From Lachnospiraceae bacterium (GTDB taxonomy: Bacteria; Bacillota; Clostridia; Lachnospirales; Lachnospiraceae), in contig JAFSGE010000057.1 of assembly GCA_017434885.1 (NCBI GenBank), positions 1 through 64,000 on the forward strand: a stretch of 64,000 nt of DNA, in the 5' to 3' direction. This document shows, piece after piece, positions 1-64,000 of the stretch. Under the pieces are notes generated by a model that saw only the letters and a list, made by a program, of their open reading frames with translations, ran no database searches and was not told the origin of the DNA. Each line of letters begins with the position of its first letter. Within the stretch, counting starts at the first letter, position 1. The position numbers were made by a program, and so were the translations under genes.

Positions 1-129
1 CTTCGTTCCCAGTTGATGCTCATTTTCAAAAATGAGATTCTCCTTCTCCCCTGCCAGTTCAATCTGCATACCGCCATAAAATGCCGGATGCCACTGAAAG
101 ACAGACATTTCCTCTTTCTTGTAACCCAC
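1..129 (-). CDS. Partial hypothetical protein, possibly PD-(D/E)XK nuclease-like family
   Basis: Only the first 43 codons are inside the window; the gene runs off the left edge. The start is a GTG at 129 with AAGGAGG five bases upstream, which is why it is preferred over the ATG seven codons inside. The visible N-terminus reads FQWHPAFYGGMQIEL, followed by LIFENEHQLGTK. This resembles the opening of small Lachnospiraceae proteins that look like PD-(D/E)XK (Rpn-type) nucleases, but the catalytic part is missing here, so the family is a recollection and not shown. The same frame stays open upstream to about 245 without an ATG. Coding is likely; function is uncertain. Confidence 0.55.
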   Translation of the reverse strand, partial: MGYKKEEMSVFQWHPAFYGGMQIELAGEKENLIFENEHQLGTK

Positions 130-538
130 TACATCCTCCTTTTTATTTGGAGTTTCATCTTCCTTTAGAAACTCCTGCTGTTTGTTTGGAATTAAGCACG
201 AATTTCTGAAAGATACAGATGAATATCTGTAATGAATTAATTACACGAAAGATAATGCTATCTTCCGCTCTGATATGTTTTTAGAAAATCTTGCTTATCA
301 GTATGATAACACTAAATATACGAAAATGCAACTTTTCTAAGCATTTACAACAAAGAAGAAGCACAAACGGATGGCAACCTGCACAAACACAATATCTTGT
401 ATGTGTACGCCCCATCCGCTCTCATTCTGCACCTTATCTTGTATGTGTCATTTTTTTATCTGCTCTGTTTTGCTGAATTTTTGGTACATATGTCAGTTCT
501 GTTACTTCTGTCTGCTTGTCTTGCTAATATCACTTTTA
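130..538. other. 409-bp intergenic region with a short direct repeat
   Basis: This lies between the 5' end of the partial gene and the 3' end of the NifX-like gene. I see no convincing gene. Several open frames overlap here but lack ribosome sites and have no recognisable protein signal. I see no strong intrinsic terminator behind the NifX-like gene. The one clear structure is the 14-bp direct repeat at 393-448. Confidence 0.5.
393..448. repeat. 14-bp perfect direct repeat (TATCTTGTATGTGT)
   Basis: TATCTTGTATGTGT occurs at 393-406 and again at 435-448, a 42-bp period (four helical turns). Each copy is preceded by a CTGCAC-like stretch. The repeats lie upstream of the partial leftmost gene, so they could be paired regulator sites, but no protein is known to bind them. 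Confidence 0.5.
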
Positions 539-946
539 TTAATGTCCACCGCAATGATGACTGCCGCCGCATCCGTGGTCACCGCATACATGTCCTTCTC
601 CATGGTTATGGTCATGGTGATTGCACTGAACATCCGGGTTAAATGCCAGTTCTCCGGCAACAAATGCCTCCACTGCCGCATCTGCATCTCCTGCTACGCC
701 ACCATATAACTTAATACCTGCCTCTGCCAGAGCCATCCTTGCACCGCCTCCGATACCGCCGCAAATCAAAACATCTGCTTTCAGTCCGTCAAGCAGTCCT
801 GCCAAAGCTCCGTGGCCGCTGCCGTTTGTATCAATCACTTCGGAGGATACAATTTTGCCCTCTTCCACATCATAAATTTTAAACTGCTCTGTGTGTCCGA
901 AATGTTGAAAAACTTCTCCGTTTTCATAAGTTACTGCAATTCTCAT
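539..946 (-). CDS. NifX/NifB-type dinitrogenase cofactor domain protein with His/Cys-rich tail
   Basis: A 135-residue protein. Residues 1-108 form the small alpha/beta fold of the dinitrogenase iron-molybdenum cofactor family: MRIAVTYENG at the start, FGHTEQF, and the glycine-rich ICGGIGGGA loop. The last ~27 residues are packed with His and Cys (NHHDHNHGEGH, CGDHGCGGSHHCGGH), a probable metal-binding tail. No nitrogenase genes are in view, and in anaerobic Firmicutes such proteins usually occur without them, so a role in binding or handling Fe-S or another metal cluster is inferred. The ribosome site GGAAGAG precedes the ATG. It follows the clpX-like gene in transcription order with a 53-base gap. 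Confidence 0.85.
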   Translation of the reverse strand: MRIAVTYENGEVFQHFGHTEQFKIYDVEEGKIVSSEVIDTNGSGHGALAGLLDGLKADVLICGGIGGGARMALAEAGIKLYGGVAGDADAAVEAFVAGELAFNPDVQCNHHDHNHGEGHVCGDHGCGGSHHCGGH

Positions 947-999
947 CTCACTCTTCCTTTCTGCGCGACTTACTTAAAAGTGTGCCGCGTCTCCTTTAC

Positions 1000-2541
1000 C
1001 TAATTCAAATGGTCCGGAAGCGCTCCTCCCATATTTCTGATATCAATCACAGGTCCGCCGGTTCCCTCAATATATTCTCTGGTAATTGTTACTTTTCCGA
1101 TGTTATCATCCTTTGGAATCTCATACATGATATCTAACATAAATTCCTCAATAATGGCACGGAGTGCTCTGGCTCCGATTTCTTTCTCCATCGCCTTCTC
1201 CGCAATTGCTTCCAGCGCTCCTTCATCAAAATCAAGCTTCACTTCATCCAGTTCAAGCAGTTTCTGATACTGCTTCAAAATAGCGTTTTTCGGCTCTTTC
1301 AATATCTTAATCATCATATCTTTGCTCAATGCCTCAAGGGTATAAACAACAGGCAGACGACCAAGGAATTCAGGAATCATACCAAACTTCTTCAAATCCT
1401 CAATTGTAACCTTGCTAAGGATATTGTTTTCTTTGTCAAACTTATCTTTCAGTTCTGCGTTAAACCCAATGGAAGTCTGTTTACGCAATCTCTGCTTAAT
1501 GATTTCCTCTAAATCAGGAAATGCACCGCCACAGATGAAGAGAATATTTCTTGTGTTAATGGTTGCAAGCGGCACCATTGCATTTTTACTGTTAGCACCT
1601 ACAGGCACTTCCACTTCAGCACCTTCCAAAAGACGAAGCATTCCCTGCTGCACGCTTTCTCCGCTGACATCGCGGTTAGTAGTGTTTTTCTTCTTGGCAA
1701 TCTTATCAATTTCGTCAATGAAGATAATACCCCTTTCCGCTTTTTCCACATCATTGTCTGCTGCAGCCAAAAGCTTGGAAACCACGCTCTCGATATCATC
1801 GCCGATATATCCGGCTTCTGTCAGGGAAGTGGCATCTGTAATGGCAAGGGGCACATCAAGCAATCTTGCCAAAGTCTTTACCAAATACGTTTTACCGCAA
1901 CCGGTAGGCCCTATCATAAGCATGTTGGACTTCTCAATTTCTATCTCATCCATAGTTCCGGTAGCCACTCTCTTGTAATGGTTATAAACTGCTACGGATA
2001 TTACTTTTTTCGCATGCTCCTGCCCGATAATGTAATCGTCAAGCTGTGCCTTAATTTTATGAGGCGCCGGAATATTTTTGATATCAAGCACCGGCTCATT
2101 TGCTGCTTTTTCTTTTTTCTTTTTCAGCTTCTGCTTGTTGGGAATACCACCTTCGCCCTGTAAATCTGCGATATTTACAAAGCGGATATTGGGAAATCCT
2201 TTTCCGCCCATGCTCTTATTCACATCATCCATAAAGGAAGGATTATTCAGCATTCCCTGATAATCAAACTGGCTGACGGTATCCATCGTCTTGTGCATAC
2301 AGTCATTGCAAACGCTGATATTGTTGGGGAGTTTAAACATTTTTCCTGTTTTGCTCTCAGGTCTGCGGCAGATAAAGCACACATCTTCGTATTCGCTTTC
2401 CTTTTTATCTTCCTTCTCATCAGCTTCCGTTTTCCCGCAATCTTCTTCAGTAATCACTTCTTTTTTGCCGGATTCGCCATCGTTTCCATCCTGCTGTAAT
2501 GTTTCCTTTAATTCTTCATCTCTTTCTTCAAAATCAGACAT
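1000..2541 (-). CDS. clpX: ClpX-like AAA+ unfoldase with acidic N-terminal extension
   Basis: 513 residues, about 90 longer than typical ClpX. An acidic 50-residue leader precedes a zinc finger (C55, C58, C78, C81), then a long Lys-rich linker and the AAA+ core: Walker A GPTGCGKT at 211-218, pore loop GYIGDD near 244, Walker B IIFIDE at 272-277, arginine-finger segment LGRLP and sensor-2 GARALR. The IGF tripeptide at 358-360, used by ClpX to dock on ClpP, is retained, so it probably still feeds ClpP. No clpP lies beside it. Instead, a wall hydrolase and a lipoprotein trigger factor sit directly upstream, which suggests a specialised paralogue and not the housekeeping copy; that is inference. 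TGAGGAAAT precedes the ATG. Confidence 0.88.
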   Translation of the reverse strand: MSDFEERDEELKETLQQDGNDGESGKKEVITEEDCGKTEADEKEDKKESEYEDVCFICRRPESKTGKMFKLPNNISVCNDCMHKTMDTVSQFDYQGMLNNPSFMDDVNKSMGGKGFPNIRFVNIADLQGEGGIPNKQKLKKKKEKAANEPVLDIKNIPAPHKIKAQLDDYIIGQEHAKKVISVAVYNHYKRVATGTMDEIEIEKSNMLMIGPTGCGKTYLVKTLARLLDVPLAITDATSLTEAGYIGDDIESVVSKLLAAADNDVEKAERGIIFIDEIDKIAKKKNTTNRDVSGESVQQGMLRLLEGAEVEVPVGANSKNAMVPLATINTRNILFICGGAFPDLEEIIKQRLRKQTSIGFNAELKDKFDKENNILSKVTIEDLKKFGMIPEFLGRLPVVYTLEALSKDMMIKILKEPKNAILKQYQKLLELDEVKLDFDEGALEAIAEKAMEKEIGARALRAIIEEFMLDIMYEIPKDDNIGKVTITREYIEGTGGPVIDIRNMGGALPDHLN

Positions 2542-2581
2542 ATTTCCTCACATTCTGCTGCAAATGCAGCTTTACGATTCT

Positions 2582-3904
2582 CTATACAATTCTTCTCACC
2601 GATAAAATTTCACGGTAAGTTGCTTTCGTCACTTTGATACCGGTCTTCTGAGTACTTGCATGTACAATCTGACCGTTTCCGATATAAATTCCTACATGTC
2701 CCGCATAACAAATAATGTCCCCGGGCTGTGCCTCCGAATAAGACACAGAGGTTCCCGCACTCCTTTGGGAATAAGAAGTTCTGGGAAGTGAATACCCAAA
2801 ATCCTTATAAACACGCATTACAAATCCGGAACAATCTGCTCCGTTTGTCAGGCTTGTCCCTCCCGGCACATAGGGATTGCCGATAAACTGACAGGCATAA
2901 TTGGCAATCTGCTGTCCCTTGCTGCCGCTGCCGGAATAACTAGCGGCAGAAGCATATCCGCTTGAAGAACTTGAAGATGTACCGCCTGATGAGCTTCCCG
3001 AAGAAGAACCACTTGAGGAACTGCTGCTTTTCTCTGCTTCCTGCTGCCTCTTCAACGCCTCTTCCTGAGCTTTTCTGGCTTCTTCCTCTGCTTTCTTTGC
3101 GGCTTCGATTTCCGATTCTTTCTTTGCAGCTGCCGCTTCCAGTTTTCTGATTTCCTCTGTCTGCTTCTTTACATTTGCCTTATATACAGCTGCTTCCTGT
3201 TTTGCTTTGGCAAGTTGCACCTCATAATCATCATAAGCTGCCTGCTTCTCTGCAAGCAATGTCTCAAGGCTGTCCTTTTCTTCTTCCAGTTCGTGCTGCT
3301 GTGCCTCCAACTCAGCCTTTTCCCCTTCCAGCTGCTCCTTTAACTGCTCGGTTGCTTCTCTGGCAAGCTGATATTCTTCCAACATTTTACGGTCATAGGC
3401 ATAGAGTTTTTCGATATAATCAGCTTTATTTAACATATCATTAAAGCTCTGGCTTTCCAAAAGAAGCTGCATGTATGTTGTGTCACCTTTTTCATACATA
3501 AACTGAATACGCAGCTTCATGGCTTCATATTGCTCCTGCTCCGTGGCAAGCGCCAACTCGTATTCTGCAGTAGTCTCTTCTATCTGTACTTCTTTTTCAC
3601 CAATCTCTTCTTCTATCAATTCCACACTGGCAATGGTTTCCACAAGTGCGGCGTCCACCTCTTCAATTTCCCCCGCCACTTCATCGGCTTCCCCCTGCAT
3701 GGTATCAATTTCTCCTGAGATATTGTTTAGTTTCTCCTGCTCTTCTTTCTGCTTATTCTCCGCATCCTCTTTTTGCTTTTCCAATTCTTTCTTTTCTTTT
3801 TCTAAATCAGAAATAGTGGTAGCACGCACAGGTTCTACCACTAAAATCATCATTGTCAATGACATACATATTGCGAATAAATGAATCCATTTTTTCTTTC
3901 TCAT
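2582..3904 (-). CDS. Secreted NlpC/P60 peptidoglycan endopeptidase with coiled-coil stalk
   Basis: 440 residues. An N-terminal signal peptide (about 1-28, ending near VRA) is followed by a long Glu/Lys/Gln-rich coiled coil (roughly 30-290, as in CwlO and PcsB), a Ser/Gly linker, and a C-terminal NlpC/P60 domain. The catalytic residues are visible: C358 in ADCSGF, H403 in AGHVGIY and H415 in IVHAS. The family cuts peptide stems of peptidoglycan (often the D-Glu to diamino-acid bond), and coiled-coil members are commonly controlled by FtsEX; that control is assumed here. It lies between the trigger-factor-like lipoprotein gene (19-base gap) and the clpX-like gene (40-base gap). The ribosome site is weak. 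Confidence 0.9.
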   Translation of the reverse strand: MRKKKWIHLFAICMSLTMMILVVEPVRATTISDLEKEKKELEKQKEDAENKQKEEQEKLNNISGEIDTMQGEADEVAGEIEEVDAALVETIASVELIEEEIGEKEVQIEETTAEYELALATEQEQYEAMKLRIQFMYEKGDTTYMQLLLESQSFNDMLNKADYIEKLYAYDRKMLEEYQLAREATEQLKEQLEGEKAELEAQQHELEEEKDSLETLLAEKQAAYDDYEVQLAKAKQEAAVYKANVKKQTEEIRKLEAAAAKKESEIEAAKKAEEEARKAQEEALKRQQEAEKSSSSSSGSSSGSSSGGTSSSSSSGYASAASYSGSGSKGQQIANYACQFIGNPYVPGGTSLTNGADCSGFVMRVYKDFGYSLPRTSYSQRSAGTSVSYSEAQPGDIICYAGHVGIYIGNGQIVHASTQKTGIKVTKATYREILSVRRIV

Positions 3905-3923
3905 ATGCCGTTCATCCGTTAAC

Positions 3924-5009
3924 TTATTCCGCTGTTGTTGCCTCCGCCGGAATCGCTGTTACATTTTCATTCAAAAATTCCATAACGCGTTCTGTCATCA
4001 GATATTCTCTGTATGCTTCCACGTCAATCATTTCCTTATATGCATCCACTTCATAGCCGTAGCCTGCTGCTTCCTCTGCAATCTGCTTTTCCAGTTCTTC
4101 ATCACTTACAGAAAGTCCTTCTGCATCAGCAATTGCCTGCATCATCACATACTGCTGTGCCATTAATTTGGACTGTTCCAGTAATGTTGCTTCATAATCA
4201 GCCGCTTCACCACCGTATACGATGGAAACATACTCACTGATATCTGCACCATACATCTGTGCATAAGAAGTAATGCTGGTAACCAAAGAGTTATTCATTC
4301 TGTTTACCATTCCCTCCGGTGCATCCTTAAACTGAGAAGATGCCTGAATTGCTTCAACAGCAAGGTTCAGTTTTTCGGAATCATAGCTACTCTGTGCCTG
4401 CTCCATAAGGACATCCTTCACATAGGCACGATATTCATCTACAGTAGAACATTCTTCAATTCCAAGGCTTGCCACATATTCATCTGTTAATTCAGGAACT
4501 TCTGCAACACTGATACTGTTTAATGTTACTGTAAACACGGCTGTCTTGCCTGCAAGGTCAGGATTGTTGGTATAAGGATCAGGGAAAGTTGCTTCCACAT
4601 CCCTTGTTTCTCCAATCTGCATACCTACCATTCCATCTTCAAATCCGTCAATAAAAGTACCGGAACCGATTTCCAGACTCTGTCCCTGAGCAGTACCTCC
4701 ATCAAAAGCAACACCATCAAGTTTTCCTACATAGTCTATATTCGTCATATCGCCCATTTCTACGGCACGGTCAGTTACTTCTACATAAGTAGGACTGTTC
4801 TGCAGAACATAATCAATATATCCCTGCAAATATTCATCAGTTACAGCAGGCTCTGTCTGAGTCATCTGTACTTCAATCCCTTTATATTCACCTAAAGTTA
4901 CATATTTGGATGCATCAAAATCTTTCAGATATTCTGCATCGGAACCGCCGCATGCACAAAGCATCATCATACATGTTGCCGTCATTAAAGCCAAAAATTT
5001 CTTTTTCAT
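3924..5009 (-). CDS. Trigger-factor-like lipoprotein with FKBP prolyl-isomerase domain
   Basis: 361 residues. The N-terminus is a lipoprotein signal peptide with lipobox LCAC (C20), so the mature protein should be anchored outside the membrane. Residues about 85-166 are an FKBP-type isomerase core (DYVGKLDGVAFDGG, FIDGFEDGMVGMQIGE), and 170-361 resemble the helical C-terminal arm of trigger factor. The ribosome-binding N-domain of true trigger factor is missing, which fits an exported chaperone. It probably folds or holds secreted wall proteins such as the NlpC/P60 enzyme encoded next. AGGAGA precedes the ATG. It is the first gene of the likely operon with the wall hydrolase and clpX-like genes. 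Confidence 0.87.
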   Translation of the reverse strand: MKKKFLALMTATCMMMLCACGGSDAEYLKDFDASKYVTLGEYKGIEVQMTQTEPAVTDEYLQGYIDYVLQNSPTYVEVTDRAVEMGDMTNIDYVGKLDGVAFDGGTAQGQSLEIGSGTFIDGFEDGMVGMQIGETRDVEATFPDPYTNNPDLAGKTAVFTVTLNSISVAEVPELTDEYVASLGIEECSTVDEYRAYVKDVLMEQAQSSYDSEKLNLAVEAIQASSQFKDAPEGMVNRMNNSLVTSITSYAQMYGADISEYVSIVYGGEAADYEATLLEQSKLMAQQYVMMQAIADAEGLSVSDEELEKQIAEEAAGYGYEVDAYKEMIDVEAYREYLMTERVMEFLNENVTAIPAEATTAE

Positions 5010-5123
5010 AACAATGTCTCCTACATTTATTTTCCTGTCGCCATAAAAAACAACACTCTTATCTTTATATCATAAAATGAGCGCGGGGAAAAGAGTTTCC
5101 TTAAAAAGTTCACAAAAAAACCA

Positions 5124-6596
5124 TTAAAGAACCGGTGAAAACAGTCGGCAAACCCTTTCTTTCATCCGAATAAAAGCAGATCTGCTAAGGTATCCGTTTC
5201 TTGAAATCTTTTTACAAACCTTCAAATCTTCTCTGAAGCAATCTGCCATTTCCTGTGCCTTTTCCCTGTCATAGACAATCGCATTCACTTCAAAATTAAG
5301 TGCAAAGCTTCTGATATCCATATTTGCGGTCCCATAGCATAACACTTCTTCATCCACTACAATTCCCTTTGCATGCAGGAAACCATTATTATAGGTGTAA
5401 CAGTTTGCTCCCGCAAGAACCAGCTCTCCTATATAAGAATAAGTCGCCCAGTATACAAAGGGATGATCCGGCTTACAGGGTATCATAATATTTACCTCTA
5501 TCCCCGATTCCACTGCTATCTGCAGTGCTGTGAAAATTGCCTCATCCGGAATAAAATACGGAGTCTGAATGTAAATACTTTTTGTGGCCTTATGGATCAA
5601 ACGAAGATAGGTATCCCGGATACTCTGCTCATGGGTATCCGGCCCACTGGATATAATCTGTACCGGCTTCCCGCTTCCGGGCATTCTCTCCGACTCCACA
5701 ATATATCGTTCAAAGGGAATCACATGCTTTCGGTAAGCATAATTCCAATCCAGAATAAATCTGCTCTGCAAAAGCGCAACCGCCGAACCCTCAATACGCA
5801 AATGAGTATCTCTCCAGTAACCGAATTTTTCATCCAGTCCCACATACTCTCTTGCCACATTAAATCCGCCCACATATCCCACTTTGCCATCTACAACCAC
5901 AATTTTTCTGTGATTGCGGTAGTTAATACGAAGCTGCAATCTTCCGAAAAATGCCGGGAAAAATTCAGCAATTTCAATTCCGCTCTCTTCTAACTCCTGC
6001 CATTTCTTTTTGCCCATGGTACGGCATCCCATAGCATCAAACAAAAGGCGGACCTCCACGCCTTCTTTCACCTTTCTGCAAAGGATTTCCTTCATCCGCG
6101 CAAAAACTTCATCATCTTTGATAATGTAGTATTCCACATGGATGGAATTCTGTGCCTTCTCCAAATCCTCAAACAACATCCGGAACTTTTCTTTCCCGTC
6201 CGTTATGGTCTGCACTTCATTATCATCCGACAAAATAGCACCGGCAGTCTGCAAATTGTACAATACCAAATCAGAATACTTCGCCATCTCCGGATAATAA
6301 TCTGCCAGTTCGCTACTGCCTATTATCATTTTCTGCTTTCGCACTGCATCACTCAACTGGTCTTCAATCTCTTTGTTTCGGAACATTCTTTCCTTGTATA
6401 TATCCGTTCCCACAAGCAGATAAAAAACAAATCCCAAAACCGGAATAAAATACAGGATAAGAAGCCACGCCCATACAGACTTAGGGTCCTTGCGCTGAAT
6501 AAACACAATAATAATTGCAAATATAAGATTAATATACGGTAAATGCCCGGCAATATATGAAATTATATTCTGTATTACTTCCCATACAACTTCCAT
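5124..6596 (-). CDS. cls: Cardiolipin synthase
   Basis: 490 residues, the usual length. Two N-terminal membrane segments (about 12-34 and 40-63) precede the phospholipase-D fold with both HKD motifs intact: H229-K231-D236 (NHRKIVVVDG) and H408-K410-D415 (LHAKGIVVDE). Each is followed by the expected GG/N or GTAN segment. It would join two phosphatidylglycerol molecules into cardiolipin and glycerol at the membrane. The start ATG has GAGGA upstream. It is divergent from the 158-residue membrane protein gene. Confidence 0.93.
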   Translation of the reverse strand: MEVVWEVIQNIISYIAGHLPYINLIFAIIIVFIQRKDPKSVWAWLLILYFIPVLGFVFYLLVGTDIYKERMFRNKEIEDQLSDAVRKQKMIIGSSELADYYPEMAKYSDLVLYNLQTAGAILSDDNEVQTITDGKEKFRMLFEDLEKAQNSIHVEYYIIKDDEVFARMKEILCRKVKEGVEVRLLFDAMGCRTMGKKKWQELEESGIEIAEFFPAFFGRLQLRINYRNHRKIVVVDGKVGYVGGFNVAREYVGLDEKFGYWRDTHLRIEGSAVALLQSRFILDWNYAYRKHVIPFERYIVESERMPGSGKPVQIISSGPDTHEQSIRDTYLRLIHKATKSIYIQTPYFIPDEAIFTALQIAVESGIEVNIMIPCKPDHPFVYWATYSYIGELVLAGANCYTYNNGFLHAKGIVVDEEVLCYGTANMDIRSFALNFEVNAIVYDREKAQEMADCFREDLKVCKKISRNGYLSRSAFIRMKERVCRLFSPVL

Positions 6597-6655
6597 TTTG
6601 CACCATCCTCATGCTTTATAATAGCAGAAGCACTTTTTCAATTCAATGAAATCCC

Positions 6656-6684
6656 TTGCTTAAATTCTTAAAAAATGATAAACT
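6656..6684 (+). promoter_or_regulatory. Probable sigma-A promoter for the 158-residue membrane protein
   Basis: TTGCTT (6656-6661), a 17-base spacer and TAAACT (6679-6684) lie about 29 bases before the GTG start at 6713. Spacing is ideal; the -10 matches four of six positions. Confidence 0.5.
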
Positions 6685-6712
6685 ACCAATAGTTTCATCA
6701 AGGAGGTCTATC

Positions 6713-7189
6713 GTGAGTAAATTATCTATTGTATTATTGGTTATTTTGATTATTTTAATTATTGCCGTTGTGGCACTATATTTCCTAGGCAAAAAGGCAC
6801 AGAAGAGACAGGCCGAACAGCAACAGCAGCTTGATGCCATGAAACAGACAGTTTCCATGCTGATTATTGACAAAAAGCGTATGAAAATCAAAGAATCCGG
6901 TCTTCCCCAGGCAGTGATTGACCAGACACCCCGTCTTATGAGAAACTCTAAGCTTCCCATTGTCAAGGCTAAAGTCGGTCCCCAGATTATGTCACTTGTC
7001 AGCGAAGAGAGAATTTTTGATTCCATTCCTGTAAAGAAGGAAGTTAAAGCAGTCGTAAGCGGTATTTACATCACTGACGTTAAAGGTCTTCACGGTAAGC
7101 AGGCACCTAAAGAAGTTAAGAAAAAAGGCTTCATTAAGCGCGCTCTTGAAAAAGCACAGGAAAAAGCAGGAGCAAAACCCGTCAAATAA
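6713..7189 (+). CDS. Hypothetical single-pass membrane protein
   Basis: 158 residues from a GTG start at 6713, chosen because AAGGAGG lies eight bases upstream; the longer frame from 6656 begins at the -35 box. One N-terminal membrane helix (about 4-26, rich in Ile, Leu and Val) is followed by a Lys/Gln-rich cytoplasmic part. The tail is strongly basic (KKKGFIKRALEKAQEKAGAK). I do not recognise the family. A role in binding an acidic partner or nucleic acid at the membrane would be speculation. It is monocistronic, bounded by its own promoter and terminator. Confidence 0.75.
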   Translation: MSKLSIVLLVILIILIIAVVALYFLGKKAQKRQAEQQQQLDAMKQTVSMLIIDKKRMKIKESGLPQAVIDQTPRLMRNSKLPIVKAKVGPQIMSLVSEERIFDSIPVKKEVKAVVSGIYITDVKGLHGKQAPKEVKKKGFIKRALEKAQEKAGAKPVK

Positions 7190-7206
7190 CAACTATGAAT
7201 CGAAAA

Positions 7207-7245
7207 AGCTTTTGTTAAAGGGATTCTCGTCCATTAACAAAAGCT
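7207..7245. terminator. Bidirectional intrinsic terminator
   Basis: A 12-bp perfect stem, AGCTTTTGTTAA (7207-7218) with TTAACAAAAGCT (7234-7245), has a 15-base loop. A T-rich run follows on the plus side and an A run lies on the left. It separates the convergent genes ending at 7189 and 7256. Confidence 0.88.
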
Positions 7246-7255
7246 CTTTTTTCTT

Positions 7256-7726
7256 TTACTCTTCTTTCGACACATGAGATTTTGGTCTCCAGATGGCGTG
7301 TAATCTCCATGCGCTGATTCCCAATATTAAACCGAAAAAACTAAAATATCCAACCCATGCAGATACCTGACTTATCGGCTTTGCCTGTGTAATATCATCA
7401 TAATAGTACAACGTTATATTATCTCCATTGTGAACCGGTGCAAAATATTGTTCCAAATTTACAGAATATGTCTTCCCGTCATCAGCGTAAATCCATGCAT
7501 ATATTTTTGATGCATCCTTGCAATATTCCGCTTCAATACTATTTCCGTTCATTTTTAACATAATTTCCGAACCCAGCCTGCAACAAAGACTGATTAGTAT
7601 CAGTGCAGCAATTCCTCCCAACACAATCCATATCTTGCTGTGATATACTTTTTCCGCCTTATCATCATAAACAATTTCTCCGCCGTCAAATCCATCCCAC
7701 GAACTAATGTCTCTTGATTTTGCCAC
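7256..7726 (-). CDS. Hypothetical two-helix membrane protein (DUF3592-like layout)
   Basis: 156 residues. Two membrane segments (about 33-52 and 123-143) flank a ~70-residue extracytoplasmic part containing YAWIYADDGKTYSV and a GDNITLYYY segment. This layout and the 'parameters passed to a small beta domain' look recall DUF3592 proteins, but the match is by eye only. No function is known. Its start lies 16 bases after the end of the DUF1934 gene, so it is probably co-transcribed with it and murI. Confidence 0.7.
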   Translation of the reverse strand: MAKSRDISSWDGFDGGEIVYDDKAEKVYHSKIWIVLGGIAALILISLCCRLGSEIMLKMNGNSIEAEYCKDASKIYAWIYADDGKTYSVNLEQYFAPVHNGDNITLYYYDDITQAKPISQVSAWVGYFSFFGLILGISAWRLHAIWRPKSHVSKEE

Positions 7727-7742
7727 TTTCTTACCTCCCGAT

Positions 7743-8189
7743 TTACTGAAGAATAATTCCTCCCTCTCTGGAACGGATATTCATTTCAATTTTGCAGTCT
7801 GCCAGGTGCTCATAATTCGCATCCAGTGTATATTCCACATTCACACTGATGGCATCTTCACTCTCATCAATCTTAATATCCGCTGTATCAATACCAATCA
7901 GGATATTACCAAAAGGAGTAACATAACTTGTCATATTCTTTTTCTTTTCCTCAAATACCATATGTACGTTCATCAGCCCTTTTTTGGTCACTTCCACAAG
8001 AGAATCCTTAAACTTAATCACATTTCTGGTATTTTCCTCAAAACCTTCCATGACTTCATCGTAAATCACGTAATGGCTTCCGTTCCTCATAAAATATTCT
8101 GCAGGCGTTATCGTTTCAAGGGCCTGGGTACCTTCCTCCCCCACAGCAAATTGAAGCCCTTTTATGGCTAACAGTACTTCTTTTTCCAT
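7743..8189 (-). CDS. DUF1934 domain protein
   Basis: 148 residues, full length for the DUF1934 (YwiB-like, calycin-like beta-barrel) family: G-Q-F-VGEEGTQALETITPAEYF at the front, YVIYDE, and a long beta-rich body ending in EMNIRSREGG. Function is unknown in the family. The start follows the murI stop by three bases, so the two are translationally close. GAGGAA precedes the ATG. Confidence 0.85.
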   Translation of the reverse strand: MEKEVLLAIKGLQFAVGEEGTQALETITPAEYFMRNGSHYVIYDEVMEGFEENTRNVIKFKDSLVEVTKKGLMNVHMVFEEKKKNMTSYVTPFGNILIGIDTADIKIDESEDAISVNVEYTLDANYEHLADCKIEMNIRSREGGIILQ

Positions 8190-8192
8190 AAC

Positions 8193-9014
8193 TTAATATT
8201 CCTCTATATTAATCGTCTTTGCCGAAAGAATGCCGTATTTAATAATGGAGTTTGCAAATCGTTTAAATTTCTCAGATGAATCACTGACAAAAAAACGATA
8301 TTTCTCATCTCCCAGCTTCACCGGTTCCTCATTAAGCAATTCTCTCTTTTCAAGCAATTCCTTCAGTTCTCTTGCCGTTTCATATGCGGGATTTACCAAC
8401 GTCACATTCTCTCCCATGGTCCTGCCCACTGTACTTCGAATCAGCGGATAATGGGTACATCCCAAAACCAATGTATCAATGTCAATGTCAATCAGTTCCG
8501 ATAAATACCGCTTGGCAATTTCATCGGTAACCGGATCCTGCAACAATCCTTCTTCCACAAGCGGCACAAATAACGGACATGCCTTGCCGATAACACTCAC
8601 CTTAGGATTCAATTCCTTTATGTACTGTGAATAAATCCGGCTGTTAACGGTTCCTTCCGTTCCAATCACCCCGATTTTTCCGTTTTGCGTTGTTTCCGCC
8701 GCCACTTTTGCCCCCGGCTTTACCACACCTATCATGGGAATATCCGTTTCTTTTTCGATTTCGTCCAAAGCATAGGCACTTGCGGTATTGCATGCGACTA
8801 CAATTGCTTTCACATTCTGCATCTGCAAAAAACGGACAATCTGTCTCGAATATTTGGTAATGGTTTCTTTTGATTTGCTTCCGTATGGGACCCTTGCCGT
8901 ATCACCAAAATACACGATTCTCTCATTTGGAATCTGGTGCATAATCTCTTTCACCACGGTAAGTCCGCCCACGCCGGAATCAAACACCCCTATGGGTGCA
9001 TTTTTATTCAACAT
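8193..9014 (-). CDS. murI: Glutamate racemase
   Basis: 273 residues, normal length. All family motifs are visible: IGVFDSGVGGLTV (D12, S13), YFGDTARVPYG, the first catalytic cysteine in VACNTASA (C75) and the second in LGCTHYPL (C186, with H188). It converts L- to D-glutamate for peptidoglycan stem peptides in the cytoplasm. AGGATG lies before the ATG. Seven bases separate it from the small membrane protein upstream. Confidence 0.95.
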   Translation of the reverse strand: MLNKNAPIGVFDSGVGGLTVVKEIMHQIPNERIVYFGDTARVPYGSKSKETITKYSRQIVRFLQMQNVKAIVVACNTASAYALDEIEKETDIPMIGVVKPGAKVAAETTQNGKIGVIGTEGTVNSRIYSQYIKELNPKVSVIGKACPLFVPLVEEGLLQDPVTDEIAKRYLSELIDIDIDTLVLGCTHYPLIRSTVGRTMGENVTLVNPAYETARELKELLEKRELLNEEPVKLGDEKYRFFVSDSSEKFKRFANSIIKYGILSAKTINIEEY

Positions 9015-9020
9015 ATGCTA

Positions 9021-9221
9021 TCATCCTTTTTTCTTTATCTGACATACATATTCATAAAGCCGGCTTTTTATTCGGATTTCAGATATTTCTCCTCCGGATG
9101 TGCTCTCCTGTGTTTCTTCCTGCTCGCAGGTTTCCGGTGTCAAGCATAAATCGGGATATACAAATCCCCACCATCCCATAGTGCCGGCTACAATCAAAAA
9201 TGTTCCTAAAATTCTTTTCAT
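9021..9221 (-). CDS. Small hypothetical membrane-anchored protein
   Basis: 66 residues from the ATG at 9221. This start is chosen because GGAGAG sits at the right distance; the ATG six codons earlier has none. The protein starts with a hydrophobic helix (about 3-22, ILGTFLIVAGTMGWWGF) and continues as a polar tail with two Cys residues and a Glu/Gln/Ser stretch. I do not recognise it. Its ribosome site is buried in an inverted repeat (see 9223-9257), so its translation may be controlled. Confidence 0.6.
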   Translation of the reverse strand: MKRILGTFLIVAGTMGWWGFVYPDLCLTPETCEQEETQESTSGGEISEIRIKSRLYEYVCQIKKKG

Positions 9222-9222
9222 A

Positions 9223-9257
9223 AATACTCTCCGTTTCATTTATCTAAGGAGAGTATT
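9223..9257 (-). promoter_or_regulatory. mRNA hairpin covering a ribosome-binding site
   Basis: On the transcript (minus strand), AATACTCTCC (9257-9248 region) pairs perfectly over ten bases with GGAGAGTATT (9232-9223), which contains the Shine-Dalgarno sequence of the 66-residue protein and ends one base before its ATG. The loop is 15 bases. A second, smaller hairpin at 9252-9265 (AGTAT, GGCA loop, ATACT) would compete for the same bases, so two alternative folds can be drawn. Confidence 0.55.
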
Positions 9258-9291
9258 GCCATACTTTGAATCCTCTATACCTATATCATGA

Positions 9292-9969
9292 TTAACGCTT
9301 CTTTTCAAGACGTATCTGGCTGATAATGGATTTTTCCTGATTATCAATGTGGGTTCTTGCTGCCGTTGCCGCACGTTCCTTATCCTTTGCCAAAATGCCC
9401 TCATATATCTCACGGTGCTCTGCAATTAACTTCTCATGCTGGCTCTCATCCTTGATATATACAAAACGGTAACGGTACATCTGCTCCGAGAGATTATTGA
9501 CAAGTTGCTTTAATCGCTGATTTCCTGTAGCATCCACAATAATGTCATGCAGTTTTACGTCTGCCATGGCAATTACAGAAGCATCCTTGCCTTTGGTAGC
9601 CCCGGCAAATTCCTGACATGCCTTCTCCAGTTCTTCCATTCCTTCCTGCGTAATACGCTCACAGGCAAGCTCCACACTCAGCACATCCAGAGCTCTTCTT
9701 ACTTCCAGCACATCTTTCAGACTCTTTTCCGTAATCTGTGCCACTTCTGCACCACGTCTGGGAATCATAATCACCAGACCTTCCAGTTCCAGCTTACGAA
9801 TAGCTTCTCTGATAGGGGTTCTGCTGACGCCAAGTTTATTGGCAAGATGCACTTCCATCAGTCTCTCTCCGGGCTTTAACTGCCCGGTCAAAATAGCTTT
9901 TCTGAGGGTATTAAACACCACATCCCTAAGAGGCAGAAATTCATCCATATCAATTTTAAAATCATTCAT
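9292..9969 (-). CDS. GntR-family transcriptional regulator (FadR/FCD subfamily)
   Basis: 225 residues from the ATG at 9969, preceded by GGGAGGAGG; the ribosome site lies inside the end of ispE. The N-terminal winged helix-turn-helix is clear (GVSRTPIREAIRKLELEGLV). The C-terminal half is an all-helical FCD effector domain with the expected metal-ligand pattern (D..LH..I, H at about 190). The family binds small acids or sugars; the effector here is unknown. A 9-bp inverted repeat and a TGTATACA palindrome in front of ispE are plausible operators, which would make it autoregulatory through the ispE promoter. Confidence 0.9.
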   Translation of the reverse strand: MNDFKIDMDEFLPLRDVVFNTLRKAILTGQLKPGERLMEVHLANKLGVSRTPIREAIRKLELEGLVIMIPRRGAEVAQITEKSLKDVLEVRRALDVLSVELACERITQEGMEELEKACQEFAGATKGKDASVIAMADVKLHDIIVDATGNQRLKQLVNNLSEQMYRYRFVYIKDESQHEKLIAEHREIYEGILAKDKERAATAARTHIDNQEKSIISQIRLEKKR

Positions 9970-9983
9970 ATTTTGCCTCCTCC

Positions 9984-10874
9984 CTACGCCGGATTGCAAG
10001 GTGTATATTCCGGCAGTGCAAATTTTGTTACAAACAATTGCTTTGCCAACTGCTTTCCTTTTAATATTTCATAAGCAGCCTCTGCTTCCGCCTGCGTCCG
10101 ACAAATGCCGAATACTGTAGGACCGCTTCCGCTCATCAGCGCATTTTCAGCACCGTTTTCCTTCATAAGCTGCTTAATCTGTGCAATGACAGGATAATTT
10201 TTCTCTGTCACCGTCTCAAGCACATTACCTAATCTATCAGTTATCCCCGTAAGACTTCTTTCCTTAAGTGCTGCTACCATGCCGTCGATATCGGGATGAT
10301 ATTGTAAGGTATCTGCATGAAGATTCTCATATACAAATTTGGTAGAGACATCAATATCAGGCTTTGCAACTACCAAATACGCATCCGGCGGCGCAGAAAG
10401 TGCACTAAGTACTTCTCCGATTCCCTCCGAAAGCGCTGTTCCTCCCATGATGCAATAAGGAACGTCTGCACCAATCTTCACTCCCATTTTCTGCATATCG
10501 GAAAGGCTCATGTTCAAATTAAACAAACGATTCATTCCTCTGTAAACGGCTGCCGCGTCACTGCTGCCACCGGCCATTCCGGCTGCAATGGGAATGTTCT
10601 TTTCCAACGTTATTTCTACTCCGCCCGGGAGTTCGTATTCGCTCATTACCGCTTCCGCCGCCTTATAAATCAAATTATTTTTGTCGCAGGGAAGTTCTGC
10701 ATCGCCCACCATAAGGCTGATTCCTGTTTTTTCTGTCTTTTTTATGGTCAATATATCAAAAATATCTACCGTCTGCATAATCATCTTTACTTCATGATAT
10801 CCGTCCGGTCTTCTTCTGATAACATCTAATCCCAAATTAATTTTTGCATATGCCTTTTCTGTTACCTGCCCCAT
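9984..10874 (-). CDS. ispE: 4-diphosphocytidyl-2-C-methyl-D-erythritol kinase
   Basis: 296 residues from the ATG at 10874 (AGGAGG just upstream); the longer frame adds 18 residues with no ribosome site. It is a GHMP kinase: AYAKINLGLDV at the N-terminus, the ATP loop PIAAGMAGGSSDAAA, and the C-terminal MSGSGPTVFG. It phosphorylates CDP-methylerythritol in the non-mevalonate isoprenoid pathway, which supplies undecaprenol carriers for wall synthesis. The GntR gene follows, overlapping its ribosome site with the ispE 3' end, so they form one operon. Confidence 0.95.
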   Translation of the reverse strand: MGQVTEKAYAKINLGLDVIRRRPDGYHEVKMIMQTVDIFDILTIKKTEKTGISLMVGDAELPCDKNNLIYKAAEAVMSEYELPGGVEITLEKNIPIAAGMAGGSSDAAAVYRGMNRLFNLNMSLSDMQKMGVKIGADVPYCIMGGTALSEGIGEVLSALSAPPDAYLVVAKPDIDVSTKFVYENLHADTLQYHPDIDGMVAALKERSLTGITDRLGNVLETVTEKNYPVIAQIKQLMKENGAENALMSGSGPTVFGICRTQAEAEAAYEILKGKQLAKQLFVTKFALPEYTPCNPA

Positions 10875-10912
10875 AGTTTCCTCCTGCCGTAAAAGCGCAT
10901 TTATCTGTATCT

Positions 10913-10969
10913 TGTATACATTATACATGGATTGTACTTAATTTTATACAATCCACAAAGGTTTGTCAA
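10913..10969 (-). promoter_or_regulatory. ispE-gntR promoter with overlapping palindromic operators
   Basis: On the minus strand, TTGACA (10969-10964), a 17-base spacer and TAAAAT (10946-10941) form a strong sigma-A promoter. A perfect 9-bp inverted repeat, TGGATTGTA (10928-10936) and TACAATCCA (10947-10955), brackets the -10 box. The palindrome TGTATACA (10913-10920) follows near the transcript start. GTATAC-type centres are common in GntR/FCD operators, and such a regulator is encoded in this operon. Confidence 0.65.
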
Positions 10970-10976
10970 TATGCCC

Positions 10977-11003
10977 TAAAGTTTATCCAAATAATGCCGA
11001 TAA
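10977..11003 (+). promoter_or_regulatory. Sigma-28 (SigD/FliA) promoter
   Basis: TAAA (10977-10980), exactly 15 bases, then GCCGATAA (10996-11003). This is the textbook motility-sigma pattern (TAAA, 15, GCCGATAT) with one mismatch at the last base. It lies 45 bases before the ATG of the Ala-rich protein gene and is the only good copy I found in the window. Confidence 0.8.
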
Positions 11004-11048
11004 AAACTATAAGAATAATTATCTCATCAACCAAGGAGGGTGAAAATC

Positions 11049-11699
11049 ATGAGTGTAAACGGAATTACAAATGCAACATCAGCTTACAGTGCATATGCCG
11101 CTACATCCAAGGCAACTGCTTCCAAAGCAGAGACCTCTGCCGCAGAAGCAACAACTCAGAACGCAGAAACTGCTGCTGCAGAATCTACCGGTGTTGTTTA
11201 TGAACCTTCAGAAGAAGCTGCCAAAGCTACTTCCGCTAAGAAATATACACCAAATGCTGAGTTACTTGCAAAGTTAAAAGCAGATGCAGATGCCAGAACT
11301 GCACAGTTTAAGAGCCTCGTTGAACAGCTCTTAACCAAACAGGGCAAAACCTTCAACAATGCAAATGACATTTGGAGTGTTTTGGCAAGCGGTGACTTTA
11401 CCGTTGACCCTGCAACCAAAGCACAGGCACAGGCTGATATTGCCGAAGACGGTTACTGGGGTGTTAAGCAGACTTCCCAGCGTATTTTGGATTTTGCTAC
11501 CGCATTAACAGGCGGTGACCCTGACAAAATTGAAGAAATGCGCAGTGCTTTCCAGAAAGGCTTTGATCAGGCAACAGAAACATGGGGCAAAGAACTTCCC
11601 GAAATTTCAAAGCAAACCTATGATGCTGTTATGGAAGGTTTTGACAAAATGGCAGCTGATGCCGGTCTTGTTACAGACCCGACCGCAACAAACGCATAA
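11049..11699 (+). CDS. Ala-rich hypothetical protein under motility sigma factor
   Basis: 216 residues from the ATG at 11049 (AAGGAGGG upstream). Residues 1-60 are low-complexity Ala/Ser/Thr/Glu. The rest looks globular and helical, with GYWGVKQTSQRILDFATALTGGDPDKIEEM and a repeated helix FQKGFDQATETWGKELPEISKQT. There is no signal peptide, membrane helix or Cys. I do not recognise a characterised family. The sigma-28 promoter places it with flagellar or chemotaxis genes, so an accessory motility role is the best guess. It is monocistronic, ending at a strong terminator. Confidence 0.82.
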   Translation: MSVNGITNATSAYSAYAATSKATASKAETSAAEATTQNAETAAAESTGVVYEPSEEAAKATSAKKYTPNAELLAKLKADADARTAQFKSLVEQLLTKQGKTFNNANDIWSVLASGDFTVDPATKAQAQADIAEDGYWGVKQTSQRILDFATALTGGDPDKIEEMRSAFQKGFDQATETWGKELPEISKQTYDAVMEGFDKMAADAGLVTDPTATNA

Positions 11700-11712
11700 T
11701 GACTGACTCATA

Positions 11713-11750
11713 AAAGCACCCTGACTTCACCACTGAAGTCAGAGTGCTTT
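11713..11750. terminator. Strong bidirectional terminator
   Basis: A 17-bp stem (11713-11729 with 11734-11750, one mismatch) has a CCAC loop and is followed by seven T. It sits between the convergent Ala-rich gene and the SPOCS gene, and works in both directions. Confidence 0.93.
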
Positions 11751-11752
11751 TT

Positions 11753-13300
11753 TTATGACGATTTTACAATTAAAATTCTATCCCCCGCCTTTACTTCCTC
11801 GCAGGCAAGCTGATTAGTCTGCATCAGCGTTGAAACAGGAACATAATACCGCTTTCCGATATCCCACAGACTTTCCCCATCTCTCACCATATAAACGGCA
11901 ATTCCGGGCAGTTCCGACATTTTCTGTGCGTCCAGCTCCGAAGCGGTTACTTTCTCTACTATTTTCTCCTTCCATTTCCGATAAATGTTACTCGAAAAAA
12001 GCAATACACATTTCACATCAATTTCATTTCCGTTTATCACGGAAACCGTAAGCTGTTCTGCATTCACCTGCATCCGGTAAATACAATCTTTTGTAACCCC
12101 TTCTGCCTCCAAAACATATTGAAAAGGAATATTTTCTTTTAGCATGCCATATTTTTCATCTCCGGCACTTTCATAGAGTACTTGCAAATTCACCGTTCCC
12201 GTTACTTCAATACCATTTTCTGCAAGCGCAGTATCTACTATCTGTACTTTTCCGGCAGCATGAAGTACCTTGACAATCTGTACCTGCCCCTCCGGCGCAA
12301 AATGCTCGGAAAGTTTCAATTTCCCGCTGCTTTTACCAAGTAATTTCTTAAACGATGCTTCTCTCTCCTGCACGGAGATTTCTTTCACTACCCCATAGAC
12401 ATCAGAAAGAATGGATAGCTGTTCTTCCCCATAAGCATTAATATCAAGATTCAGGCACATTTCAAAGGTAATCACTCTTTCTTCACCGTCAAAATCAGGT
12501 CTGACTACTGCTTCCTTTACTTCTGCATGGTATCTGATTTCCGAAATCATTCCCTCTTCCGCTCCCGGACAGTCTATTGTACCCGAAAAAGGCAACGTTG
12601 TCTCATAATGGCAAATTTCATCCTCTCCTTCTCCCCGATATATGAAAAATGCTTTTATCTCTCCCTGAATACCAATTTTTTCAGAAAGCATTTTAAATTC
12701 TACATTCGCAGGCGTAATATCCCACCAAATCAGAGAAAAAATATTCGGAAAGCTTCCCGGCATCTCCACTTCTTCTTTTATCCTGAAAATATCCTTTTTA
12801 CAAATTGTCATCGCAGCAATATCCAGTGTCTTTTTCCGAAATTCAACAGGTTCACTGCTCACTAAATCCACAGCAGTCTCTTCATCATGAATTTCCTCGC
12901 AAAATACATTCAGCATGATAAGCGACTGCACACTGAACTTCCGGGAATTGATAAGTCCTACCGTCAAATCTTCAATATCCCATTCCACATTGACCTGGTC
13001 ACCGTTTTCGATTCCCTCCATATAAAGCAGTTCTTCAAAAGGAACTCTGCCTTCCATTCCTGCCACGTCTGCTTTTTCTTCCTCTGTGAGATACAGTATC
13101 TTAAAAACAAGACACCCTTTCACGTTCACATGGTCATCCGTCACTTTTACTTCTTCTATGACCACATTTCCTCTATCCATAATCAGCTTATATGCATCAG
13201 GTCTGGAATCGGAAATATTAATATCATCCTCCAGTGTTATCTGTGTGGACGCCTTGCACTTAAGACAGTCCATATGTATATTGCGCTTCATTAACTCCAC
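11753..13300 (-). CDS. SPOCS (DUF3794) and LysM domain spore protein
   Basis: 515 residues from GTG at 13300, chosen because GGGAGG lies seven bases upstream and because family members start with a short 'EL-KRNIHM' sequence; the open frame runs 39 codons further back into the palindrome flank. The body holds repeated beta-rich SPOCS/DUF3794 units (about 35-150, 170-290 and 320-440). A C-terminal LysM (about 468-512, VYMVRDGESLWDIGKRYYV) binds cortex or wall glycan. Such proteins in spore formers are coat/morphogenesis factors (SafA- and SpoVID-like architecture). No sigma-E or sigma-K promoter could be read with confidence. Confidence 0.88.
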   Translation of the reverse strand: MELMKRNIHMDCLKCKASTQITLEDDINISDSRPDAYKLIMDRGNVVIEEVKVTDDHVNVKGCLVFKILYLTEEEKADVAGMEGRVPFEELLYMEGIENGDQVNVEWDIEDLTVGLINSRKFSVQSLIMLNVFCEEIHDEETAVDLVSSEPVEFRKKTLDIAAMTICKKDIFRIKEEVEMPGSFPNIFSLIWWDITPANVEFKMLSEKIGIQGEIKAFFIYRGEGEDEICHYETTLPFSGTIDCPGAEEGMISEIRYHAEVKEAVVRPDFDGEERVITFEMCLNLDINAYGEEQLSILSDVYGVVKEISVQEREASFKKLLGKSSGKLKLSEHFAPEGQVQIVKVLHAAGKVQIVDTALAENGIEVTGTVNLQVLYESAGDEKYGMLKENIPFQYVLEAEGVTKDCIYRMQVNAEQLTVSVINGNEIDVKCVLLFSSNIYRKWKEKIVEKVTASELDAQKMSELPGIAVYMVRDGESLWDIGKRYYVPVSTLMQTNQLACEEVKAGDRILIVKSS

Positions 13301-13385
13301 AAAAATACCTCCCGGCGTGTACTTATTGGTAATATATGACACCGGAAGGCAGTTTATGTCTCTTTCCTTATTTACTTCAATCATA
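13301..13385 (-). other. 5' region of the SPOCS gene
   Basis: 85 bases between the GTG start and the left end of the palindrome. It must hold the promoter, unless that lies in the palindrome. A GTCATATA stretch resembles a sigma-E -35 box, but there is no matching -10. Confidence 0.35.
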
Positions 13386-13838
13386 TGCGCCGCCGGCAAC
13401 GACCGCTCCTTGCACATAAAATTTCGCTTTCAAAGCATATACAGTCTTTTGGGATTTTTTGAACCCATCCTTTTCATATGCTTATTAACTGCCCGTCGCG
13501 AAACTCTAAGCCGCAAGCAATAAGCAGTTTAAAAAGCCTTTTGAAACTTTAGTAAAAAATCTATCGACATACTTTAAAAGATGTACAGGCCATTTCAACA
13601 TGTTCGAAGCGGAGCAAGTTTTGAAATGGCCTGTTTATATCATTTTTAAAGTATGTCGATAAGATTTTTCTAAAAAGTTTCATAGGCTTTCAAACTGTTA
13701 TTGCCGCGGCTTTTCGAACAGTCACGACGGGGCAGTGCATTTATGAAAAGGATGTTTCTAAAAAATCCAACAAAAGACTGTAAAAAGCTTATGAAAGCGA
13801 AATTTTATGTGTAGGGCGCGGACATGGTCGGCGGCGCA
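13386..13838. repeat. 453-bp imperfect palindrome (giant inverted repeat)
   Basis: Two arms of about 215 bases face each other around a 22-base centre (13599-13620). The ends are TGCGCCGCCG (13386) and CGGCGGCGCA (13838). Perfect blocks include 20 bp (13413-13432 with 13792-13811), 18 bp (13562-13579 with 13644-13661) and 13 bp next to the loop (13586-13598 with 13621-13633). Between them the arms match at roughly three-quarters of positions, with small indels. It fills the gap between the pyrD stop and the SPOCS gene. There is no coding capacity of note. A MITE-like or fold-back element is the simplest reading; a clear target duplication was not found. Confidence 0.88.
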
Positions 13839-13852
13839 CATCCTCTCATCTT

Positions 13853-14755
13853 CTACTCTACGGCTCCGATAAGTTCCGTAATATCCTGCACGTTATATTT
13901 ACACATGTAGTCTTCAATACCGCGAACTACTTCCGCAGTTGTATAAGGATTCACAAAATTCATGGCTCCCACTGCCACTGCAGTAGCACCTGCCATCATA
14001 AATTCAATGGCGTCCTCCGCATTTGCAATACCTCCCATACCAATAATAGGAATCTTAACTGCATGGGATGCCTGATATACCATGCGGACAGCCACCGGCT
14101 TAATTGCAGGTCCTGACATGCCTCCTGTCTTATTTGCCAGTGCAAAGCATCTCTTATGAATATCAATTTTCATACCCGTTAATGTATTAATCAAAGAAAT
14201 TGCATCTGCACCTGCTGCCTCTGCTGCCTTTGCCATCTCTGTAATATCTGTCACATTGGGACTTAACTTCATAATCACAGGCTGTTTTGCCTTCTTTTTG
14301 ATTTCGGAAGTAATGTCATACAGACAATCTGCCTTTTGCCCGAAAGCAATAGCTCCTTCCTTGACATTTGGGCAGGAAACATTGATTTCCAGCATATCTA
14401 CCGGACAGTCACCCAGTTTTTCCACAACGGAGAGATAATCCTCTACCGTCTTTCCACAGACATTCACAATAATCTTGGTATCATACTGCTTCAGGAAAGG
14501 AATATCTCTCTCCATAAACACATCAATACCCGGATTCTGCAAACCGATTGCATTGAGCATGCCACCGTAAGTCTCTGTCACACGGGGCGTAGGATTTCCG
14601 GGCCAGGGAACATTTGCCACACCCTTTGTCACTACTGCGCCTAATTGATTCAAATCTACAAATTCGCCGTATTCCATCCCGGAACCGAATGTTCCGGAAG
14701 CCGTCATAACCGGATTTTTAAATTCCACACCGGCAATTGTCACTTTTGTATTCAT
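13853..14755 (-). CDS. pyrD: Dihydroorotate dehydrogenase B, catalytic subunit
   Basis: 300 residues, class 1B. Visible features are the N-terminal FKNPVMTASGTFG, the INVSCPNVKEG segment with the catalytic-loop Cys, KLSPNVTDI, and the FMN phosphate loop IIGMGGIANAEDAIEFMMAGA. It oxidises dihydroorotate to orotate, passing electrons to PyrK. Its start overlaps the pyrK stop by four bases (ATGA), so they are translationally coupled. Its transcript would run directly into the 453-bp palindrome, 14 bases after the stop codon. Confidence 0.96.
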   Translation of the reverse strand: MNTKVTIAGVEFKNPVMTASGTFGSGMEYGEFVDLNQLGAVVTKGVANVPWPGNPTPRVTETYGGMLNAIGLQNPGIDVFMERDIPFLKQYDTKIIVNVCGKTVEDYLSVVEKLGDCPVDMLEINVSCPNVKEGAIAFGQKADCLYDITSEIKKKAKQPVIMKLSPNVTDITEMAKAAEAAGADAISLINTLTGMKIDIHKRCFALANKTGGMSGPAIKPVAVRMVYQASHAVKIPIIGMGGIANAEDAIEFMMAGATAVAVGAMNFVNPYTTAEVVRGIEDYMCKYNVQDITELIGAVE

Positions 14756-15534
14756 ATATCTACATCCTCCGCATCAAATACCGGTCCGTCGGTACAAATT
14801 CTTGCATTATTTACATGGGAATGATGGTCCTTTTCCTTTGTCTTACACACACATCCAAGACAGGCTCCCACGCCGCATGCCATTCTCTCTTCCAAAGAAA
14901 TATATGCCTTACAGTTCTTTTCTTCGGAATATCTCTTAATCGCCCTAAGCATAGGCATAGGACCACATGCCATAATTACATCCGCCTGAATGTTCTTCTC
15001 TTCCATAGCAGTAAGCACATTTCCCTTAACCCCCACGCTGCCATCTTCCGTAACAATGACAACATCCGCATATTTATCCAAATCTTCTTTTAAGAACAAA
15101 TTTCTGTCACGATAGCCAAGAACCGCAGTTACGTTCTCCCCTGCCACACTAAGTTCCTTTGCCAGCTCCAACATAGGAGGAATACCGATTCCGCCACCCA
15201 TAAGAACTACCTTTTTGCTTTTTGCCGCATCAAGAGGAAATCCATTTCCCAAAATCCCCAGAATATCCACTTTTTTACCGGCTTTATAAGAAGAAAATTC
15301 TTCTGTTCCGCCGCCTGCTACTCTATATACAATGCGCAAACGGTTATTTTCCTTGTCCACTTCGCAAATACTGATTGGCCTTGGCAGGATTTTACTTTTA
15401 TCATGAGGGTATACTCCGATAAACTGTCCTGCTTTTGCCTCCTGCGCAAGTTCTGTAGTCAGCCACATGTCATAAATTCCCGGTGCAATTTCCTGCTGAA
15501 AGAATACCTGCGCCGTCACTTTCTGTTTTACCAT
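14752..15534 (-). CDS. pyrK: Dihydroorotate dehydrogenase B, electron-transfer subunit
   Basis: 260 residues. An FAD/NAD-binding ferredoxin-reductase fold (RPISICEVD, GGGIGIPPMLELAKEL) is followed by the C-terminal [2Fe-2S] cluster motif with Cys at ACGVGACLGCVC and a fourth in ARICTDGPVF. It passes electrons from PyrD to NAD. AGAGAG lies before the ATG. It sits 18 bases after pyrC and overlaps pyrD. Confidence 0.96.
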   Translation of the reverse strand: MVKQKVTAQVFFQQEIAPGIYDMWLTTELAQEAKAGQFIGVYPHDKSKILPRPISICEVDKENNRLRIVYRVAGGGTEEFSSYKAGKKVDILGILGNGFPLDAAKSKKVVLMGGGIGIPPMLELAKELSVAGENVTAVLGYRDRNLFLKEDLDKYADVVIVTEDGSVGVKGNVLTAMEEKNIQADVIMACGPMPMLRAIKRYSEEKNCKAYISLEERMACGVGACLGCVCKTKEKDHHSHVNNARICTDGPVFDAEDVDI

Positions 15535-15552
15535 TGTTTTTTCTCTCTTCCT

Positions 15553-16851
15553 CTATTTTTGATACACAATTTTGCCATCACAAATTGTGTAGTATATTAC
15601 GCCCGGCATCACCTCTCCCACGAAAGGAGAATTCGATGATTTAGATGCAAACGTTTCTACTGTCCACTGCTCTTTTGGTGCAAAGATAACCAAATCCGCT
15701 TCCGCACCTTCTTCTATCCGCCCGCCCGGCAGGCCATAAAGCTTCGCAGGTGCACTGCTCATTCTTTCAAAAAGCATCGGATAAGTCAGATATCCTTTCT
15801 CCACCAGTTCCCTGATTCCCAGAGACAAAGCCGTCTCCAACCCGATAATACCGCTGGGAGCTTCCGTAATCGGTTTCTCTTTTTCCATGGCGCTGTGGGG
15901 TGCATGGTCAGTGGCAATCAAATCAATCGTGCCATCTCTTAATCCCTCAATCACAGCAAGTCTGTCTGCTTCTTCTCTGAGTGGGGGATTCATCTTTGCC
16001 AAAGTACCTTTTGTTATCACTGCATCTTCTGTCAACGTAAAATGATGGGGAGTTGCCTCTGCATGAATATTATTTCCCTTCCGCTTTGCTTCCCTTACAA
16101 GCTGTACTGCCTCTTTACTGCTGATATGCTGAATCACAGTTTCTGCACCGCTTTCAAGGGCAATGGGCAAGTCTCTTGCCACCAAATCTGTCTCCGCTTC
16201 TCTGGGTGAGCCTCCGATTCCAAAATGTTCAGCTGCTTTTCCCGCATTGACACCGTTATTGTTAATCCTTGCAGGATTCTCCTCATGAAAGCTGATTGGC
16301 TTTCCAAGTGCTTTTGCACGTTCCATAGCTTCTCTGACCAGTTCCGGCTCAAGAAGCGGAATTCCGTCATCGGTAAACCCGGCTGCACCTGCATCTGCAA
16401 GTGCTTCCATATCCACCAATTCTTTTCCCTGCATCTGCCTGGTGACATTGACACAGCTTTCGATTCTGATTCCCGTTTTGCTTCCCTTACCAAGCACATA
16501 CTTAAGGGTATCTTCATTATCAACCGCAGGCTTGGTATTGGCCATAAGCACAATTCCGGTATATCCGCCTTTTTTAGCAGCTTCACTTCCGCTTTCAATA
16601 TCTTCTTTATAAGTAAAACCGGGGTCTCTGAAATGCACATGGGTATCAATCAGTCCGGGACCGATTAACATTCCCTCTGCATCAATTATCTGTGCCTTTT
16701 CCGGCAGTTCTTCCAACACATCCGCCGTATCTTGCTTTTTATCTGTCTGCGAAACTATCCTGCAAATAATTCCTTCTTTCAGCCAAATATCTCCGCGATA
16801 CATTTTATGTTCTACAGAATCAATAATGGTTCCGCCTTTAATAATCAGCAC
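15553..16851 (-). CDS. pyrC: Dihydroorotase
   Basis: 432 residues from GTG at 16851, chosen because AGAGAGG then sits nine bases upstream; an in-frame GTG at 16863 touches that ribosome site. Zinc ligands are in DTHVHFRDPG; further metal-site and substrate motifs are FHEENPARINNNG, EATPHHF and ATDHAPHS, all intact. Carboxylated Lys is expected near YKEDIES (class I dihydroorotase). It closes carbamoyl-aspartate to dihydroorotate. It starts 25 bases after a chemoreceptor gene, an unusual neighbour; pyrB, pyrE and pyrF are not in the window. Confidence 0.95.
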   Translation of the reverse strand: MLIIKGGTIIDSVEHKMYRGDIWLKEGIICRIVSQTDKKQDTADVLEELPEKAQIIDAEGMLIGPGLIDTHVHFRDPGFTYKEDIESGSEAAKKGGYTGIVLMANTKPAVDNEDTLKYVLGKGSKTGIRIESCVNVTRQMQGKELVDMEALADAGAAGFTDDGIPLLEPELVREAMERAKALGKPISFHEENPARINNNGVNAGKAAEHFGIGGSPREAETDLVARDLPIALESGAETVIQHISSKEAVQLVREAKRKGNNIHAEATPHHFTLTEDAVITKGTLAKMNPPLREEADRLAVIEGLRDGTIDLIATDHAPHSAMEKEKPITEAPSGIIGLETALSLGIRELVEKGYLTYPMLFERMSSAPAKLYGLPGGRIEEGAEADLVIFAPKEQWTVETFASKSSNSPFVGEVMPGVIYYTICDGKIVYQK

Positions 16852-16876
16852 GCTTCTTTCCACCTCTCTGTCTGCA

Positions 16877-19033
16877 TTATTCTACCTTCAGTACACTCAC
16901 CGCTTCATTCATCTGACACGCCTTGCTTTCAAGCAATTCAACGGTCTTTCTCAGTTCTTCTACCAGTTCCTTTTGTTTTTTGGCATTGGCATCCACTTCC
17001 ACGGAATTGGCACTGGTCTGCTCTGATACCGCTGAAATATTCATAACAGCACTTACCGCTTCCATCTTGGATTTCTCTATTACTTCCATTCCCTCCGTAA
17101 TTTGGGAAAGATTATCAGCCATCGCCTTCACACAATCGTTAACCTTGTGAAACGCCACCATGGTATTGTCCAAAGAACTATTTTGGGATGCCACTATTTC
17201 TCCGGCTTCATTTACCGCATCTACCGTCTGCTTTGTCTGATTCTGTATCTGGGCAACAATATCACCGATTTGGTTTGCCGCCGACAAAGACTGGTCAGCC
17301 AGTTTACGAATCTCTTCGGCAACAACTGCAAATCCTCTTCCCGCTTCTCCTGCTCTGGCTGCTTCAATAGAGGCATTCAGTGACAATAAATTTGTCTGCG
17401 ATGCAATCTCATTAATCACATTCGCAAATCCACCGATAGATTTCGTCTGCTCATTCAGGGAAACAATATCTTTCTGAATCTTCTGCGTAATATCTGCTGT
17501 AGCACGACTCTTTACACCAAGTTCATCAATCACTACGACGCCCTCACTGATGGTCGTGTTTGCATCCTCCGACATCTTGATAATTTCATCCGTATAATCA
17601 TATACCGTACTTATCTTCTCTGACAAAGCATTAATCTGAACAGCACATTCCTGTGCATCTTCTGCCTGCACGGAAACACCGTGCTCAATCTCGCCGATTG
17701 CATGAGAAATTTCATCACTGGACAAAATCAGTCTCTCTGTACTGTCCCCTACCTGTCCTGTTGCCTCATTTACCGTTCCCATAACTTCCTTCATCTGTAC
17801 AATCAAGGTTTTGATACCTGATGTCATATTGTCAAGGCTGTCCGCTATCTGTCCCAGTTCATCCTTACGTTTCATCCTTACGGAAGAAGTAAAATCACCC
17901 TGAGATGCCCTGTCGAGAGATTTAGTAATCACACTAACCCCTTTACTCATGGAACGAGAAAGTGTAATACACATAATCAGTGCGATCACAAGCGCCGCCA
18001 GTACCATTGCAAATGTAATAAACTGAATGGTTTTCGCTGATGCCAGGAATTGGCTGGTAGGCACAAGGGAAATCAGCATAGCTCCCGTCTCACCGATTTT
18101 GGAATAGGCAAAGACATAAGTTTCTCCCTGTAATTTTACCTGACTGAATCCATCTGCTTCCTCCGAAGTCAGGGCTTTCTGATAAGCCTCCAATTCACCG
18201 AATACGGGAAGGTTGTCCGCTGCCACTGTTTCTGTCGGATCGCTTCCGCAATAAACGGTTTCGTTTCCGTCAGGCGCAATAAATACCGCATAGCTTCCCA
18301 CACCATTGTTCAGCTCTGCAAGTGCATTATAAATCGCCTCACGATTAATATCTACAATAAGAACCGTGTTAGTTTTCAGATTAATCTTTCGCCACATACT
18401 GATGGCATACTCCGAACAGTCAAACTTATCATCTGTTACCGCTACCAGTTCTTCCAAATATGGATGCGCACCAATATATCCAAACTTTGCGTCTCCGGAA
18501 TGAATGGCACTTCCTGCCGCAGATTCCGTAAATGCAGTATAATAATTATCCGTAAGTTTACCCGGTGTTGTGGTAAGTCCGTTTGCAATATCGCTGAGCA
18601 GGTACACATGATAAACAAACTCGGATATTACTTTAAAGTTCTGAATTTCGGATTCAATTTCCGCCTTAGCATCCAGCTGGTCTTTGGTCAGATTATTGAC
18701 ATCAAGTTCCGGATTCAGGTAATAAGCAACCATCTCATCCATAGTCATAATTTCAACCATATGGTCATCAATCTGCTGTAGTCCCAATTCCAGATAACTG
18801 CCCTTTGCCGATACCGTTTTCGTAAGAGAGGACTTAACTTCATTGCTGATCATTTGTCTTGCTACCAGATACGACACTGTCCCCAAAAGCATAATCATGA
18901 CAATCAATACTATAAATGCCCCAATCATTCTGGTAATCATACTGTCAAAAGAAATCTTTCCCTTTAATACAGGCCTTTTTTCCTTTTTTTCTTTCTTCTG
19001 CACTTTTACTTTCTTTGTTTTTTCTTTTGCCAT
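16877..19033 (-). CDS. Methyl-accepting chemotaxis protein
   Basis: 718 residues from the ATG at 19033 (GAGGG seven bases upstream; the ATG at 19039 is too close). A very Lys-rich cytoplasmic head (1-28) precedes TM1 (about 33-58), an extracytoplasmic sensor domain of about 270 residues (dCache-like in length), TM2 (about 335-358), HAMP and the signalling hairpin with the conserved tip [22 protein letters not shown]. It would signal to CheA. The ligand is not evident. A TATAAT at 19071-19066 with a poor -35 could be its promoter. It lies just upstream of pyrC. Confidence 0.92.
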
Positions 19034-19102
19034 ACCCATCCCTCAAATACAAGTTATTTCTTCCTATTATACTCTTTACAGGGCAATAAATAAAGCAAAA
19101 AA

Positions 19103-19134
19103 ATACTGCCTGCAAAAAGCCTCGCAGACAGTAT
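19103..19134 (-). terminator. Intrinsic terminator after the PrcB-like gene
   Basis: Minus-strand RNA: ATACTGTCTGC pairs with GCAGGCAGTAT (19134-19124 with 19113-19103, one mismatch), with a 10-base loop, then seven U. It separates the PrcB-like gene from the chemoreceptor gene. Confidence 0.85.
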
Positions 19135-19141
19135 ACACTCA

Positions 19142-19579
19142 TTATTCAAATACTACCGGCTTATCAAAAGCCTCCGTCTTTATCACTACATACGGATAGG
19201 ACGCGCTTTGTTTCTTGTCATCATTCTGTCCCGGCTGCGGCCCCGTCAGCGTAGTGTCAAAATACACTGCATTTTCCGTCTCATACAAGGCATCCACGGA
19301 AATACTGTACCCTCCCGTTTCCTGCTTTCCGTATCCACGGCAGATATACAAGAAGCCGTTATCCTGAAACGTCAGCTTAAATCCTGTTTCTTTTTTGCCT
19401 TCCATGGTGCTTAACAGCTCCTCCGGAATATTCTCTTCCGCAATCACCGTAAATTCCAAATCCTTAATTTTCTCAAGGGCATCTGTTTTTTTACCACATC
19501 CTGTCAGCCCCAAAACTCCTGTAAAAAATAACATCATAAGTAATGCACATGTCAGCTTTTTATTTTTTCTTTTTTCCAT
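19142..19579 (-). CDS. PrcB C-terminal domain lipoprotein
   Basis: 145 residues from the ATG at 19579. A lipoprotein signal ends in LTGC (Cys about 25). The remainder matches the PrcB C-terminal fold: TGGYSISVDALYETENAVYF, SYPYVVIKTEAFDKPVVF. In spirochaetes PrcB works with the protease PrcA; in Firmicutes the domain is common in small lipoproteins of unknown role. It lies downstream of an HtrA protease gene (75-base gap), which may be meaningful, given the protease link. Confidence 0.8.
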   Translation of the reverse strand: MEKRKNKKLTCALLMMLFFTGVLGLTGCGKKTDALEKIKDLEFTVIAEENIPEELLSTMEGKKETGFKLTFQDNGFLYICRGYGKQETGGYSISVDALYETENAVYFDTTLTGPQPGQNDDKKQSASYPYVVIKTEAFDKPVVFE

Positions 19580-19654
19580 ATTTACATTCTTCTTGCTTTT
19601 TACTAACTTATGATGCCACATTCAAATTCATGCTTTTTTCTCTAACTTTTCATT

Positions 19655-21034
19655 TTACTGCTCCATTAAACTCTTAGAGCTTAATGTAACCGACACATTC
19701 TTAGGCTGATAACCGGTAGGGCTTCCCTGCATAATAGTCAGTTCCACAGTGGTTCCTGCCGCATAATAACTCAATTCCTCTTTCAGCTCTGCCATGGATT
19801 CCACTTCTTCTCCGTTAAGAGCTGTAATGATATCACCTTTTATCAGTCCTGCTTCGTAAGCTCCTGTTCCTTCCGTAACGGAAGATACATAAACGCCCAT
19901 AGGCATACCGTAAATTTCGGAATACTCCTGCACCACATCAATACCGGTAATTCCCAGATATCCCTGACTTTCTTCATCCACACGAAGCTTTGTCTGTTTG
20001 GTCATTAAATCTTCAATAATGGGATGGGCATCGGAAATGGGAATGGCGTATCCCATACCTTCTACCGCAGCACCGCCGATTTTACTGGAATTGATTCCGA
20101 CAACTTCGCCCTTAATATTCAGAAGGGCACCACCCGAATTTCCGGGATTAATTGCCGCATCGGTCTGAATAAAGGTATTCAGATCTTCATCTTCCATCTC
20201 CTGCATGGAATAAGTGTCAACACCGATAGGTCTGTTCAGCGCACTGACAACACCGGTTGTGACAGACTGACCGTATCCAAGTGCATTTCCGATGGCAATA
20301 ACAGGTTCTCCTACTGTAAGCTCTGTAGAATCACCAAGAGTTGCTACCGCAATGGCATTCATGGTTTCATTTTCAATATCTGCAAGCTGAACGGCAATCA
20401 CTGCCAAGTCCTTATCTCTGTCGGAACCCTTAATTTGTGCCTGTGCCTGACTGCCGTCACAAAACTGCACGGAAAGCTCTTCTGCATCTTCTACCACATG
20501 ATAGTTTGTTACCAGTAAAAGTTCGGAATCATTTTGTCCTACAATGATACCGGAACCGCTACTGCTTGCCTCACTACTATACTGCTGTCCAAAAAAGGAC
20601 GTTGTTTCCACAAACTTATTATTTACGGAAACGACAGAAGGCATCACTGCCTTTACCACTTCCGTCACATCAGTTACCGTCGTCTGTGCATTACCGGCAA
20701 GTACGGTAGATGCAATTGTTTCCAAGCTTTCATCCTGCATCTCTTTTTCTGCCTCAAATAATTCCGTCGGCTGTTCGCTCATTGTTTCAGCTGCCGCTTT
20801 TCCCTCTTTTTCATCGAGAAGCAGCTGCGAACCGGTGGTTACCGCAGTAAATCCCAGCCCTGCAAACACACCGAACAAAAGCCCGCAACAGATACCCAGC
20901 ATAATTTTTTTACCGGCTCCCATTCCTTTATCCTGTTTCGGTTGCTTCAAAGGTTCCTTGGGAATCTGTGGCTGCTCTGTATAATGATATGTGTTTGTAT
21001 TTTCATAATGATTCGGATAGTTATTTTCGTACAT
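19655..21034 (-). CDS. htrA: HtrA/DegP-like membrane serine protease
   Basis: 459 residues from ATG at 21034 (AGAGG nine bases upstream; a TTG two codons earlier is too close). A cytoplasmic Pro/Gln/Asn-rich head, one membrane helix (43-68), a trypsin-like domain with intact triad H179 (TNYHVVE), D209 (DKDLAVI) and S300 (NPGNSGGALL), and a C-terminal PDZ domain (about 355-450). It degrades or refolds damaged proteins outside the membrane. A CssRS-type stress promoter was not identified. The polysaccharide locus lies upstream. Confidence 0.94.
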   Translation of the reverse strand: MYENNYPNHYENTNTYHYTEQPQIPKEPLKQPKQDKGMGAGKKIMLGICCGLLFGVFAGLGFTAVTTGSQLLLDEKEGKAAAETMSEQPTELFEAEKEMQDESLETIASTVLAGNAQTTVTDVTEVVKAVMPSVVSVNNKFVETTSFFGQQYSSEASSSGSGIIVGQNDSELLLVTNYHVVEDAEELSVQFCDGSQAQAQIKGSDRDKDLAVIAVQLADIENETMNAIAVATLGDSTELTVGEPVIAIGNALGYGQSVTTGVVSALNRPIGVDTYSMQEMEDEDLNTFIQTDAAINPGNSGGALLNIKGEVVGINSSKIGGAAVEGMGYAIPISDAHPIIEDLMTKQTKLRVDEESQGYLGITGIDVVQEYSEIYGMPMGVYVSSVTEGTGAYEAGLIKGDIITALNGEEVESMAELKEELSYYAAGTTVELTIMQGSPTGYQPKNVSVTLSSKSLMEQ

Positions 21035-21136
21035 AAACAATTACCTCTTTTCTTTTTATTACCTTTTGTATCTCTGAACTGCTTTCAGTATATACGGTAA
21101 TTGTGTTCAATTTGTGACAAAATCATGACGAATTTG

Positions 21137-22063
21137 TTATTTCCAAAAAAACTTATTCATGGAACAGGCTCTCACCATCTTCTCCGGCAGTTTCTGATAA
21201 CGCTTGCCCAGAAAATATCCTGCATATTTGCAAAAACTCTGCCAGAATAATTTCACAATCAGCCAGGGTTTACCTATAGATACCAAATGCTTGCTGGTCT
21301 GCTTCACCAGTCTGATTCCTTCCCCTTCCGTTTTCAGTCCATTAAACGTTTCGGGAAACTGCGCATGGGATACTCCCAAATCAAAGTTCCTTTGAAATTG
21401 TTGCACCCCTGTATAATTATGGGAATGAATCACTTCCGCTTCTGCCACATATGCAATTTTATACCCTGCATCAATCACCTTACGGGCATAAATCATATCT
21501 TCGTTAAAGATAGTCCGCTTCACAAATCCGCCCAGCTTTTCATAAACCTCTTTGTCATAAGCTGCGCAGGCGTTAGATGCAAAAAAGGTCTTGATTCCCA
21601 TCTTTTCCAAATCTGCCACTCCCTTTATCACTGACCTGTCAGGATAATTAAAGCTTCTTGTATATCTTTCAATTACGCCGCATTCTTCATTGGGTAGCTG
21701 TCTTGCATAACTCATAGCCGCCTTTTTCTCCCATATTGGGGTTAGCAGACTTTCTATTAATCTGTCATTTTGCGGAATGGCATCATCCGTCATCATAACA
21801 AAACAGGGACTTTCTGCTGCCTCTGCCGCACGACGTCTGGTATGGCCATGGTCAAATTCTTTCCGGGAAATATGTTTCACTTCCACATTTTTATAGCGAT
21901 GCCAAAAATCTGTCCCCGCAATCAACGCATCAAAATATTTTTGCTCCGTATTAATCAGATAAATTTTATGAATCGGCACCGTCTGCTCTTTTAATTTATC
22001 CAATAATGCAAATAATCGATTTGTAGGCTTATAAACCGGGATAATCACATCCGTCTGTTTCAT
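21137..22063 (-). CDS. GT2 glycosyltransferase (rhamnosyltransferase-like)
   Basis: 308 residues. The GT-A fold is visible: TDVIIPVYKP at the start, MTDDAIP as the DxD-like nucleotide-sugar motif, and the GGF...NEDMIYARKVIDAGYKIAY segment of RfbF-type rhamnosyltransferases. HSHNYT lies near the C-terminal lid. No membrane segment is predicted. It is separated from the LCP gene by a terminator (22082-22108), so it may be expressed apart from the main locus. AAGGTG precedes the ATG. Confidence 0.87.
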   Translation of the reverse strand: MKQTDVIIPVYKPTNRLFALLDKLKEQTVPIHKIYLINTEQKYFDALIAGTDFWHRYKNVEVKHISRKEFDHGHTRRRAAEAAESPCFVMMTDDAIPQNDRLIESLLTPIWEKKAAMSYARQLPNEECGVIERYTRSFNYPDRSVIKGVADLEKMGIKTFFASNACAAYDKEVYEKLGGFVKRTIFNEDMIYARKVIDAGYKIAYVAEAEVIHSHNYTGVQQFQRNFDLGVSHAQFPETFNGLKTEGEGIRLVKQTSKHLVSIGKPWLIVKLFWQSFCKYAGYFLGKRYQKLPEKMVRACSMNKFFWK

Positions 22064-22081
22064 TTATTTCACCTTATCAGA

Positions 22082-22108
22082 AAAAGGACCATATCATCTG
22101 GTCCTTTT
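22082..22108 (-). terminator. Intrinsic terminator after the LCP gene
   Basis: A 10-bp perfect stem AAAAGGACCA with TGGTCCTTTT (22082-22091, 22099-22108), a 7-base loop and a T tract on the minus-strand RNA. It marks a transcription end for the polysaccharide operon's LCP gene. Confidence 0.88.
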
Positions 22109-22139
22109 CTCTTTCCCTTTGTGTATAATTCCTTACTTT

Positions 22140-23285
22140 TTATTGAAGATAACCGCTGGTATCTGATTTCACCTTATCGCTGTATTCCTGAACAGCACTT
22201 GATGCGGTATATTCATTATCATTAAACAGGAACTGATGTAACCATGTTACATTATCTGCCAAGGATACCGGTACTACACAGCTTCCCTTAGAACCGATGG
22301 TTCCGGTTGCACGCATATTATCCTCAGGGAATCCTGCCTGACCTACGATTTCATACTTGGTCACATCACCTAAAAGCTCTAAAATTTCAGACAAATCCAA
22401 GGATGTGTAAATTTCATTAAATACATTGTTTGCAATCTCATTGAGCGCTTTAGGCGATGCTGTCTTTGCTTTGTCTGCAATTGCCATCAGAACTTCTCTC
22501 TGACGCTCTGCACGCTTAAAGTCGTCACCTGCTGTATAACGGATACGGCAATACGCTGTTGCCTGAAGACCGTCAAGGAGCTGATAACCTGTTGATGTAA
22601 CAGGTGTATAGCTTCTCTTTAAGTCTTCTGCCATACAAAGCTGATAGTTGTTCAAATGTTCAATCTCTGCTTCATCTACATCAATCATAACACCGCCAAG
22701 GGCATCAATCGTATCACTGAGTCCCGCAAAACCAACTGTTACGAAGTCAGTAATGTTCATATCCAGATTCATATTAAGCATATTGATTGCCTGTTCGGGG
22801 CCACCCTTTGCATACGCCGAGTTACATTTGTTATAAGTGTCGTTACCTAAGTTCAAATAAGTATCACGATATACGGAAACAATCTTACATTCGCCTGTAT
22901 CCATATTAATAGATGCAATCATAATAGAGTCGCTTCGGGTATTCTTTGTTAATTCTCCGCTTGTGGAGTCAACGCCGAAAAGTGCCACGTTACGATACCC
23001 TTTCATGGTCGTTTCCTCTTTTACCTTTACTTCCTCATTGATAACAATGTCTTCTTCTTTAATTTCAACTTTTCCCACTTTTTCGGTCTTTAATACACCA
23101 TATAAAACTACAACCATCAAAAGCAATACAAAAATTTCAACAACGAAAAGAACAATTTTTCCGCCTTTCTTTTTGGACTTTGTTCTGGCTTCGGCTCTCT
23201 TCTTGGCTGCCGCTTTTCTTGCTTTCATTTCATTGCTGTTCTTTGCTGTCTGCTTTTTCACGGGCTTTTTAGACTCTGTAGCCAT
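22140..23285 (-). CDS. LytR-CpsA-Psr (LCP) family wall ligase
   Basis: 381 residues. A Lys/Ala-rich cytoplasmic head, one membrane helix (about 44-65), then the LCP domain: NVALFGVDSTSGE, the Arg/Asp motif NTRSDSIMIASINMDTG, VSVYRDTYLNL, and LDGLQATAYCRIRY with GDDFKRAERQREVL. LCP enzymes transfer undecaprenyl-linked glycans to peptidoglycan, so this one probably attaches the polysaccharide made by the locus upstream. AGGGAG precedes the ATG. Confidence 0.93.
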   Translation of the reverse strand: MATESKKPVKKQTAKNSNEMKARKAAAKKRAEARTKSKKKGGKIVLFVVEIFVLLLMVVVLYGVLKTEKVGKVEIKEEDIVINEEVKVKEETTMKGYRNVALFGVDSTSGELTKNTRSDSIMIASINMDTGECKIVSVYRDTYLNLGNDTYNKCNSAYAKGGPEQAINMLNMNLDMNITDFVTVGFAGLSDTIDALGGVMIDVDEAEIEHLNNYQLCMAEDLKRSYTPVTSTGYQLLDGLQATAYCRIRYTAGDDFKRAERQREVLMAIADKAKTASPKALNEIANNVFNEIYTSLDLSEILELLGDVTKYEIVGQAGFPEDNMRATGTIGSKGSCVVPVSLADNVTWLHQFLFNDNEYTASSAVQEYSDKVKSDTSGYLQ

Positions 23286-23445
23286 AATCTTATCTCTCCC
23301 TTATTTCCTTTTTTGTTGCGGATTTCATCATTTGCAACTTAAATACTACCTAACAAGAAAGTATTTTCTCATAAAAACTCAAATATGGCAACCCCCTGAC
23401 AACTTATTTAAGTCATTATTAAGATTACTAAAAATACCTTTCCCA

Positions 23446-24855
23446 TTAATAAGCATTTTTATTAATGAATCCTTTAAAAATCGTCAAAAACATAATTTTA
23501 ATGTCAAATCCCATACTCCAGTTCTCAATATAGAACAAATCATATTCTATTCGCTTTCGTATGGAGGTATCCCCACGGTAACCGTTAATCTGCGCCCAGC
23601 CTGTCAGTCCCGGACGAACCTGATGTTTAATCATATAACGGGGAATTTCTTCCTTGAATTTCTCTACAAACTGCGGTCTTTCGGGTCTTGGTCCCACAAG
23701 CGACATCTCACCCATCAAAATGTTAAAAAGCTGCGGCAACTCATCCAGACTGGTCTTCCGTAAAATTTTACCCACCTTGGTAACACGGGGGTCATCCTTC
23801 ACAGTCCATCCCTTAGCCTCCTCGGAAACCTTCTGCATTTCCATGGTACGGAACTTATACATCTTAAATATCTTGTTATGAAGTCCTACTCTCTCCTGCT
23901 TAAAAATAATCGGTCCGCTACTGCTAGCCTTAATGGCAATCGCCGAAACAATCATAAACGGAGAGGCCAGAATAATACCGCAAAGCGCCCCGATAATATC
24001 CACAATACGCTTCGCCACCAGATTTACCGTATTGGTAAGAGGTACATAGCGGATGTTGATTACCGGAAGTCCCATCAAATCCTCCGTGTACGGATGACTG
24101 GGTACCAACGAATTATAGTCAGGTATAAACTTGGTATGAACACCGGACTTTTCACATAAATCAACAATATATTCCAAGTGATCATAATCTTTCAGCGCCA
24201 GGGTAATGGCAATTTCATCCAGTTTATTTTCAGGAAGAATATAATGAATGTTTTCAATTCTTCCGACTACCTTTACTCCTTTGTATGTGGTGCCGCTGGG
24301 AATCCTGTCATCCAAAATCCCCCGCACTACATATCCCCACTGGGGATTTGCATTGATTCTGGTAATATACTCTTCTGCCGCTCTGGAATATCCTATTAAA
24401 AGAATATATTTCATATTGTAGCCTTTGCGCCTGAAAAACTGGAGCATGCTCCGGATTACCGATCGGAATACCGTAGTCAGCACAATATTTATCACATAAA
24501 AAAGAAACATCATAATACGGGAAAAATGCTGCTGTTTGATAATAAACAATACTACAATAAACAGCACCATACCTACCGTGTTGGAAGTTATGATGTTTAT
24601 AATCTCATACTTGCGTCTGGTCGCCCTTTTGGGCTTATACATATTAAAATAATAATAAATCAGAATATATCCGGGTACAACAAAATAAAGGAAACTGAAA
24701 TAGGTTTCCATCGGAAGTGCTCCTGCACCGGGTTCCGTACCTGCAAATACGGTGGCAAATTTTATATACCATGCAAGCAGATAGGAGATTGCCACTACAA
24801 CAGCATCCACTACCAAATGCAATCGGTTAAAAATTTTCTGATTATCCTTTATCAT
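23446..24855 (-). CDS. Polyprenyl-phosphate sugar-1-phosphate transferase (WcaJ type)
   Basis: 469 residues. Four or five N-terminal helices, a CoA-binding-like middle domain (YNMKYILLIGYSRAAEEYI), one more helix and the C-terminal bacterial sugar transferase domain: KRIVDIIG, FKQERVGLHNKIFKMYKFRTM, SLDELPQLFNIL, SLVGPRPE, RPGLTGWAQINGYRG. It starts glycan assembly by moving sugar-1-phosphate (glucose in close relatives) to undecaprenyl phosphate. A good promoter lies just upstream (24878-24906). It is followed by the LCP gene after 160 bases. Confidence 0.93.
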   Translation of the reverse strand: MIKDNQKIFNRLHLVVDAVVVAISYLLAWYIKFATVFAGTEPGAGALPMETYFSFLYFVVPGYILIYYYFNMYKPKRATRRKYEIINIITSNTVGMVLFIVVLFIIKQQHFSRIMMFLFYVINIVLTTVFRSVIRSMLQFFRRKGYNMKYILLIGYSRAAEEYITRINANPQWGYVVRGILDDRIPSGTTYKGVKVVGRIENIHYILPENKLDEIAITLALKDYDHLEYIVDLCEKSGVHTKFIPDYNSLVPSHPYTEDLMGLPVINIRYVPLTNTVNLVAKRIVDIIGALCGIILASPFMIVSAIAIKASSSGPIIFKQERVGLHNKIFKMYKFRTMEMQKVSEEAKGWTVKDDPRVTKVGKILRKTSLDELPQLFNILMGEMSLVGPRPERPQFVEKFKEEIPRYMIKHQVRPGLTGWAQINGYRGDTSIRKRIEYDLFYIENWSMGFDIKIMFLTIFKGFINKNAY

Positions 24856-24877
24856 GTCCTGCTACCTTCTTGCGAAT

Positions 24878-24906
24878 ATTTTACAATATTATGACAAAAA
24901 GTACAA
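24878..24906 (-). promoter_or_regulatory. Internal sigma-A promoter for the sugar transferase gene
   Basis: Minus strand: TTGTAC (24906-24901), a 17-base spacer and TAAAAT (24883-24878), 23 bases ahead of the ATG. It would let the priming transferase and LCP genes be expressed apart from the glycosyltransferases. Confidence 0.62.
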
Positions 24907-24907
24907 C

Positions 24908-25891
24908 TCAAAAAAATCTCCTCACCAGTCCGAGCCAAAGCTCCCATTGTATCCACAGATAGTTAGCAAAATGCTTCCACCTGAAACGAACTTTTCGCAC
25001 CTTACCTTTGTCTGATGCTGACAGCTTAACACCTTCCAAAACAGCCTTAACGTAAACTCTGCCCATTCCTTTTCTTGCGAAAAACAAAAGCTTAATCAAA
25101 TATCCCGTGACAAGAAACGGTAAATTAAACAAAATCTGCAAAAAAGGCATATTTTTGTAAATCAGGTAAATACTGTTTCTTGCGGAAAGATTCACCTTGA
25201 AAGGGTTATGTCTGGAACCGCTGACAGCGCTTCCGGCATGATATACATGCGCATTTGGCGCAAACAGGTTACAATAGCCCCAAATATTGGCACGGTACCC
25301 TATATCAATATCCTCCAGATAAGCAAAGTGGTTTTCATCAAACAGACCGATTTCATCAAAAACGGCTCTGCGGTATACGGCAGCACCGGCACAGGATGCA
25401 AAAATACGTCCTTCTTTTTCATAACGGGTTACCGGCTTATCTTTCCCTCTTGCAAATGCCCAGCCAAGTGCATTATAAAAATCCCCCGCATCATCTATTT
25501 TCTCCGGAAAATGCAAATTTATCATCTTTGCACCGGCGGAAAAGGCATTCGGATGGCTATCCATCATCTTTTCCAGTTCTTCCACACAATGGCAATCTGC
25601 TTCAGTATCATTATTTAACAAAAACACATATTCCGTCCGTGTTTGTGCTATTCCGACATTCACTGCATGACAAAAGCCTGTATTCTCAGCAAGGCAAATC
25701 AGGCGGATTTCTTCTTTTGTTCCATACTTTTGTTCAATGAGTTCACGGCTGCCGTCTGTCGAAGCATTATCAACAACAATAATCTGCGGCACCAGACTTC
25801 CTGCAAGCAACGTATCCAGACAGGCTTCTATATATTTGATTCCGTTATAATTGGGGATAACTACCGTAGTCCGGCATTTTTTACTATCCAT
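24908..25891 (-). CDS. GT2 glycosyltransferase (WbbL type)
   Basis: 327 residues from the ATG at 25891 (GAAGGAG nine bases upstream; the earlier ATG has no ribosome site). GT-A motifs: TTVVIPNYNG, VDNASTDGS, FLLNNDTEAD as the DxD, and FAYLEDIDIGYRANIWGYCN. The C-terminal basic amphipathic stretch (KVRKVRFRWKHFANYLW) would hold it to the membrane. WbbL relatives add rhamnose, which fits the dTDP-rhamnose genes. It follows the 461-residue GT2 gene by 44 bases. Confidence 0.88.
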   Translation of the reverse strand: MDSKKCRTTVVIPNYNGIKYIEACLDTLLAGSLVPQIIVVDNASTDGSRELIEQKYGTKEEIRLICLAENTGFCHAVNVGIAQTRTEYVFLLNNDTEADCHCVEELEKMMDSHPNAFSAGAKMINLHFPEKIDDAGDFYNALGWAFARGKDKPVTRYEKEGRIFASCAGAAVYRRAVFDEIGLFDENHFAYLEDIDIGYRANIWGYCNLFAPNAHVYHAGSAVSGSRHNPFKVNLSARNSIYLIYKNMPFLQILFNLPFLVTGYLIKLLFFARKGMGRVYVKAVLEGVKLSASDKGKVRKVRFRWKHFANYLWIQWELWLGLVRRFF

Positions 25892-25935
25892 GCCACTCTG
25901 CTCCTTCGACATTTTATGTCAAATCATGATTTAGC

Positions 25936-27318
25936 TCATTCCGTTTTTTCAATGATGGAAGGGTCCCAAACAATCCGCATACCTCTTTCCCTGATTTTTT
26001 GGCAGAATTTCCGACTGATTTCCACATAATCTGCATCATCCTTCATACAATCCCGCCAGTTAAAACGTCCGGTCTGCGGATTTTTCAAATAAGGAAGTCC
26101 CATGATTTCTTCCATAATCTCTTCTCCTGCTTTGGAAGCCACCATACATCGTACATCTATCATTTCCGCTTCCTGACAAAGCACTGCCCTGTGCATGTAA
26201 CCACTGTATTCCTTATGCAGCCCATTAAAAACAGGCTCTCCGGACGCCAAATATATTCCACCTGTTATTTTATTGTTTTTCCCAACCAGTTTACCACCCA
26301 CTGCACCTACATCCGGTCGATTGGCCAGTAAATCCGGTTCATATACCACCCGGTAAAAGCCAAGATGCTTTAAATGCTGTACTTGACCATTCCATTCTCT
26401 GTATCTTAAGAAATCTTCCACTGCACGCTTCCCTGCATCATAGGCATAACGCTTACTTTCAGGGTTTTCTGCGGTAGAGGCCTCATGGCAACGCCAGTGA
26501 TACAACACCTTGGGAACATGAGCGATGGGAAGCTCCTGTGCTTTTTCTGCACGCTTATTTTTACCCATCATGTGGCTGACTGCACGCAGCACCAAGTCAA
26601 AGTCTTGTGCCCCGTCACAAATCGGTCTGAATTGCAATTCCTGCAACAAAATGCGATTCATCACCAAGAAATGACAAATATAGTTATTGCTCAAAATTAA
26701 ATCTAGATTAAATTTCGGCTTTTTATTTACCTCGTAGTATATCGTTTCATCGCTGTTACATTTATCCTCATCCGAGTATAACATCTGTAATTCTATTCCG
26801 TTCTGTTGTGCTGCATTAATACACGCCGCCATTTCATATAATGCATCTTCTGTCAGCACATCATCATGGTCAAGTAATCCCGCATAATCCCCTGTGGCAT
26901 ACATAAGTGCCTGATTGGTGTTTGCTGAGATACCTCCGTTTTGTTTTAATCTTTTATATTTGATTCTTTCATCCTGATAGGTACTTACTACACGTTCCAC
27001 ACAGTCGGAAGTACTGGCATCCGCAAGGATTAGCTCAAAGTTTCCGTAAGTTTGGACAAGCACAGACTCTATCATTCTGCGCAGATATTCTTCTTTGGTC
27101 TCATATGTGGGTACCAAAATACTGAACTTGCAATGAAGCATTTTCCCCTTCTGTCTTTGTTCTTCCAATACCTCTTCCGGTAAGTGTTCATAAAAATAAG
27201 CATCTGCTTTCTCTAATCCGATGCGTTCCCGCGCCGCATAATAAGCATGCTTAAATCCGTTTTTCTTCAAATAATTGATTGTTTTCCTTATATTGCTTAT
27301 TTTCAGAATCTTTCCCAT
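25936..27318 (-). CDS. GT2 glycosyltransferase with truncated second domain
   Basis: 460 residues from the ATG at 27318 (GGGAG upstream). The first GT2 domain (about 62-290) is complete: FSILVPTYET, LADASTSDC, GLLDHDDVL, LYSDEDKC, NNYICHF, GAQDFDLVLR. After residue 328 the chain jumps from a typical interdomain end (VVYEPDLL) straight to PDVGAVGGKL, which in tandem relatives lies in the second half of the second GT domain. So the second catalytic core is absent. This may be a feature of its subfamily and not damage. It sits between the phosphohexomutase and WbbL-type genes. Confidence 0.83.
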   Translation of the reverse strand: MGKILKISNIRKTINYLKKNGFKHAYYAARERIGLEKADAYFYEHLPEEVLEEQRQKGKMLHCKFSILVPTYETKEEYLRRMIESVLVQTYGNFELILADASTSDCVERVVSTYQDERIKYKRLKQNGGISANTNQALMYATGDYAGLLDHDDVLTEDALYEMAACINAAQQNGIELQMLYSDEDKCNSDETIYYEVNKKPKFNLDLILSNNYICHFLVMNRILLQELQFRPICDGAQDFDLVLRAVSHMMGKNKRAEKAQELPIAHVPKVLYHWRCHEASTAENPESKRYAYDAGKRAVEDFLRYREWNGQVQHLKHLGFYRVVYEPDLLANRPDVGAVGGKLVGKNNKITGGIYLASGEPVFNGLHKEYSGYMHRAVLCQEAEMIDVRCMVASKAGEEIMEEIMGLPYLKNPQTGRFNWRDCMKDDADYVEISRKFCQKIRERGMRIVWDPSIIEKTE

Positions 27319-27387
27319 ACAGGCTCCCACTAATGATACATCCGCATTTCATACAGGAAACCTGTGCACGGATGCACTAATATTCAA

Positions 27388-27416
27388 GAATCGCCCTGCT
27401 CCTTGCAAGGCGATTC
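27388..27416 (-). promoter_or_regulatory. Hairpin between phosphohexomutase and GT2 genes
   Basis: GAATCGCC (27388-27395) pairs with GGCGATTC (27409-27416), eight perfect bases. On the minus-strand RNA it is followed by UUGAAUAUU, too weak for an efficient terminator; mRNA processing or partial termination is possible. Confidence 0.4.
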
Positions 27417-27438
27417 CCAATATGAATTATTTACTGTT

Positions 27439-29160
27439 TTACAAATATGCTTTCAAGCTTTCTGTCAGCTTCTCTACCTTATCCTGTGCATCTTCAAGGC
27501 TTGTTCCCTTTACACCCATATAGAATTTAATCTTAGGCTCTGTTCCTGAAGGTCTTGCACAACACCAGGAATCATTGGTAAGGTCAAAGTAAAGCACGTT
27601 GGACTTCGGAAGACCCGTCTTACCTTCTTCACCGGTTTCTAAGTTCTTCAGCACGTCCATATCGTAATCTCTGAATTCTTTCACTGTAAGCTCTCCAAAG
27701 TTCTTAGGCGGATTATTGCGGAGCTTGTTCATCATTTCTGCAATCTGGGCAGCACCGTCGATGCCCTTTAAGGTGATTGCGTACTGTGTTTCTTTGAAAT
27801 AACCATACTTCTCATATAATTTTACCATCTGATCCCAAACAGTAATTCCGTTCTTCTTGCACCATGCAGCCACTTCGCAGAGACACATAACCGCTACAAT
27901 AGCATCTTTGTCTCTTGCATGGGTTCCTGCCAGACATCCATAACTTTCTTCCAGACCAAATACATAATTATTGGAGCCTGTCTGTTCAAAGAATTTAATC
28001 TGCTCACCGATATACTTAAATCCTGTGAGAACTTCAATAAACTTCACGCCGTAATCCTTGGCGATAGCTGCTGCCATGTTGGTAGTAACAATGGTACTTA
28101 CCAAAGCAGGATTTTCAGGCATGGTACCTGTCGCGGTTCTTTCTCTTAAAATATATTCTGCAATCAGCATACCGGACATATTTCCTGTGAAAGGTACATA
28201 TTCACCGGTCTTGCTGTCCAACGCATAAATACCCAGTCTGTCTGCATCGGGGTCTGTTGCCAGAACGATATCTGCATTCTTTTCTTTTGCCAGTTTAAGG
28301 GCAAGGGTAAATGCCTTGGGGTCTTCAGGATTGGGATAATCCAGTGTAGTGAAATTGGGGTCAGGCATTTCCTGCTCAGGTACAACATATACATGCTTAA
28401 ATCCAAGTTCGGAAAGGATTCTTCTTGCGGGAACATTTCCTGTTCCGTTGAAAGGAGAATATACAATCTTGATATCATCGGCAACTTCCTTGATAATTTC
28501 AGGATGAATAATCTGCTTCTTTAACTCTTCCATGTATGCGTCATCAATTTCTTTGCCGATTACCTGATAAAGGCCTGCTGCCATGGCATCTTCTTTAGAC
28601 ATGGACTTTACTTCATGGTAATCTGTTACATTCTTTACTTCTGTAATAATTTCTTTATCTCTGGGGGCAGTAACCTGTGCACCGTCCTCCCAGTAAGCCT
28701 TATATCCGTTATATTCCGGAGGATTATGGCTTGCCGTAATTACAATGCCGGAAATACAGCCTAATTTACGAAGTGCAAAGGAAAGCTCCGGTGTGGGGCG
28801 AAGTGCATCAAACACATACGCTTTGATACCGTTTGCACAAAGACAAAGCGCTGCTTCATCTGCAAATTCGGGAGACATTCTTCTGGAATCGTAAGCAATT
28901 GCCACACCTCTGTCTTTGCCGCCCTGCTTGATTATGTAGTTTGCAAGTCCCTGAGTTGCTTTTCTTACGGTATAAATGTTCATACGGTTGGTACCTGCTC
29001 CGATTACGCCGCGAAGTCCGCCTGTACCAAACTCCAATTCTCTGTAAAAACGATCTTCTATTTCTTTTTCATCTGCTGCAATACCGCGAAGTTCCTCTTT
29101 AGTAGCCTCATCAAAGTACGCATCGTTTAACCAAAAATCATACTGCTCTTTGTAGCTCAT
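27439..29160 (-). CDS. Phosphoglucomutase/phosphomannomutase
   Basis: 573 residues from the ATG at 29160 (AGGAGG nine bases upstream). It is the long phosphohexomutase type: metal/phosphate-accepting serine loop ITASHNPPEYNGYK, GTGGLRGVIGAGTNRMN near the N-terminus, DPDADRLGIYA metal loop, GLEESYGCL sugar loop and SGTEPKIKFY phosphate loop. It interconverts glucose-6- and glucose-1-phosphate, the latter being the substrate of RfbA. Its place among the glycosyltransferases suggests it supplies glucose-1-phosphate for this polysaccharide. Confidence 0.93.
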   Translation of the reverse strand: MSYKEQYDFWLNDAYFDEATKEELRGIAADEKEIEDRFYRELEFGTGGLRGVIGAGTNRMNIYTVRKATQGLANYIIKQGGKDRGVAIAYDSRRMSPEFADEAALCLCANGIKAYVFDALRPTPELSFALRKLGCISGIVITASHNPPEYNGYKAYWEDGAQVTAPRDKEIITEVKNVTDYHEVKSMSKEDAMAAGLYQVIGKEIDDAYMEELKKQIIHPEIIKEVADDIKIVYSPFNGTGNVPARRILSELGFKHVYVVPEQEMPDPNFTTLDYPNPEDPKAFTLALKLAKEKNADIVLATDPDADRLGIYALDSKTGEYVPFTGNMSGMLIAEYILRERTATGTMPENPALVSTIVTTNMAAAIAKDYGVKFIEVLTGFKYIGEQIKFFEQTGSNNYVFGLEESYGCLAGTHARDKDAIVAVMCLCEVAAWCKKNGITVWDQMVKLYEKYGYFKETQYAITLKGIDGAAQIAEMMNKLRNNPPKNFGELTVKEFRDYDMDVLKNLETGEEGKTGLPKSNVLYFDLTNDSWCCARPSGTEPKIKFYMGVKGTSLEDAQDKVEKLTESLKAYL

Positions 29161-29220
29161 AACAAATCCTCCTGAATTTTTATTCATGAATGAAATTCAT
29201 TCATATTAAAGTATATCATA

Positions 29221-31191
29221 TTACTGCTCTATTTTCAAAGCAAAGTCGCTTCTGTCAAGCGAAAAGTTTGGATTATAATAAGGGTCGCCTGCATCCAGCA
29301 CTTCTTTCCACTTATTACGGAACTTTTCAGACTCCTGATTGTAGCGTTTTGCTTTTTCCCCCTCGTTGTCAAGCCCTCTGGAAATGGATTCGTAGTGATA
29401 CAGCTCCGCAAAAGGGGTAAATACATTGAGAAGCCCCTTCTTACGCAGTTTCAGGCAAAAATCCACATCATTTAAGGAAATAGCAAAGCCTTCGTCCAGT
29501 CCTCCTACCTCTTCAAACAGACTCTTCTTTACCAAAAGACATGCACCGGTTACTGCAGAAACATTCTGTGTGTAGCAAAGTCTTCCCATATAGCCCAAAT
29601 TTTCTCTGTGCTGACCGTAATGACTGTGTCCCGCCGTTCTGTGCGCCCCAAGGGCAAGTACCACTCCGGCATGCTGAATGGTTTTATTTTCATAATAAAG
29701 CTTACCGCCCACAGCCCCCACATCTTCACGCTGGGCATACATGAGCAATTCTTCCATCCAGTTTACCGTAATTACCTGCGTATCGTTGTTTAAAAGTAAA
29801 ATGTAGTCGCCCGCTGCATGGGATACACCAAAATTGTTTACTGCCGAATAATTGAATCCCGCTTTTTCCGAAGGCGCTTTGTAGGTTACCACCTTCACCT
29901 GCTCTGCATCTTCCAGTTCTTTGTAATAATCAAAGATTTCCTGCGTAGTGCTGTTATTCTCCACCACGATAATTTCATAATTTTCATAAGTGGACTTTTC
30001 GACAATAGACGAAATACAACGTCTTAAATCCGACGCATGGTCTTTATTCGCTATTACGATTGATATTTTGGGATTTCCCACAATCGAATATCTGATTTTA
30101 AATATAGTTTCAAAGGCTCTGGTAGATGTAATCTGAAAATGGTCATATCCGTGACGTTTCAAATGGTCTGCCACTGCCCCTTTTGCCGCCTGCACCGCAT
30201 AGGGCTTTGCATCAATGCCGGAAGCTACGCTTCCCGCATGGGAACGCCAATAATAAAGAAGCCTCGGTACATGTACCACCTTTTTTGCACGATCAGTCAG
30301 CCGAAGAATCATATCATGATCCTGGCTTCCGTCAAATTTGGAGCGGAACAGTTCTGTACCGTCAAGCAAATTCCTCGCAAACACACTGAAATGACAAATA
30401 TAATTATTGGCACGCAAATTATCAATGGCATAATCCGGCTTAAAGTGCATGGTCAGCATATGATTAATGTCATTACCTTTAAAGGTGGTCTCATCACAAT
30501 ATATGTAATCCGCCCCCTGCTCATTAATCACCTTCACGTATTCATAAAGCGCCGACGGGTGAAGTATGTCATCATGATCAAATAAACCGATGTATTCTCC
30601 CGTGGCCAATTTCAGACATTCATTGGTATTACCTGAAATGCCGGCATTTTTTTCAAGTTTTTGATAAACAATGCGGCCTTTATCTGCCTTAATGTATTCT
30701 GCGCAGATTTCACCCACATAAGCATGTTCTGCATCGGAACCGTCCGCAAGACAAAGTTCCCAGTTTCCGTAGGTCTGGTTTGTCACAGATTCTATCATTT
30801 CCCGCAAAAAGCTTTCCGGCGTATTATAAAGCGGCACCAAAATACTGATTTTAACCGCTCTTTCAAACACAGTCTCCTGCTGACGCACTCTCTCAGCCTC
30901 ATCAGGAAAACTTTTCGTACCATAGCGTTCCATCGCCTGCCGCTCAATACTTTTATATTTCAGTTTTGCAACCACGCCCCGCAGGTTTCCGCAATTTTTC
31001 AACCGGTCTCTCTGGCGGATGGCAAAATGCATCCCCTTACGAAGCGGCGATGACATTTTCCATAAAGGATTATTTTTGATTCTGTTTAGTTTAAACGTAA
31101 GTTCCTCGTTTTTTGCCTCCAAAACTGCAACGCGTTCCGCTAAATCTGCCGTTTTTATATGTTCTTTTTCGTAGGCTTCCCTGTAATCCAT
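29221..31191 (-). CDS. Tandem-domain GT2 glycosyltransferase
   Basis: 656 residues. A short coiled coil (about 15-45) is followed by two full GT2 domains. The first (about 112-340) has ISILVPLYNT, LADGSDAE, GLFDHDDIL and YCDETT. The second (about 370-620) has ISIVIANKDH, VVENNSTT, LLLNNDTQV and GGLDEGFAISLNDVDFCLK. Two active sites suggest two successive linkages or a repeating chain. This architecture is typical of Lachnospiraceae rhamnose-type polysaccharide loci. AAAGGA lies nine bases before the ATG. It lies 46 bases downstream of another large GT2 gene. Confidence 0.9.
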   Translation of the reverse strand: MDYREAYEKEHIKTADLAERVAVLEAKNEELTFKLNRIKNNPLWKMSSPLRKGMHFAIRQRDRLKNCGNLRGVVAKLKYKSIERQAMERYGTKSFPDEAERVRQQETVFERAVKISILVPLYNTPESFLREMIESVTNQTYGNWELCLADGSDAEHAYVGEICAEYIKADKGRIVYQKLEKNAGISGNTNECLKLATGEYIGLFDHDDILHPSALYEYVKVINEQGADYIYCDETTFKGNDINHMLTMHFKPDYAIDNLRANNYICHFSVFARNLLDGTELFRSKFDGSQDHDMILRLTDRAKKVVHVPRLLYYWRSHAGSVASGIDAKPYAVQAAKGAVADHLKRHGYDHFQITSTRAFETIFKIRYSIVGNPKISIVIANKDHASDLRRCISSIVEKSTYENYEIIVVENNSTTQEIFDYYKELEDAEQVKVVTYKAPSEKAGFNYSAVNNFGVSHAAGDYILLLNNDTQVITVNWMEELLMYAQREDVGAVGGKLYYENKTIQHAGVVLALGAHRTAGHSHYGQHRENLGYMGRLCYTQNVSAVTGACLLVKKSLFEEVGGLDEGFAISLNDVDFCLKLRKKGLLNVFTPFAELYHYESISRGLDNEGEKAKRYNQESEKFRNKWKEVLDAGDPYYNPNFSLDRSDFALKIEQ

Positions 31192-31237
31192 TGTTACAAT
31201 CCTTTCTACGCTTGTTTTTCTGCCTCTGTGTCAGAGC

Positions 31238-33490
31238 TTATTTCTTTTTGTTTTTGGCTTCCGAATCCTCCACCTGTTTCAGACTTCCGTCCACCTGCAA
31301 CACCCAACTGCTCCAATTCACTAATTTTTGTCTGGAACACCTATCCTCTTCCAGCATGCCAAACCGATACTCTCCATCAGGAATATCTTCCAATCTGACC
31401 TTTCCGGCAAATCCGGTTAAATCCACATTTAACTGGTCTGTCAAATTTTTCCTGATATCCGGCCTGTATCTATCCTGTACGGCAATGTACAGAACCTGCT
31501 TACTTTCCTTATTTTCAAGCAAAAGCGTTTTTTTGTAACACGCGTTATTTGCGCCGATAACAAAGGAATATCCTTGAAAATAATAACCCATATCTTCCGC
31601 CTTTGGTTCTGCTTCCCCTTTTCCCGGAGCCACCCCGTATTTCCATTTATAAATATCCATGGCACCTTCCATTCCGATAACAACACAGCCGTCCTGCCTT
31701 ATATTTTCAGGCAGTCTGTCCTTCGCTGTCACCTTTGCCCATGGCATATCAAGCGTCACCTGATAAGAAAACGCCGGCGAGTACTCTGATTCCAACATAT
31801 CATTTGTAAGATATTTGTGATAAAAAGGATCTGTCCCATATATCTTCTGATGTTTTTCATACAAAACATCCTTTTCCCGCAAAAGACGAAGCTGTTTTTC
31901 TTCCGATTCCCCGTCTTTTCCGCGGCTTAAAGACTCATGATGGTACAAAGTAACATCATTTCTTACAATATTATAATATCCCGCTTCAAAAAACTTATAG
32001 CACAAATCCACATCATTAAAAGCAACTGCCAATGCCTCCTCAAAGCCGCCTACCTGTTCAAAAACAGACTTTTTCACAAGCAGACATGCACCGGTTACCG
32101 CAAGCATATTGTGAACTCCTCTGTTTCTTCCGTAATACCAGTCTGTCTTGTCCGAAAGAAACTGCAATTTATGCGCAGGTCCCACACGCAAATTAGTGAT
32201 ACCTGCATGCTGAATGATATCAGAATCAGGATAAAGAAGCTTTGCGCCAACTGCTCCCGCATAGGAAAGCATAGCTTTTTCTACCAGCAGGGAAAGCCAG
32301 TTCTCCTGAACAATTTCCATGTCGTCATTTAAAAACAATAACAGATTTCCCTTGGCATAGTCTGCTCCCATATTACACATACGGGAAAAGTTAAAGGTCA
32401 TAGGTCTATGGTAATAACGTATCAGTTCTCCTTCCACATACTCCCATGCCTTCTCATTTTGTACAGCAATTTCTGTCTGAATCCTTTCCTTATTTTCTTC
32501 ATTGCTTCCATTATCAACAATTACTATCTCATAAGGAAATTCGCATTTTGTCCTATCTAAAAAAGAACGGATACAGGTAAACAGTACATCCGGGTTATCT
32601 TTTGACGGAATTATCACGGATACAAAAGGACTTTCCGCGTTATTTCCTGTTTGCACACGGCAAGACTCCAATTTCCAGTTCTTCACAGTATCATATGCAC
32701 ATTCTTTTCCATGGAATAAAATTTCACTCAAATGATAAACCGGCACGCAATCCCCGTTTCGCATACTAAAGGCACCGCTTCGGCAAAGCACCCGCATAAG
32801 AAGCTCATACAGACCTTCCCCTCCTACATGCTCAGATACAACAAAATCATCCGCAAGCAGTAACAATTCCTTTCTTCTGACAGCGGTTAAACTGCCGAAA
32901 TAAAAGTAGGAAAGGAAACTGTCGGGAGCAAAATCCGGTTTAAACCACGGGTTCTTCCTTTTCCCTTCTACCCTTACGTCTTCATCTCCGTAAATCACGA
33001 TTATATTTTTGTTTTCCAAGAAGCATTTTGCCATCTCACATACTGCAAAATCAGCCAAATCTCCCTCAAAAGCCTGAAATAAAATAACATCCGCTTCGCA
33101 TTTTTTTATACAAGAAAGTACCTCCTGCATTTTCAATCTGCGAATCTCTTCCGGCAAAAGCAAAACAAAGGAAAAAACAGCATTATTGTTGTTTTTTTCG
33201 TCAAAAACTTCCAAATATCGACATTTTAAACCGTTTTTTGAATGAATTCCTTCATTTTGTTTTCCAAATCTTTCATCATTGTCCTTTACTTCTGCATTTG
33301 TCAGACTTATTTCACTTTCCCTCACAACAAGACCGTCAACTTTAAGCCGTTCCTCCTGTATTGTTATCCACTTTTCATAGGACATCATTTTTTCGAAAAG
33401 TTCTTCCGCATATTGCTTTTCCTGTTTATTTATCAGAATATTTTTCAGTCCCTGTTTCAGTGAAGTCACTTTTAATTCCTTTCTGTGCAT
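31238..33490 (-). CDS. Large GT2 glycosyltransferase with degenerate first domain
   Basis: 750 residues (a GTG seven codons in, at 33469, has the better ribosome site). Residues about 100-260 keep the scaffold of a GT2 domain (IYGDEDVRVEGKRKNPWFKPDF) but lack its N-terminal nucleotide-binding strand. Residues about 288-530 are a complete GT2 domain: FVSVIIPSKDN, VDNGSNEE, LFLNDDMEI, GGFEEALAVAFNDVDLCYK. The last ~170 residues form an extra, probably beta-rich domain of unknown role. It follows the methyltransferase-kinase gene. Confidence 0.87.
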   Translation of the reverse strand: MHRKELKVTSLKQGLKNILINKQEKQYAEELFEKMMSYEKWITIQEERLKVDGLVVRESEISLTNAEVKDNDERFGKQNEGIHSKNGLKCRYLEVFDEKNNNNAVFSFVLLLPEEIRRLKMQEVLSCIKKCEADVILFQAFEGDLADFAVCEMAKCFLENKNIIVIYGDEDVRVEGKRKNPWFKPDFAPDSFLSYFYFGSLTAVRRKELLLLADDFVVSEHVGGEGLYELLMRVLCRSGAFSMRNGDCVPVYHLSEILFHGKECAYDTVKNWKLESCRVQTGNNAESPFVSVIIPSKDNPDVLFTCIRSFLDRTKCEFPYEIVIVDNGSNEENKERIQTEIAVQNEKAWEYVEGELIRYYHRPMTFNFSRMCNMGADYAKGNLLLFLNDDMEIVQENWLSLLVEKAMLSYAGAVGAKLLYPDSDIIQHAGITNLRVGPAHKLQFLSDKTDWYYGRNRGVHNMLAVTGACLLVKKSVFEQVGGFEEALAVAFNDVDLCYKFFEAGYYNIVRNDVTLYHHESLSRGKDGESEEKQLRLLREKDVLYEKHQKIYGTDPFYHKYLTNDMLESEYSPAFSYQVTLDMPWAKVTAKDRLPENIRQDGCVVIGMEGAMDIYKWKYGVAPGKGEAEPKAEDMGYYFQGYSFVIGANNACYKKTLLLENKESKQVLYIAVQDRYRPDIRKNLTDQLNVDLTGFAGKVRLEDIPDGEYRFGMLEEDRCSRQKLVNWSSWVLQVDGSLKQVEDSEAKNKKK

Positions 33491-33527
33491 TTATTATCCT
33501 AAGCAGGTGTTCTGCACAAAGTATTAT

Positions 33528-35615
33528 TTAGCCAAACAGCTTCTTCTTACCTGCAATTATCGTTTCTGCAAGTTCTTTTGTCAAAGGAGCAATTTCCAAT
33601 TTAACAGACAGTACATTTTCCCCTGTTCTGGGCAATTCACTCAGTTTAATTGTCATATTAGGGTCTGTTGTTGCAAAAACAAAGGAATCCTTCTCAAGCG
33701 GCGTTCCGTTGGAAACAATGCATTTCTTATTAAAAGGTACTGCAATCCCATTAACAAGCAGTTCCTTTAGCTTCACAACACAATATTTGTCTGCCGGGTC
33801 AATACGGAGCGCAGTCACGTTTCCGTCAAAAGGAATTTCCGCTTCAATTACATTCTCTTCTGTATAAATGTCCGGCAAATAGTAGGAATCCGCTTCTGAA
33901 AATCCGGTTCCTCTGTCCAAATAAACCTGAATCCTTTTATCCAAAATTTCCTGCAAATGTTTTTCCGTCAGTACCTTGGGATCTACCGCGTAAGTTCCGA
34001 TTGTTGCACGGATTTCACCCATAGACTTGCGTTTTCCTGTCACATGCTTCTGAAATTTTAATTCCTTTTCACGATACTCATCCGCTTCTGCCGGTGTGAT
34101 ACCAAGCCTCTTTATAATATAATCTAAATTTAATTTATTTCGTTTTTCTTCCTCAAGTACATAACAGTACACTGCTCGGAACGCAATTTCCTTTGACGGA
34201 ACTACCTCTTCTTTTGTCCACTCATAGTCAATAACAGTCCAGTTGTCTCCGTCTACCAAAATATTGGCAAATATCAGGTCATAATCTGCAACCGCTTTTT
34301 CTTCTCCGTAAGAAATGAACTCCAAATACTTGTCAAACAAGCTATAAAATGCCTCAGTATCATCCTTTTCCAAGCTTTCATCCAAAAGCATTTCCAGTGT
34401 TTTTCCTTTTTCAAAGGGAAAAGCAGCATAGCCTTTCTCTTCCACCCACTTACAGGCATTCACGGAAAGCCCGCTACCCTCGTACCGCTCAGAAAGCTGC
34501 TTGTAATAGCTTTCCATCTTCTTTACGTGGGAAACTGCATGAGAAGATAGCGGAATTTTGCGAATTTCCTTTCCTTCCTTTGTTTCTGCAAGTTCCGTTC
34601 TGAGTACATATTCATCTATTCTGTCATTGGAATATTTGGCATAGACAGTTTCAGGCTCTTTTCCGATTACCACCATATAGGAATTAGAAAAGACATCAAA
34701 CAAGCGGTCTGTAATTACACCGTCAAAAACATACTTTTCATTGAAGAGAACCATCCTGTCCCTGTCAAAATTACGCATGTTATTTGTAAGTTCTCCCATT
34801 TCAGGAAGCCTTTTATCCGAATAAATCACTGTAGGAAACTTATAATCAGGATAGGGATAATAAAAGGCACGCTGTTTCACACCACAGTTATCCATAATTC
34901 TTTCCAAACCCGGTCGTGTAAAGGTTCTGGCACTTCCGCCATCCGGATAGCCTTCCAATCCGCTGAAATAAGTGCCTACATGGTCTTCCTTACATCCTGC
35001 CCAGTACTTTAAGCCGAATTTATTCTCAATGGCAATCACAAGGCGTCCGCTTACTTTAACATGCTTCATCATGATTTTCAGAAAATCTTCATATGGAGTT
35101 TCTGTTCCCATATAGGACTGGGCATATTCAAATACCCCTATCAAGCAGACATAATCATAATCCATAGGAAGCTCCGGCTCAATATCACTGAAGTTTCCCA
35201 CGCAAATCCTGATATTATCCCTGTCCTGATTGCGGTACGCATTGATATGGCTTCTTTTGGCAGACAAATCTACGCAAGTTACCTCTCCTGCCTTTTCTGA
35301 AAGCTTATCGGTAATTGCCCCACATCCGGAACCGATTTCCAGTACTTTGTGACTCTTATCAATGGGAAGCCAGTCTACAATATTGGCACGAAGCGGCGAT
35401 AAATGATATAAAATCGGCCAGCTTCCCTCTCTCTCAATGATAGAGGGATACTCCACTCTTGATGCAGTCTTTACAATAGAAAGCAGTTCATCTTCAATTG
35501 CACCGTCACTGTACAAATCCTCTCCCGGATAATGACGATAATCCAAAGTAACCTTGCCAATTTGTTTTGGCAAGGCACTAATTAGTTCTTCCTGTTTTAA
35601 GTGTAACGGCTTCAT
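33528..35615 (-). CDS. SAM methyltransferase fused to a kinase-like domain (WbdD-like layout)
   Basis: 695 residues from ATG at 35615; a TTG at 35651, overlapping the end of wzt, is the alternative. Residues about 55-260 are a class I methyltransferase: VLEIGSGCGA (91-100), VTCVDLS, YVCLIGVFEY. Residues about 320-480 resemble an aminoglycoside-phosphotransferase/kinase fold, with a catalytic-loop-like DYDLIFANILVD (444-455; Asp, four residues, Asn) and VIDYEW (461-466) in place of DFG. A third, probably beta-rich part covers about 560-690. Methyltransferase plus kinase beside Wzt recalls WbdD, which caps O-antigen chains. That function is inference; the kinase loop has Asp where His is usual. 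Confidence 0.75.
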   Translation of the reverse strand: MKPLHLKQEELISALPKQIGKVTLDYRHYPGEDLYSDGAIEDELLSIVKTASRVEYPSIIEREGSWPILYHLSPLRANIVDWLPIDKSHKVLEIGSGCGAITDKLSEKAGEVTCVDLSAKRSHINAYRNQDRDNIRICVGNFSDIEPELPMDYDYVCLIGVFEYAQSYMGTETPYEDFLKIMMKHVKVSGRLVIAIENKFGLKYWAGCKEDHVGTYFSGLEGYPDGGSARTFTRPGLERIMDNCGVKQRAFYYPYPDYKFPTVIYSDKRLPEMGELTNNMRNFDRDRMVLFNEKYVFDGVITDRLFDVFSNSYMVVIGKEPETVYAKYSNDRIDEYVLRTELAETKEGKEIRKIPLSSHAVSHVKKMESYYKQLSERYEGSGLSVNACKWVEEKGYAAFPFEKGKTLEMLLDESLEKDDTEAFYSLFDKYLEFISYGEEKAVADYDLIFANILVDGDNWTVIDYEWTKEEVVPSKEIAFRAVYCYVLEEEKRNKLNLDYIIKRLGITPAEADEYREKELKFQKHVTGKRKSMGEIRATIGTYAVDPKVLTEKHLQEILDKRIQVYLDRGTGFSEADSYYLPDIYTEENVIEAEIPFDGNVTALRIDPADKYCVVKLKELLVNGIAVPFNKKCIVSNGTPLEKDSFVFATTDPNMTIKLSELPRTGENVLSVKLEIAPLTKELAETIIAGKKKLFG

Positions 35616-35644
35616 TCTTTCTCGTTTTCCTTCCACTTGTTCTG

Positions 35645-36973
35645 TTAACAATTCGCATCGGCCACTTTGACATCAGAATTCATATCAAAATAACCCACTG
35701 TATTTTTATCAGAAATCACTGTAATATTCAGCACGTCATATAATCTGTGATAAACCTGAAAATCTTCCTTTTCATATCCCGTAACCCCCAGGGAAAGCAG
35801 ATATTCTCCGCCCTGTAGATTGATTTCCTGCGTAAATGTAATTTCTTTTACACAGCCCGCCTTAACAGGTTCTAAGAAAGCCTTCTCTATCAGGGTATTG
35901 GTTCCCGTAATTTCCACACCTTTTATATTTTTGATGGTAAATGCAAAGATAGGGGCTTCCACATCTTCATGAAAACGCACCTTCATATGCACACTACAGG
36001 GCTTCCCTTTTAATATGGTACTCGTATCACGGTTCATACCATCTGTTATTTTATATGTTTCTATGGTAGCTGCCCGTGTACCGTACTCAAGCAATTCCGG
36101 ATTTACTACGTTTGCATTTATTCCCTCTGTACTACTTGCTGTTTTTATACCATCTGCACTGGCTGCTGCAGCAGCTTCTATCTCTTCATCATCCAACAGG
36201 CTGGTGTTTGTTCCGTCATCAGAAACATACTGACCTACCAACACCTGCTTGTAGACATCAATCATCTCCTTGGGACTTCCCTCACCCAGCTTCACTCCCT
36301 GATTCAGCAAAACTACACGGTCGCAATATTTGCTGATACTGCTGAGATCATGACTGACAAACACAATGGTTTTCCCCATCTCTTTAAATTCTTCAAATTT
36401 GTGATAACACTTTGCCTGAAAGAACACATCACCTACAGATAACGCTTCATCCACAATCAATATTTCCGGTTCAATATTAATGGCAACGGCAAATGCCAGC
36501 CTCACAAACATACCGCTGGAATATGTTTTGCAGGGCTGATATACATAATCTCCAATATCTGCAAAGCTTAAAATGTCATCCATTTTGGCATCGATTTCTT
36601 TTTTGGAAAATCCCATCATGGTTCCGTTTAAGTACACGTTCTCAATACCGTTATACTCCATATTAAAGCCTGCACCAAGCTCCAAAAGAGCTGAAACACG
36701 TCCGTTTACATTAACATCACCGCGTGTGGCATTAAGCACGCCTGTAATAATCTTCAAAATTGTCGATTTGCCGGAACCGTTGGTACCGATAATTCCCACG
36801 GTCTCCCCTTGATAAATCGTCATATCCACGCCTTTTAGCGCATAGTGTTCTTTATATTTTTTCTTTCTGCCAAGTCCCAATGCTTCTTTCAGCCGGTCCG
36901 AAGGCTTGTTATACAGTTTATAAGCCTTTTCCAGGCCACTTACCTGTATTGCAATTTCTTTCTTGTTTTCCAT
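35645..36973 (-). CDS. wzt: Polysaccharide ABC transporter ATPase with C-terminal extension (Wzt)
   Basis: 442 residues. The ATPase (about 1-250) has Walker A GTNGSGKST (63-71), signature YSSGM, Walker B ILIVDEALSVGD and switch His VSHD. After a variable linker, residues about 285-442 form a beta-rich domain like the Wzt carbohydrate-binding domain that recognises the capped end of an O-antigen. Its presence suggests export is coupled to a terminal modification, fitting the methyltransferase-kinase next door. GGAAGGAA precedes the ATG; 21 bases follow the permease gene. Confidence 0.93.
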   Translation of the reverse strand: MENKKEIAIQVSGLEKAYKLYNKPSDRLKEALGLGRKKKYKEHYALKGVDMTIYQGETVGIIGTNGSGKSTILKIITGVLNATRGDVNVNGRVSALLELGAGFNMEYNGIENVYLNGTMMGFSKKEIDAKMDDILSFADIGDYVYQPCKTYSSGMFVRLAFAVAINIEPEILIVDEALSVGDVFFQAKCYHKFEEFKEMGKTIVFVSHDLSSISKYCDRVVLLNQGVKLGEGSPKEMIDVYKQVLVGQYVSDDGTNTSLLDDEEIEAAAAASADGIKTASSTEGINANVVNPELLEYGTRAATIETYKITDGMNRDTSTILKGKPCSVHMKVRFHEDVEAPIFAFTIKNIKGVEITGTNTLIEKAFLEPVKAGCVKEITFTQEINLQGGEYLLSLGVTGYEKEDFQVYHRLYDVLNITVISDKNTVGYFDMNSDVKVADANC

Positions 36974-36994
36974 GGAAACGTTCCTTCCGTCTCA

Positions 36995-38026
36995 TTATAA
37001 AACATCTGCAAAATGCACTTTTAATCTCTTGAAAATCAATGTTCCCACGCAAAATAAAGTCACTGTAAACAGCCAAAAATACGTGGAAGAATAAAAATGC
37101 TCATAAAACCAGTTATGTCCGTAAATGGCATCACGGTATCCGTTTACAATATATACCAGCGGATTGAGCTTAAGCAGCGTCACCACTTTGTCATCATTAA
37201 ACATATTAATATTCCATAGTATCGGTGTCGCCCACATACCAACCTGCAGGGCAATATTAATAATCTGTGCCAAATCTCTGAAAAAAACCACAACTGCACA
37301 GGTACAATATGTTGCCGCGAGCACCAGCATAAACAGGCAAAAGCTGTAATAAACCACCTGAATCATGTTAATGGTGGGATAATAACCGTATACTGCCGCT
37401 ACAATCAGTAAAATCACCACAAAAAAGATGTGGATAAAGGTAGCTGCTACCAGCTTGATAATTGGCAAAATACTGATATTAAACACCACTTTTTTGACAA
37501 GATAACTGTATTCCAAAAGCGCATTGGTTCCGTTGGTAATCATTTCCGAAAAATAAAACCACGGAACAAGCCCTGATGTCAAAAACAGCACATACGGTAC
37601 CTCCACACCACTGGCAACCATCTCACTTCTGGTATTAAATATTACGTCAAATACAATCCAGTACATCAGTACTGTAACAACAGGCTGAATCAGCGCCCAA
37701 ATAAAGCCCAGATAAGAACCTGCATATCTTTTTTTAAAATCATTTTTGGCAAGTTTCCAAATCAGTTCCCTGCTTTGAAACAATTCCCTCGGTATCACTA
37801 ACAGCCTGTCATAATAGATTCCGAATATCACACAGGCCAAAACCAAAAGCACACAGGCGCAATACTTCTTTAAATTCTCTGTATGCTGGTCCGGCGCAAG
37901 CGGATTATAATGGTTTAATATCACAATTGCCACAATCAGACAGATTGCATAAAAAATACCGACACCTACCGGTTTGGGAATGCTTTTCATCCTTCTGATA
38001 CCGGTTTTTTCTTTCTTACTTTTCAT
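36995..38026 (-). CDS. wzm: Polysaccharide ABC transporter permease (Wzm)
   Basis: 343 residues. A basic head and two additional N-terminal helices precede the ABC-2 type six-helix core (LAKNDFKKRYAGSYLGFIWALIQPVVTVLMYWIVF, VPYVLFLTSGLVPWFYFSEM). With Wzt it forms the channel that moves the lipid-linked glycan across the membrane. The start follows the rfbC stop by six bases; an internal ATG at 37990 directly behind GAAGG is an alternative start that would remove the basic head. Confidence 0.92.
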   Translation of the reverse strand: MKSKKEKTGIRRMKSIPKPVGVGIFYAICLIVAIVILNHYNPLAPDQHTENLKKYCACVLLVLACVIFGIYYDRLLVIPRELFQSRELIWKLAKNDFKKRYAGSYLGFIWALIQPVVTVLMYWIVFDVIFNTRSEMVASGVEVPYVLFLTSGLVPWFYFSEMITNGTNALLEYSYLVKKVVFNISILPIIKLVAATFIHIFFVVILLIVAAVYGYYPTINMIQVVYYSFCLFMLVLAATYCTCAVVVFFRDLAQIINIALQVGMWATPILWNINMFNDDKVVTLLKLNPLVYIVNGYRDAIYGHNWFYEHFYSSTYFWLFTVTLFCVGTLIFKRLKVHFADVL

Positions 38027-38032
38027 GCTCCG

Positions 38033-38599
38033 TTAACCATTCTTTCTATTTTCGGTATATTCTTTCAGTCCGCCCCACTTTTGGTCTTTTTCAGACATAA
38101 TCAGCTCAGTTCCGGGGGCAATAGGCCACTTGATACCGATATCAGGGTCATCATATTTAAGACCGCCTTCATCATTGGGATGATAGAAGTCGGTACATTT
38201 ATACGCAAATTCTGCATAATCGGAAAGCACAACAAACCCATGTGCAAAATTTTTGGGGATAAAAAATTGCTTTTTGTTTTCCGCGGAAAGAACCACTCCG
38301 TACCATTTCCCATAGGTTTCGGAACCGGGACGTAAATCTACCGCTACGTCAAACACTTCCCCTGCAATCACTCTTACCAGCTTGTCTTGAGGGTAATTAA
38401 TCTGAAAATGAAGTCCGCGAAGCACATTTTTTACGGAAGAAGACTGATTGTCCTGCACAAATACCTGATCTATTCCTGCCTCCTTATAATCATTATAATT
38501 ATAACTTTCCATAAAATAGCCTCTCGCATCCCCAAACACAGCAGGGGTGATAACTTTCAATCCTTCTATTTCACATGTTTCAACTGTAATCTTTCCCAT
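38033..38599 (-). CDS. rfbC: dTDP-4-dehydrorhamnose 3,5-epimerase
   Basis: 188 residues, full length. Cupin motifs: GDARGYFMESYNY, FVQDNQSSSVKNVLRGLHFQ (catalytic His in the last), VRVIAGEVFDVAVDLRPGS, and FIPKNFAHGFVVLSD. It makes dTDP-4-keto-L-rhamnose from the RfbB product. AGGAGAG precedes the ATG. Confidence 0.96.
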   Translation of the reverse strand: MGKITVETCEIEGLKVITPAVFGDARGYFMESYNYNDYKEAGIDQVFVQDNQSSSVKNVLRGLHFQINYPQDKLVRVIAGEVFDVAVDLRPGSETYGKWYGVVLSAENKKQFFIPKNFAHGFVVLSDYAEFAYKCTDFYHPNDEGGLKYDDPDIGIKWPIAPGTELIMSEKDQKWGGLKEYTENRKNG

Positions 38600-38664
38600 A
38601 GTAACTCTCCTGTTTTTTGTTTTCCTTCACCGTTTTCTCTGCGTTTTGCTTTCTTTACCGCTCC

Positions 38665-39534
38665 TTACAAACCTTCCGCAACCTCTTTTAGATATTTGCC
38701 GTAATCTGTTTTCATAAGGGGCTGTGCAAGATTAAGGAGTTGCTCTTTGTCAATAAATCCTCTCTTATATGCAATCTCCTCAATACAGGAAATATAAAGT
38801 CCCTGGCGCTTCTGAAAAGCCGCCACAAAATCTGCCGCATCCAAAAGGGAATCATGATTTCCGGTATCAAGCCACGCAAATCCTCTTCCCATGGTTTCTA
38901 CACGAAGAGTTCCTCTTCGTAAATATTCATTGTTAATACTTGTAATTTCAATTTCACCTCTTGCGGAAGGCTTTACATTCTTTGCAATTTCCACTACATC
39001 ATTGTCATAAAAATATAATCCCGGCACCGCATAATTGCTCTTGGGATTGGCCGGTTTTTCTTCGATGGAAATCGCTTTTCCCGTCTCATCAAATTCCACT
39101 ACACCATACTCTCTGGGATCACGCACATAGTAGCCGAATATGGTTGCACCACTCTCTCTGGACGCCACTTCCCTAAGCATTTTGGAAAAGCTCTGACCAT
39201 AGAAAATATTATCACCAAGTACCAGTGCCACGGAATCATTTCCGATAAAATCCGCACCGATAATAAATGCATCTGCAAGACCTCTTGGAACCTCCTGAAC
39301 AGCATAGGCAAACTTCATGCCAAGCTGACTTCCGTCTCCTAAAAGTTCTTCAAAAACCGGCAAATCTCTGGGAGTTGAAATAATAAGTACTTCTCTGATT
39401 CCCGCCAACATCAATGTTGACAGAGGATAATAAATCATCGGTTTGTCATAAACCGGCATAATCTGTTTACTGATTGCTTTTGTAAGGGGATAAAGTCTTG
39501 TTCCTGACCCTCCCGCCAAAATAATTCCTTTCAT
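38665..39534 (-). CDS. rfbA: Glucose-1-phosphate thymidylyltransferase
   Basis: 289 residues. The nucleotide loop [17 protein letters not shown] and the motifs [26 protein letters not shown] and [22 protein letters not shown] are intact. It joins glucose-1-phosphate to dTTP, the first step to dTDP-rhamnose, and is normally inhibited by dTDP-rhamnose. GGAGG lies eight bases before the ATG. A hairpin stands between it and rfbB. Confidence 0.97.
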
Positions 39535-39617
39535 GAAAAATACCTCCGTACAGTATTTTCGCCTGCTCCCTCTTGTTTTAGGGCATAATACGCATAGCTT
39601 ATACTAGTATACCACAA

Positions 39618-39646
39618 AATGGGAGTGATTGTAAATCACTCCCATT
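39618..39646. terminator. Hairpin between rfbB and rfbA (possible partial terminator)
   Basis: A 13-bp perfect stem AATGGGAGTGATT with AATCACTCCCATT, 3-base loop. The strong T run lies on the plus-strand side, where no gene arrives. On the minus strand, where rfbB is transcribed, only AUUUUGUGG follows, so leakage into rfbA is expected and the hairpin may set the rfbB:rfbA ratio. Confidence 0.6.
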
Positions 39647-39681
39647 TTTTAACCAAAGTTTTATTCTTTTTATTATACTCT

Positions 39682-40767
39682 TTATACATTTTTATACATA
39701 GCATCGTAATACTTCTGATAATCGCCGCTGGTCGCATTCTTCATCCAGTCTTCATGTTCAAAATACCACTGAATTGTCTTGCGGATACCTTCTTTGAACA
39801 TGGTTTCCGGTTCCCAACCGATTTCAGCCTTAATCTTATCAGGTGCAATGGCATATCTTCTGTCATGTCCCTTACGGTCAGCCACATATTCAATCAGATT
39901 TTCACTGACCAGTTCTTTTCTGGGGTCACCTTCCGGAAGCATATCCTGCAAGGTATCTAAGATGATATGCAAAATTTCAATATTCTGCTTTTCATTGTGA
40001 CCGCCTACATTGTATGTTTCGAACAGTTTTCCTTGTTCCTGTACCATATCGATTGCCTTGGCATGGTCTTCTACATAAAGCCAGTCACGCACATTCTTAC
40101 CGTCTCCGTAAACCGGAAGCTTTTTCCCTTGGAGCGCATTGTTAATCATAAGAGGAATGAACTTCTCAGGGAACTGATAAGGTCCGTAATTGTTGGAACA
40201 ATTTGTAATATTGGCAGGAAACTTATAAGTATCCATATATGCTTTCACCAACATATCTGAGCTTGCTTTACTTGCGGAATAAGGGCTGTGAGGATCATAA
40301 GGTGACGTCTCATAGAAGAAGGCATTCTCATCATCAGGAAGTGAACCGTATACCTCATCTGTGGAAACATGAAGGAACTTTTTCCCTTCTTTGAAGCTGC
40401 CGTCAGGAAGCTCCCATGCTGCCTTGGCACAGTTTAACATTACCGCTGTTCCCAAAACATTCGTCTGCACAAACACTTCGGGATTTGCAATACTTCTGTC
40501 TACATGGCTCTCTGCCGCAAAATGAACCACTCTGTCAATATCGTTTTCTGCAAAAATCTTTGCAATTGCTTCCTTATCACAAATATCAGCCTTTACAAAA
40601 GTATAATTTTCTCTTTTTTCCACTTCTGTAAGGTTTTCCAGATTACCTGCATAAGTAAGCGCATCCACATTAATAATTCTAATCGTATCTCCGTATTTTT
40701 TGAACATATAATGAATATAGTTGGAACCGATAAAACCGGCACCGCCTGTGACCAAATAAGTTCTCAT
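39682..40767 (-). CDS. rfbB: dTDP-glucose 4,6-dehydratase
   Basis: 361 residues, an extended SDR enzyme: NAD loop VTGGAGFIGSNYIHYM, FAAESHVDRSI, STDEVYGSL with the catalytic Thr-Asp-Glu, YSASKASSD (Tyr and Lys) and NCSNNYGPYQFPEKFIPL. It makes dTDP-4-keto-6-deoxyglucose. It is the first gene of the polysaccharide operon and has a promoter and leader hairpin upstream. GGAGAG precedes the ATG. Confidence 0.97.
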   Translation of the reverse strand: MRTYLVTGGAGFIGSNYIHYMFKKYGDTIRIINVDALTYAGNLENLTEVEKRENYTFVKADICDKEAIAKIFAENDIDRVVHFAAESHVDRSIANPEVFVQTNVLGTAVMLNCAKAAWELPDGSFKEGKKFLHVSTDEVYGSLPDDENAFFYETSPYDPHSPYSASKASSDMLVKAYMDTYKFPANITNCSNNYGPYQFPEKFIPLMINNALQGKKLPVYGDGKNVRDWLYVEDHAKAIDMVQEQGKLFETYNVGGHNEKQNIEILHIILDTLQDMLPEGDPRKELVSENLIEYVADRKGHDRRYAIAPDKIKAEIGWEPETMFKEGIRKTIQWYFEHEDWMKNATSGDYQKYYDAMYKNV

Positions 40768-40794
40768 ATCATCTCTCCGTTTCCGTTTTTCTTT

Positions 40795-40855
40795 AAGGGC
40801 AACATGCCTTTGCCCTTATCTTTACTACTATAACGCTTTTTTAAAAATAAAACAA
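40795..40855 (-). promoter_or_regulatory. Polysaccharide operon promoter and leader hairpin
   Basis: Minus strand: TTGTTT (40855-40850), 17 bases, TATAGT (40832-40827). The transcript would start near 40820 and at once enter an 8-bp hairpin, AAGGGCAA with TTGCCCTT (40795-40817, 7-base loop). An A-rich, not U-rich, stretch follows, so it is not a terminator. The -35 box begins two bases after the stop codon of the GH25 gene. Confidence 0.65.
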
Positions 40856-40857
40856 CC

Positions 40858-43422
40858 TTAATATCCCAAATAACTGATGTTCATATCCACGTTGCCACCG
40901 ATACCTGTCACTTTTCCCTTAGAGGAGTATTGCCACATATCGTATCTTGTTCTGTCATATGTGGGTGTCGCCGCATACTGTGCAAGCCAGATTTTGTAAC
41001 CGGTCAGACTTGGTGTATCCATATACTCATTAAACCATGTTTTGTTTGCATAAATACCGGTCTTATACCCTGAATTCTGGATAGTCTGACAAAATGCCTT
41101 ACATACCGCTGTTCTGGTGCTGGGACTGATGCCGTCCGCTCGTCCGCCGCTGGCTTCCACATCAAGGAAAATAGGATAAGTCAGATTATATCCTTTCACA
41201 AGACTAAGTGCCATGGACGCCTCTTCCACCGCTTCCACTTCATTCGTTGCCTGCGAGAAGAAGTAGACACCTACCTTAAGTCCTGCATTTTGTGCCCCTT
41301 TGATATTGGTATGGAAGGTCGGGTCTTCAATCAACGCGCCGGTTGTGGAACCACGATATCCGCATCTGATAATAACATAGGAAATACCGCTATTCTTTAC
41401 AGCATTCCAGTCAATAGTTCCGTTCCACTTGGAAACGTCAATTCCCAGATTTCCGGAACCGTTATCAAGTACTCCGTTGGAATTAAAATTATATTTTGCT
41501 CCCTGAATTACCTGTTCTCCGGTTACCTTGTTTCCATTCTTATCAAAATAATAAACACTGCCGTCTATGGTCTGCCATCCGGTGTAACGGTACTCTCCGG
41601 TAGTCTTACTTATTTTACGGTAGAACTCTTTAATGTCACCGTTAAAATAGTCTGCATACTTTGCTTCCCTGAAATTGCCGTCACTGCCTTTTACATAAAG
41701 CACTTCTCCGTCTGTAGTTTTCAGATTACTTTGTGTATCATTCTTTACACTATCCGCCGGACTCGGTGTCGCTGTAGGTGTTACGGAAGGCGTCACTGTA
41801 GGTGTCACCGTGGGACTTGTACTTGCCGTAGGACTTACCGAAGCGGTAGCTGTAGGGCTTACTGAAGCGGTAGCTGTAGGACTTGCTGTTACCGCCGGCG
41901 TCGATGACGGTGTCGCAGAAGGTATTGCCGTGGGCGTTGCTGTCGCTGCCGCTGTAGGTGTCACTGTCGGCGTAGGCGCTTCTGTCGGTGCCTGTGTCGG
42001 CTCTGCCGTTGGCTCCTCAGTCGGTGCCTGTGTCGGCTCCTCGGTGGGTGCTTCTGTCGGCTCCGCAGTAGGCGCTTCTGTCGGCTCCGCGGGCGCTTCC
42101 GTCGGCTCTGCAGGTGCTTCTGTTGGCCCTGCAGGTGCTTCTGTCGGCTCCGCAGGTGCTTCTGTCGGCTCACCGCCCGCTTCTGTCAGCAGCCGGAATC
42201 CGACTGCTGCTTTTGCACTGGGATCCACAATATTGCTTCTGTCCACTTTTTCATAACTCTCTGTTGTCTGTTCCGTTCCTTCTATCAGGGTCTTAGTTGA
42301 TTCTACCCATTCAACGGTATCTGTGTTAGTCGATTCCACTACGGTTTCGTTCACTTTGGTATCTTCCACCGCAACATTAACCTGTGCTTCTGTCTTAATT
42401 TCATTTACTACATCAACCTTTTTATATTCAATGGTGTCACGAACGGTAATTGCTGTAGCATCTGTCGAGAAGCTGTATTCTTCAAGGTCACTTGGTCCGA
42501 TTATTTTCACCTGGTATTTTCCGGGTTCAATATTTTTTTCATAAATGATTCCGTCTTTATCTTCATCCTTCAGAGTGTATGTGTTTCCGGAGGGTTTGGT
42601 AACTTCAACTTCAAAAACAATGTTCGGTATCAATTTTCCCGACTTTTTGTTGATAAACTTAATTTTCAAGTCTTTTTGAATGGAAGTAAGATTCATTTCC
42701 ACTTCAATCTTACCTGTTTGTTCATCTACCACCGTAGCTTCTTTTTCAATCTCTTCAAGCTCCGCTGCATATACCTTCGATGCCTGTGCATCCGAGATAG
42801 CTAAAAGACCGCTTTCTCCGATAACGGGAATATTTTCCACGCCCTCACCGACTTCTGCAAATGTAGCTATCTGCTTTTCATCCATCTTGGTACCTACATA
42901 AATAGAGCCTACCACACCTGCCAGAATCAGAACCACCAAGCCGGTAAACATCACAATATGGTCTACCATACTCATATTCATGAGAAAATCCGCTATTTTC
43001 CCGATGCCTCTCGGTTCGTCATCCTCATCGTCTTCATCTTCGTAGTCTTCATCGTCCTCGTCGTCTACGTCGTAATCCTCGTCGTCTTCCTCATCTTCGT
43101 AGTCTTCATCGTCCTCGTCGTCTACGTCGTAATCCTCGTCGTCTTCCTCATCTTCGTAGTCTTCATCGTCCTCGTCGTCTACGCCATAGTCTTCATCATC
43201 TTCTGCATCTTCGTAGTCTTCATCATCCTCGTCGTCTACGCCATAGTCTTCATCATCTTCTGCATCTTCGTAGTCTTCATCATCCTCGTCGTCTACGCCA
43301 TAGTCTTCATCATCTTCTGCATCTTCGTAGTCGTCTTCATCAAAATCCATCCAGTCAAGCTCTTCCGGTCTTTTGTGCTGTTTCTTCTTTTTACTGTTCA
43401 TTCCTCGCAGCAAAATTTCCAT
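40858..43422 (-). CDS. Membrane-anchored GH25 lysozyme with acidic repeat head
   Basis: 854 residues. Order: basic start (1-20); five 19-residue acidic repeats of Asp, Glu and Tyr (about 32-126); one membrane helix (about 152-176); a beta-rich region (about 200-400); a Pro-Thr-Glu-Ala stalk (about 415-556) as wall spacer; a wall-binding repeat (WQTIDGSVYYFDKNGNKVTG); and the GH25 muramidase domain (about 658-854, GIDVSKWNGTIDW, catalytic DxE in FLDVEA). It cuts the glycan strand outside the cell. With the single helix in this order the acidic head lies in the cytoplasm. GGAGG precedes the ATG; its own promoter is at 43478-43506. Confidence 0.92.
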   Translation of the reverse strand: MEILLRGMNSKKKKQHKRPEELDWMDFDEDDYEDAEDDEDYGVDDEDDEDYEDAEDDEDYGVDDEDDEDYEDAEDDEDYGVDDEDDEDYEDEEDDEDYDVDDEDDEDYEDEEDDEDYDVDDEDDEDYEDEDDEDDEPRGIGKIADFLMNMSMVDHIVMFTGLVVLILAGVVGSIYVGTKMDEKQIATFAEVGEGVENIPVIGESGLLAISDAQASKVYAAELEEIEKEATVVDEQTGKIEVEMNLTSIQKDLKIKFINKKSGKLIPNIVFEVEVTKPSGNTYTLKDEDKDGIIYEKNIEPGKYQVKIIGPSDLEEYSFSTDATAITVRDTIEYKKVDVVNEIKTEAQVNVAVEDTKVNETVVESTNTDTVEWVESTKTLIEGTEQTTESYEKVDRSNIVDPSAKAAVGFRLLTEAGGEPTEAPAEPTEAPAGPTEAPAEPTEAPAEPTEAPTAEPTEAPTEEPTQAPTEEPTAEPTQAPTEAPTPTVTPTAAATATPTAIPSATPSSTPAVTASPTATASVSPTATASVSPTASTSPTVTPTVTPSVTPTATPSPADSVKNDTQSNLKTTDGEVLYVKGSDGNFREAKYADYFNGDIKEFYRKISKTTGEYRYTGWQTIDGSVYYFDKNGNKVTGEQVIQGAKYNFNSNGVLDNGSGNLGIDVSKWNGTIDWNAVKNSGISYVIIRCGYRGSTTGALIEDPTFHTNIKGAQNAGLKVGVYFFSQATNEVEAVEEASMALSLVKGYNLTYPIFLDVEASGGRADGISPSTRTAVCKAFCQTIQNSGYKTGIYANKTWFNEYMDTPSLTGYKIWLAQYAATPTYDRTRYDMWQYSSKGKVTGIGGNVDMNISYLGY
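41755..42180. repeat. Pro-Thr-rich stalk repeats inside the GH25 gene
   Basis: Degenerate 12-15-bp units encode EPTEAPA, then TPT/TATASVSPTA repeats. They are translated as a wall-spanning stalk. The opposite strand shows a long Val/Gly/Ser frame here, which is a shadow. Confidence 0.8.
43045..43329. repeat. Five 57-bp tandem repeats encoding an acidic segment
   Basis: Five in-frame 57-bp copies encode YED(A/E)EDDEDY(G/D)VDDEDDED. The first three copies (Ala/Gly version) and the last two (Glu/Asp version) form two near-identical groups, showing recent copy-number change by slippage or unequal exchange. Confidence 0.9.
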
Positions 43423-43477
43423 TTATGTAAACCTCCAAATGTAATACTTTTGTAACATTTTCTTTTCATCCCTTTGA

Positions 43478-43506
43478 ATTATACCATTTTTACTATATCT
43501 ATACAA
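43478..43506 (-). promoter_or_regulatory. Sigma-A promoter for the GH25 gene
   Basis: Minus strand: TTGTAT (43506-43501), 17 bases, TATAAT (43483-43478), 56 bases ahead of the ATG. Confidence 0.72.
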
Positions 43507-43560
43507 TCATTTTATCTATTTCCCATTTACGCGATAACTTAACATTTTTTTCCAAAAAAA

Positions 43561-43593
43561 AACAGCACTCCGGTATTTTTACAGAGTGCTGTT
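43561..43593 (-). terminator. Intrinsic terminator after the CofE-like gene
   Basis: A 10-bp perfect stem AACAGCACTC with GAGTGCTGTT, 13-base loop, then a run of about nine U in the minus-strand RNA, 25 bases after the stop. Confidence 0.92.
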
Positions 43594-43618
43594 TCTCACA
43601 TACTTTACTATATCTTTT

Positions 43619-44809
43619 TTAACTTACATAGTTATCGAAGTAACCCTGAATCAGAATAACCGGAGTACCTTTATCACCGGAACCGCTGGTAAGGTCGCAA
43701 AGAGAACCGATTAAGTCTGTCAGCTTTCTGGGAGTTGTTCCCTGAGAAGCCATATCACCTACCAGATTATCTTTCTTTTCTCTGATACGGTTGGAAATTG
43801 CTTCCTTCAATGCTTCACCGGACAAATCCTTAAAGTCATTATCTGCAAGGTATTTCAGCTTCACTTCGTTGGGTGTTCCCTCCAAACCGGGTGTGCTTGC
43901 AGGTGAAACTACAGGGTCGGCAAGTTCCCAAATCTTTCCAACGGGATCTTTGAATGCACCGTCACCGTATACCATAACTTCTACATGTTTTCCGGTCTTT
44001 TCCAAAATCTCCTTCTGAATGTCCAAAACCAAATCAGTACATTCTCTGGGGAACAGCTTAATGCTGTCCTCTGTAGACTTATTAGAACCAAGCAAACCGT
44101 ACTTTTCGTTACAGCCGCTTCCGTTTACGGGACTGTTTAAAATATCATCAAGACCACATACCACTTCTGCGCCGCATGCCTTGAGAATTCTCTTGGAACG
44201 TGCACGTGTATGAATGTCACAGGTAAGCACCTTCTTTGTGTAATTCAGAATCTTGCGGCAGTCATTTGCAAAAATCACTTCTACTTCTGCGCCTGATTCA
44301 CGAATCAATTCACTGTAATAATCAACATAATCAACACCTGTAAAAGGATGTACGTTTGCTCCGAACAGTTCTCTGTACTTTTCAAGTGTCAGCACATCGC
44401 TGTAAGGGTTTACGCCTGCTTCGTCAAGCTGATCCCATGATACTAATTCATTACCGACTTCGTCGCTGGGATAGCTGAGCATAAGCACAACTTTCTTTGC
44501 ACCTTTTGCAATACCTCTTAAGCAGATTGCAAAACGGTTTCTGGACAAAATAGGAAAAATAACACCGATCGTCTCTCCACCTAATTTGTTCTTAACATCT
44601 TCAGCAATGGCATCTACCGAAGCGTAATTTCCCTGAGCACGGGCAACGATAGATTCTGTGACTGCGATTACGTCTCTGTCTCTGAGTTCAAAGCCTTCGC
44701 TCTGCGCTGCTTCCAGTACGCTGTCTGTCACGATTTTTACCAAATCATCGCCTTCTCTGATGATGGGACAACGAATACCTCTTGATACTGTTCCGACTTT
44801 TCTTTCCAT
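43619..44809 (-). CDS. CofE-like (F420-0 gamma-glutamyl ligase family) protein
   Basis: 396 residues from the ATG at 44809 (GGGAG upstream; the longer frame begins inside the promoter leader). Family features: an N-terminal IREGDDL segment, [65 protein letters not shown] with metal-binding Asp residues, and a C-terminal [27 protein letters not shown]. CofE adds glutamate to coenzyme F420, which is not known from this group of bacteria, and no F420 gene is visible here. Longer CofE-like proteins in Firmicutes probably act on another substrate. It has its own promoter and terminator. Confidence 0.82.
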
Positions 44810-44865
44810 ATAGATTTTTTCTCCCTTGGTGTTTAGATTTGTACAACCGTACAACAACATATATT

Positions 44866-44893
44866 ATTATAATCCAAGTACGTAAAATTGCAA
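44866..44893 (-). promoter_or_regulatory. Promoter for the CofE-like gene
   Basis: Minus strand: TTGCAA (44893-44888), 16 bases, TATAAT (44871-44866). About 25 bases downstream lie two TTGTAC/GTACAA copies (about 44840-44855) that could be an operator. Confidence 0.6.
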
Positions 44894-44901
44894 ATAAAAA
44901 A

Positions 44902-45315
44902 TTACAAATACGCCTTAATTTTTTCAATCATCTCTTCGTACCCGTTTTCTGTCAGATACACTTTATCGGGATTCATCTGAAATACACCGCCCCATTCATC
45001 GCCATCTTTGTACTTGGGAACCAAGTGCATATGGAGATGGCATCCGGTATCACCGTAGGCACCGTAATTAAGCTTATCCGGCGAAAACGCTTTGTGAATC
45101 GCCACTGCAGCTCTGTTTACGTCTGCAAAGAAACGGTTTCTTTCTTCCTCGCTGATATTTACAATTTCACTGACATGATCCTTGTAAGCTACGATGCATC
45201 TGCCCGGCTTACTCTGTTCTTTAAACAGAATTAACTGGCTCACATCCAAGTCGCAAATTTTGATACCGAACTTCGCAAGAAGTTCTCCTCCCTGACAATA
45301 TCCACAGTTGTTCAT
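44902..45315 (-). CDS. HIT family nucleotide hydrolase/transferase
   Basis: 137 residues. The histidine triad is intact: H93-x-H95-x-H97 (HLHMHLVPK), with GRCIVAYKDHV as the nucleotide strand. The N-terminus has Cys residues (NCGYC), sometimes a zinc site in this family. It hydrolyses nucleoside phosphoramidates or dinucleotides. It follows the GGDEF gene by 22 bases. Confidence 0.92.
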   Translation of the reverse strand: MNNCGYCQGGELLAKFGIKICDLDVSQLILFKEQSKPGRCIVAYKDHVSEIVNISEEERNRFFADVNRAAVAIHKAFSPDKLNYGAYGDTGCHLHMHLVPKYKDGDEWGGVFQMNPDKVYLTENGYEEMIEKIKAYL

Positions 45316-45337
45316 AGTTTTTCCTCCGTTTTGTTTT

Positions 45338-47251
45338 TTATACCCTTTGGGCTTTTTTATTTATTTTATCTTTGTACATGACCTCATCCGCTTCCCTGAC
45401 ATAATCATCCAGCGTTTTGTCTGTGTTCATATCAGTGCATATGCTTCCCACGCTGACGGAAACTTCGAATGGTAATTGCAATGCTTTCGCCTCCCGGTCA
45501 ATCTCTTCCCTGACTGCTGCTGCAACCGTTTCCGGTTCTCCTCTCTGTGCTCTTTGCAGAAAAATCACAAACTCATCGCCTCCGGTCCGCACAGGGATGG
45601 CATTCTTCGGAACATTTCCAAGAATTGCTTTTGCAATCATCTTAATGGCAATATCACCATACTCATGTCCAAAGTTGTCATTAATATATTTCAATCTGTC
45701 CATATCCATAAACAGAATTGCAAAATCTTCTTTTAACATCTTCTTTTCCGCAAACATTTTGCGTCCGAACCGCTGATAGCCGGTGCGGTTGTACAATCCC
45801 GTCATGGCATCCTTCACATATAAATCGGAAAGTTCTTTGTTCAAATACTGCAGTTTTTCTTTCTTATGAAGATTTTCCATTGCAGAAGTCAGTACATTCA
45901 TTACCTTAAACAGATATTGCTTTTCCATAAGATAAACTGCATTCCGGATTACAAAATACCCCACCGTTCGTTCTCTGAAATGCAACGGTAAAAACAAAAA
46001 GTCCGTACCGCCCTTCGGGAACTCAAACATAGGGAATATCCCGTTTATTACCTTAGGTTCTCCTTCCAAAACATTTCCGTCCTCATAGGCAAATTCAACC
46101 ATCATCTGCTCAGGATATCCGCAAACCTCAAAATCATCTTCTCCCAAAAACTGGTTGTCTACATAATCAGGATTTTTCCGAAAATCATTCAGTCTCTCAT
46201 CCAGCACCAAATACATGGCATCACACTGAAAAGCCGGAATGCACTTGGGAATCCAATATGTCATTTCCCTCACATTGTTGCAGCGCATCAACTCATATTC
46301 AAGGGCTATCACCTGTTCTTCAAAATTGTCGGTTTCAATTTCATACATAATCCGGTCTTTTGCCTGTTTTCTTCTGTCAACCACTTCTCCGCAACAACCG
46401 CAGCTTTCCGCCGGAATGTATCTGGTTTTCGTATAGTTAAACCTTGAAACCGTTTCTCCGTTCCATATTCTAAGTAAAAGGTCCGCGCAGGTATACCCCA
46501 CCTCTTCTCTGATATGGCTGACTGTTGTAATCGATGGTGTGAAATAAATCGCTTTGTCAAAATTATCAAATCCGGTTACACAGAAATCATCCGGTATCTG
46601 CAGTCCTTTCTCCGTTGCAGCCTGACAGACTCCCACTGCAATATTGTCATTGGCACAGATAATGGCATCCGGCAGACTTTTTTTCTTTTCGGAAAGTGCC
46701 CGGAAGCCATCATAACCACAACGATACTCATAACTGCCAAAATAAAAATCTTCCTCGCTGTAGGAGATTCTGTATTCTTCCATGAATTCCTTTAATGCAT
46801 GTACACGCTTTTGGTTCTCATAATTTTCTTCATCACCCATAATGAACCAATAATTTTTGCAGGAATGTACCTCATACAAGTGTGCAATCACTTCCCTGAT
46901 AGCCCGGCAATTGTCAATTCCCACATAGTAAAAATCCTCGATTTCATTGGCAATGGAAATCACCGGTTTCCCTGATGCTTTTGCTTTTTTGATGATATCC
47001 CTGCATACATCCTTACGGCTTATATTGTTAAGGTCGAGAATAATTCCGTCAAACTCTTTTAAATCCGGCAACCGGTGAATATTATACTCTCCCGTGTTAT
47101 AGGATTCATCCAGACTAAAGTCCCCTGAACTGTTAAAGATATATAAATTAATATCTTCTCCTGTCTCCTTGATTTTTTGCAAAATTCCGGAAGGCCATGC
47201 GTATGTAATATATCGTTTCCACCCTCCCATAATTAATGCAATTTTCTTCAT
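45338..47251 (-). CDS. Cytoplasmic diguanylate cyclase with LacI-type sensor domain
   Basis: 637 residues with no signal peptide or membrane helix. Residues about 1-270 have the type I periplasmic-binding/LacI effector fold (GFDNFDKAIYFTPSITTVSHIREEVGYTCADLLL, DAIICANDNIAVG) but no DNA-binding helix-turn-helix. A GAF-like middle region (about 310-450) and a short coiled coil precede the GGDEF domain (LYVKDAMTGLYNRTGY; RTGGDEF with GGDEF at 557-561). An active site for c-di-GMP synthesis is intact; an RxxD inhibitory site is not evident. A sugar-sensing c-di-GMP enzyme is inferred, possibly acting on motility. Confidence 0.88.
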   Translation of the reverse strand: MKKIALIMGGWKRYITYAWPSGILQKIKETGEDINLYIFNSSGDFSLDESYNTGEYNIHRLPDLKEFDGIILDLNNISRKDVCRDIIKKAKASGKPVISIANEIEDFYYVGIDNCRAIREVIAHLYEVHSCKNYWFIMGDEENYENQKRVHALKEFMEEYRISYSEEDFYFGSYEYRCGYDGFRALSEKKKSLPDAIICANDNIAVGVCQAATEKGLQIPDDFCVTGFDNFDKAIYFTPSITTVSHIREEVGYTCADLLLRIWNGETVSRFNYTKTRYIPAESCGCCGEVVDRRKQAKDRIMYEIETDNFEEQVIALEYELMRCNNVREMTYWIPKCIPAFQCDAMYLVLDERLNDFRKNPDYVDNQFLGEDDFEVCGYPEQMMVEFAYEDGNVLEGEPKVINGIFPMFEFPKGGTDFLFLPLHFRERTVGYFVIRNAVYLMEKQYLFKVMNVLTSAMENLHKKEKLQYLNKELSDLYVKDAMTGLYNRTGYQRFGRKMFAEKKMLKEDFAILFMDMDRLKYINDNFGHEYGDIAIKMIAKAILGNVPKNAIPVRTGGDEFVIFLQRAQRGEPETVAAAVREEIDREAKALQLPFEVSVSVGSICTDMNTDKTLDDYVREADEVMYKDKINKKAQRV

Positions 47252-47271
47252 ATGCGTTCCTCTTCAATCAT

Positions 47272-48402
47272 TCATCTCAAAAAGCCAAGAAGTGAAGGCC
47301 ACTTCTCCATAAGTCCGATATTCATATCGGAATGCTCTATTTCCCTTGAAAATCTGTAAACTGTTTTGACTACATCCGAAAAAGTAAGACACTCTCCCTT
47401 TTCCGACCAGATAGCTGTAAGCATCTCATAAATCAAAAACACACTTGCTACCGATAAATTCACTTTATCATAAATACATCCGTCATATACACCGCCGCAA
47501 AAATAAGTATCTATAAAATATACCAATAACTGCTCGCTCATAACCTTCCAGTCAATATCGCTCCTGTCAAGCCAGTTTGCGAATCCCTTTTGCAGCTTGC
47601 AATAAGCGTCCCTGCCTCCTGCATAAAGTATCTTTTCCATCCGGCGCAAATGTACACCCCAGTCTTCCCTGAGCAGTTCCAGTTGATATAACCGATCATA
47701 TAATTTCCGGGAGCAATAATACCTTTTTCCTGTACAACCTTCAAGTATCTTTAACTTTTCATCCACAAAGGCTTCTGCCTTTTTGCTCCGATACCTATTC
47801 CACACTTCTTCACAGGCAAACAATTCGCTCTTTTCAATGCGCACCTGCATATCATGTGCAAGTCCGAGCACAAGTAATGCTCTCCGGGAAATATCTTTTT
47901 CCCTGTCCTGCAAAATACTTCTGATTACTTCCCTCGCTTCCACCAGCTGGGAATAAAGAAACGGGTCAAAGTCCCCATACTCTTCAAAGCCGTCTCTGTC
48001 GACAGAAAGAAACTTTACCGGCTCTTTTCTTGACAAGAGAATCCTTGCCACCTCAGGACAGGAAACAGACAATGTAATTTCCCTGACATTCTCAAACTCT
48101 TCCACATGCCTCGGATACATGCGACAGGTTTTGCAAAGGCTGTCGGCTCCCAAATGTAAATACATTTCACACAAATTCTTTTCATTAAGGAACGCACAGC
48201 GCTTATCCGCATCCTGTCTGAACGTCTCCGAGCGGAAATCAATTCCTGCACGTAACGCCTTTTTGTACGCCCCTTTTTCTGCTTTATAACGTTTTAAGGA
48301 TTTTTTATCTGCCACAATCTGCCAACCCGCGCAGCAGGTGCCCTCACACGCATCTGCCAGACAGGCAAACTCCTTATAATAATCGGGAATACTATACTGC
48401 AT
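47272..48402 (-). CDS. fliB: FliB family flagellin lysine-N-methylase
   Basis: 376 residues. The Cys-rich N-terminus typical of FliB is intact: C14, C19, C23, C24 (CEGTCCAGW) and C69, C78, C90, C93 (CKTCRMYPRH), likely binding an iron-sulfur or zinc centre. The rest is helical. FliB methylates surface lysines of flagellin. No flagellin gene is in the window, so the target is inferred. Its start overlaps the end of the HAD gene by 11 bases. Confidence 0.85.
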   Translation of the reverse strand: MQYSIPDYYKEFACLADACEGTCCAGWQIVADKKSLKRYKAEKGAYKKALRAGIDFRSETFRQDADKRCAFLNEKNLCEMYLHLGADSLCKTCRMYPRHVEEFENVREITLSVSCPEVARILLSRKEPVKFLSVDRDGFEEYGDFDPFLYSQLVEAREVIRSILQDREKDISRRALLVLGLAHDMQVRIEKSELFACEEVWNRYRSKKAEAFVDEKLKILEGCTGKRYYCSRKLYDRLYQLELLREDWGVHLRRMEKILYAGGRDAYCKLQKGFANWLDRSDIDWKVMSEQLLVYFIDTYFCGGVYDGCIYDKVNLSVASVFLIYEMLTAIWSEKGECLTFSDVVKTVYRFSREIEHSDMNIGLMEKWPSLLGFLR

Positions 48403-49066
48403 CGTTTTCTTCCCTTCCCAGCCATTCTTTAACTTCTGACAAATTCTTGCAGATTTTGTGAGAAAGACGTTTCATCTCTTCATCCGGCGCTACCATATCC
48501 GGCACCATTACCGGAATTGCCCCTGCTCTGTATGCCGCACGGATTCCGTTATAAGAATCTTCGATTATAAGCGCATTTTCCGGCTTTACCTTAAGGCTGT
48601 CACATGCCATCAGAAAAATATCCGGTTCCGGCTTGCTCTTCTTAAGCATATCCCCACAGGTAAGATTGTCAAAATAGGGCAACAGCCCCGCATCGGTAAT
48701 TTCCTGTCTCACCACCGCTTCTCTGGTAGAAGATGCTACACCGATTTTGTAGCCCTTCTCTTTCAGAAAAGTCAGCAGCTCCACTATGCCCGGTTTCATG
48801 GGAAGTCTGCCTTCCCCGTATTTTTCATGAAACGCAGCAGAAGCCTCTTTCTTATAGATATCGTAGGGGAAATCGTTTCCGTAATGTTCAAAATAAATTT
48901 CCCTTGTCACAACTGCATTTACACCGATTGTCCGGTAATATACCTCCTCGATATCCGGAAAATCATATTTTCGGGCAATCTCTTTCCACCCTTCCAAAAC
49001 AAGCCTTTCCGAATCAAATATGACTCCGTCCATATCAAAGATTACCGCTTCCAATTTCATCTTCAT
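48392..49066 (-). CDS. HAD family phosphatase (beta-phosphoglucomutase-like)
   Basis: 224 residues. HAD motifs: I, FDMDGVIFDSE; II, VASSTRE; III, KKSKPEPDIF; IV, IIEDSYNGIRAA. The helical cap between 15 and 90 is of the beta-phosphoglucomutase type. The substrate is unknown, probably a sugar phosphate. It lies four bases downstream of the YetA-like gene and overlaps fliB. Confidence 0.9.
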   Translation of the reverse strand: MKMKLEAVIFDMDGVIFDSERLVLEGWKEIARKYDFPDIEEVYYRTIGVNAVVTREIYFEHYGNDFPYDIYKKEASAAFHEKYGEGRLPMKPGIVELLTFLKEKGYKIGVASSTREAVVRQEITDAGLLPYFDNLTCGDMLKKSKPEPDIFLMACDSLKVKPENALIIEDSYNGIRAAYRAGAIPVMVPDMVAPDEEMKRLSHKICKNLSEVKEWLGREENDAV

Positions 49067-49070
49067 TCTC

Positions 49071-51392
49071 CTAAAACAAATTATTGTCTGTCATGGCTTT
49101 ATAATAAACCGATAACGGAATAAAACTCTGTGCAAAATTTTTGGTTCCCGGCCCTTTATGAATTACGGCATCCTGCACAATCATCTTGTCACTGACAACA
49201 GAAGGAGTACCCGCACTTATGGCTGATTCAAAGGTTCCTCTTCCGCATTCCAGATAGCTGCAATCACCGCTCAGTTCATAGGCGATGGTAAGCGCCTCCA
49301 AAAGCAGGGTATTGTTTCCCGGTCTGTTCAGACTTGGTAATTCTTTATAATAAAAGAGTCCTGTCTCCATCAAACAATTTTCCACCAAATCATCTACCGC
49401 CTTCAAAATCATTGCCTTGATATCTTCTCTGGGAAATACCCGGTAATAACGCATCAGACTTCCCACCGCAACTGATATCATAAATCCCACTCTAATCATG
49501 GTATTGTCTGTATATGCAGCAATCCAGCCACCGTACGTTTTATCCCATTCCACAAACTGTCCCACAATCCATTCACATTTTTGTATCCACTTTGTATCAT
49601 GAGTTTCTATATAAAGCGCTGTCAATGTCCTAAGCGCCCAGCCTGTTTCTCTTGCATTGATTTCTCCCTGTTTACTGTAAAAAGGAGTATCCAAAAGTCT
49701 AAGCACGTTTTCACCGATACCAAGAGCCGTTTCCAGTGCACGCTCATCGCCGGTAAAGTGATAACAGTCAAGTAATCCTTCTACCCATTCATGGGAACAG
49801 ACAATAACACCGTCCTTACAATGACCGTGAGTATGCTCCCACTGTCCTCCCATGATAAGAGGATCCTTGCTGTAGTGACATACATCCACATCCATCCAGT
49901 GGCTGCAGGCTGTAATCATATAATCCAAAAACCTTCTCTCTCCGGTCCGTGCATACAAAAGCGCGCAGGCATGGGGAAAATCATACTCATTGTTGGTCCA
50001 TACCGGCATTCCTTTTCCTCTTCCCTGACTGGTATACCCTGCATCCGGAGAATCTCCGAAATTTAGCATTCCATAACATCTTGCATGTCCGTCACATTTG
50101 GTAATCAGCGAAAGCTCGGCCCTTGCATTTATTTTGTCCTTATCCACGAAAATATCCGGCATCACCTTTGCCCTTGCAAACATTTCGGAAGGGATGGTTG
50201 CTTTGTCCGGCATCTGATAAATCAGACTGCGGTTATCAATTTCCGTAAGGCTCTCCTGCGGTCCGTGAAAATGCAGTAAAAATTTCTGTTCTCTGGACAT
50301 ACCCGGTTGCATGACAACACTTCCCACGCCTTCCGGTACCAGCATAACATACAATCCGTTTCCGTCCGCTTTCACTGCCTTGGGATAATTCTGCTGTGCC
50401 TGATAAATGGTAGCACACACACCGCTTACTTCATCGGTTCTGTCAACAAAGAAGGTACCGTAAAATACTTCCGCAAAATGTTCATTGGCTTCCTTTAACA
50501 GATATTCCGCATCCACTGTTTTTGAAACCTCTGCGCCGCCCCTGCCAATCAGAAAATTAGTTTTGTAGTTGGAACTTGCCACACAGGTTCTTACCGTACT
50601 TCTGCCAATCTCCTCTTCAATGCGGGATAAATCCGAGATTCCCGTAGTCCGGTATAAAACAGGCTCACCGTCTGCCTCTTTTTCCGTCCGCACTTCACCT
50701 TCCGCTTTCCGGCACTTTATCGCCGGACGCTCTGTTGCAAGAAGTTCAAATTGTAACGCTTCTATCTTAAGTTCTTCCTCTGTGGAATTAATCAGCCGGT
50801 AGGAAATTTCCACCCAGGGCTTCTCTGCGTAAGCTGTCAGCTTCAGCTCAAAGGTGATATTTTTATCTCCCACGCATCGTCCCATACAGCGAAGCACCGC
50901 TACAAGCGGTCCTTCTTCCACCAACTGCCATTTATCCAGACAAAGTTCATATTGTTCGTTATTATTTGTCACCAGATAGGGACCTACAAACTGCCGTGCC
51001 TCATATCTGCAAAAATCATCCTCAAGCCATTCAAAAATATGAGTTCCGCAATCCTTCACCGCAAATCTGACGCCTGCATGAATTTCATAACCGTCCCCGG
51101 TCTTCAACGCGGCAAGTCCCTGATAACCTTCTTCCCCGTCTCCGCCAAATACAGCCTCAAGCACTGCCTTATCATTAGCCGGAAGATTTGCCAGAAATCG
51201 CACAAACAAATAGCGGATACTTCCGTCTTCATAGTAGGATGTCACCTTAGTCTGTACCGGCATCTTCTGTCCGTCCTGCAAAATCTGCAAACCTTTTGCA
51301 TCAGTCATTTCCCCCTTTTTAAAAGGAATTGCAACATAGCAATGTTCTCTGTTTCTGTCATAGCGATACAATTTACGAAATCTGATTTCCAT
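49071..51392 (-). CDS. YetA/exo-rhamnogalacturonan lyase-like (PL26-type) protein
   Basis: 773 residues from the ATG at 51392 (AAGGGAG eight bases upstream). The N-terminus (IRFRKLYRYDRNREHCYVAIPFKKGE, SIRYLFVRFLANLP) looks like the RIFT-barrel start of PcRGLX/YetA proteins. The second half is an (alpha/alpha) toroid with WEHTHGHCKDGVIVCSHEWVEGLLDCYHFTGDERALE. There is no signal peptide, so it would act on imported oligosaccharides in the cytoplasm. Members of this family remove unsaturated rhamnogalacturonan units; the exact substrate is inferred. Confidence 0.75.
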   Translation of the reverse strand: MEIRFRKLYRYDRNREHCYVAIPFKKGEMTDAKGLQILQDGQKMPVQTKVTSYYEDGSIRYLFVRFLANLPANDKAVLEAVFGGDGEEGYQGLAALKTGDGYEIHAGVRFAVKDCGTHIFEWLEDDFCRYEARQFVGPYLVTNNNEQYELCLDKWQLVEEGPLVAVLRCMGRCVGDKNITFELKLTAYAEKPWVEISYRLINSTEEELKIEALQFELLATERPAIKCRKAEGEVRTEKEADGEPVLYRTTGISDLSRIEEEIGRSTVRTCVASSNYKTNFLIGRGGAEVSKTVDAEYLLKEANEHFAEVFYGTFFVDRTDEVSGVCATIYQAQQNYPKAVKADGNGLYVMLVPEGVGSVVMQPGMSREQKFLLHFHGPQESLTEIDNRSLIYQMPDKATIPSEMFARAKVMPDIFVDKDKINARAELSLITKCDGHARCYGMLNFGDSPDAGYTSQGRGKGMPVWTNNEYDFPHACALLYARTGERRFLDYMITACSHWMDVDVCHYSKDPLIMGGQWEHTHGHCKDGVIVCSHEWVEGLLDCYHFTGDERALETALGIGENVLRLLDTPFYSKQGEINARETGWALRTLTALYIETHDTKWIQKCEWIVGQFVEWDKTYGGWIAAYTDNTMIRVGFMISVAVGSLMRYYRVFPREDIKAMILKAVDDLVENCLMETGLFYYKELPSLNRPGNNTLLLEALTIAYELSGDCSYLECGRGTFESAISAGTPSVVSDKMIVQDAVIHKGPGTKNFAQSFIPLSVYYKAMTDNNLF

Positions 51393-51453
51393 AGCACAGG
51401 CTCCCTTCTCCAATCCTTACTTTTGTTTCTGTCCCCAAATACTTTTTATTACA

Positions 51454-51498
51454 AAAGCCTTACCGTATACCATGAATTTCACGGCCCGGTAAGGCTTT
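51454..51498 (-). terminator. Intrinsic terminator after the small leader-like gene
   Basis: A 12-bp perfect stem AAAGCCTTACCG (51454-51465) with CGGTAAGGCTTT (51487-51498), 21-base loop, followed by U-rich RNA on the minus strand. Confidence 0.85.
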
Positions 51499-51520
51499 CT
51501 TTTCCTTGCTCTTTTCTCCG

Positions 51521-51739
51521 TTAGAAAAGCTTCTTAAGAGCATCCGCTGCATCAGAAAGTTTATCTGCTGTCAGTTTTGCCTTTACACCGGCAATCACCT
51601 GTTCCATAATGTCATCGGGAAGGTCCACACCAAGTACTTTCTCCAATGCTTTTACAGGTTCATCCTTAAACTGCTCCTGAAGCGCTTTGTCCTTTGTAAT
51701 CTTTTCTACTGCTTTTGTAATTTGTTCTTTGATATCCAT
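51521..51739 (-). CDS. Small 72-residue protein resembling Nif11/NHLP leader domain
   Basis: 72 residues. The chain reads like one helical bundle, with FKDEPVKALEKVLGVDLPDDIMEQVIAG, close to the '...DP..AL..VLG..LP..' core of nitrile-hydratase-type RiPP leader peptides. It ends in KLF with no Gly-Gly or Cys-rich core, and no maturation enzyme is nearby. It may be a stand-alone homologue with another role. AGAGGA precedes the ATG. It follows degV by 92 bases and ends at a terminator. Confidence 0.72.
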   Translation of the reverse strand: MDIKEQITKAVEKITKDKALQEQFKDEPVKALEKVLGVDLPDDIMEQVIAGVKAKLTADKLSDAADALKKLF

Positions 51740-51831
51740 TTATGTTCCTCTTTTCTATCATAGCTTATATTTACATTATACTGTTTTTACCTGCGAGCTG
51801 TAAAGATATTTATTATCGTTTCTGCGGTTAT

Positions 51832-52680
51832 TTATCCTGTTATAAAAAGTACTCCCAATGTTCCCGGTCCGCAATGACTGGAAATCACGCCACCTGCAAG
51901 TGTTTCATGAATCTCTTCAAAATGGTTCAGTGTTTGCAAATAAGAACGCACTTCTTCTATCACTTCGCGGTCACAGCCGGAATGGGTAATAAATACTCTG
52001 TCCTTTTTGGCGCACTTTAAGTCTTCTTCCATATCTTTTACATATGTCGGTATTACTTTATTGATGTTTCCGCGATATTTCTTACCCGGTGACATTTTTC
52101 CGTCTTCCACTGCAATGCGCGGGTGAAGTTTTAAGGCACTGCCTGCCATAGCTGCAAGACCGCTGCATCTGCCGCCACGGTAAAGATACATCAAGGTATC
52201 TACTACAAAGCTGGCACGCACACGTGGTTTTAATTCTTCAATTCTTCTGACAATTTCCTCTGCACTTTTTCCTTCCTTTGCCATAATCGCCGCTTCAATA
52301 ACCAAAAGTCCGATACCTGTCGAAAGATTGGCAGAGTCCACTATGTATACCCTGTTTTGTACCTCCAGTTCTTCCACTGCAAGCCGCATAACATTCCCGG
52401 AGGTGGACATGCCGGAAGCAATGTGAAAACATACCACTTCATCACCTGCTTCTACATACGTTTTTAAAGTATTTACCGCCAGTTCCATGGAAACCGCCGA
52501 GGTCTTGGGTGTGGTTTTATTCTTCTCTGACCAGTCAAAAATTTCCTGCGGCGTAATATTTACCCCGTCAAGATATTCCTCCTCACCCAATAAAATATTT
52601 AAAGGAATCACTGAAATATCATATTTCTTTATCAGTTCTTCGGACAAATCACATGTACTGTCCGCAACTATCTTTATCAT
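51832..52680 (-). CDS. DegV family fatty-acid-binding protein
   Basis: 282 residues. DegV features: IKIVADSTCDLSEELIKKYDISVIPLNILLGEE, TPKTSAVSMELAVNTLKTY, HIASGMSTSGNVMRLA, and FVVDTLMYLYRGGRCSGLAAMAGSAL. The family (FakB) carries fatty acids to FakA for phosphorylation; whether this copy does so is inferred. Confidence 0.92.
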   Translation of the reverse strand: MIKIVADSTCDLSEELIKKYDISVIPLNILLGEEEYLDGVNITPQEIFDWSEKNKTTPKTSAVSMELAVNTLKTYVEAGDEVVCFHIASGMSTSGNVMRLAVEELEVQNRVYIVDSANLSTGIGLLVIEAAIMAKEGKSAEEIVRRIEELKPRVRASFVVDTLMYLYRGGRCSGLAAMAGSALKLHPRIAVEDGKMSPGKKYRGNINKVIPTYVKDMEEDLKCAKKDRVFITHSGCDREVIEEVRSYLQTLNHFEEIHETLAGGVISSHCGPGTLGVLFITG

Positions 52681-52750
52681 AACTTAAACATCCTTTCTTA
52701 TTGCGCAAAAGAACATTCACAGTCTCCTACTGTCATATCGTTATCAGCAC

Positions 52751-54157
52751 TTAAATAACAGTTACAATCCCAAGCGATTTCAGTAATAAAATCAGCAATA
52801 ACACAGGAGTCACGAAACGAACCATCACAATGTATAACTGCTTTCTGCCGAATTTACATCCTGATTTTTCCACTTCCTCAATCACTGTCTTAGGCTTCAA
52901 TACCCAACCAATCAATATACATGTTCCGATTGCCACAACAGGCATCATTACATTGTTACTGATATAATCCATAATATCAAGAATCTGAGCTACTGCACCG
53001 TTGGGGAGCGTATACTCAAAATACCAGATATTGTAACCGAAGCATACTGCAAGTCCGCCAACCAAAGCAATCACAATCGTAATAAGGGATGCCTTCAGTC
53101 TGCTAAGACGGAACTTATCCATAAAGCTGGCAACAACCGCCTCCATAATGGAAACCGCACTGGTAAGCGCCGCGAACAATACCATGGCAAAGAATAAAAT
53201 ACCTACAAATCTTCCCACACCGCCCATAGCTGCAAAAATCTTAGGAAGAGACACGAACATCAGACTGGGACCGGACGCTGCCATTCCCTCTGTTCCCATA
53301 AAGGTATATACCGCAGGAATAATCATCGCACCTGCCAAAAATGCCACTGCTGTATCAAAAATTTCAATCTGATTAATTGATTTTACCAGATTCGCATCGT
53401 CTTTCACATAAGAGCCGTATGCAATCATAATTCCCATAGCAACGCTTAAGCTGTAGAACAACTGTCCCATGGCATCCATAACCACAGAGAAAAATCCTTT
53501 CACGGTAAGCCCCTCAAAATTGGGAATTACATATATTTTAAAACCATCCAATCCGCTTCTTGTTACACCGGACGCATCTGTATGACTGATTGTCATAGAG
53601 AAAACAGCAATACCAAAAACAAGCAATACCAAAATCGGCATCAGCACCTTTGAAAAAGATTCAATTCCCTTATTTACTCCGCGAAGTACAATAAAAGCTA
53701 CAACGGCAAGGAATATAACCGTCATCACAATAGGCTCAACATTGGCGGTAATAAATCCTGTAAAATAACCATCCTCTGCCGCAATACCTCCTTCTCCTGT
53801 CACAAACGCAACCAGATATTTAATTACCCAGCCACCGATTACGCAATAATACGGCATAATAATCATAGGCACAATACATGCCAGTACGCCGAGAAATCCC
53901 CAGCCGCTTTTTAGCTTGGAATATGCAGTCAGCGGACTCTGCTTTGTTTTTCTTCCGATAGCAATTTCAGAAGTAAGAAGTGTAAAACCAAAGGTAAGTG
54001 CCAGTACTAGATACACTACCAAAAATAAACCACCGCCATCTTTTGCTGCCAGATACGGGAATCTCCAGATATTTCCCAAACCTACCGCGCTGCCTGCTGC
54101 CGCAAGCACGAATCCGATTGAACCGGAAAACGAATTTCTTTTCTTTTCTGTACTCAT
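52751..54157 (-). CDS. Sodium-dependent NSS family transporter (copy 1)
   Basis: 468 residues, about twelve helices. NSS motifs: SGSIGFVLAAAGSAVGLGNIWRFPYLAAKDGGG for the Na/substrate site, and the helix 6-8 segments SLSVAMGIMIAYGSY and LTSAVSIMEAVVASFMDKF. It co-transports an amino acid or related amine with sodium. It lies 32 bases after a second NSS gene; the two are clearly divergent paralogues. Confidence 0.93.
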   Translation of the reverse strand: MSTEKKRNSFSGSIGFVLAAAGSAVGLGNIWRFPYLAAKDGGGLFLVVYLVLALTFGFTLLTSEIAIGRKTKQSPLTAYSKLKSGWGFLGVLACIVPMIIMPYYCVIGGWVIKYLVAFVTGEGGIAAEDGYFTGFITANVEPIVMTVIFLAVVAFIVLRGVNKGIESFSKVLMPILVLLVFGIAVFSMTISHTDASGVTRSGLDGFKIYVIPNFEGLTVKGFFSVVMDAMGQLFYSLSVAMGIMIAYGSYVKDDANLVKSINQIEIFDTAVAFLAGAMIIPAVYTFMGTEGMAASGPSLMFVSLPKIFAAMGGVGRFVGILFFAMVLFAALTSAVSIMEAVVASFMDKFRLSRLKASLITIVIALVGGLAVCFGYNIWYFEYTLPNGAVAQILDIMDYISNNVMMPVVAIGTCILIGWVLKPKTVIEEVEKSGCKFGRKQLYIVMVRFVTPVLLLILLLKSLGIVTVI

Positions 54158-54189
54158 TTTTTCACCTTGGGGATTTCCCCGTCCTTTCT

Positions 54190-55545
54190 TTATCTAAGTC
54201 CCATTACTAAAATAACAATAATGATAACAGGAATTACAAATGTGACATATCCCCGTAAAAATCTTGGGAACTTCACACCTTTTCCTTCATTTACTTCTGC
54301 CAAATAATTATCAAAGCCCCAACCCCATTTGGTCACACAGAACAACAGGAAAATCAGGGAACCTATCGGCAGCATCAGATTGCTGACAATAAAGTCCTCT
54401 AAATCAAGCACTGTACTTCCTGCTCCTCTCGGCTGGAAACTGCTCCATACATTAAAGCCAAGCACACAGGGCATGGATGCCACTAAAAGGAAAATACAGT
54501 TCACCAGTGACGATTTCTTACGACTGATGTTCCACTTATCCATACAGCATGCCACAATATTCTCAAACACGGCAATAATGGTTGAGAAGGAGGCAAAGGT
54601 CATAAACATAAAGAACAAGCTTCCCCAGATACGACCGCCTTTCATGGATGCAAATACGTTAGGCAGGGTAATGAAAATCAGTTCCGGTCCCGCACCGGGG
54701 TCTACGCCAAACGCAAAACATGCCGGAAAAATAATAAGTCCGGATGTAATAGCCACAAAAGTATCAAGAATTCCGATTCTTAATGATTCTCCAAGTAACG
54801 TATGTTCCTTGCTCATATAACTACCGAAAATCTCCATAGAACCGATACCCAGGCTCAGTGTAAAGAAAGACTGGTTCATGGCTGCAATAATTACATTCCA
54901 AAGACCCACTTCCTGTACTTTCTGTAAATCCGGTATCAGATAAAATTTAAGACCTTCCGTGCCACCCGGAAGCAAAATACTGTTGATTGCCAGAATCACG
55001 ATTAGCGCAAGCAGTCCAAGCATCATAGGTTTTGTAATTTTTTCCACTCCGGACTGCACACCCAAAGAGCAAATCGCAAAGCCTCCGATGACAACCACAA
55101 TTGTCCAAAATCCCATTCCCACAGGATCATCCAGCATTCCTGAAAAGGTATCCGTTACCTGCTGAGGATTTAATCCTGTAAAGTCGCCCTTTACAAACCG
55201 GTAGAAGTAACTAAGCATCCAACCGGAAACCGTTGAATAAAACATCATCAGCAAATAATTTCCTACCAATGATAAATTACCATGCCAATGCCATTTCTGC
55301 CCCGGTCTTTCCAGTTCCTGATAACAGGTGGTAATGCTCTTTTTGCTGGCACGTCCTACGGCAAACTCCATGGTCAGCACCGGTACTCCCATTGCAATCA
55401 GAAAGAACAGATAAAACAGTACAAAAATACCGCCACCGTTCTGCCCTGTCACATAAGGAAATTTCCATACATTTCCGATACCGATGGCACAGCCTGCCGA
55501 TATCAGAATAAATCCTAATCTTGACTTAAAACTTTCTCTTTTCAT
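54190..55545 (-). CDS. Sodium-dependent NSS family transporter (copy 2)
   Basis: 451 residues. It opens SRLGFILISAGCAIGIGNVWKFPYVTGQNGGG, with SLGIGSMEIFGSYMS and FASFSTIIAVFENIVACCMDKW further on, as in NSS transporters. Substrate is unknown. It shares only limited identity with the downstream copy, so the pair probably carries different substrates or forms an old duplication. No confident promoter is seen. Confidence 0.93.
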   Translation of the reverse strand: MKRESFKSRLGFILISAGCAIGIGNVWKFPYVTGQNGGGIFVLFYLFFLIAMGVPVLTMEFAVGRASKKSITTCYQELERPGQKWHWHGNLSLVGNYLLMMFYSTVSGWMLSYFYRFVKGDFTGLNPQQVTDTFSGMLDDPVGMGFWTIVVVIGGFAICSLGVQSGVEKITKPMMLGLLALIVILAINSILLPGGTEGLKFYLIPDLQKVQEVGLWNVIIAAMNQSFFTLSLGIGSMEIFGSYMSKEHTLLGESLRIGILDTFVAITSGLIIFPACFAFGVDPGAGPELIFITLPNVFASMKGGRIWGSLFFMFMTFASFSTIIAVFENIVACCMDKWNISRKKSSLVNCIFLLVASMPCVLGFNVWSSFQPRGAGSTVLDLEDFIVSNLMLPIGSLIFLLFCVTKWGWGFDNYLAEVNEGKGVKFPRFLRGYVTFVIPVIIIVILVMGLR

Positions 55546-55675
55546 GGTATTCCTCTTTTTCTGTTAAAAAATATACTTTTTCATCATATCACATGATTTT
55601 CTTTTTGAATATGATTTATTTTGTTTATTTTTTGATGTTTCTTACTGTCCGTTATCGTCCTTCTTCGTTTTATAT

Positions 55676-56764
55676 TTACTTGAGCGTAATACTATTATTC
55701 AACACAGACGTACTGTACAAAAATAAAACATCCTGACTTGAAAATGTTACATAATTCCCTATATAAGCGCTTGGCAGATAGCGGATATCTATCATGGTAG
55801 TCTTCGTATACCCTTCTGCAAGCAACGGCACCATACTCCTTGCAAAAGAATCCCCGAACACCACCAACTCCTTATCACTTGTTGCTGCCGGATTTGTAAC
55901 GGTCACAAGGGAAATATTCCCTCCCAAAAACATTTCATAGGGATCTCTGCCCTTTACCTTTTCTATATCGTAAAGCGAAATTGCTTTATTATTTTCATAA
56001 TCAAACACTGTGCAGTTATCCAATACGTCATTGGTACAATAGCTGATTGCATCCGGCTCTGCTGCTACTGCCGCCTGCCCGTAATATACTCCGTAAAAAG
56101 GGACATCCAACGTTTTCACTTCATAACTCCCCGCAAGCTGCACTCCCATTTCTTTTGCAAGCAAATGCGCTACATCCGTAATTTCTTCCTGCTTCCAGTG
56201 CGTATCTGTCCTATAATAATCCGAAAGCTGCAAATTCTTCTCAATCGGTATCGGCATCAAAAATGGTGTCTGTTCATACATTTCGGCAAAAAACAGTTCA
56301 TAATCCATGGAAAGATAATCCTTACCTGCCAGAAAATAACTTTTATCAGGAATCACGGAAAAATACGCATTCACTTCACTGTCCTGAAGATATTTCTCAT
56401 AAATTCCTTCAAAAATCTTTGCCGCTCTTATTATCGAATCCTCTTCCATGGGATATTCCATGGCACACAAATATCCGTCTTTGACAAAAATATCATTTGT
56501 ATCGGCTTTTTTCATTATGTTAAGCGAAAACTCTGCCTTTAGAGAACGCATGGCATCCCGAAACGGGAACTGGTCCGTGGCATAACTTTCCGCCTCCCCT
56601 GCAAGCTTTCCCGATGTAAAGCTTTCCCATGTAAACTGCGGCTTCTGCGCCAGTTTTCTCCTTTCGGATGCGGAGAACTCATCTGCCGGACGAAACAGGC
56701 AAATAAGTACAAGCACGACATATAAAATTGTAACCACGCAAACTGACACTTTTGAATTACTCAT
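55676..56764 (-). CDS. DHHW family (AlgJ/AlgX-like) secreted protein
   Basis: 362 residues. One N-terminal membrane helix (about 6-26); then ATDQFPFRDAMRSLKAEFS, the signature DYYRTDTHWKQEEI (DHHW-like Asp-Thr-His-Trp), and VVFGDSFARSMVPLL, an SGNH-type Ser block. Relatives (AlgJ/AlgX) attach acetyl groups to exopolysaccharide together with an MBOAT protein, and an MBOAT gene lies directly upstream (26-base gap). Confidence 0.87.
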   Translation of the reverse strand: MSNSKVSVCVVTILYVVLVLICLFRPADEFSASERRKLAQKPQFTWESFTSGKLAGEAESYATDQFPFRDAMRSLKAEFSLNIMKKADTNDIFVKDGYLCAMEYPMEEDSIIRAAKIFEGIYEKYLQDSEVNAYFSVIPDKSYFLAGKDYLSMDYELFFAEMYEQTPFLMPIPIEKNLQLSDYYRTDTHWKQEEITDVAHLLAKEMGVQLAGSYEVKTLDVPFYGVYYGQAAVAAEPDAISYCTNDVLDNCTVFDYENNKAISLYDIEKVKGRDPYEMFLGGNISLVTVTNPAATSDKELVVFGDSFARSMVPLLAEGYTKTTMIDIRYLPSAYIGNYVTFSSQDVLFLYSTSVLNNSITLK

Positions 56765-56790
56765 TCGCCGGTCATTCCTTTCTCATTTCT

Positions 56791-58215
56791 TTAAAATCTG
56801 AAATACAAAAACGGATTAAACGAACCGTCCACCAAATACGCAGTAGAAAGGAGTAATAACGCTAAAGCCGCCATAACCTTTGTCACCTGCCATACGATGC
56901 TTGTCACAGGGTAAGCATTTACCTTTTGCTGTATCCCCGTTGCGAGCAACGCCATTGCCGGTGTACTCGCTATCACACTTACCAAAATGGTCACACCATA
57001 GCTTTTCAAATAATACAATGCCTCCGCAGAAACTGCCGGAATACCTCCCATACCAAAAAGGCATCTGATATCCGACATTGCCTGTGACATATCAGAAGCA
57101 TTGAACATCACAAACCCAATCAACAAAAGCAATAACACATAGCAATTCCGAACCCCTTTTGCTTTCTCCAAAATCCGTAGCAGCCACTTTTTCTCTATTA
57201 CCAGCAAAATACCAAAGTAAAGTCCCCAGATAACAAAATTCCATGATGCTCCATGCCAAAGTCCGGTAAACAGCCATACTATAAAAATATTGCGATACCA
57301 TTTTACCTTAGGTACACGGTTGCCTCCAAGAGGAATATATAGGTAATCACGGAACCACGACCCTAAAGACATATGCCATCTGCGCCAGAACTCTGTAATA
57401 CTTGCAGAAATATAGGGATAGTTAAAATTTTCCGGCAGGGAAAACCCTAATATCCTTCCAAGTCCGATTGCCATATCACTGTACCCGGAAAAATCAAAAT
57501 AAATATGCAGGCAAAATGCCACCGCATAAAGCCAGTAATACAAAACGGACTTATCACCCGACGCACGGAATCCCTCACACAACGCCCCCAGCTCATTAGC
57601 AAGCAGTACCTTTTTGGCAAGGCCAATCACAAACCGGTAGATTCCGCTTTCCGCCATGATAAATGTGCAGGTCCTTTTTTCTAGTTGCTCCGCCACTGAC
57701 GCATAACGTACAATAGGGCCTGCAATCAATTGGGGAAACATTGCCACATACGCGGCCAGCGAAATGAAATTTTTCTGTGCCGGAACCTCTTTCCTGTAAA
57801 CATCCACCAGATAGCTGATAATCTGAAAGGTATAGAAGCTGATTCCCACCGGCAACAGAATATGCAGTAGCGGCACTGAAAGTCCCGTTACTGCATTGAA
57901 ATTTGAGATAAAAAAATCCGTATATTTAAAATAGATAAAAATACCTGCAAATACAAATACCGAACCGGAAAGTACCGCTTTCGGTGTCAGAAATTTGTAA
58001 TTTCCCAACATACTTTTTTCAAGTAATATTCCTGCAAGATACCCTATCAAAATGGAAAAGAGCATCAAAAGAACATACACCGGCTCTCCCCATGCATAGA
58101 ACAAAAGACTGGCAATCAGAAGAACTGCATTGCGCCCTTTTTGCGGTGTTATAAAATAAGCCAGTAACACCATAGGTAAAAAATAATATAAAAACGGTAT
58201 ACTCGAAAAAACCAT
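56791..58215 (-). CDS. MBOAT family O-acyltransferase (AlgI/DltB type)
   Basis: 474 residues, about 11 membrane helices. MBOAT signature: FYTFQIISYLVDVYR, the glycine/aspartate region YFDFSGYSDMAIGLGRILG, EFWRRWHMSLGSWFRDYLYIPLGGNR, and the catalytic His in GLWHGASWNFVIWG. It moves an acyl group across the membrane for transfer to an extracellular glycan, probably via the DHHW protein. The cognate glycan is unknown; the polysaccharide locus 15 kb away is a candidate. Confidence 0.94.
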   Translation of the reverse strand: MVFSSIPFLYYFLPMVLLAYFITPQKGRNAVLLIASLLFYAWGEPVYVLLMLFSILIGYLAGILLEKSMLGNYKFLTPKAVLSGSVFVFAGIFIYFKYTDFFISNFNAVTGLSVPLLHILLPVGISFYTFQIISYLVDVYRKEVPAQKNFISLAAYVAMFPQLIAGPIVRYASVAEQLEKRTCTFIMAESGIYRFVIGLAKKVLLANELGALCEGFRASGDKSVLYYWLYAVAFCLHIYFDFSGYSDMAIGLGRILGFSLPENFNYPYISASITEFWRRWHMSLGSWFRDYLYIPLGGNRVPKVKWYRNIFIVWLFTGLWHGASWNFVIWGLYFGILLVIEKKWLLRILEKAKGVRNCYVLLLLLIGFVMFNASDMSQAMSDIRCLFGMGGIPAVSAEALYYLKSYGVTILVSVIASTPAMALLATGIQQKVNAYPVTSIVWQVTKVMAALALLLLSTAYLVDGSFNPFLYFRF

Positions 58216-58233
58216 ATTTCTTAATACGCCTGC

Positions 58234-58842
58234 TTACTCTGTCAGGCTCTCCTCATACATAACCTCTGCCGCATCATATTGCGCGAGGACCTTTGTTTTA
58301 AATATCTCTATAATCTCCGCATTACCGAACGCAGAAATCACATAATCGTCTCCTGCAGCAACAATTAAAAGTGTATCGGGAAATCCGCACATCCACTGTC
58401 TGGCCATAATATTGTCTTTCAGCGCATCTGCAAATGCCTGCTGCCCGGACGCATCTTTCAAATGAAATGCACCGCAGGTAAACGTATTGGCATTCATCAT
58501 ATGCATCATGGATGCCGCATCATCAATCAGCGCCACACTATCCTGCGGAAGACCGAGCACCGAATCCATTTCTTCTGCCTTGGAAACATCATACTTTCCG
58601 GGGGCATCCATCACGATATTGTCATAATCTCCGCCGCCGACAGGGAAACGCTCCGCTTCCTCATAAACCGACCATACATTTGTCAAAAGTTCTGTAGCAT
58701 CTTTGACATCTACTTTCACAGACTCGTTGGTCTGTGTTTCTTCCGTATTTTGCTGCGCACCTTCTCCGTTTGCTTTATTTCCGCATCCGAACAGGCACAG
58801 AAGTGACATCATTACCATCATTAACAATACTTTCTTTTTCAT
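58234..58842 (-). CDS. DUF4358 lipoprotein
   Basis: About 202 residues, starting at the ATG at 58842 (GAGGAG six bases upstream; an ATG three bases earlier is possible). Lipobox LFGC, then a low-complexity Asn/Glu/Gln linker, then the DUF4358 domain (AEEMDSVLGLPQDSVALID, AFHLKDASGQQAFADALKDNI). It lies 18 bases before the MBOAT gene and is likely part of the same acylation cassette; its role is unknown. Confidence 0.85.
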   Translation of the reverse strand: MKKKVLLMMVMMSLLCLFGCGNKANGEGAQQNTEETQTNESVKVDVKDATELLTNVWSVYEEAERFPVGGGDYDNIVMDAPGKYDVSKAEEMDSVLGLPQDSVALIDDAASMMHMMNANTFTCGAFHLKDASGQQAFADALKDNIMARQWMCGFPDTLLIVAAGDDYVISAFGNAEIIEIFKTKVLAQYDAAEVMYEESLTE

Positions 58843-58895
58843 CATAATCTCCTCAATCATTTTTTTCCGTTTTCAGTCATTTTACCATAACTTTC

Positions 58896-60326
58896 TTATA
58901 TTTCAATATCATTTATTTCCCTTTTCCAAACAGTTCCCGTAAGTCCGATTTCATCCTCATAAAAAACAGGCTTTTGTCCCTGTTTCTTCTGCTTATCATA
59001 ATGTTCCAATGTTTTAAATGCTATTTTGCCCAACAGGAAAATTGCAATGATATTTACAATCGCCATAAATCCCATAGTCACGTCCGCGATATTCCACACC
59101 AGTCCAAGATCAGCCAGCGCTCCCAAAAAGACTGCAACCAGACAGGTACAACGAAATACAAATAACAGTACTTTACTGTTTTTAATAAACAAAATATTAG
59201 ACTCAGCGTAATAATAATTACCAATAATACTACTGAATGCAAAGGCAAAAATAGAAATGGTAATAAAGTGGATACCCCATTCTCCCACATTGCTGCTGAT
59301 AGCTGCCTGCACATAAGGAATACCGTCCAGTTCTCCGCTTACTCCCGTAACACCCGATACCAAAAGCATCATTGCCGTGCTGGAACAAATTAAAATCGTA
59401 TCGATAAATACAGAGATAATCTGTACAAGCCCCTGCTTTACCGGGTGGTCTACCTCCGCGGAAGCGGATGCATTGGGTGCACTACCCATACCGGCTTCAT
59501 TGGAAAAAAGTCCCCTCTTAATACCGATTACCACCGCACTTCCGGCAAAACCGCCTGCCATTGCTTTCACATCAAACGCATTTTTAAAAATCATGGCAAA
59601 AATTCCGGGAAGCTCAGTAATATGAAGTACCATTGTCACCAGTCCCATCAAAATGTAAACTACTGCCATAACCGGCACCAGACCGGATGTAATAAATCCG
59701 ATTCTGTGAACACCACCCCAGATAACTAAACCGGTAGCCGTAGCAAGGATAACTCCTACCACCACCGGCCATATCGTATCGGAATAATCTTCAATATAAT
59801 ACACTAAGGCAGATGATATATTGAAAGACTGCAGCCCGTTAAATCCGTAAGCAAAACAAATAATCAAAAGTACGGAAAACAACACACCCACCCAACGTTT
59901 TCCAAGTGCGCGTTCCATATAATAAGACGGTCCTCCCCTGAACTGCCCGTTTTCACGCACCTTATAAATCTGCGCCAATGTGCTTTCCACAAAAGCAGAC
60001 GCACCGCCAATCAGTGCCATTATCCACATCCAGAACACAGCTCCCGGACCGCCTGCCACAATGGCTGTGGCAATTCCTGCAATATTTCCTGTCCCCACAC
60101 GGGAGGCTGTGGATATCATAAGTGCCTGAAAGGAGGATACTTTCTTCTCGCCGCTTTCTCCTTTTTCGGATTTTTCCAACATGGACTTTATCCCATCTAT
60201 TAAAAGTCTGAACTGAACACCTTTGGTTCGAATGGTAAAATAAATACCGACTCCCACCAAAAAAATGATTAAAACGTATGTGTACATCACATCATTGATG
60301 ACCGTTAATATATCGTTAAAACTCAT
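58896..60326 (-). CDS. Sodium:alanine symporter (AGCS family)
   Basis: 476 residues, about 11 helices. Family motifs: GPGAVFWMWIMALIGGASAFVESTLAQIYK, RGGPSYYMERALG, GLFSNEAGMGSAPNASASAEVDHPVKQGLVQ. It brings in alanine or glycine with sodium. A promoter can be read at 60402-60430. The DUF4358 gene follows after 53 bases with no terminator. Confidence 0.95.
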   Translation of the reverse strand: MSFNDILTVINDVMYTYVLIIFLVGVGIYFTIRTKGVQFRLLIDGIKSMLEKSEKGESGEKKVSSFQALMISTASRVGTGNIAGIATAIVAGGPGAVFWMWIMALIGGASAFVESTLAQIYKVRENGQFRGGPSYYMERALGKRWVGVLFSVLLIICFAYGFNGLQSFNISSALVYYIEDYSDTIWPVVVGVILATATGLVIWGGVHRIGFITSGLVPVMAVVYILMGLVTMVLHITELPGIFAMIFKNAFDVKAMAGGFAGSAVVIGIKRGLFSNEAGMGSAPNASASAEVDHPVKQGLVQIISVFIDTILICSSTAMMLLVSGVTGVSGELDGIPYVQAAISSNVGEWGIHFITISIFAFAFSSIIGNYYYAESNILFIKNSKVLLFVFRCTCLVAVFLGALADLGLVWNIADVTMGFMAIVNIIAIFLLGKIAFKTLEHYDKQKKQGQKPVFYEDEIGLTGTVWKREINDIEI

Positions 60327-60401
60327 CTCTTATCTCCTGTCTCTACGTTTCAAATTTCTGCTGTATTCTGCCATTTTCTTCAAATGGCAACATTTCATGT
60401 C

Positions 60402-60430
60402 ATTATAACATAAAAATACAGCTTCGAGAA
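60402..60430 (-). promoter_or_regulatory. Likely promoter of the AGCS gene
   Basis: Minus strand: TATAAT (60407-60402) with a weak -35 TTCTCG 17 bases upstream. A GCCATTT/AAATGGC hairpin (60370-60388) lies in the leader. The rest of the 224-bp divergent gap toward cotJ shows no promoter I can call; a sporulation-sigma promoter is expected. Confidence 0.45.
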
Positions 60431-60550
60431 ATAGCTTACCGGCATCTTCTTCTCCAACATCATTTACCAACATCTCCCCTTTTAAAGTTCCACCTTTTTG
60501 CAAAAACTATTTACGTCACCGTTAACTTCATTCAAAAAAGGAGGTATTTT

Positions 60551-61015
60551 ATGGATTCATCTAATCTTTGCTCCTGCACGGAACCTCTTGCCATGGCAAC
60601 TGTCCCTATGCAGGAGTGGTGTGAACCTTATGATTTTACTGCCGCGCTTGCGGAAGGCACCATATTTCCCTGTCTGAATTTAACTTTTTATAAAGCCCCT
60701 GAAAAAAAGTGCACATGCAAACCTTGCAGCAACACTTCCAATGCTTCCCAAAAAAACCGTGAGGAAATGATGAGTGAACTGTCAGCTGTCAGCTTTGCAC
60801 TGAATGACCTGACACTTTATCTGGATACTCATCCGGACTGTCCTGACGGAACTGCTTTGTTCTACAGGCTTTTAGAACAGCGTCTGAAACTTTTGTCCGA
60901 ATTTGCAGACAAATTTTATCCTTTGACGCAAATATCCATGATAACCGGAAACTTTGAACAGAACAAATACGGTTGGCCGGAAGGTCCCATGCCGTGGGAA
61001 GGAGCGTGTATTTAA
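60551..61015 (+). CDS. cotJB: Fused CotJA-CotJB spore coat protein
   Basis: 154 residues. Residues about 10-50 match CotJA (AMATVPMQEWCEPYD...ALAEGTIFPCLNLTFY). After a Cys-rich linker, residues about 73-150 match CotJB (EEMMSELSAVSFALNDLTLYLDTHPDC, and a C-terminal GPMPWEGAC). In Bacillus these are two genes of the cotJABC operon, so this is a fusion. Both act in the spore coat's inner layer with CotJC. AAGGAGG lies seven bases before the ATG. Its TAA overlaps the cotJC ATG (TAATG). Confidence 0.88.
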   Translation: MDSSNLCSCTEPLAMATVPMQEWCEPYDFTAALAEGTIFPCLNLTFYKAPEKKCTCKPCSNTSNASQKNREEMMSELSAVSFALNDLTLYLDTHPDCPDGTALFYRLLEQRLKLLSEFADKFYPLTQISMITGNFEQNKYGWPEGPMPWEGACI

Positions 61016-61629
61016 TGTTTGCTTATGAAAAACGACTGCAATTCCCGGTCAAAATCAAAAATACCAATCCCGACATTGCCAGGCTGATTATGAGTCAGTA
61101 CGGCGGTCCCGACGGTGAATTATCTGCCAGTATGCGCTATCTTTCACAGCGCTATTCCATGCCCGTCAAAAAAGTCGGCGGCCTTTTGACCGATATCGGT
61201 ACCGAAGAATTAAACCACATGGAAATCATCTGTGCCATGGTATATCAGCTGACCAGAGATTTGTCTGAAGCTGATGTAAAAAAAGCAGGATTTGATGCTT
61301 ACTATATCGACCACACGAAAGGAATCTGGCCACAGGCAGCAGCAGGTGTTCCCTTTACCTCATTGGAATTCCAGTCAAAAGGGGATGCCATTACCGATTT
61401 ATTTGAAAACCTGGCTGCCGAACAGAAAGCAAGAACTGTCTATGAAAACCTGCTCCGCGTCATTGATGACCCTGACGTGACAGCACCGCTGAAATTTTTA
61501 CGTGCAAGGGAAATTGTACACTTTCAGCGTTTCGGTGAAGCTCTTGAAATGACAAAAGACACTTTAAACAGTAAAAACTTTTATCATTTTAACCCTGAAT
61601 TTGACAAAAAGATGAACAGCTCTCTTTAG
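61015..61629 (+). CDS. cotJC: CotJC, manganese-catalase-like spore coat protein
   Basis: 204 residues from the ATG at 61015, overlapping the previous stop. The di-manganese catalase fold shows: E/H ligands in DIGTEELNHMEII, ENLAAEQKARTVYENLLR, and FLRAREIVHFQRFGEALE. Family members may detoxify peroxide or serve as coat structure. AAGGAG lies inside the 3' end of the fused gene, so translation is coupled. Confidence 0.95.
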   Translation: MFAYEKRLQFPVKIKNTNPDIARLIMSQYGGPDGELSASMRYLSQRYSMPVKKVGGLLTDIGTEELNHMEIICAMVYQLTRDLSEADVKKAGFDAYYIDHTKGIWPQAAAGVPFTSLEFQSKGDAITDLFENLAAEQKARTVYENLLRVIDDPDVTAPLKFLRAREIVHFQRFGEALEMTKDTLNSKNFYHFNPEFDKKMNSSL

Positions 61630-61652
61630 TCAACGTCATTCATGTATCAAGA

Positions 61653-61698
61653 AACGAGGATATCCCTAATGCCATAATCATTTTGGGATATCCTCGTT
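61653..61698 (+). terminator. Intrinsic terminator of the cotJ operon
   Basis: A 14-bp perfect stem AACGAGGATATCCC (61653-61666) with GGGATATCCTCGTT (61685-61698), 18-base loop. The T tract is short (TTCTACT), so termination may be incomplete. Confidence 0.72.
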
Positions 61699-61749
61699 CT
61701 ACTAATATTTCCATTTTTGTGCTATACTATGTGCGAGGTGTTTTTTTTC

Positions 61750-62688
61750 ATGAAATTATTGATACTTACTCTTTTTATTTTTTTACTGATAACGGTACTG
61801 ATTTCCTATATTTCCTACCGTATTGCTTTTCGTGCACCGAAGCGCTTACCTGACGGGGACGTTTCCATGCCGGTAGGGGAACAGTATGAAGCACATCGTC
61901 CCGGCATTTCCAAATCCGTGGAAGAAATGCTTGCCCGTCCCTTTGAAGCTGTCACTATTACTTCCCACGACGGTAAAAAACTTTATGCCAGATATTACCA
62001 CGCAGCCGACAACGCGCCCCTGCAAATCTTTTTTCACGGGTACAAAAGCAGCGCAGAACTGGATTGCTGCGGTGGCAGCAAATTAGCCGCAAAAATGGGA
62101 CAGAATACTCTGGTGGTTGACCAGCGTTCCCACGGCAAAAGCGAAGGCTCCTGTATTGCCTTCGGCATTTTGGAGCGCCGCGATTGCTTAGCCTGGATAC
62201 AGTATTCCATATCACGCTTCGGCAAGGATGTTCCGATTATTCTTTCCGGACTTTCCATGGGCGCCGCCACGGTACTGATGGCAACAGATTTAAAACTCCC
62301 CGATAATGTCATCGGAGTGATAGCTGATTGTCCTTATTCCTCACCAAAAGCCATCATCCAAAAGGTAAGCAAAGATATGCATTTGCCTGCAAAACTCATG
62401 TATCCTTTTGTCATTCTGGGTGCAAAGTTATTCGGCAAGTTTGACTTGGAAGAAAGCAGTGCCGTTACTGCCGTTGCCGGTACCAAAATTCCGGTTCTGC
62501 TCATTCATGGGGAGGATGACCGTTTTGTTCCCTGCGATATGAGCCGTGAAATTCACCGCTCCTGTGCATCACAAATCACCTTTGAAACCATTCCCGGTGC
62601 CGGACACGGATTAAGCTATATGGTGGCACCGGAGCAATACGAAAAGGCTGTCGTAAAATTTATACAAAACATTTTGCCCGTAACTTAG
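61750..62688 (+). CDS. Alpha/beta hydrolase, membrane-anchored
   Basis: 312 residues from the ATG at 61750 (GAGGTG ten bases upstream; an earlier ATG has no ribosome site). One N-terminal membrane helix (about 2-22), then the hydrolase fold: oxyanion-type FFHGYKSS, nucleophile LSMG (G-L-S-M-G), acid in HGEDDRFVP and His in GAGHGLSY. It is probably an esterase or serine aminopeptidase-like protein. Its 3' end overlaps the convergent aminotransferase gene by 29 bases with no terminator between. A TGCTATACT extended -10 lies at 61720-61728 but would place the transcript start on the ribosome site. Confidence 0.88.
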   Translation: MKLLILTLFIFLLITVLISYISYRIAFRAPKRLPDGDVSMPVGEQYEAHRPGISKSVEEMLARPFEAVTITSHDGKKLYARYYHAADNAPLQIFFHGYKSSAELDCCGGSKLAAKMGQNTLVVDQRSHGKSEGSCIAFGILERRDCLAWIQYSISRFGKDVPIILSGLSMGAATVLMATDLKLPDNVIGVIADCPYSSPKAIIQKVSKDMHLPAKLMYPFVILGAKLFGKFDLEESSAVTAVAGTKIPVLLIHGEDDRFVPCDMSREIHRSCASQITFETIPGAGHGLSYMVAPEQYEKAVVKFIQNILPVT

Positions 62689-63841
62689 CAAGACGCTTCA
62701 ACGCCTCATCTATCGTTGCCTTTTCTCTTGCAAAGTGGAAGCGGATTAAATGATTCACATCTTCTTTAAAGAAACTGGAACCCGGCACTGCCGCAACTCC
62801 CACATTTTGAATCATCCATTCACAAAACTCCAGATCACTCCAACCTTTAAACTGAGGCAGCGCAAGAAATTCGCTGATGTCTACCAGTACAAAATAGGTT
62901 CCCTGAGGAATATTATGTTTTAACCCGATTTCATCCAGACCACGGATAAAATAATCTCTCTTTTCCGTATAGGTAGCTAACAGTTCCTCATAATACGATT
63001 GCGGGAATTCAAGTCCCACTGTTGCTGCTTCCTGAAGCGGCGCCGCCGCTCCTACCGTCAAAAAGTCATGCACCTTCTTGGCATGTTCCATCACTTCCGC
63101 AGGCCCTATGATATACCCCAGTCGCCATCCCGTAATGGAATATGTCTTTGACAAAGAATTGCAGGTAAGGGTGTGCTCGTACATTCCCGGCAGAGATGCC
63201 ATATAGGTATGCTTATAAGGTGCATACACGATGTGTTCATATACCTCATCCGTTACCACAAAGGCATCATACTTAACCGCAAGTTCACCGATTGCCATAA
63301 GTTCTTCTTTTGAAAAAACTTTTCCGCAGGGATTGGAAGGGTTGCAAACAATAATCGCCTTCGCACCCTGTTTAAATCCGTCTTCCACCAAATCAATATC
63401 AAAATCATATTCCGGCGGAACTAGCGGAATATAAATCGGTTCTGCACCCGACAGAATGGCATCAGCTCCGTAATTTTCATAAAAAGGAGAAAATACCATC
63501 ACCTTATCACCCGGATTGCAAATTGTCATCATGGCACACATCATAGCTTCCGTACCGCCACAGGTCACCACAATTTCTGTATCGGGATTGATTTCCCTGC
63601 CAATAGCTTTGCTTTGTTTTGCTGCAAGGGCATCACGAAAATTCTTTGCCCCAAAAGTAACAGAATACTGATGAGGTCCTTCCTTTGCCGCCTTCACAAG
63701 GGCATCCGTAATTTCCTTCGGCGGGTCAAAATCAGGAAATCCCTGGGATAAATTGATTGCCCCATGGGCATTGCTGATTCTGGTCATACGGCGAATCACG
63801 GAATCTGTAAATGTATATACTCTATCACTAAGCTTAGGCAT
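62660..63841 (-). CDS. PLP-dependent aminotransferase (class I/II)
   Basis: 393 residues from the ATG at 63841 (GGAG eight bases upstream). Visible: INLSQGFPDFDPP, the PLP-Asn region CNPSNPCGKVFS, VTDEVYEHIVY and the PLP-lysine in SLSKTYSITGWRLGY, RFHFAREK near the C-terminus. It transaminates an amino acid, probably aromatic or methionine-type, to its keto acid; the exact substrate is not readable. Confidence 0.92.
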   Translation of the reverse strand: MPKLSDRVYTFTDSVIRRMTRISNAHGAINLSQGFPDFDPPKEITDALVKAAKEGPHQYSVTFGAKNFRDALAAKQSKAIGREINPDTEIVVTCGGTEAMMCAMMTICNPGDKVMVFSPFYENYGADAILSGAEPIYIPLVPPEYDFDIDLVEDGFKQGAKAIIVCNPSNPCGKVFSKEELMAIGELAVKYDAFVVTDEVYEHIVYAPYKHTYMASLPGMYEHTLTCNSLSKTYSITGWRLGYIIGPAEVMEHAKKVHDFLTVGAAAPLQEAATVGLEFPQSYYEELLATYTEKRDYFIRGLDEIGLKHNIPQGTYFVLVDISEFLALPQFKGWSDLEFCEWMIQNVGVAAVPGSSFFKEDVNHLIRFHFAREKATIDEALKRLAKLRAKCFV

Positions 63842-63894
63842 TATTTTCACTCCTTCTTTTGCTTTCTTTTTGTCACATTTCGCCACGCTTTTCT

Positions 63895-63923
63895 TTGCCT
63901 GTTGTTATTCTACATGATATAAT
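63895..63923 (+). promoter_or_regulatory. Promoter of the rightmost partial gene
   Basis: TTGCCT (63895-63900), 17 bases, TATAAT (63918-63923), 31 bases before the ATG at 63955. Confidence 0.65.
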
Positions 63924-63954
63924 AGGCGGAAAGGAAAAACAAGGAGAATTCACT

Positions 63955-64000
63955 ATGGAAAAAAATACGATTAAAAAACACTTTTCAAAACTGGGTCTTG
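63955..64000 (+). CDS. Partial gene at the right edge, unidentified
   Basis: Only 15 codons are visible (MEKNTIKKHFSKLGL). AAGGAG lies eight bases before the ATG and a good promoter is upstream, so it is likely real. Similar short basic starts occur in CPBP-type membrane proteases, but nothing here proves it. Confidence 0.55.
   Translation, partial: MEKNTIKKHFSKLGL

What the first reader, a model, noticed from the sequence alone, without database searches (positions are those of the whole stretch)
33528..36973. Possible WbdD-like capping enzyme beside a CBM-type Wzt in a Gram-positive
A class I methyltransferase followed by a kinase-like domain (Asp-x4-Asn loop, IDYEW) stands next to a Wzt carrying a C-terminal carbohydrate-binding-like domain. 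In E. coli O8/O9a this combination sets chain length: WbdD methylates/phosphorylates the end and Wzt recognises it. Finding the pair with Wzm, LCP and rhamnose genes suggests a capped, ABC-exported wall polysaccharide in a Firmicute. The kinase loop deviates from HxD, so activity is uncertain.
Basis: partly seen in the sequence, partly recalled or inferred. Interest (0 to 1): 0.75.

Follow-up and report, generated by a model that had tools for sequence, protein, structure and literature searches.

The report
Capping enzyme paired with wall-sugar exporter
A gut bacterium of the Lachnospiraceae type carries an enzyme that very likely marks the finished end of a rhamnose-containing surface sugar chain with a methylated phosphate, next to an exporter with a sugar-binding tail that probably reads this mark; the same pair recurs in about half of the relatives sampled.

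Summary
Gene 33528-35651(-) encodes a class I methyltransferase, a kinase-fold domain and a beta domain; gene 35645-36973(-) encodes Wzt with a C-terminal carbohydrate-binding domain (Pfam Wzt_C, E 4e-41). AlphaFold models are confident (pLDDT 93-94); the kinase part alone matches kinases or phosphotransferases in all 50 PDB rows shown. Catalytic Lys, Asp, Asn and Asp are conserved in 80 of 80 close relatives, so loss of the HxD histidine does not suggest a dead kinase.

The closest characterised enzyme is not WbdD but the Klebsiella pneumoniae O7 terminator ORF6 (JBC 2024), shown in vitro to put methyl-phosphate on C3 of a terminal rhamnose; the link runs through a Pseudomonas homologue. In 150 family genomes, 78 carry the enzyme and 77 a high-scoring Wzt_C; 77 carry both, adjacent in 66. 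One relative fuses the two.

The variant is new: the protein has no room for the coiled-coil ruler reported in other terminators. Capped, ABC-exported glycans in Gram-positives were already known (Geobacillus; phospho-rhamnose cap in C. difficile). Activity and cap chemistry here are inferred.

The parts
33528..35651 (-). terminator: methyltransferase - kinase - beta (CBM-like) domain, 707 aa from TTG; likely real start ATG at 35615
34659..35567 (-). class I methyltransferase domain (residues 29-331), SAM loop E105-x-G107-x-G109-C-G111
33960..34652 (-). kinase domain (residues 334-564): K365, D458, N463, D475, E477-W478
33570..33938 (-). beta domain (residues 572-694), CBM-like by position and strand content; 13 aa tail after it
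   Evidence: DSSP of models; tail length; its own fold was not searched
35645..36973 (-). wzt, ABC ATPase with C-terminal carbohydrate-binding domain
35681..36088 (-). Wzt_C domain (residues 296-431)
   Evidence: E 4e-41; the only Wzt_C match found in this genome
36995..38026 (-). wzm, ABC permease
   Evidence: ABC2_membrane 1e-13
31238..33490 (-). gtA, GT2 glycosyltransferase
   Evidence: a GT directly follows the terminator in 73 of 80 related loci (3 do not, 4 contig ends)
29221..31191 (-). gtB, two GT2 matches; short coiled-coil-like segment at residues 11-41 (heuristic)
27439..29187 (-). phosphoglucomutase/phosphomannomutase
25936..27330 (-). gtC, GT2
24908..25912 (-). gtD, GT2-like
   Evidence: by eye from the translation; similar gene in related loci
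23446..24855 (-). initiating polyprenyl-phosphate sugar transferase (WbaP-like)
   Evidence: Bac_transf 4e-73
22140..23285 (-). LCP ligase (LytR_cpsA_psr)
   Evidence: 2e-33
21137..22063 (-). GT2
38033..38599 (-). rmlC
   Evidence: by eye from the translation; in 75 of 80 related loci
38665..39534 (-). rmlA
   Evidence: by eye from the translation; in 73 of 80 related loci
39682..40767 (-). rmlB
   Evidence: by eye from the translation; in 63 of 80 related loci

Best explanation
33528-35651 is a chain terminator that works like K. pneumoniae O7 ORF6. A rhamnose-containing chain is built on undecaprenyl phosphate in the cytoplasm by the GT2 enzymes; the kinase domain phosphorylates the non-reducing-end sugar (by analogy O-3 of a terminal rhamnose) and the methyltransferase then methylates that phosphate, stopping growth. 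The Wzt C-terminal domain binds the cap, and Wzm-Wzt exports only capped chains, which LCP then attaches to the wall. Shown here: folds, conserved catalytic residues, homology, gene pairing and one Wzt-terminator fusion. Inferred: both activities, the cap, its recognition by Wzt and the wall linkage. Unlike the terminators described in the papers seen, this protein has no coiled-coil ruler; chain length must be set otherwise, perhaps by a short coil on gtB or by Wzt.
For: Kinase fold. Catalytic residues 80 of 80. Homology to Pseudomonas asturiensis L061, E 9e-41 over residues 28-524 of the 688-aa query, methyltransferase and kinase; L061 has a Tyr, Tyr, Gly, Gly, Glu and Tyr exactly at 28, 66, 91, 93, 112 and 158, the numbers published for ORF6, and its catalytic Asp at 443 against 441, with wzm-wzt just upstream. 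Co-occurrence: enzyme in 78, Wzt_C at 120 bits or more in 77, both in 77 of 150 genomes; adjacent in 66 of 77. Wzt directly before it in 71 of 80 named loci (5 not directly, 2 in one frame with it of which 1 is doubtful, 2 contig ends); the clean fusion is L078, 1217 aa. Over 31 loci Wzt_C (54.1% mean identity) is more conserved than the kinase (28.6%) and a little more than the methyltransferase (48.9%), less than the Wzt ATPase (73.1%), compatible with a constant ligand.
Against: No activity or glycan structure is known to me for a Lachnospiraceae member. The ORF6 sequence itself was not available; the link runs through L061, and the other plasmid homologue (Citrobacter, residues 17-390 only) is shifted by one residue from the ORF6 numbers at all six places and by five at the Asp. 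The kinase profile matches L061 only weakly (4e-5) and did not reach Citrobacter L062, whose DFG-like Asp is Glu. The coiled coil reported in all ORF6 orthologues is absent (tail 13 aa). WbdD's R203, H132 and H133 were not mapped onto this methyltransferase. 17 of the 94 genomes with any Wzt_C lack this enzyme, and in 11 of 77 the two are not adjacent, 3 of them on different contigs. The 1e-5 and 120-bit limits were set after seeing the scores.
Confidence: 0.75

Rival explanations
1. O8-like cap: the methyltransferase methylates a sugar hydroxyl and the kinase-fold domain only binds glycan or holds the complex together (pseudokinase).
For: E. coli O8 WbdD lacks a kinase and methylates sugars directly (PMC3482155, passage); G. 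stearothermophilus WsaE makes a 2-O-methyl cap in a Gram-positive (PMC2943079, passages). The kinase domain is a fast-evolving part.
Against: K365, D458, N463, D475 kept in 80 of 80; a pseudokinase would be expected to lose them. The O7 relative is an active kinase (PMC11231755).
Confidence: 0.1
2. The enzyme caps, but the end group is another phosphate, for example 2,3-cyclic phospho-rhamnose or unmethylated phosphate, with the methyl placed elsewhere.
For: The C. difficile SLCT-11 S-layer glycan ends in a phospho-rhamnose described as 2,3-cyclophosphoryl in the abstract and tentatively as 3-phospho in the text (PMC6254364, passages).
Against: Methyltransferase and kinase domains lie in one ORF or in neighbouring ORFs in the loci read, and the O7 relative makes methyl-phosphate (PMC11231755). 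Whether C. difficile SLCT-11 has this enzyme was not tested.
Confidence: 0.12
3. The enzyme decorates internal sugars (phosphate/methyl side groups) and is linked to Wzt only because both lie in polysaccharide loci.
For: Operon neighbourhood alone cannot exclude it.
Against: 77 of 77 genomes with the high-scoring Wzt_C have it; a Wzt fusion exists; homology, through L061, to a shown terminator.
Confidence: 0.05

Closest known systems
K. pneumoniae O7 terminator ORF6 (PMC11231755; section 11 part 1 and passages read)
   Same: Order MT - unannotated APH-like kinase - beta domain; wzm, wzt and rml genes in the locus; SAM residues and catalytic Asp at matching positions through L061
   Different: ORF6 continues into a coiled coil and two GT2 modules; here the protein ends after the beta domain and the GTs are separate genes. 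The orthologues mentioned in its text are from alpha- and gammaproteobacteria and cyanobacteria
WbdD of E. coli O9a / K. pneumoniae O3 (PMC3482155; sections 6 and 7 and passages read)
   Same: MT plus kinase, CBM-type Wzt partner, proposed methyl-phosphate cap
   Different: No sequence match among those shown (60 of 143 shown); no coiled-coil tail here; rhamnose genes in place of a mannan system
WsaE and Wzm/Wzt of G. stearothermophilus (PMC2943079, passages)
   Same: Gram-positive, rhamnan, methyl-type cap, Wzm/Wzt export
   Different: No kinase in the passages read; MT joined to two GT domains; the S-layer protein is the acceptor
C. difficile SLCT-11 S-layer glycan (PMC6254364, passages)
   Same: Clostridia, rhamnose-rich, phospho-rhamnose at the non-reducing end, ABC export
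   Different: Capping enzyme not named in the passages read; protein-linked

Membership tests
K. pneumoniae O7 ORF6-type MT-kinase terminator | N-terminal SAM methyltransferase with Y28, Y66, G91, G93, E112, Y158 | tested here: met
   Same numbers in the proxy L061 (ORF6 itself not available; which motif each number falls in is my reading); aligned window residues Y47, Y82, G107, G109, D128, Y176; 80 of 80 in relatives except D/E at 128 (54 D, 26 E)
K. pneumoniae O7 ORF6-type MT-kinase terminator | Kinase-fold domain with catalytic Asp right after the methyltransferase | tested here: met
K. pneumoniae O7 ORF6-type MT-kinase terminator | Ig-like CBM after the kinase | tested here: inconclusive
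   A beta domain is predicted at 573-690, but its own fold was not searched and the profile did not reach L061
K. pneumoniae O7 ORF6-type MT-kinase terminator | Coiled coil after these domains (all ORF6 orthologues, PMC11231755) | tested here: not met
   Tail 13 aa in the window; median 11, at most 31 aa in 80 close relatives. Of 26 single-ORF forms in the wider set 24 have 44 aa or less, two have 82 and 122; coil-like segments occur in several split and giant relatives. Hence filed as a variant, not a plain member
K. pneumoniae O7 ORF6-type MT-kinase terminator | Adds methyl-phosphate to C3 of terminal Rha | not testable with these tools
   needs enzyme assay and NMR
WbdD | Sequence or fold kinship to the WbdD kinase (4azs) | tested here: inconclusive
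   Not listed; the lists are truncated
WbdD | C-terminal coiled-coil ruler | tested here: not met
WbdD | R203, H132, H133 phosphate site of the methyltransferase | not tested
   no coordinates available for superposition
CBM-type Wzt | ABC ATPase with C-terminal Wzt_C domain | tested here: met
   the fold of the tail was not modelled
APH/Bud32-like kinase fold | Bilobal kinase fold with beta3 Lys, catalytic Asp, Asn and DFG-like Asp | tested here: met

The most novel reading that the evidence does not exclude
A ruler-free terminator: in one Lachnospiraceae clade the MT-kinase has lost (or never had) the coiled coil, and chain length is set by another part, either a short coil on the polymerising GT gtB or direct coupling of the terminator to the exporter, as the Wzt-terminator fusion in L078 suggests. 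Termination and export would then be one machine rather than two steps linked by a ruler.
Probability: 0.3. Interest if true: 0.75.

Novelty: new variant of a known kind. Interest (0 to 1): 0.55.

Why it matters
If true, methyl-phosphate chain termination, which the papers seen here show for Gram-negative O antigens, would also operate on the wall polysaccharides of a common gut family; a kinase that Pfam does not recognise (1 of 49 members touches APH, E 0.0066) would gain a function; and there would be a natural system without the coiled-coil ruler thought typical of such terminators. The cap and its Wzt reader would be a constant element on otherwise variable surface glycans of commensals.

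Tried and rejected
Plain WbdD membership: no sequence match among the rows shown and none in the fold rows shown; searches are truncated, so this is absence of evidence. AmiN (6sul), the closest kinase reported for ORF6, was also not among the rows shown, though other APHs were.

HxD objection: rejected, because the catalytic Asp, the Lys and the metal ligands are kept; that kinases can do without the histidine is recalled.

A second in-frame Wzt-terminator ORF (L112, 1170 aa) was dropped because the stretch holds many undetermined bases. A first coiled-coil scan was too strict and was replaced, whose limit gives 24 false segments in 70,341 shuffled residues; it is a home-made heuristic. At that limit 41 of 80 terminators and 68 of 75 Wzt also show a segment (in the ten terminators listed it lies in the kinase or the Wzt part), so single hits mean little; the absence of a ruler rests on tail length. 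Five genomes with weak hits (G016, G035, G050, G096, G106; E 5e-5 to 5e-4) were dropped, which cut the list at E 1e-5. In one search (212 of 291 genomes at E <= 1e-3) most of the weak hits listed cover only the SAM motif region and look like other methyltransferases, two of them in the window's own genome; no prevalence is claimed from it. In the tree 19 of 49 inner branches are open, several long branches meet and the bootstrap had not settled. The window's clade of 20 rows there has tails of 4 to 44 aa.

Paper searches for a Gram-positive or Lachnospiraceae terminator: (8 of 10 allowed); no title or abstract start listed described this enzyme in Lachnospiraceae, but most of the papers listed were not opened. 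The 2019 Glycobiology census of terminators (Mann et al., seen as a reference in PMC11231755) is not held, so it may already list such loci.

Full report
What is there. On the minus strand, rmlB-rmlA-rmlC-wzm-wzt-terminator-gtA-gtB-pgm-gtC-gtD-sugar transferase-LCP-GT2 run from 40767 to 21137 (rml genes and gtD named by eye). The terminator ORF (707 aa) overlaps wzt by 7 nt, with a likelier ATG at 35615. rmlD is on another contig. In this genome one Wzt_C match and one match to the terminator were found.

Is the kinase alive? Over 31 diverse loci the kinase domain averages 28.6% identity, yet (window included) K365, N463, D475, E477 and W478 are kept in 32 of 32 rows and D458 in 31; in 80 closer relatives all six are 80 of 80; in 49 kinase rows R344, T352, K365, N463, D475, E477 and W478 are invariant (numbers shifted by 329). 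Of the motifs checked only the HxD histidine is replaced. Outside this group the picture is looser: Citrobacter L062 has Glu for the DFG-like Asp.

Who carries it. Of 150 family genomes, 83 have a match at E <= 1e-3, 78 at E <= 1e-5. Wzt_C is found in 94 of 150 at E <= 1e-3 and in 77 at 120 bits or more; 77 of 78 enzyme-positive genomes are among these (G076 is not), and no high-scoring Wzt_C genome lacks the enzyme (Fisher p 9e-43). Genomes are related, so the p-value overstates the evidence; the limits were chosen after the fact, and 17 of the 94 lack the enzyme. The matched piece of the enzyme starts within 900 nt behind Wzt_C on the same strand in 66 of 77; 8 are placed otherwise and 3 lie on another contig.

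Neighbourhood. In 80 named loci, wzt is directly upstream in 71; five have it further away or behind another gene, two are contig ends, two share a frame with wzt, of which L078 (1217 aa) is clean and L112 is not counted. A GT follows directly in 73, not in 3, and 4 are contig ends. The fusion in L078 argues that terminator and exporter belong together, though it rests on one MAG.

Module shuffling. Relatives carry MT-kinase-beta in one ORF, MT and kinase(-beta) as neighbouring ORFs, or giants with MT and kinase (five of 1237-1367 aa with a GT match, one of 1890 aa without). Coil-like segments lie behind the kinase or beta domain in several split and giant forms. In the tree of 52 methyltransferase domains the window lies in a clade of 20 fused rows (100/97), with split forms among its nearest neighbours (bootstrap not settled).

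Link to a known enzyme. tblastn finds homologues on plasmids of Pseudomonas asturiensis (28.5% over residues 28-524 of the 688-aa query, E 9e-41) and Citrobacter braakii (29.3% over 17-390, E 7e-29), both straight after an ABC permease and ATPase gene. The Pseudomonas protein (1457 aa) has Y28, Y66, G91, G93, E112 and Y158 at the very numbers given for K. pneumoniae O7 ORF6 in PMC11231755, and its catalytic Asp is 443 against 441; the Citrobacter protein is off by one at these places. ORF6 was shown there to phosphorylate C3 of the terminal rhamnose and to methylate that phosphate; D441A abolished the kinase reaction. ORF6 itself could not be compared.

Mechanism. Most likely: phosphorylation of the end sugar, methylation of the phosphate, recognition by Wzt_C, export, LCP attachment. 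Only the anatomy, homology and pairing are shown. In PMC6254364 (passages) a clostridial S-layer glycan ends in phospho-rhamnose, so such an end group exists in this class of bacteria.

What is new. The terminators described in PMC11231755, ORF6 orthologues included, carry a coiled coil (passages). Here the protein ends 13 aa after the beta domain, and in 80 fused relatives the tail is 11 aa at the median and 31 at most; in the wider set two of 26 single-ORF forms have longer tails (82 and 122 aa). Of 69 gtB proteins 54 have a coil-like segment that starts in the first 130 residues (heuristic), which might have taken over the ruler role. This makes it a variant rather than a plain member.

Noticed in passing
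L078:6411-10064: Wzt and the terminator fused in one 1217-aa ORF with an acidic linker, in one MAG.
   Followed up: partly
window 31069-31161: Short coiled-coil-like segment at the N-terminus of gtB (residues 11-41), followed by PLWKMSSPLRK; 54 of 69 gtB relatives have a segment starting in the first 130 residues.
   Followed up: partly
window 40858-43422: GH25 lysozyme-like protein with an N-terminal acidic (D/E/Y) repeat, a PTEAP-type repeat and a choline-binding repeat.
   Followed up: no
window 31238-33490: gtA seems to hold a second, degenerate GT2-like domain before the Pfam-detected one (by eye).
   Followed up: no
L048:1336-1932, L053:778-2433, L037:2397-3920: Matches to the terminator's beta (CBM-like) domain in proteins other than the terminator.
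   Followed up: no
window 11753-13417 and 19655-21040: A SipL-domain protein with LysM and a trypsin/PDZ (HtrA-like) protease lie near the polysaccharide cluster.
   Followed up: no
G076: The only one of 78 genomes with the enzyme but without a high-scoring Wzt_C match.
   Followed up: no
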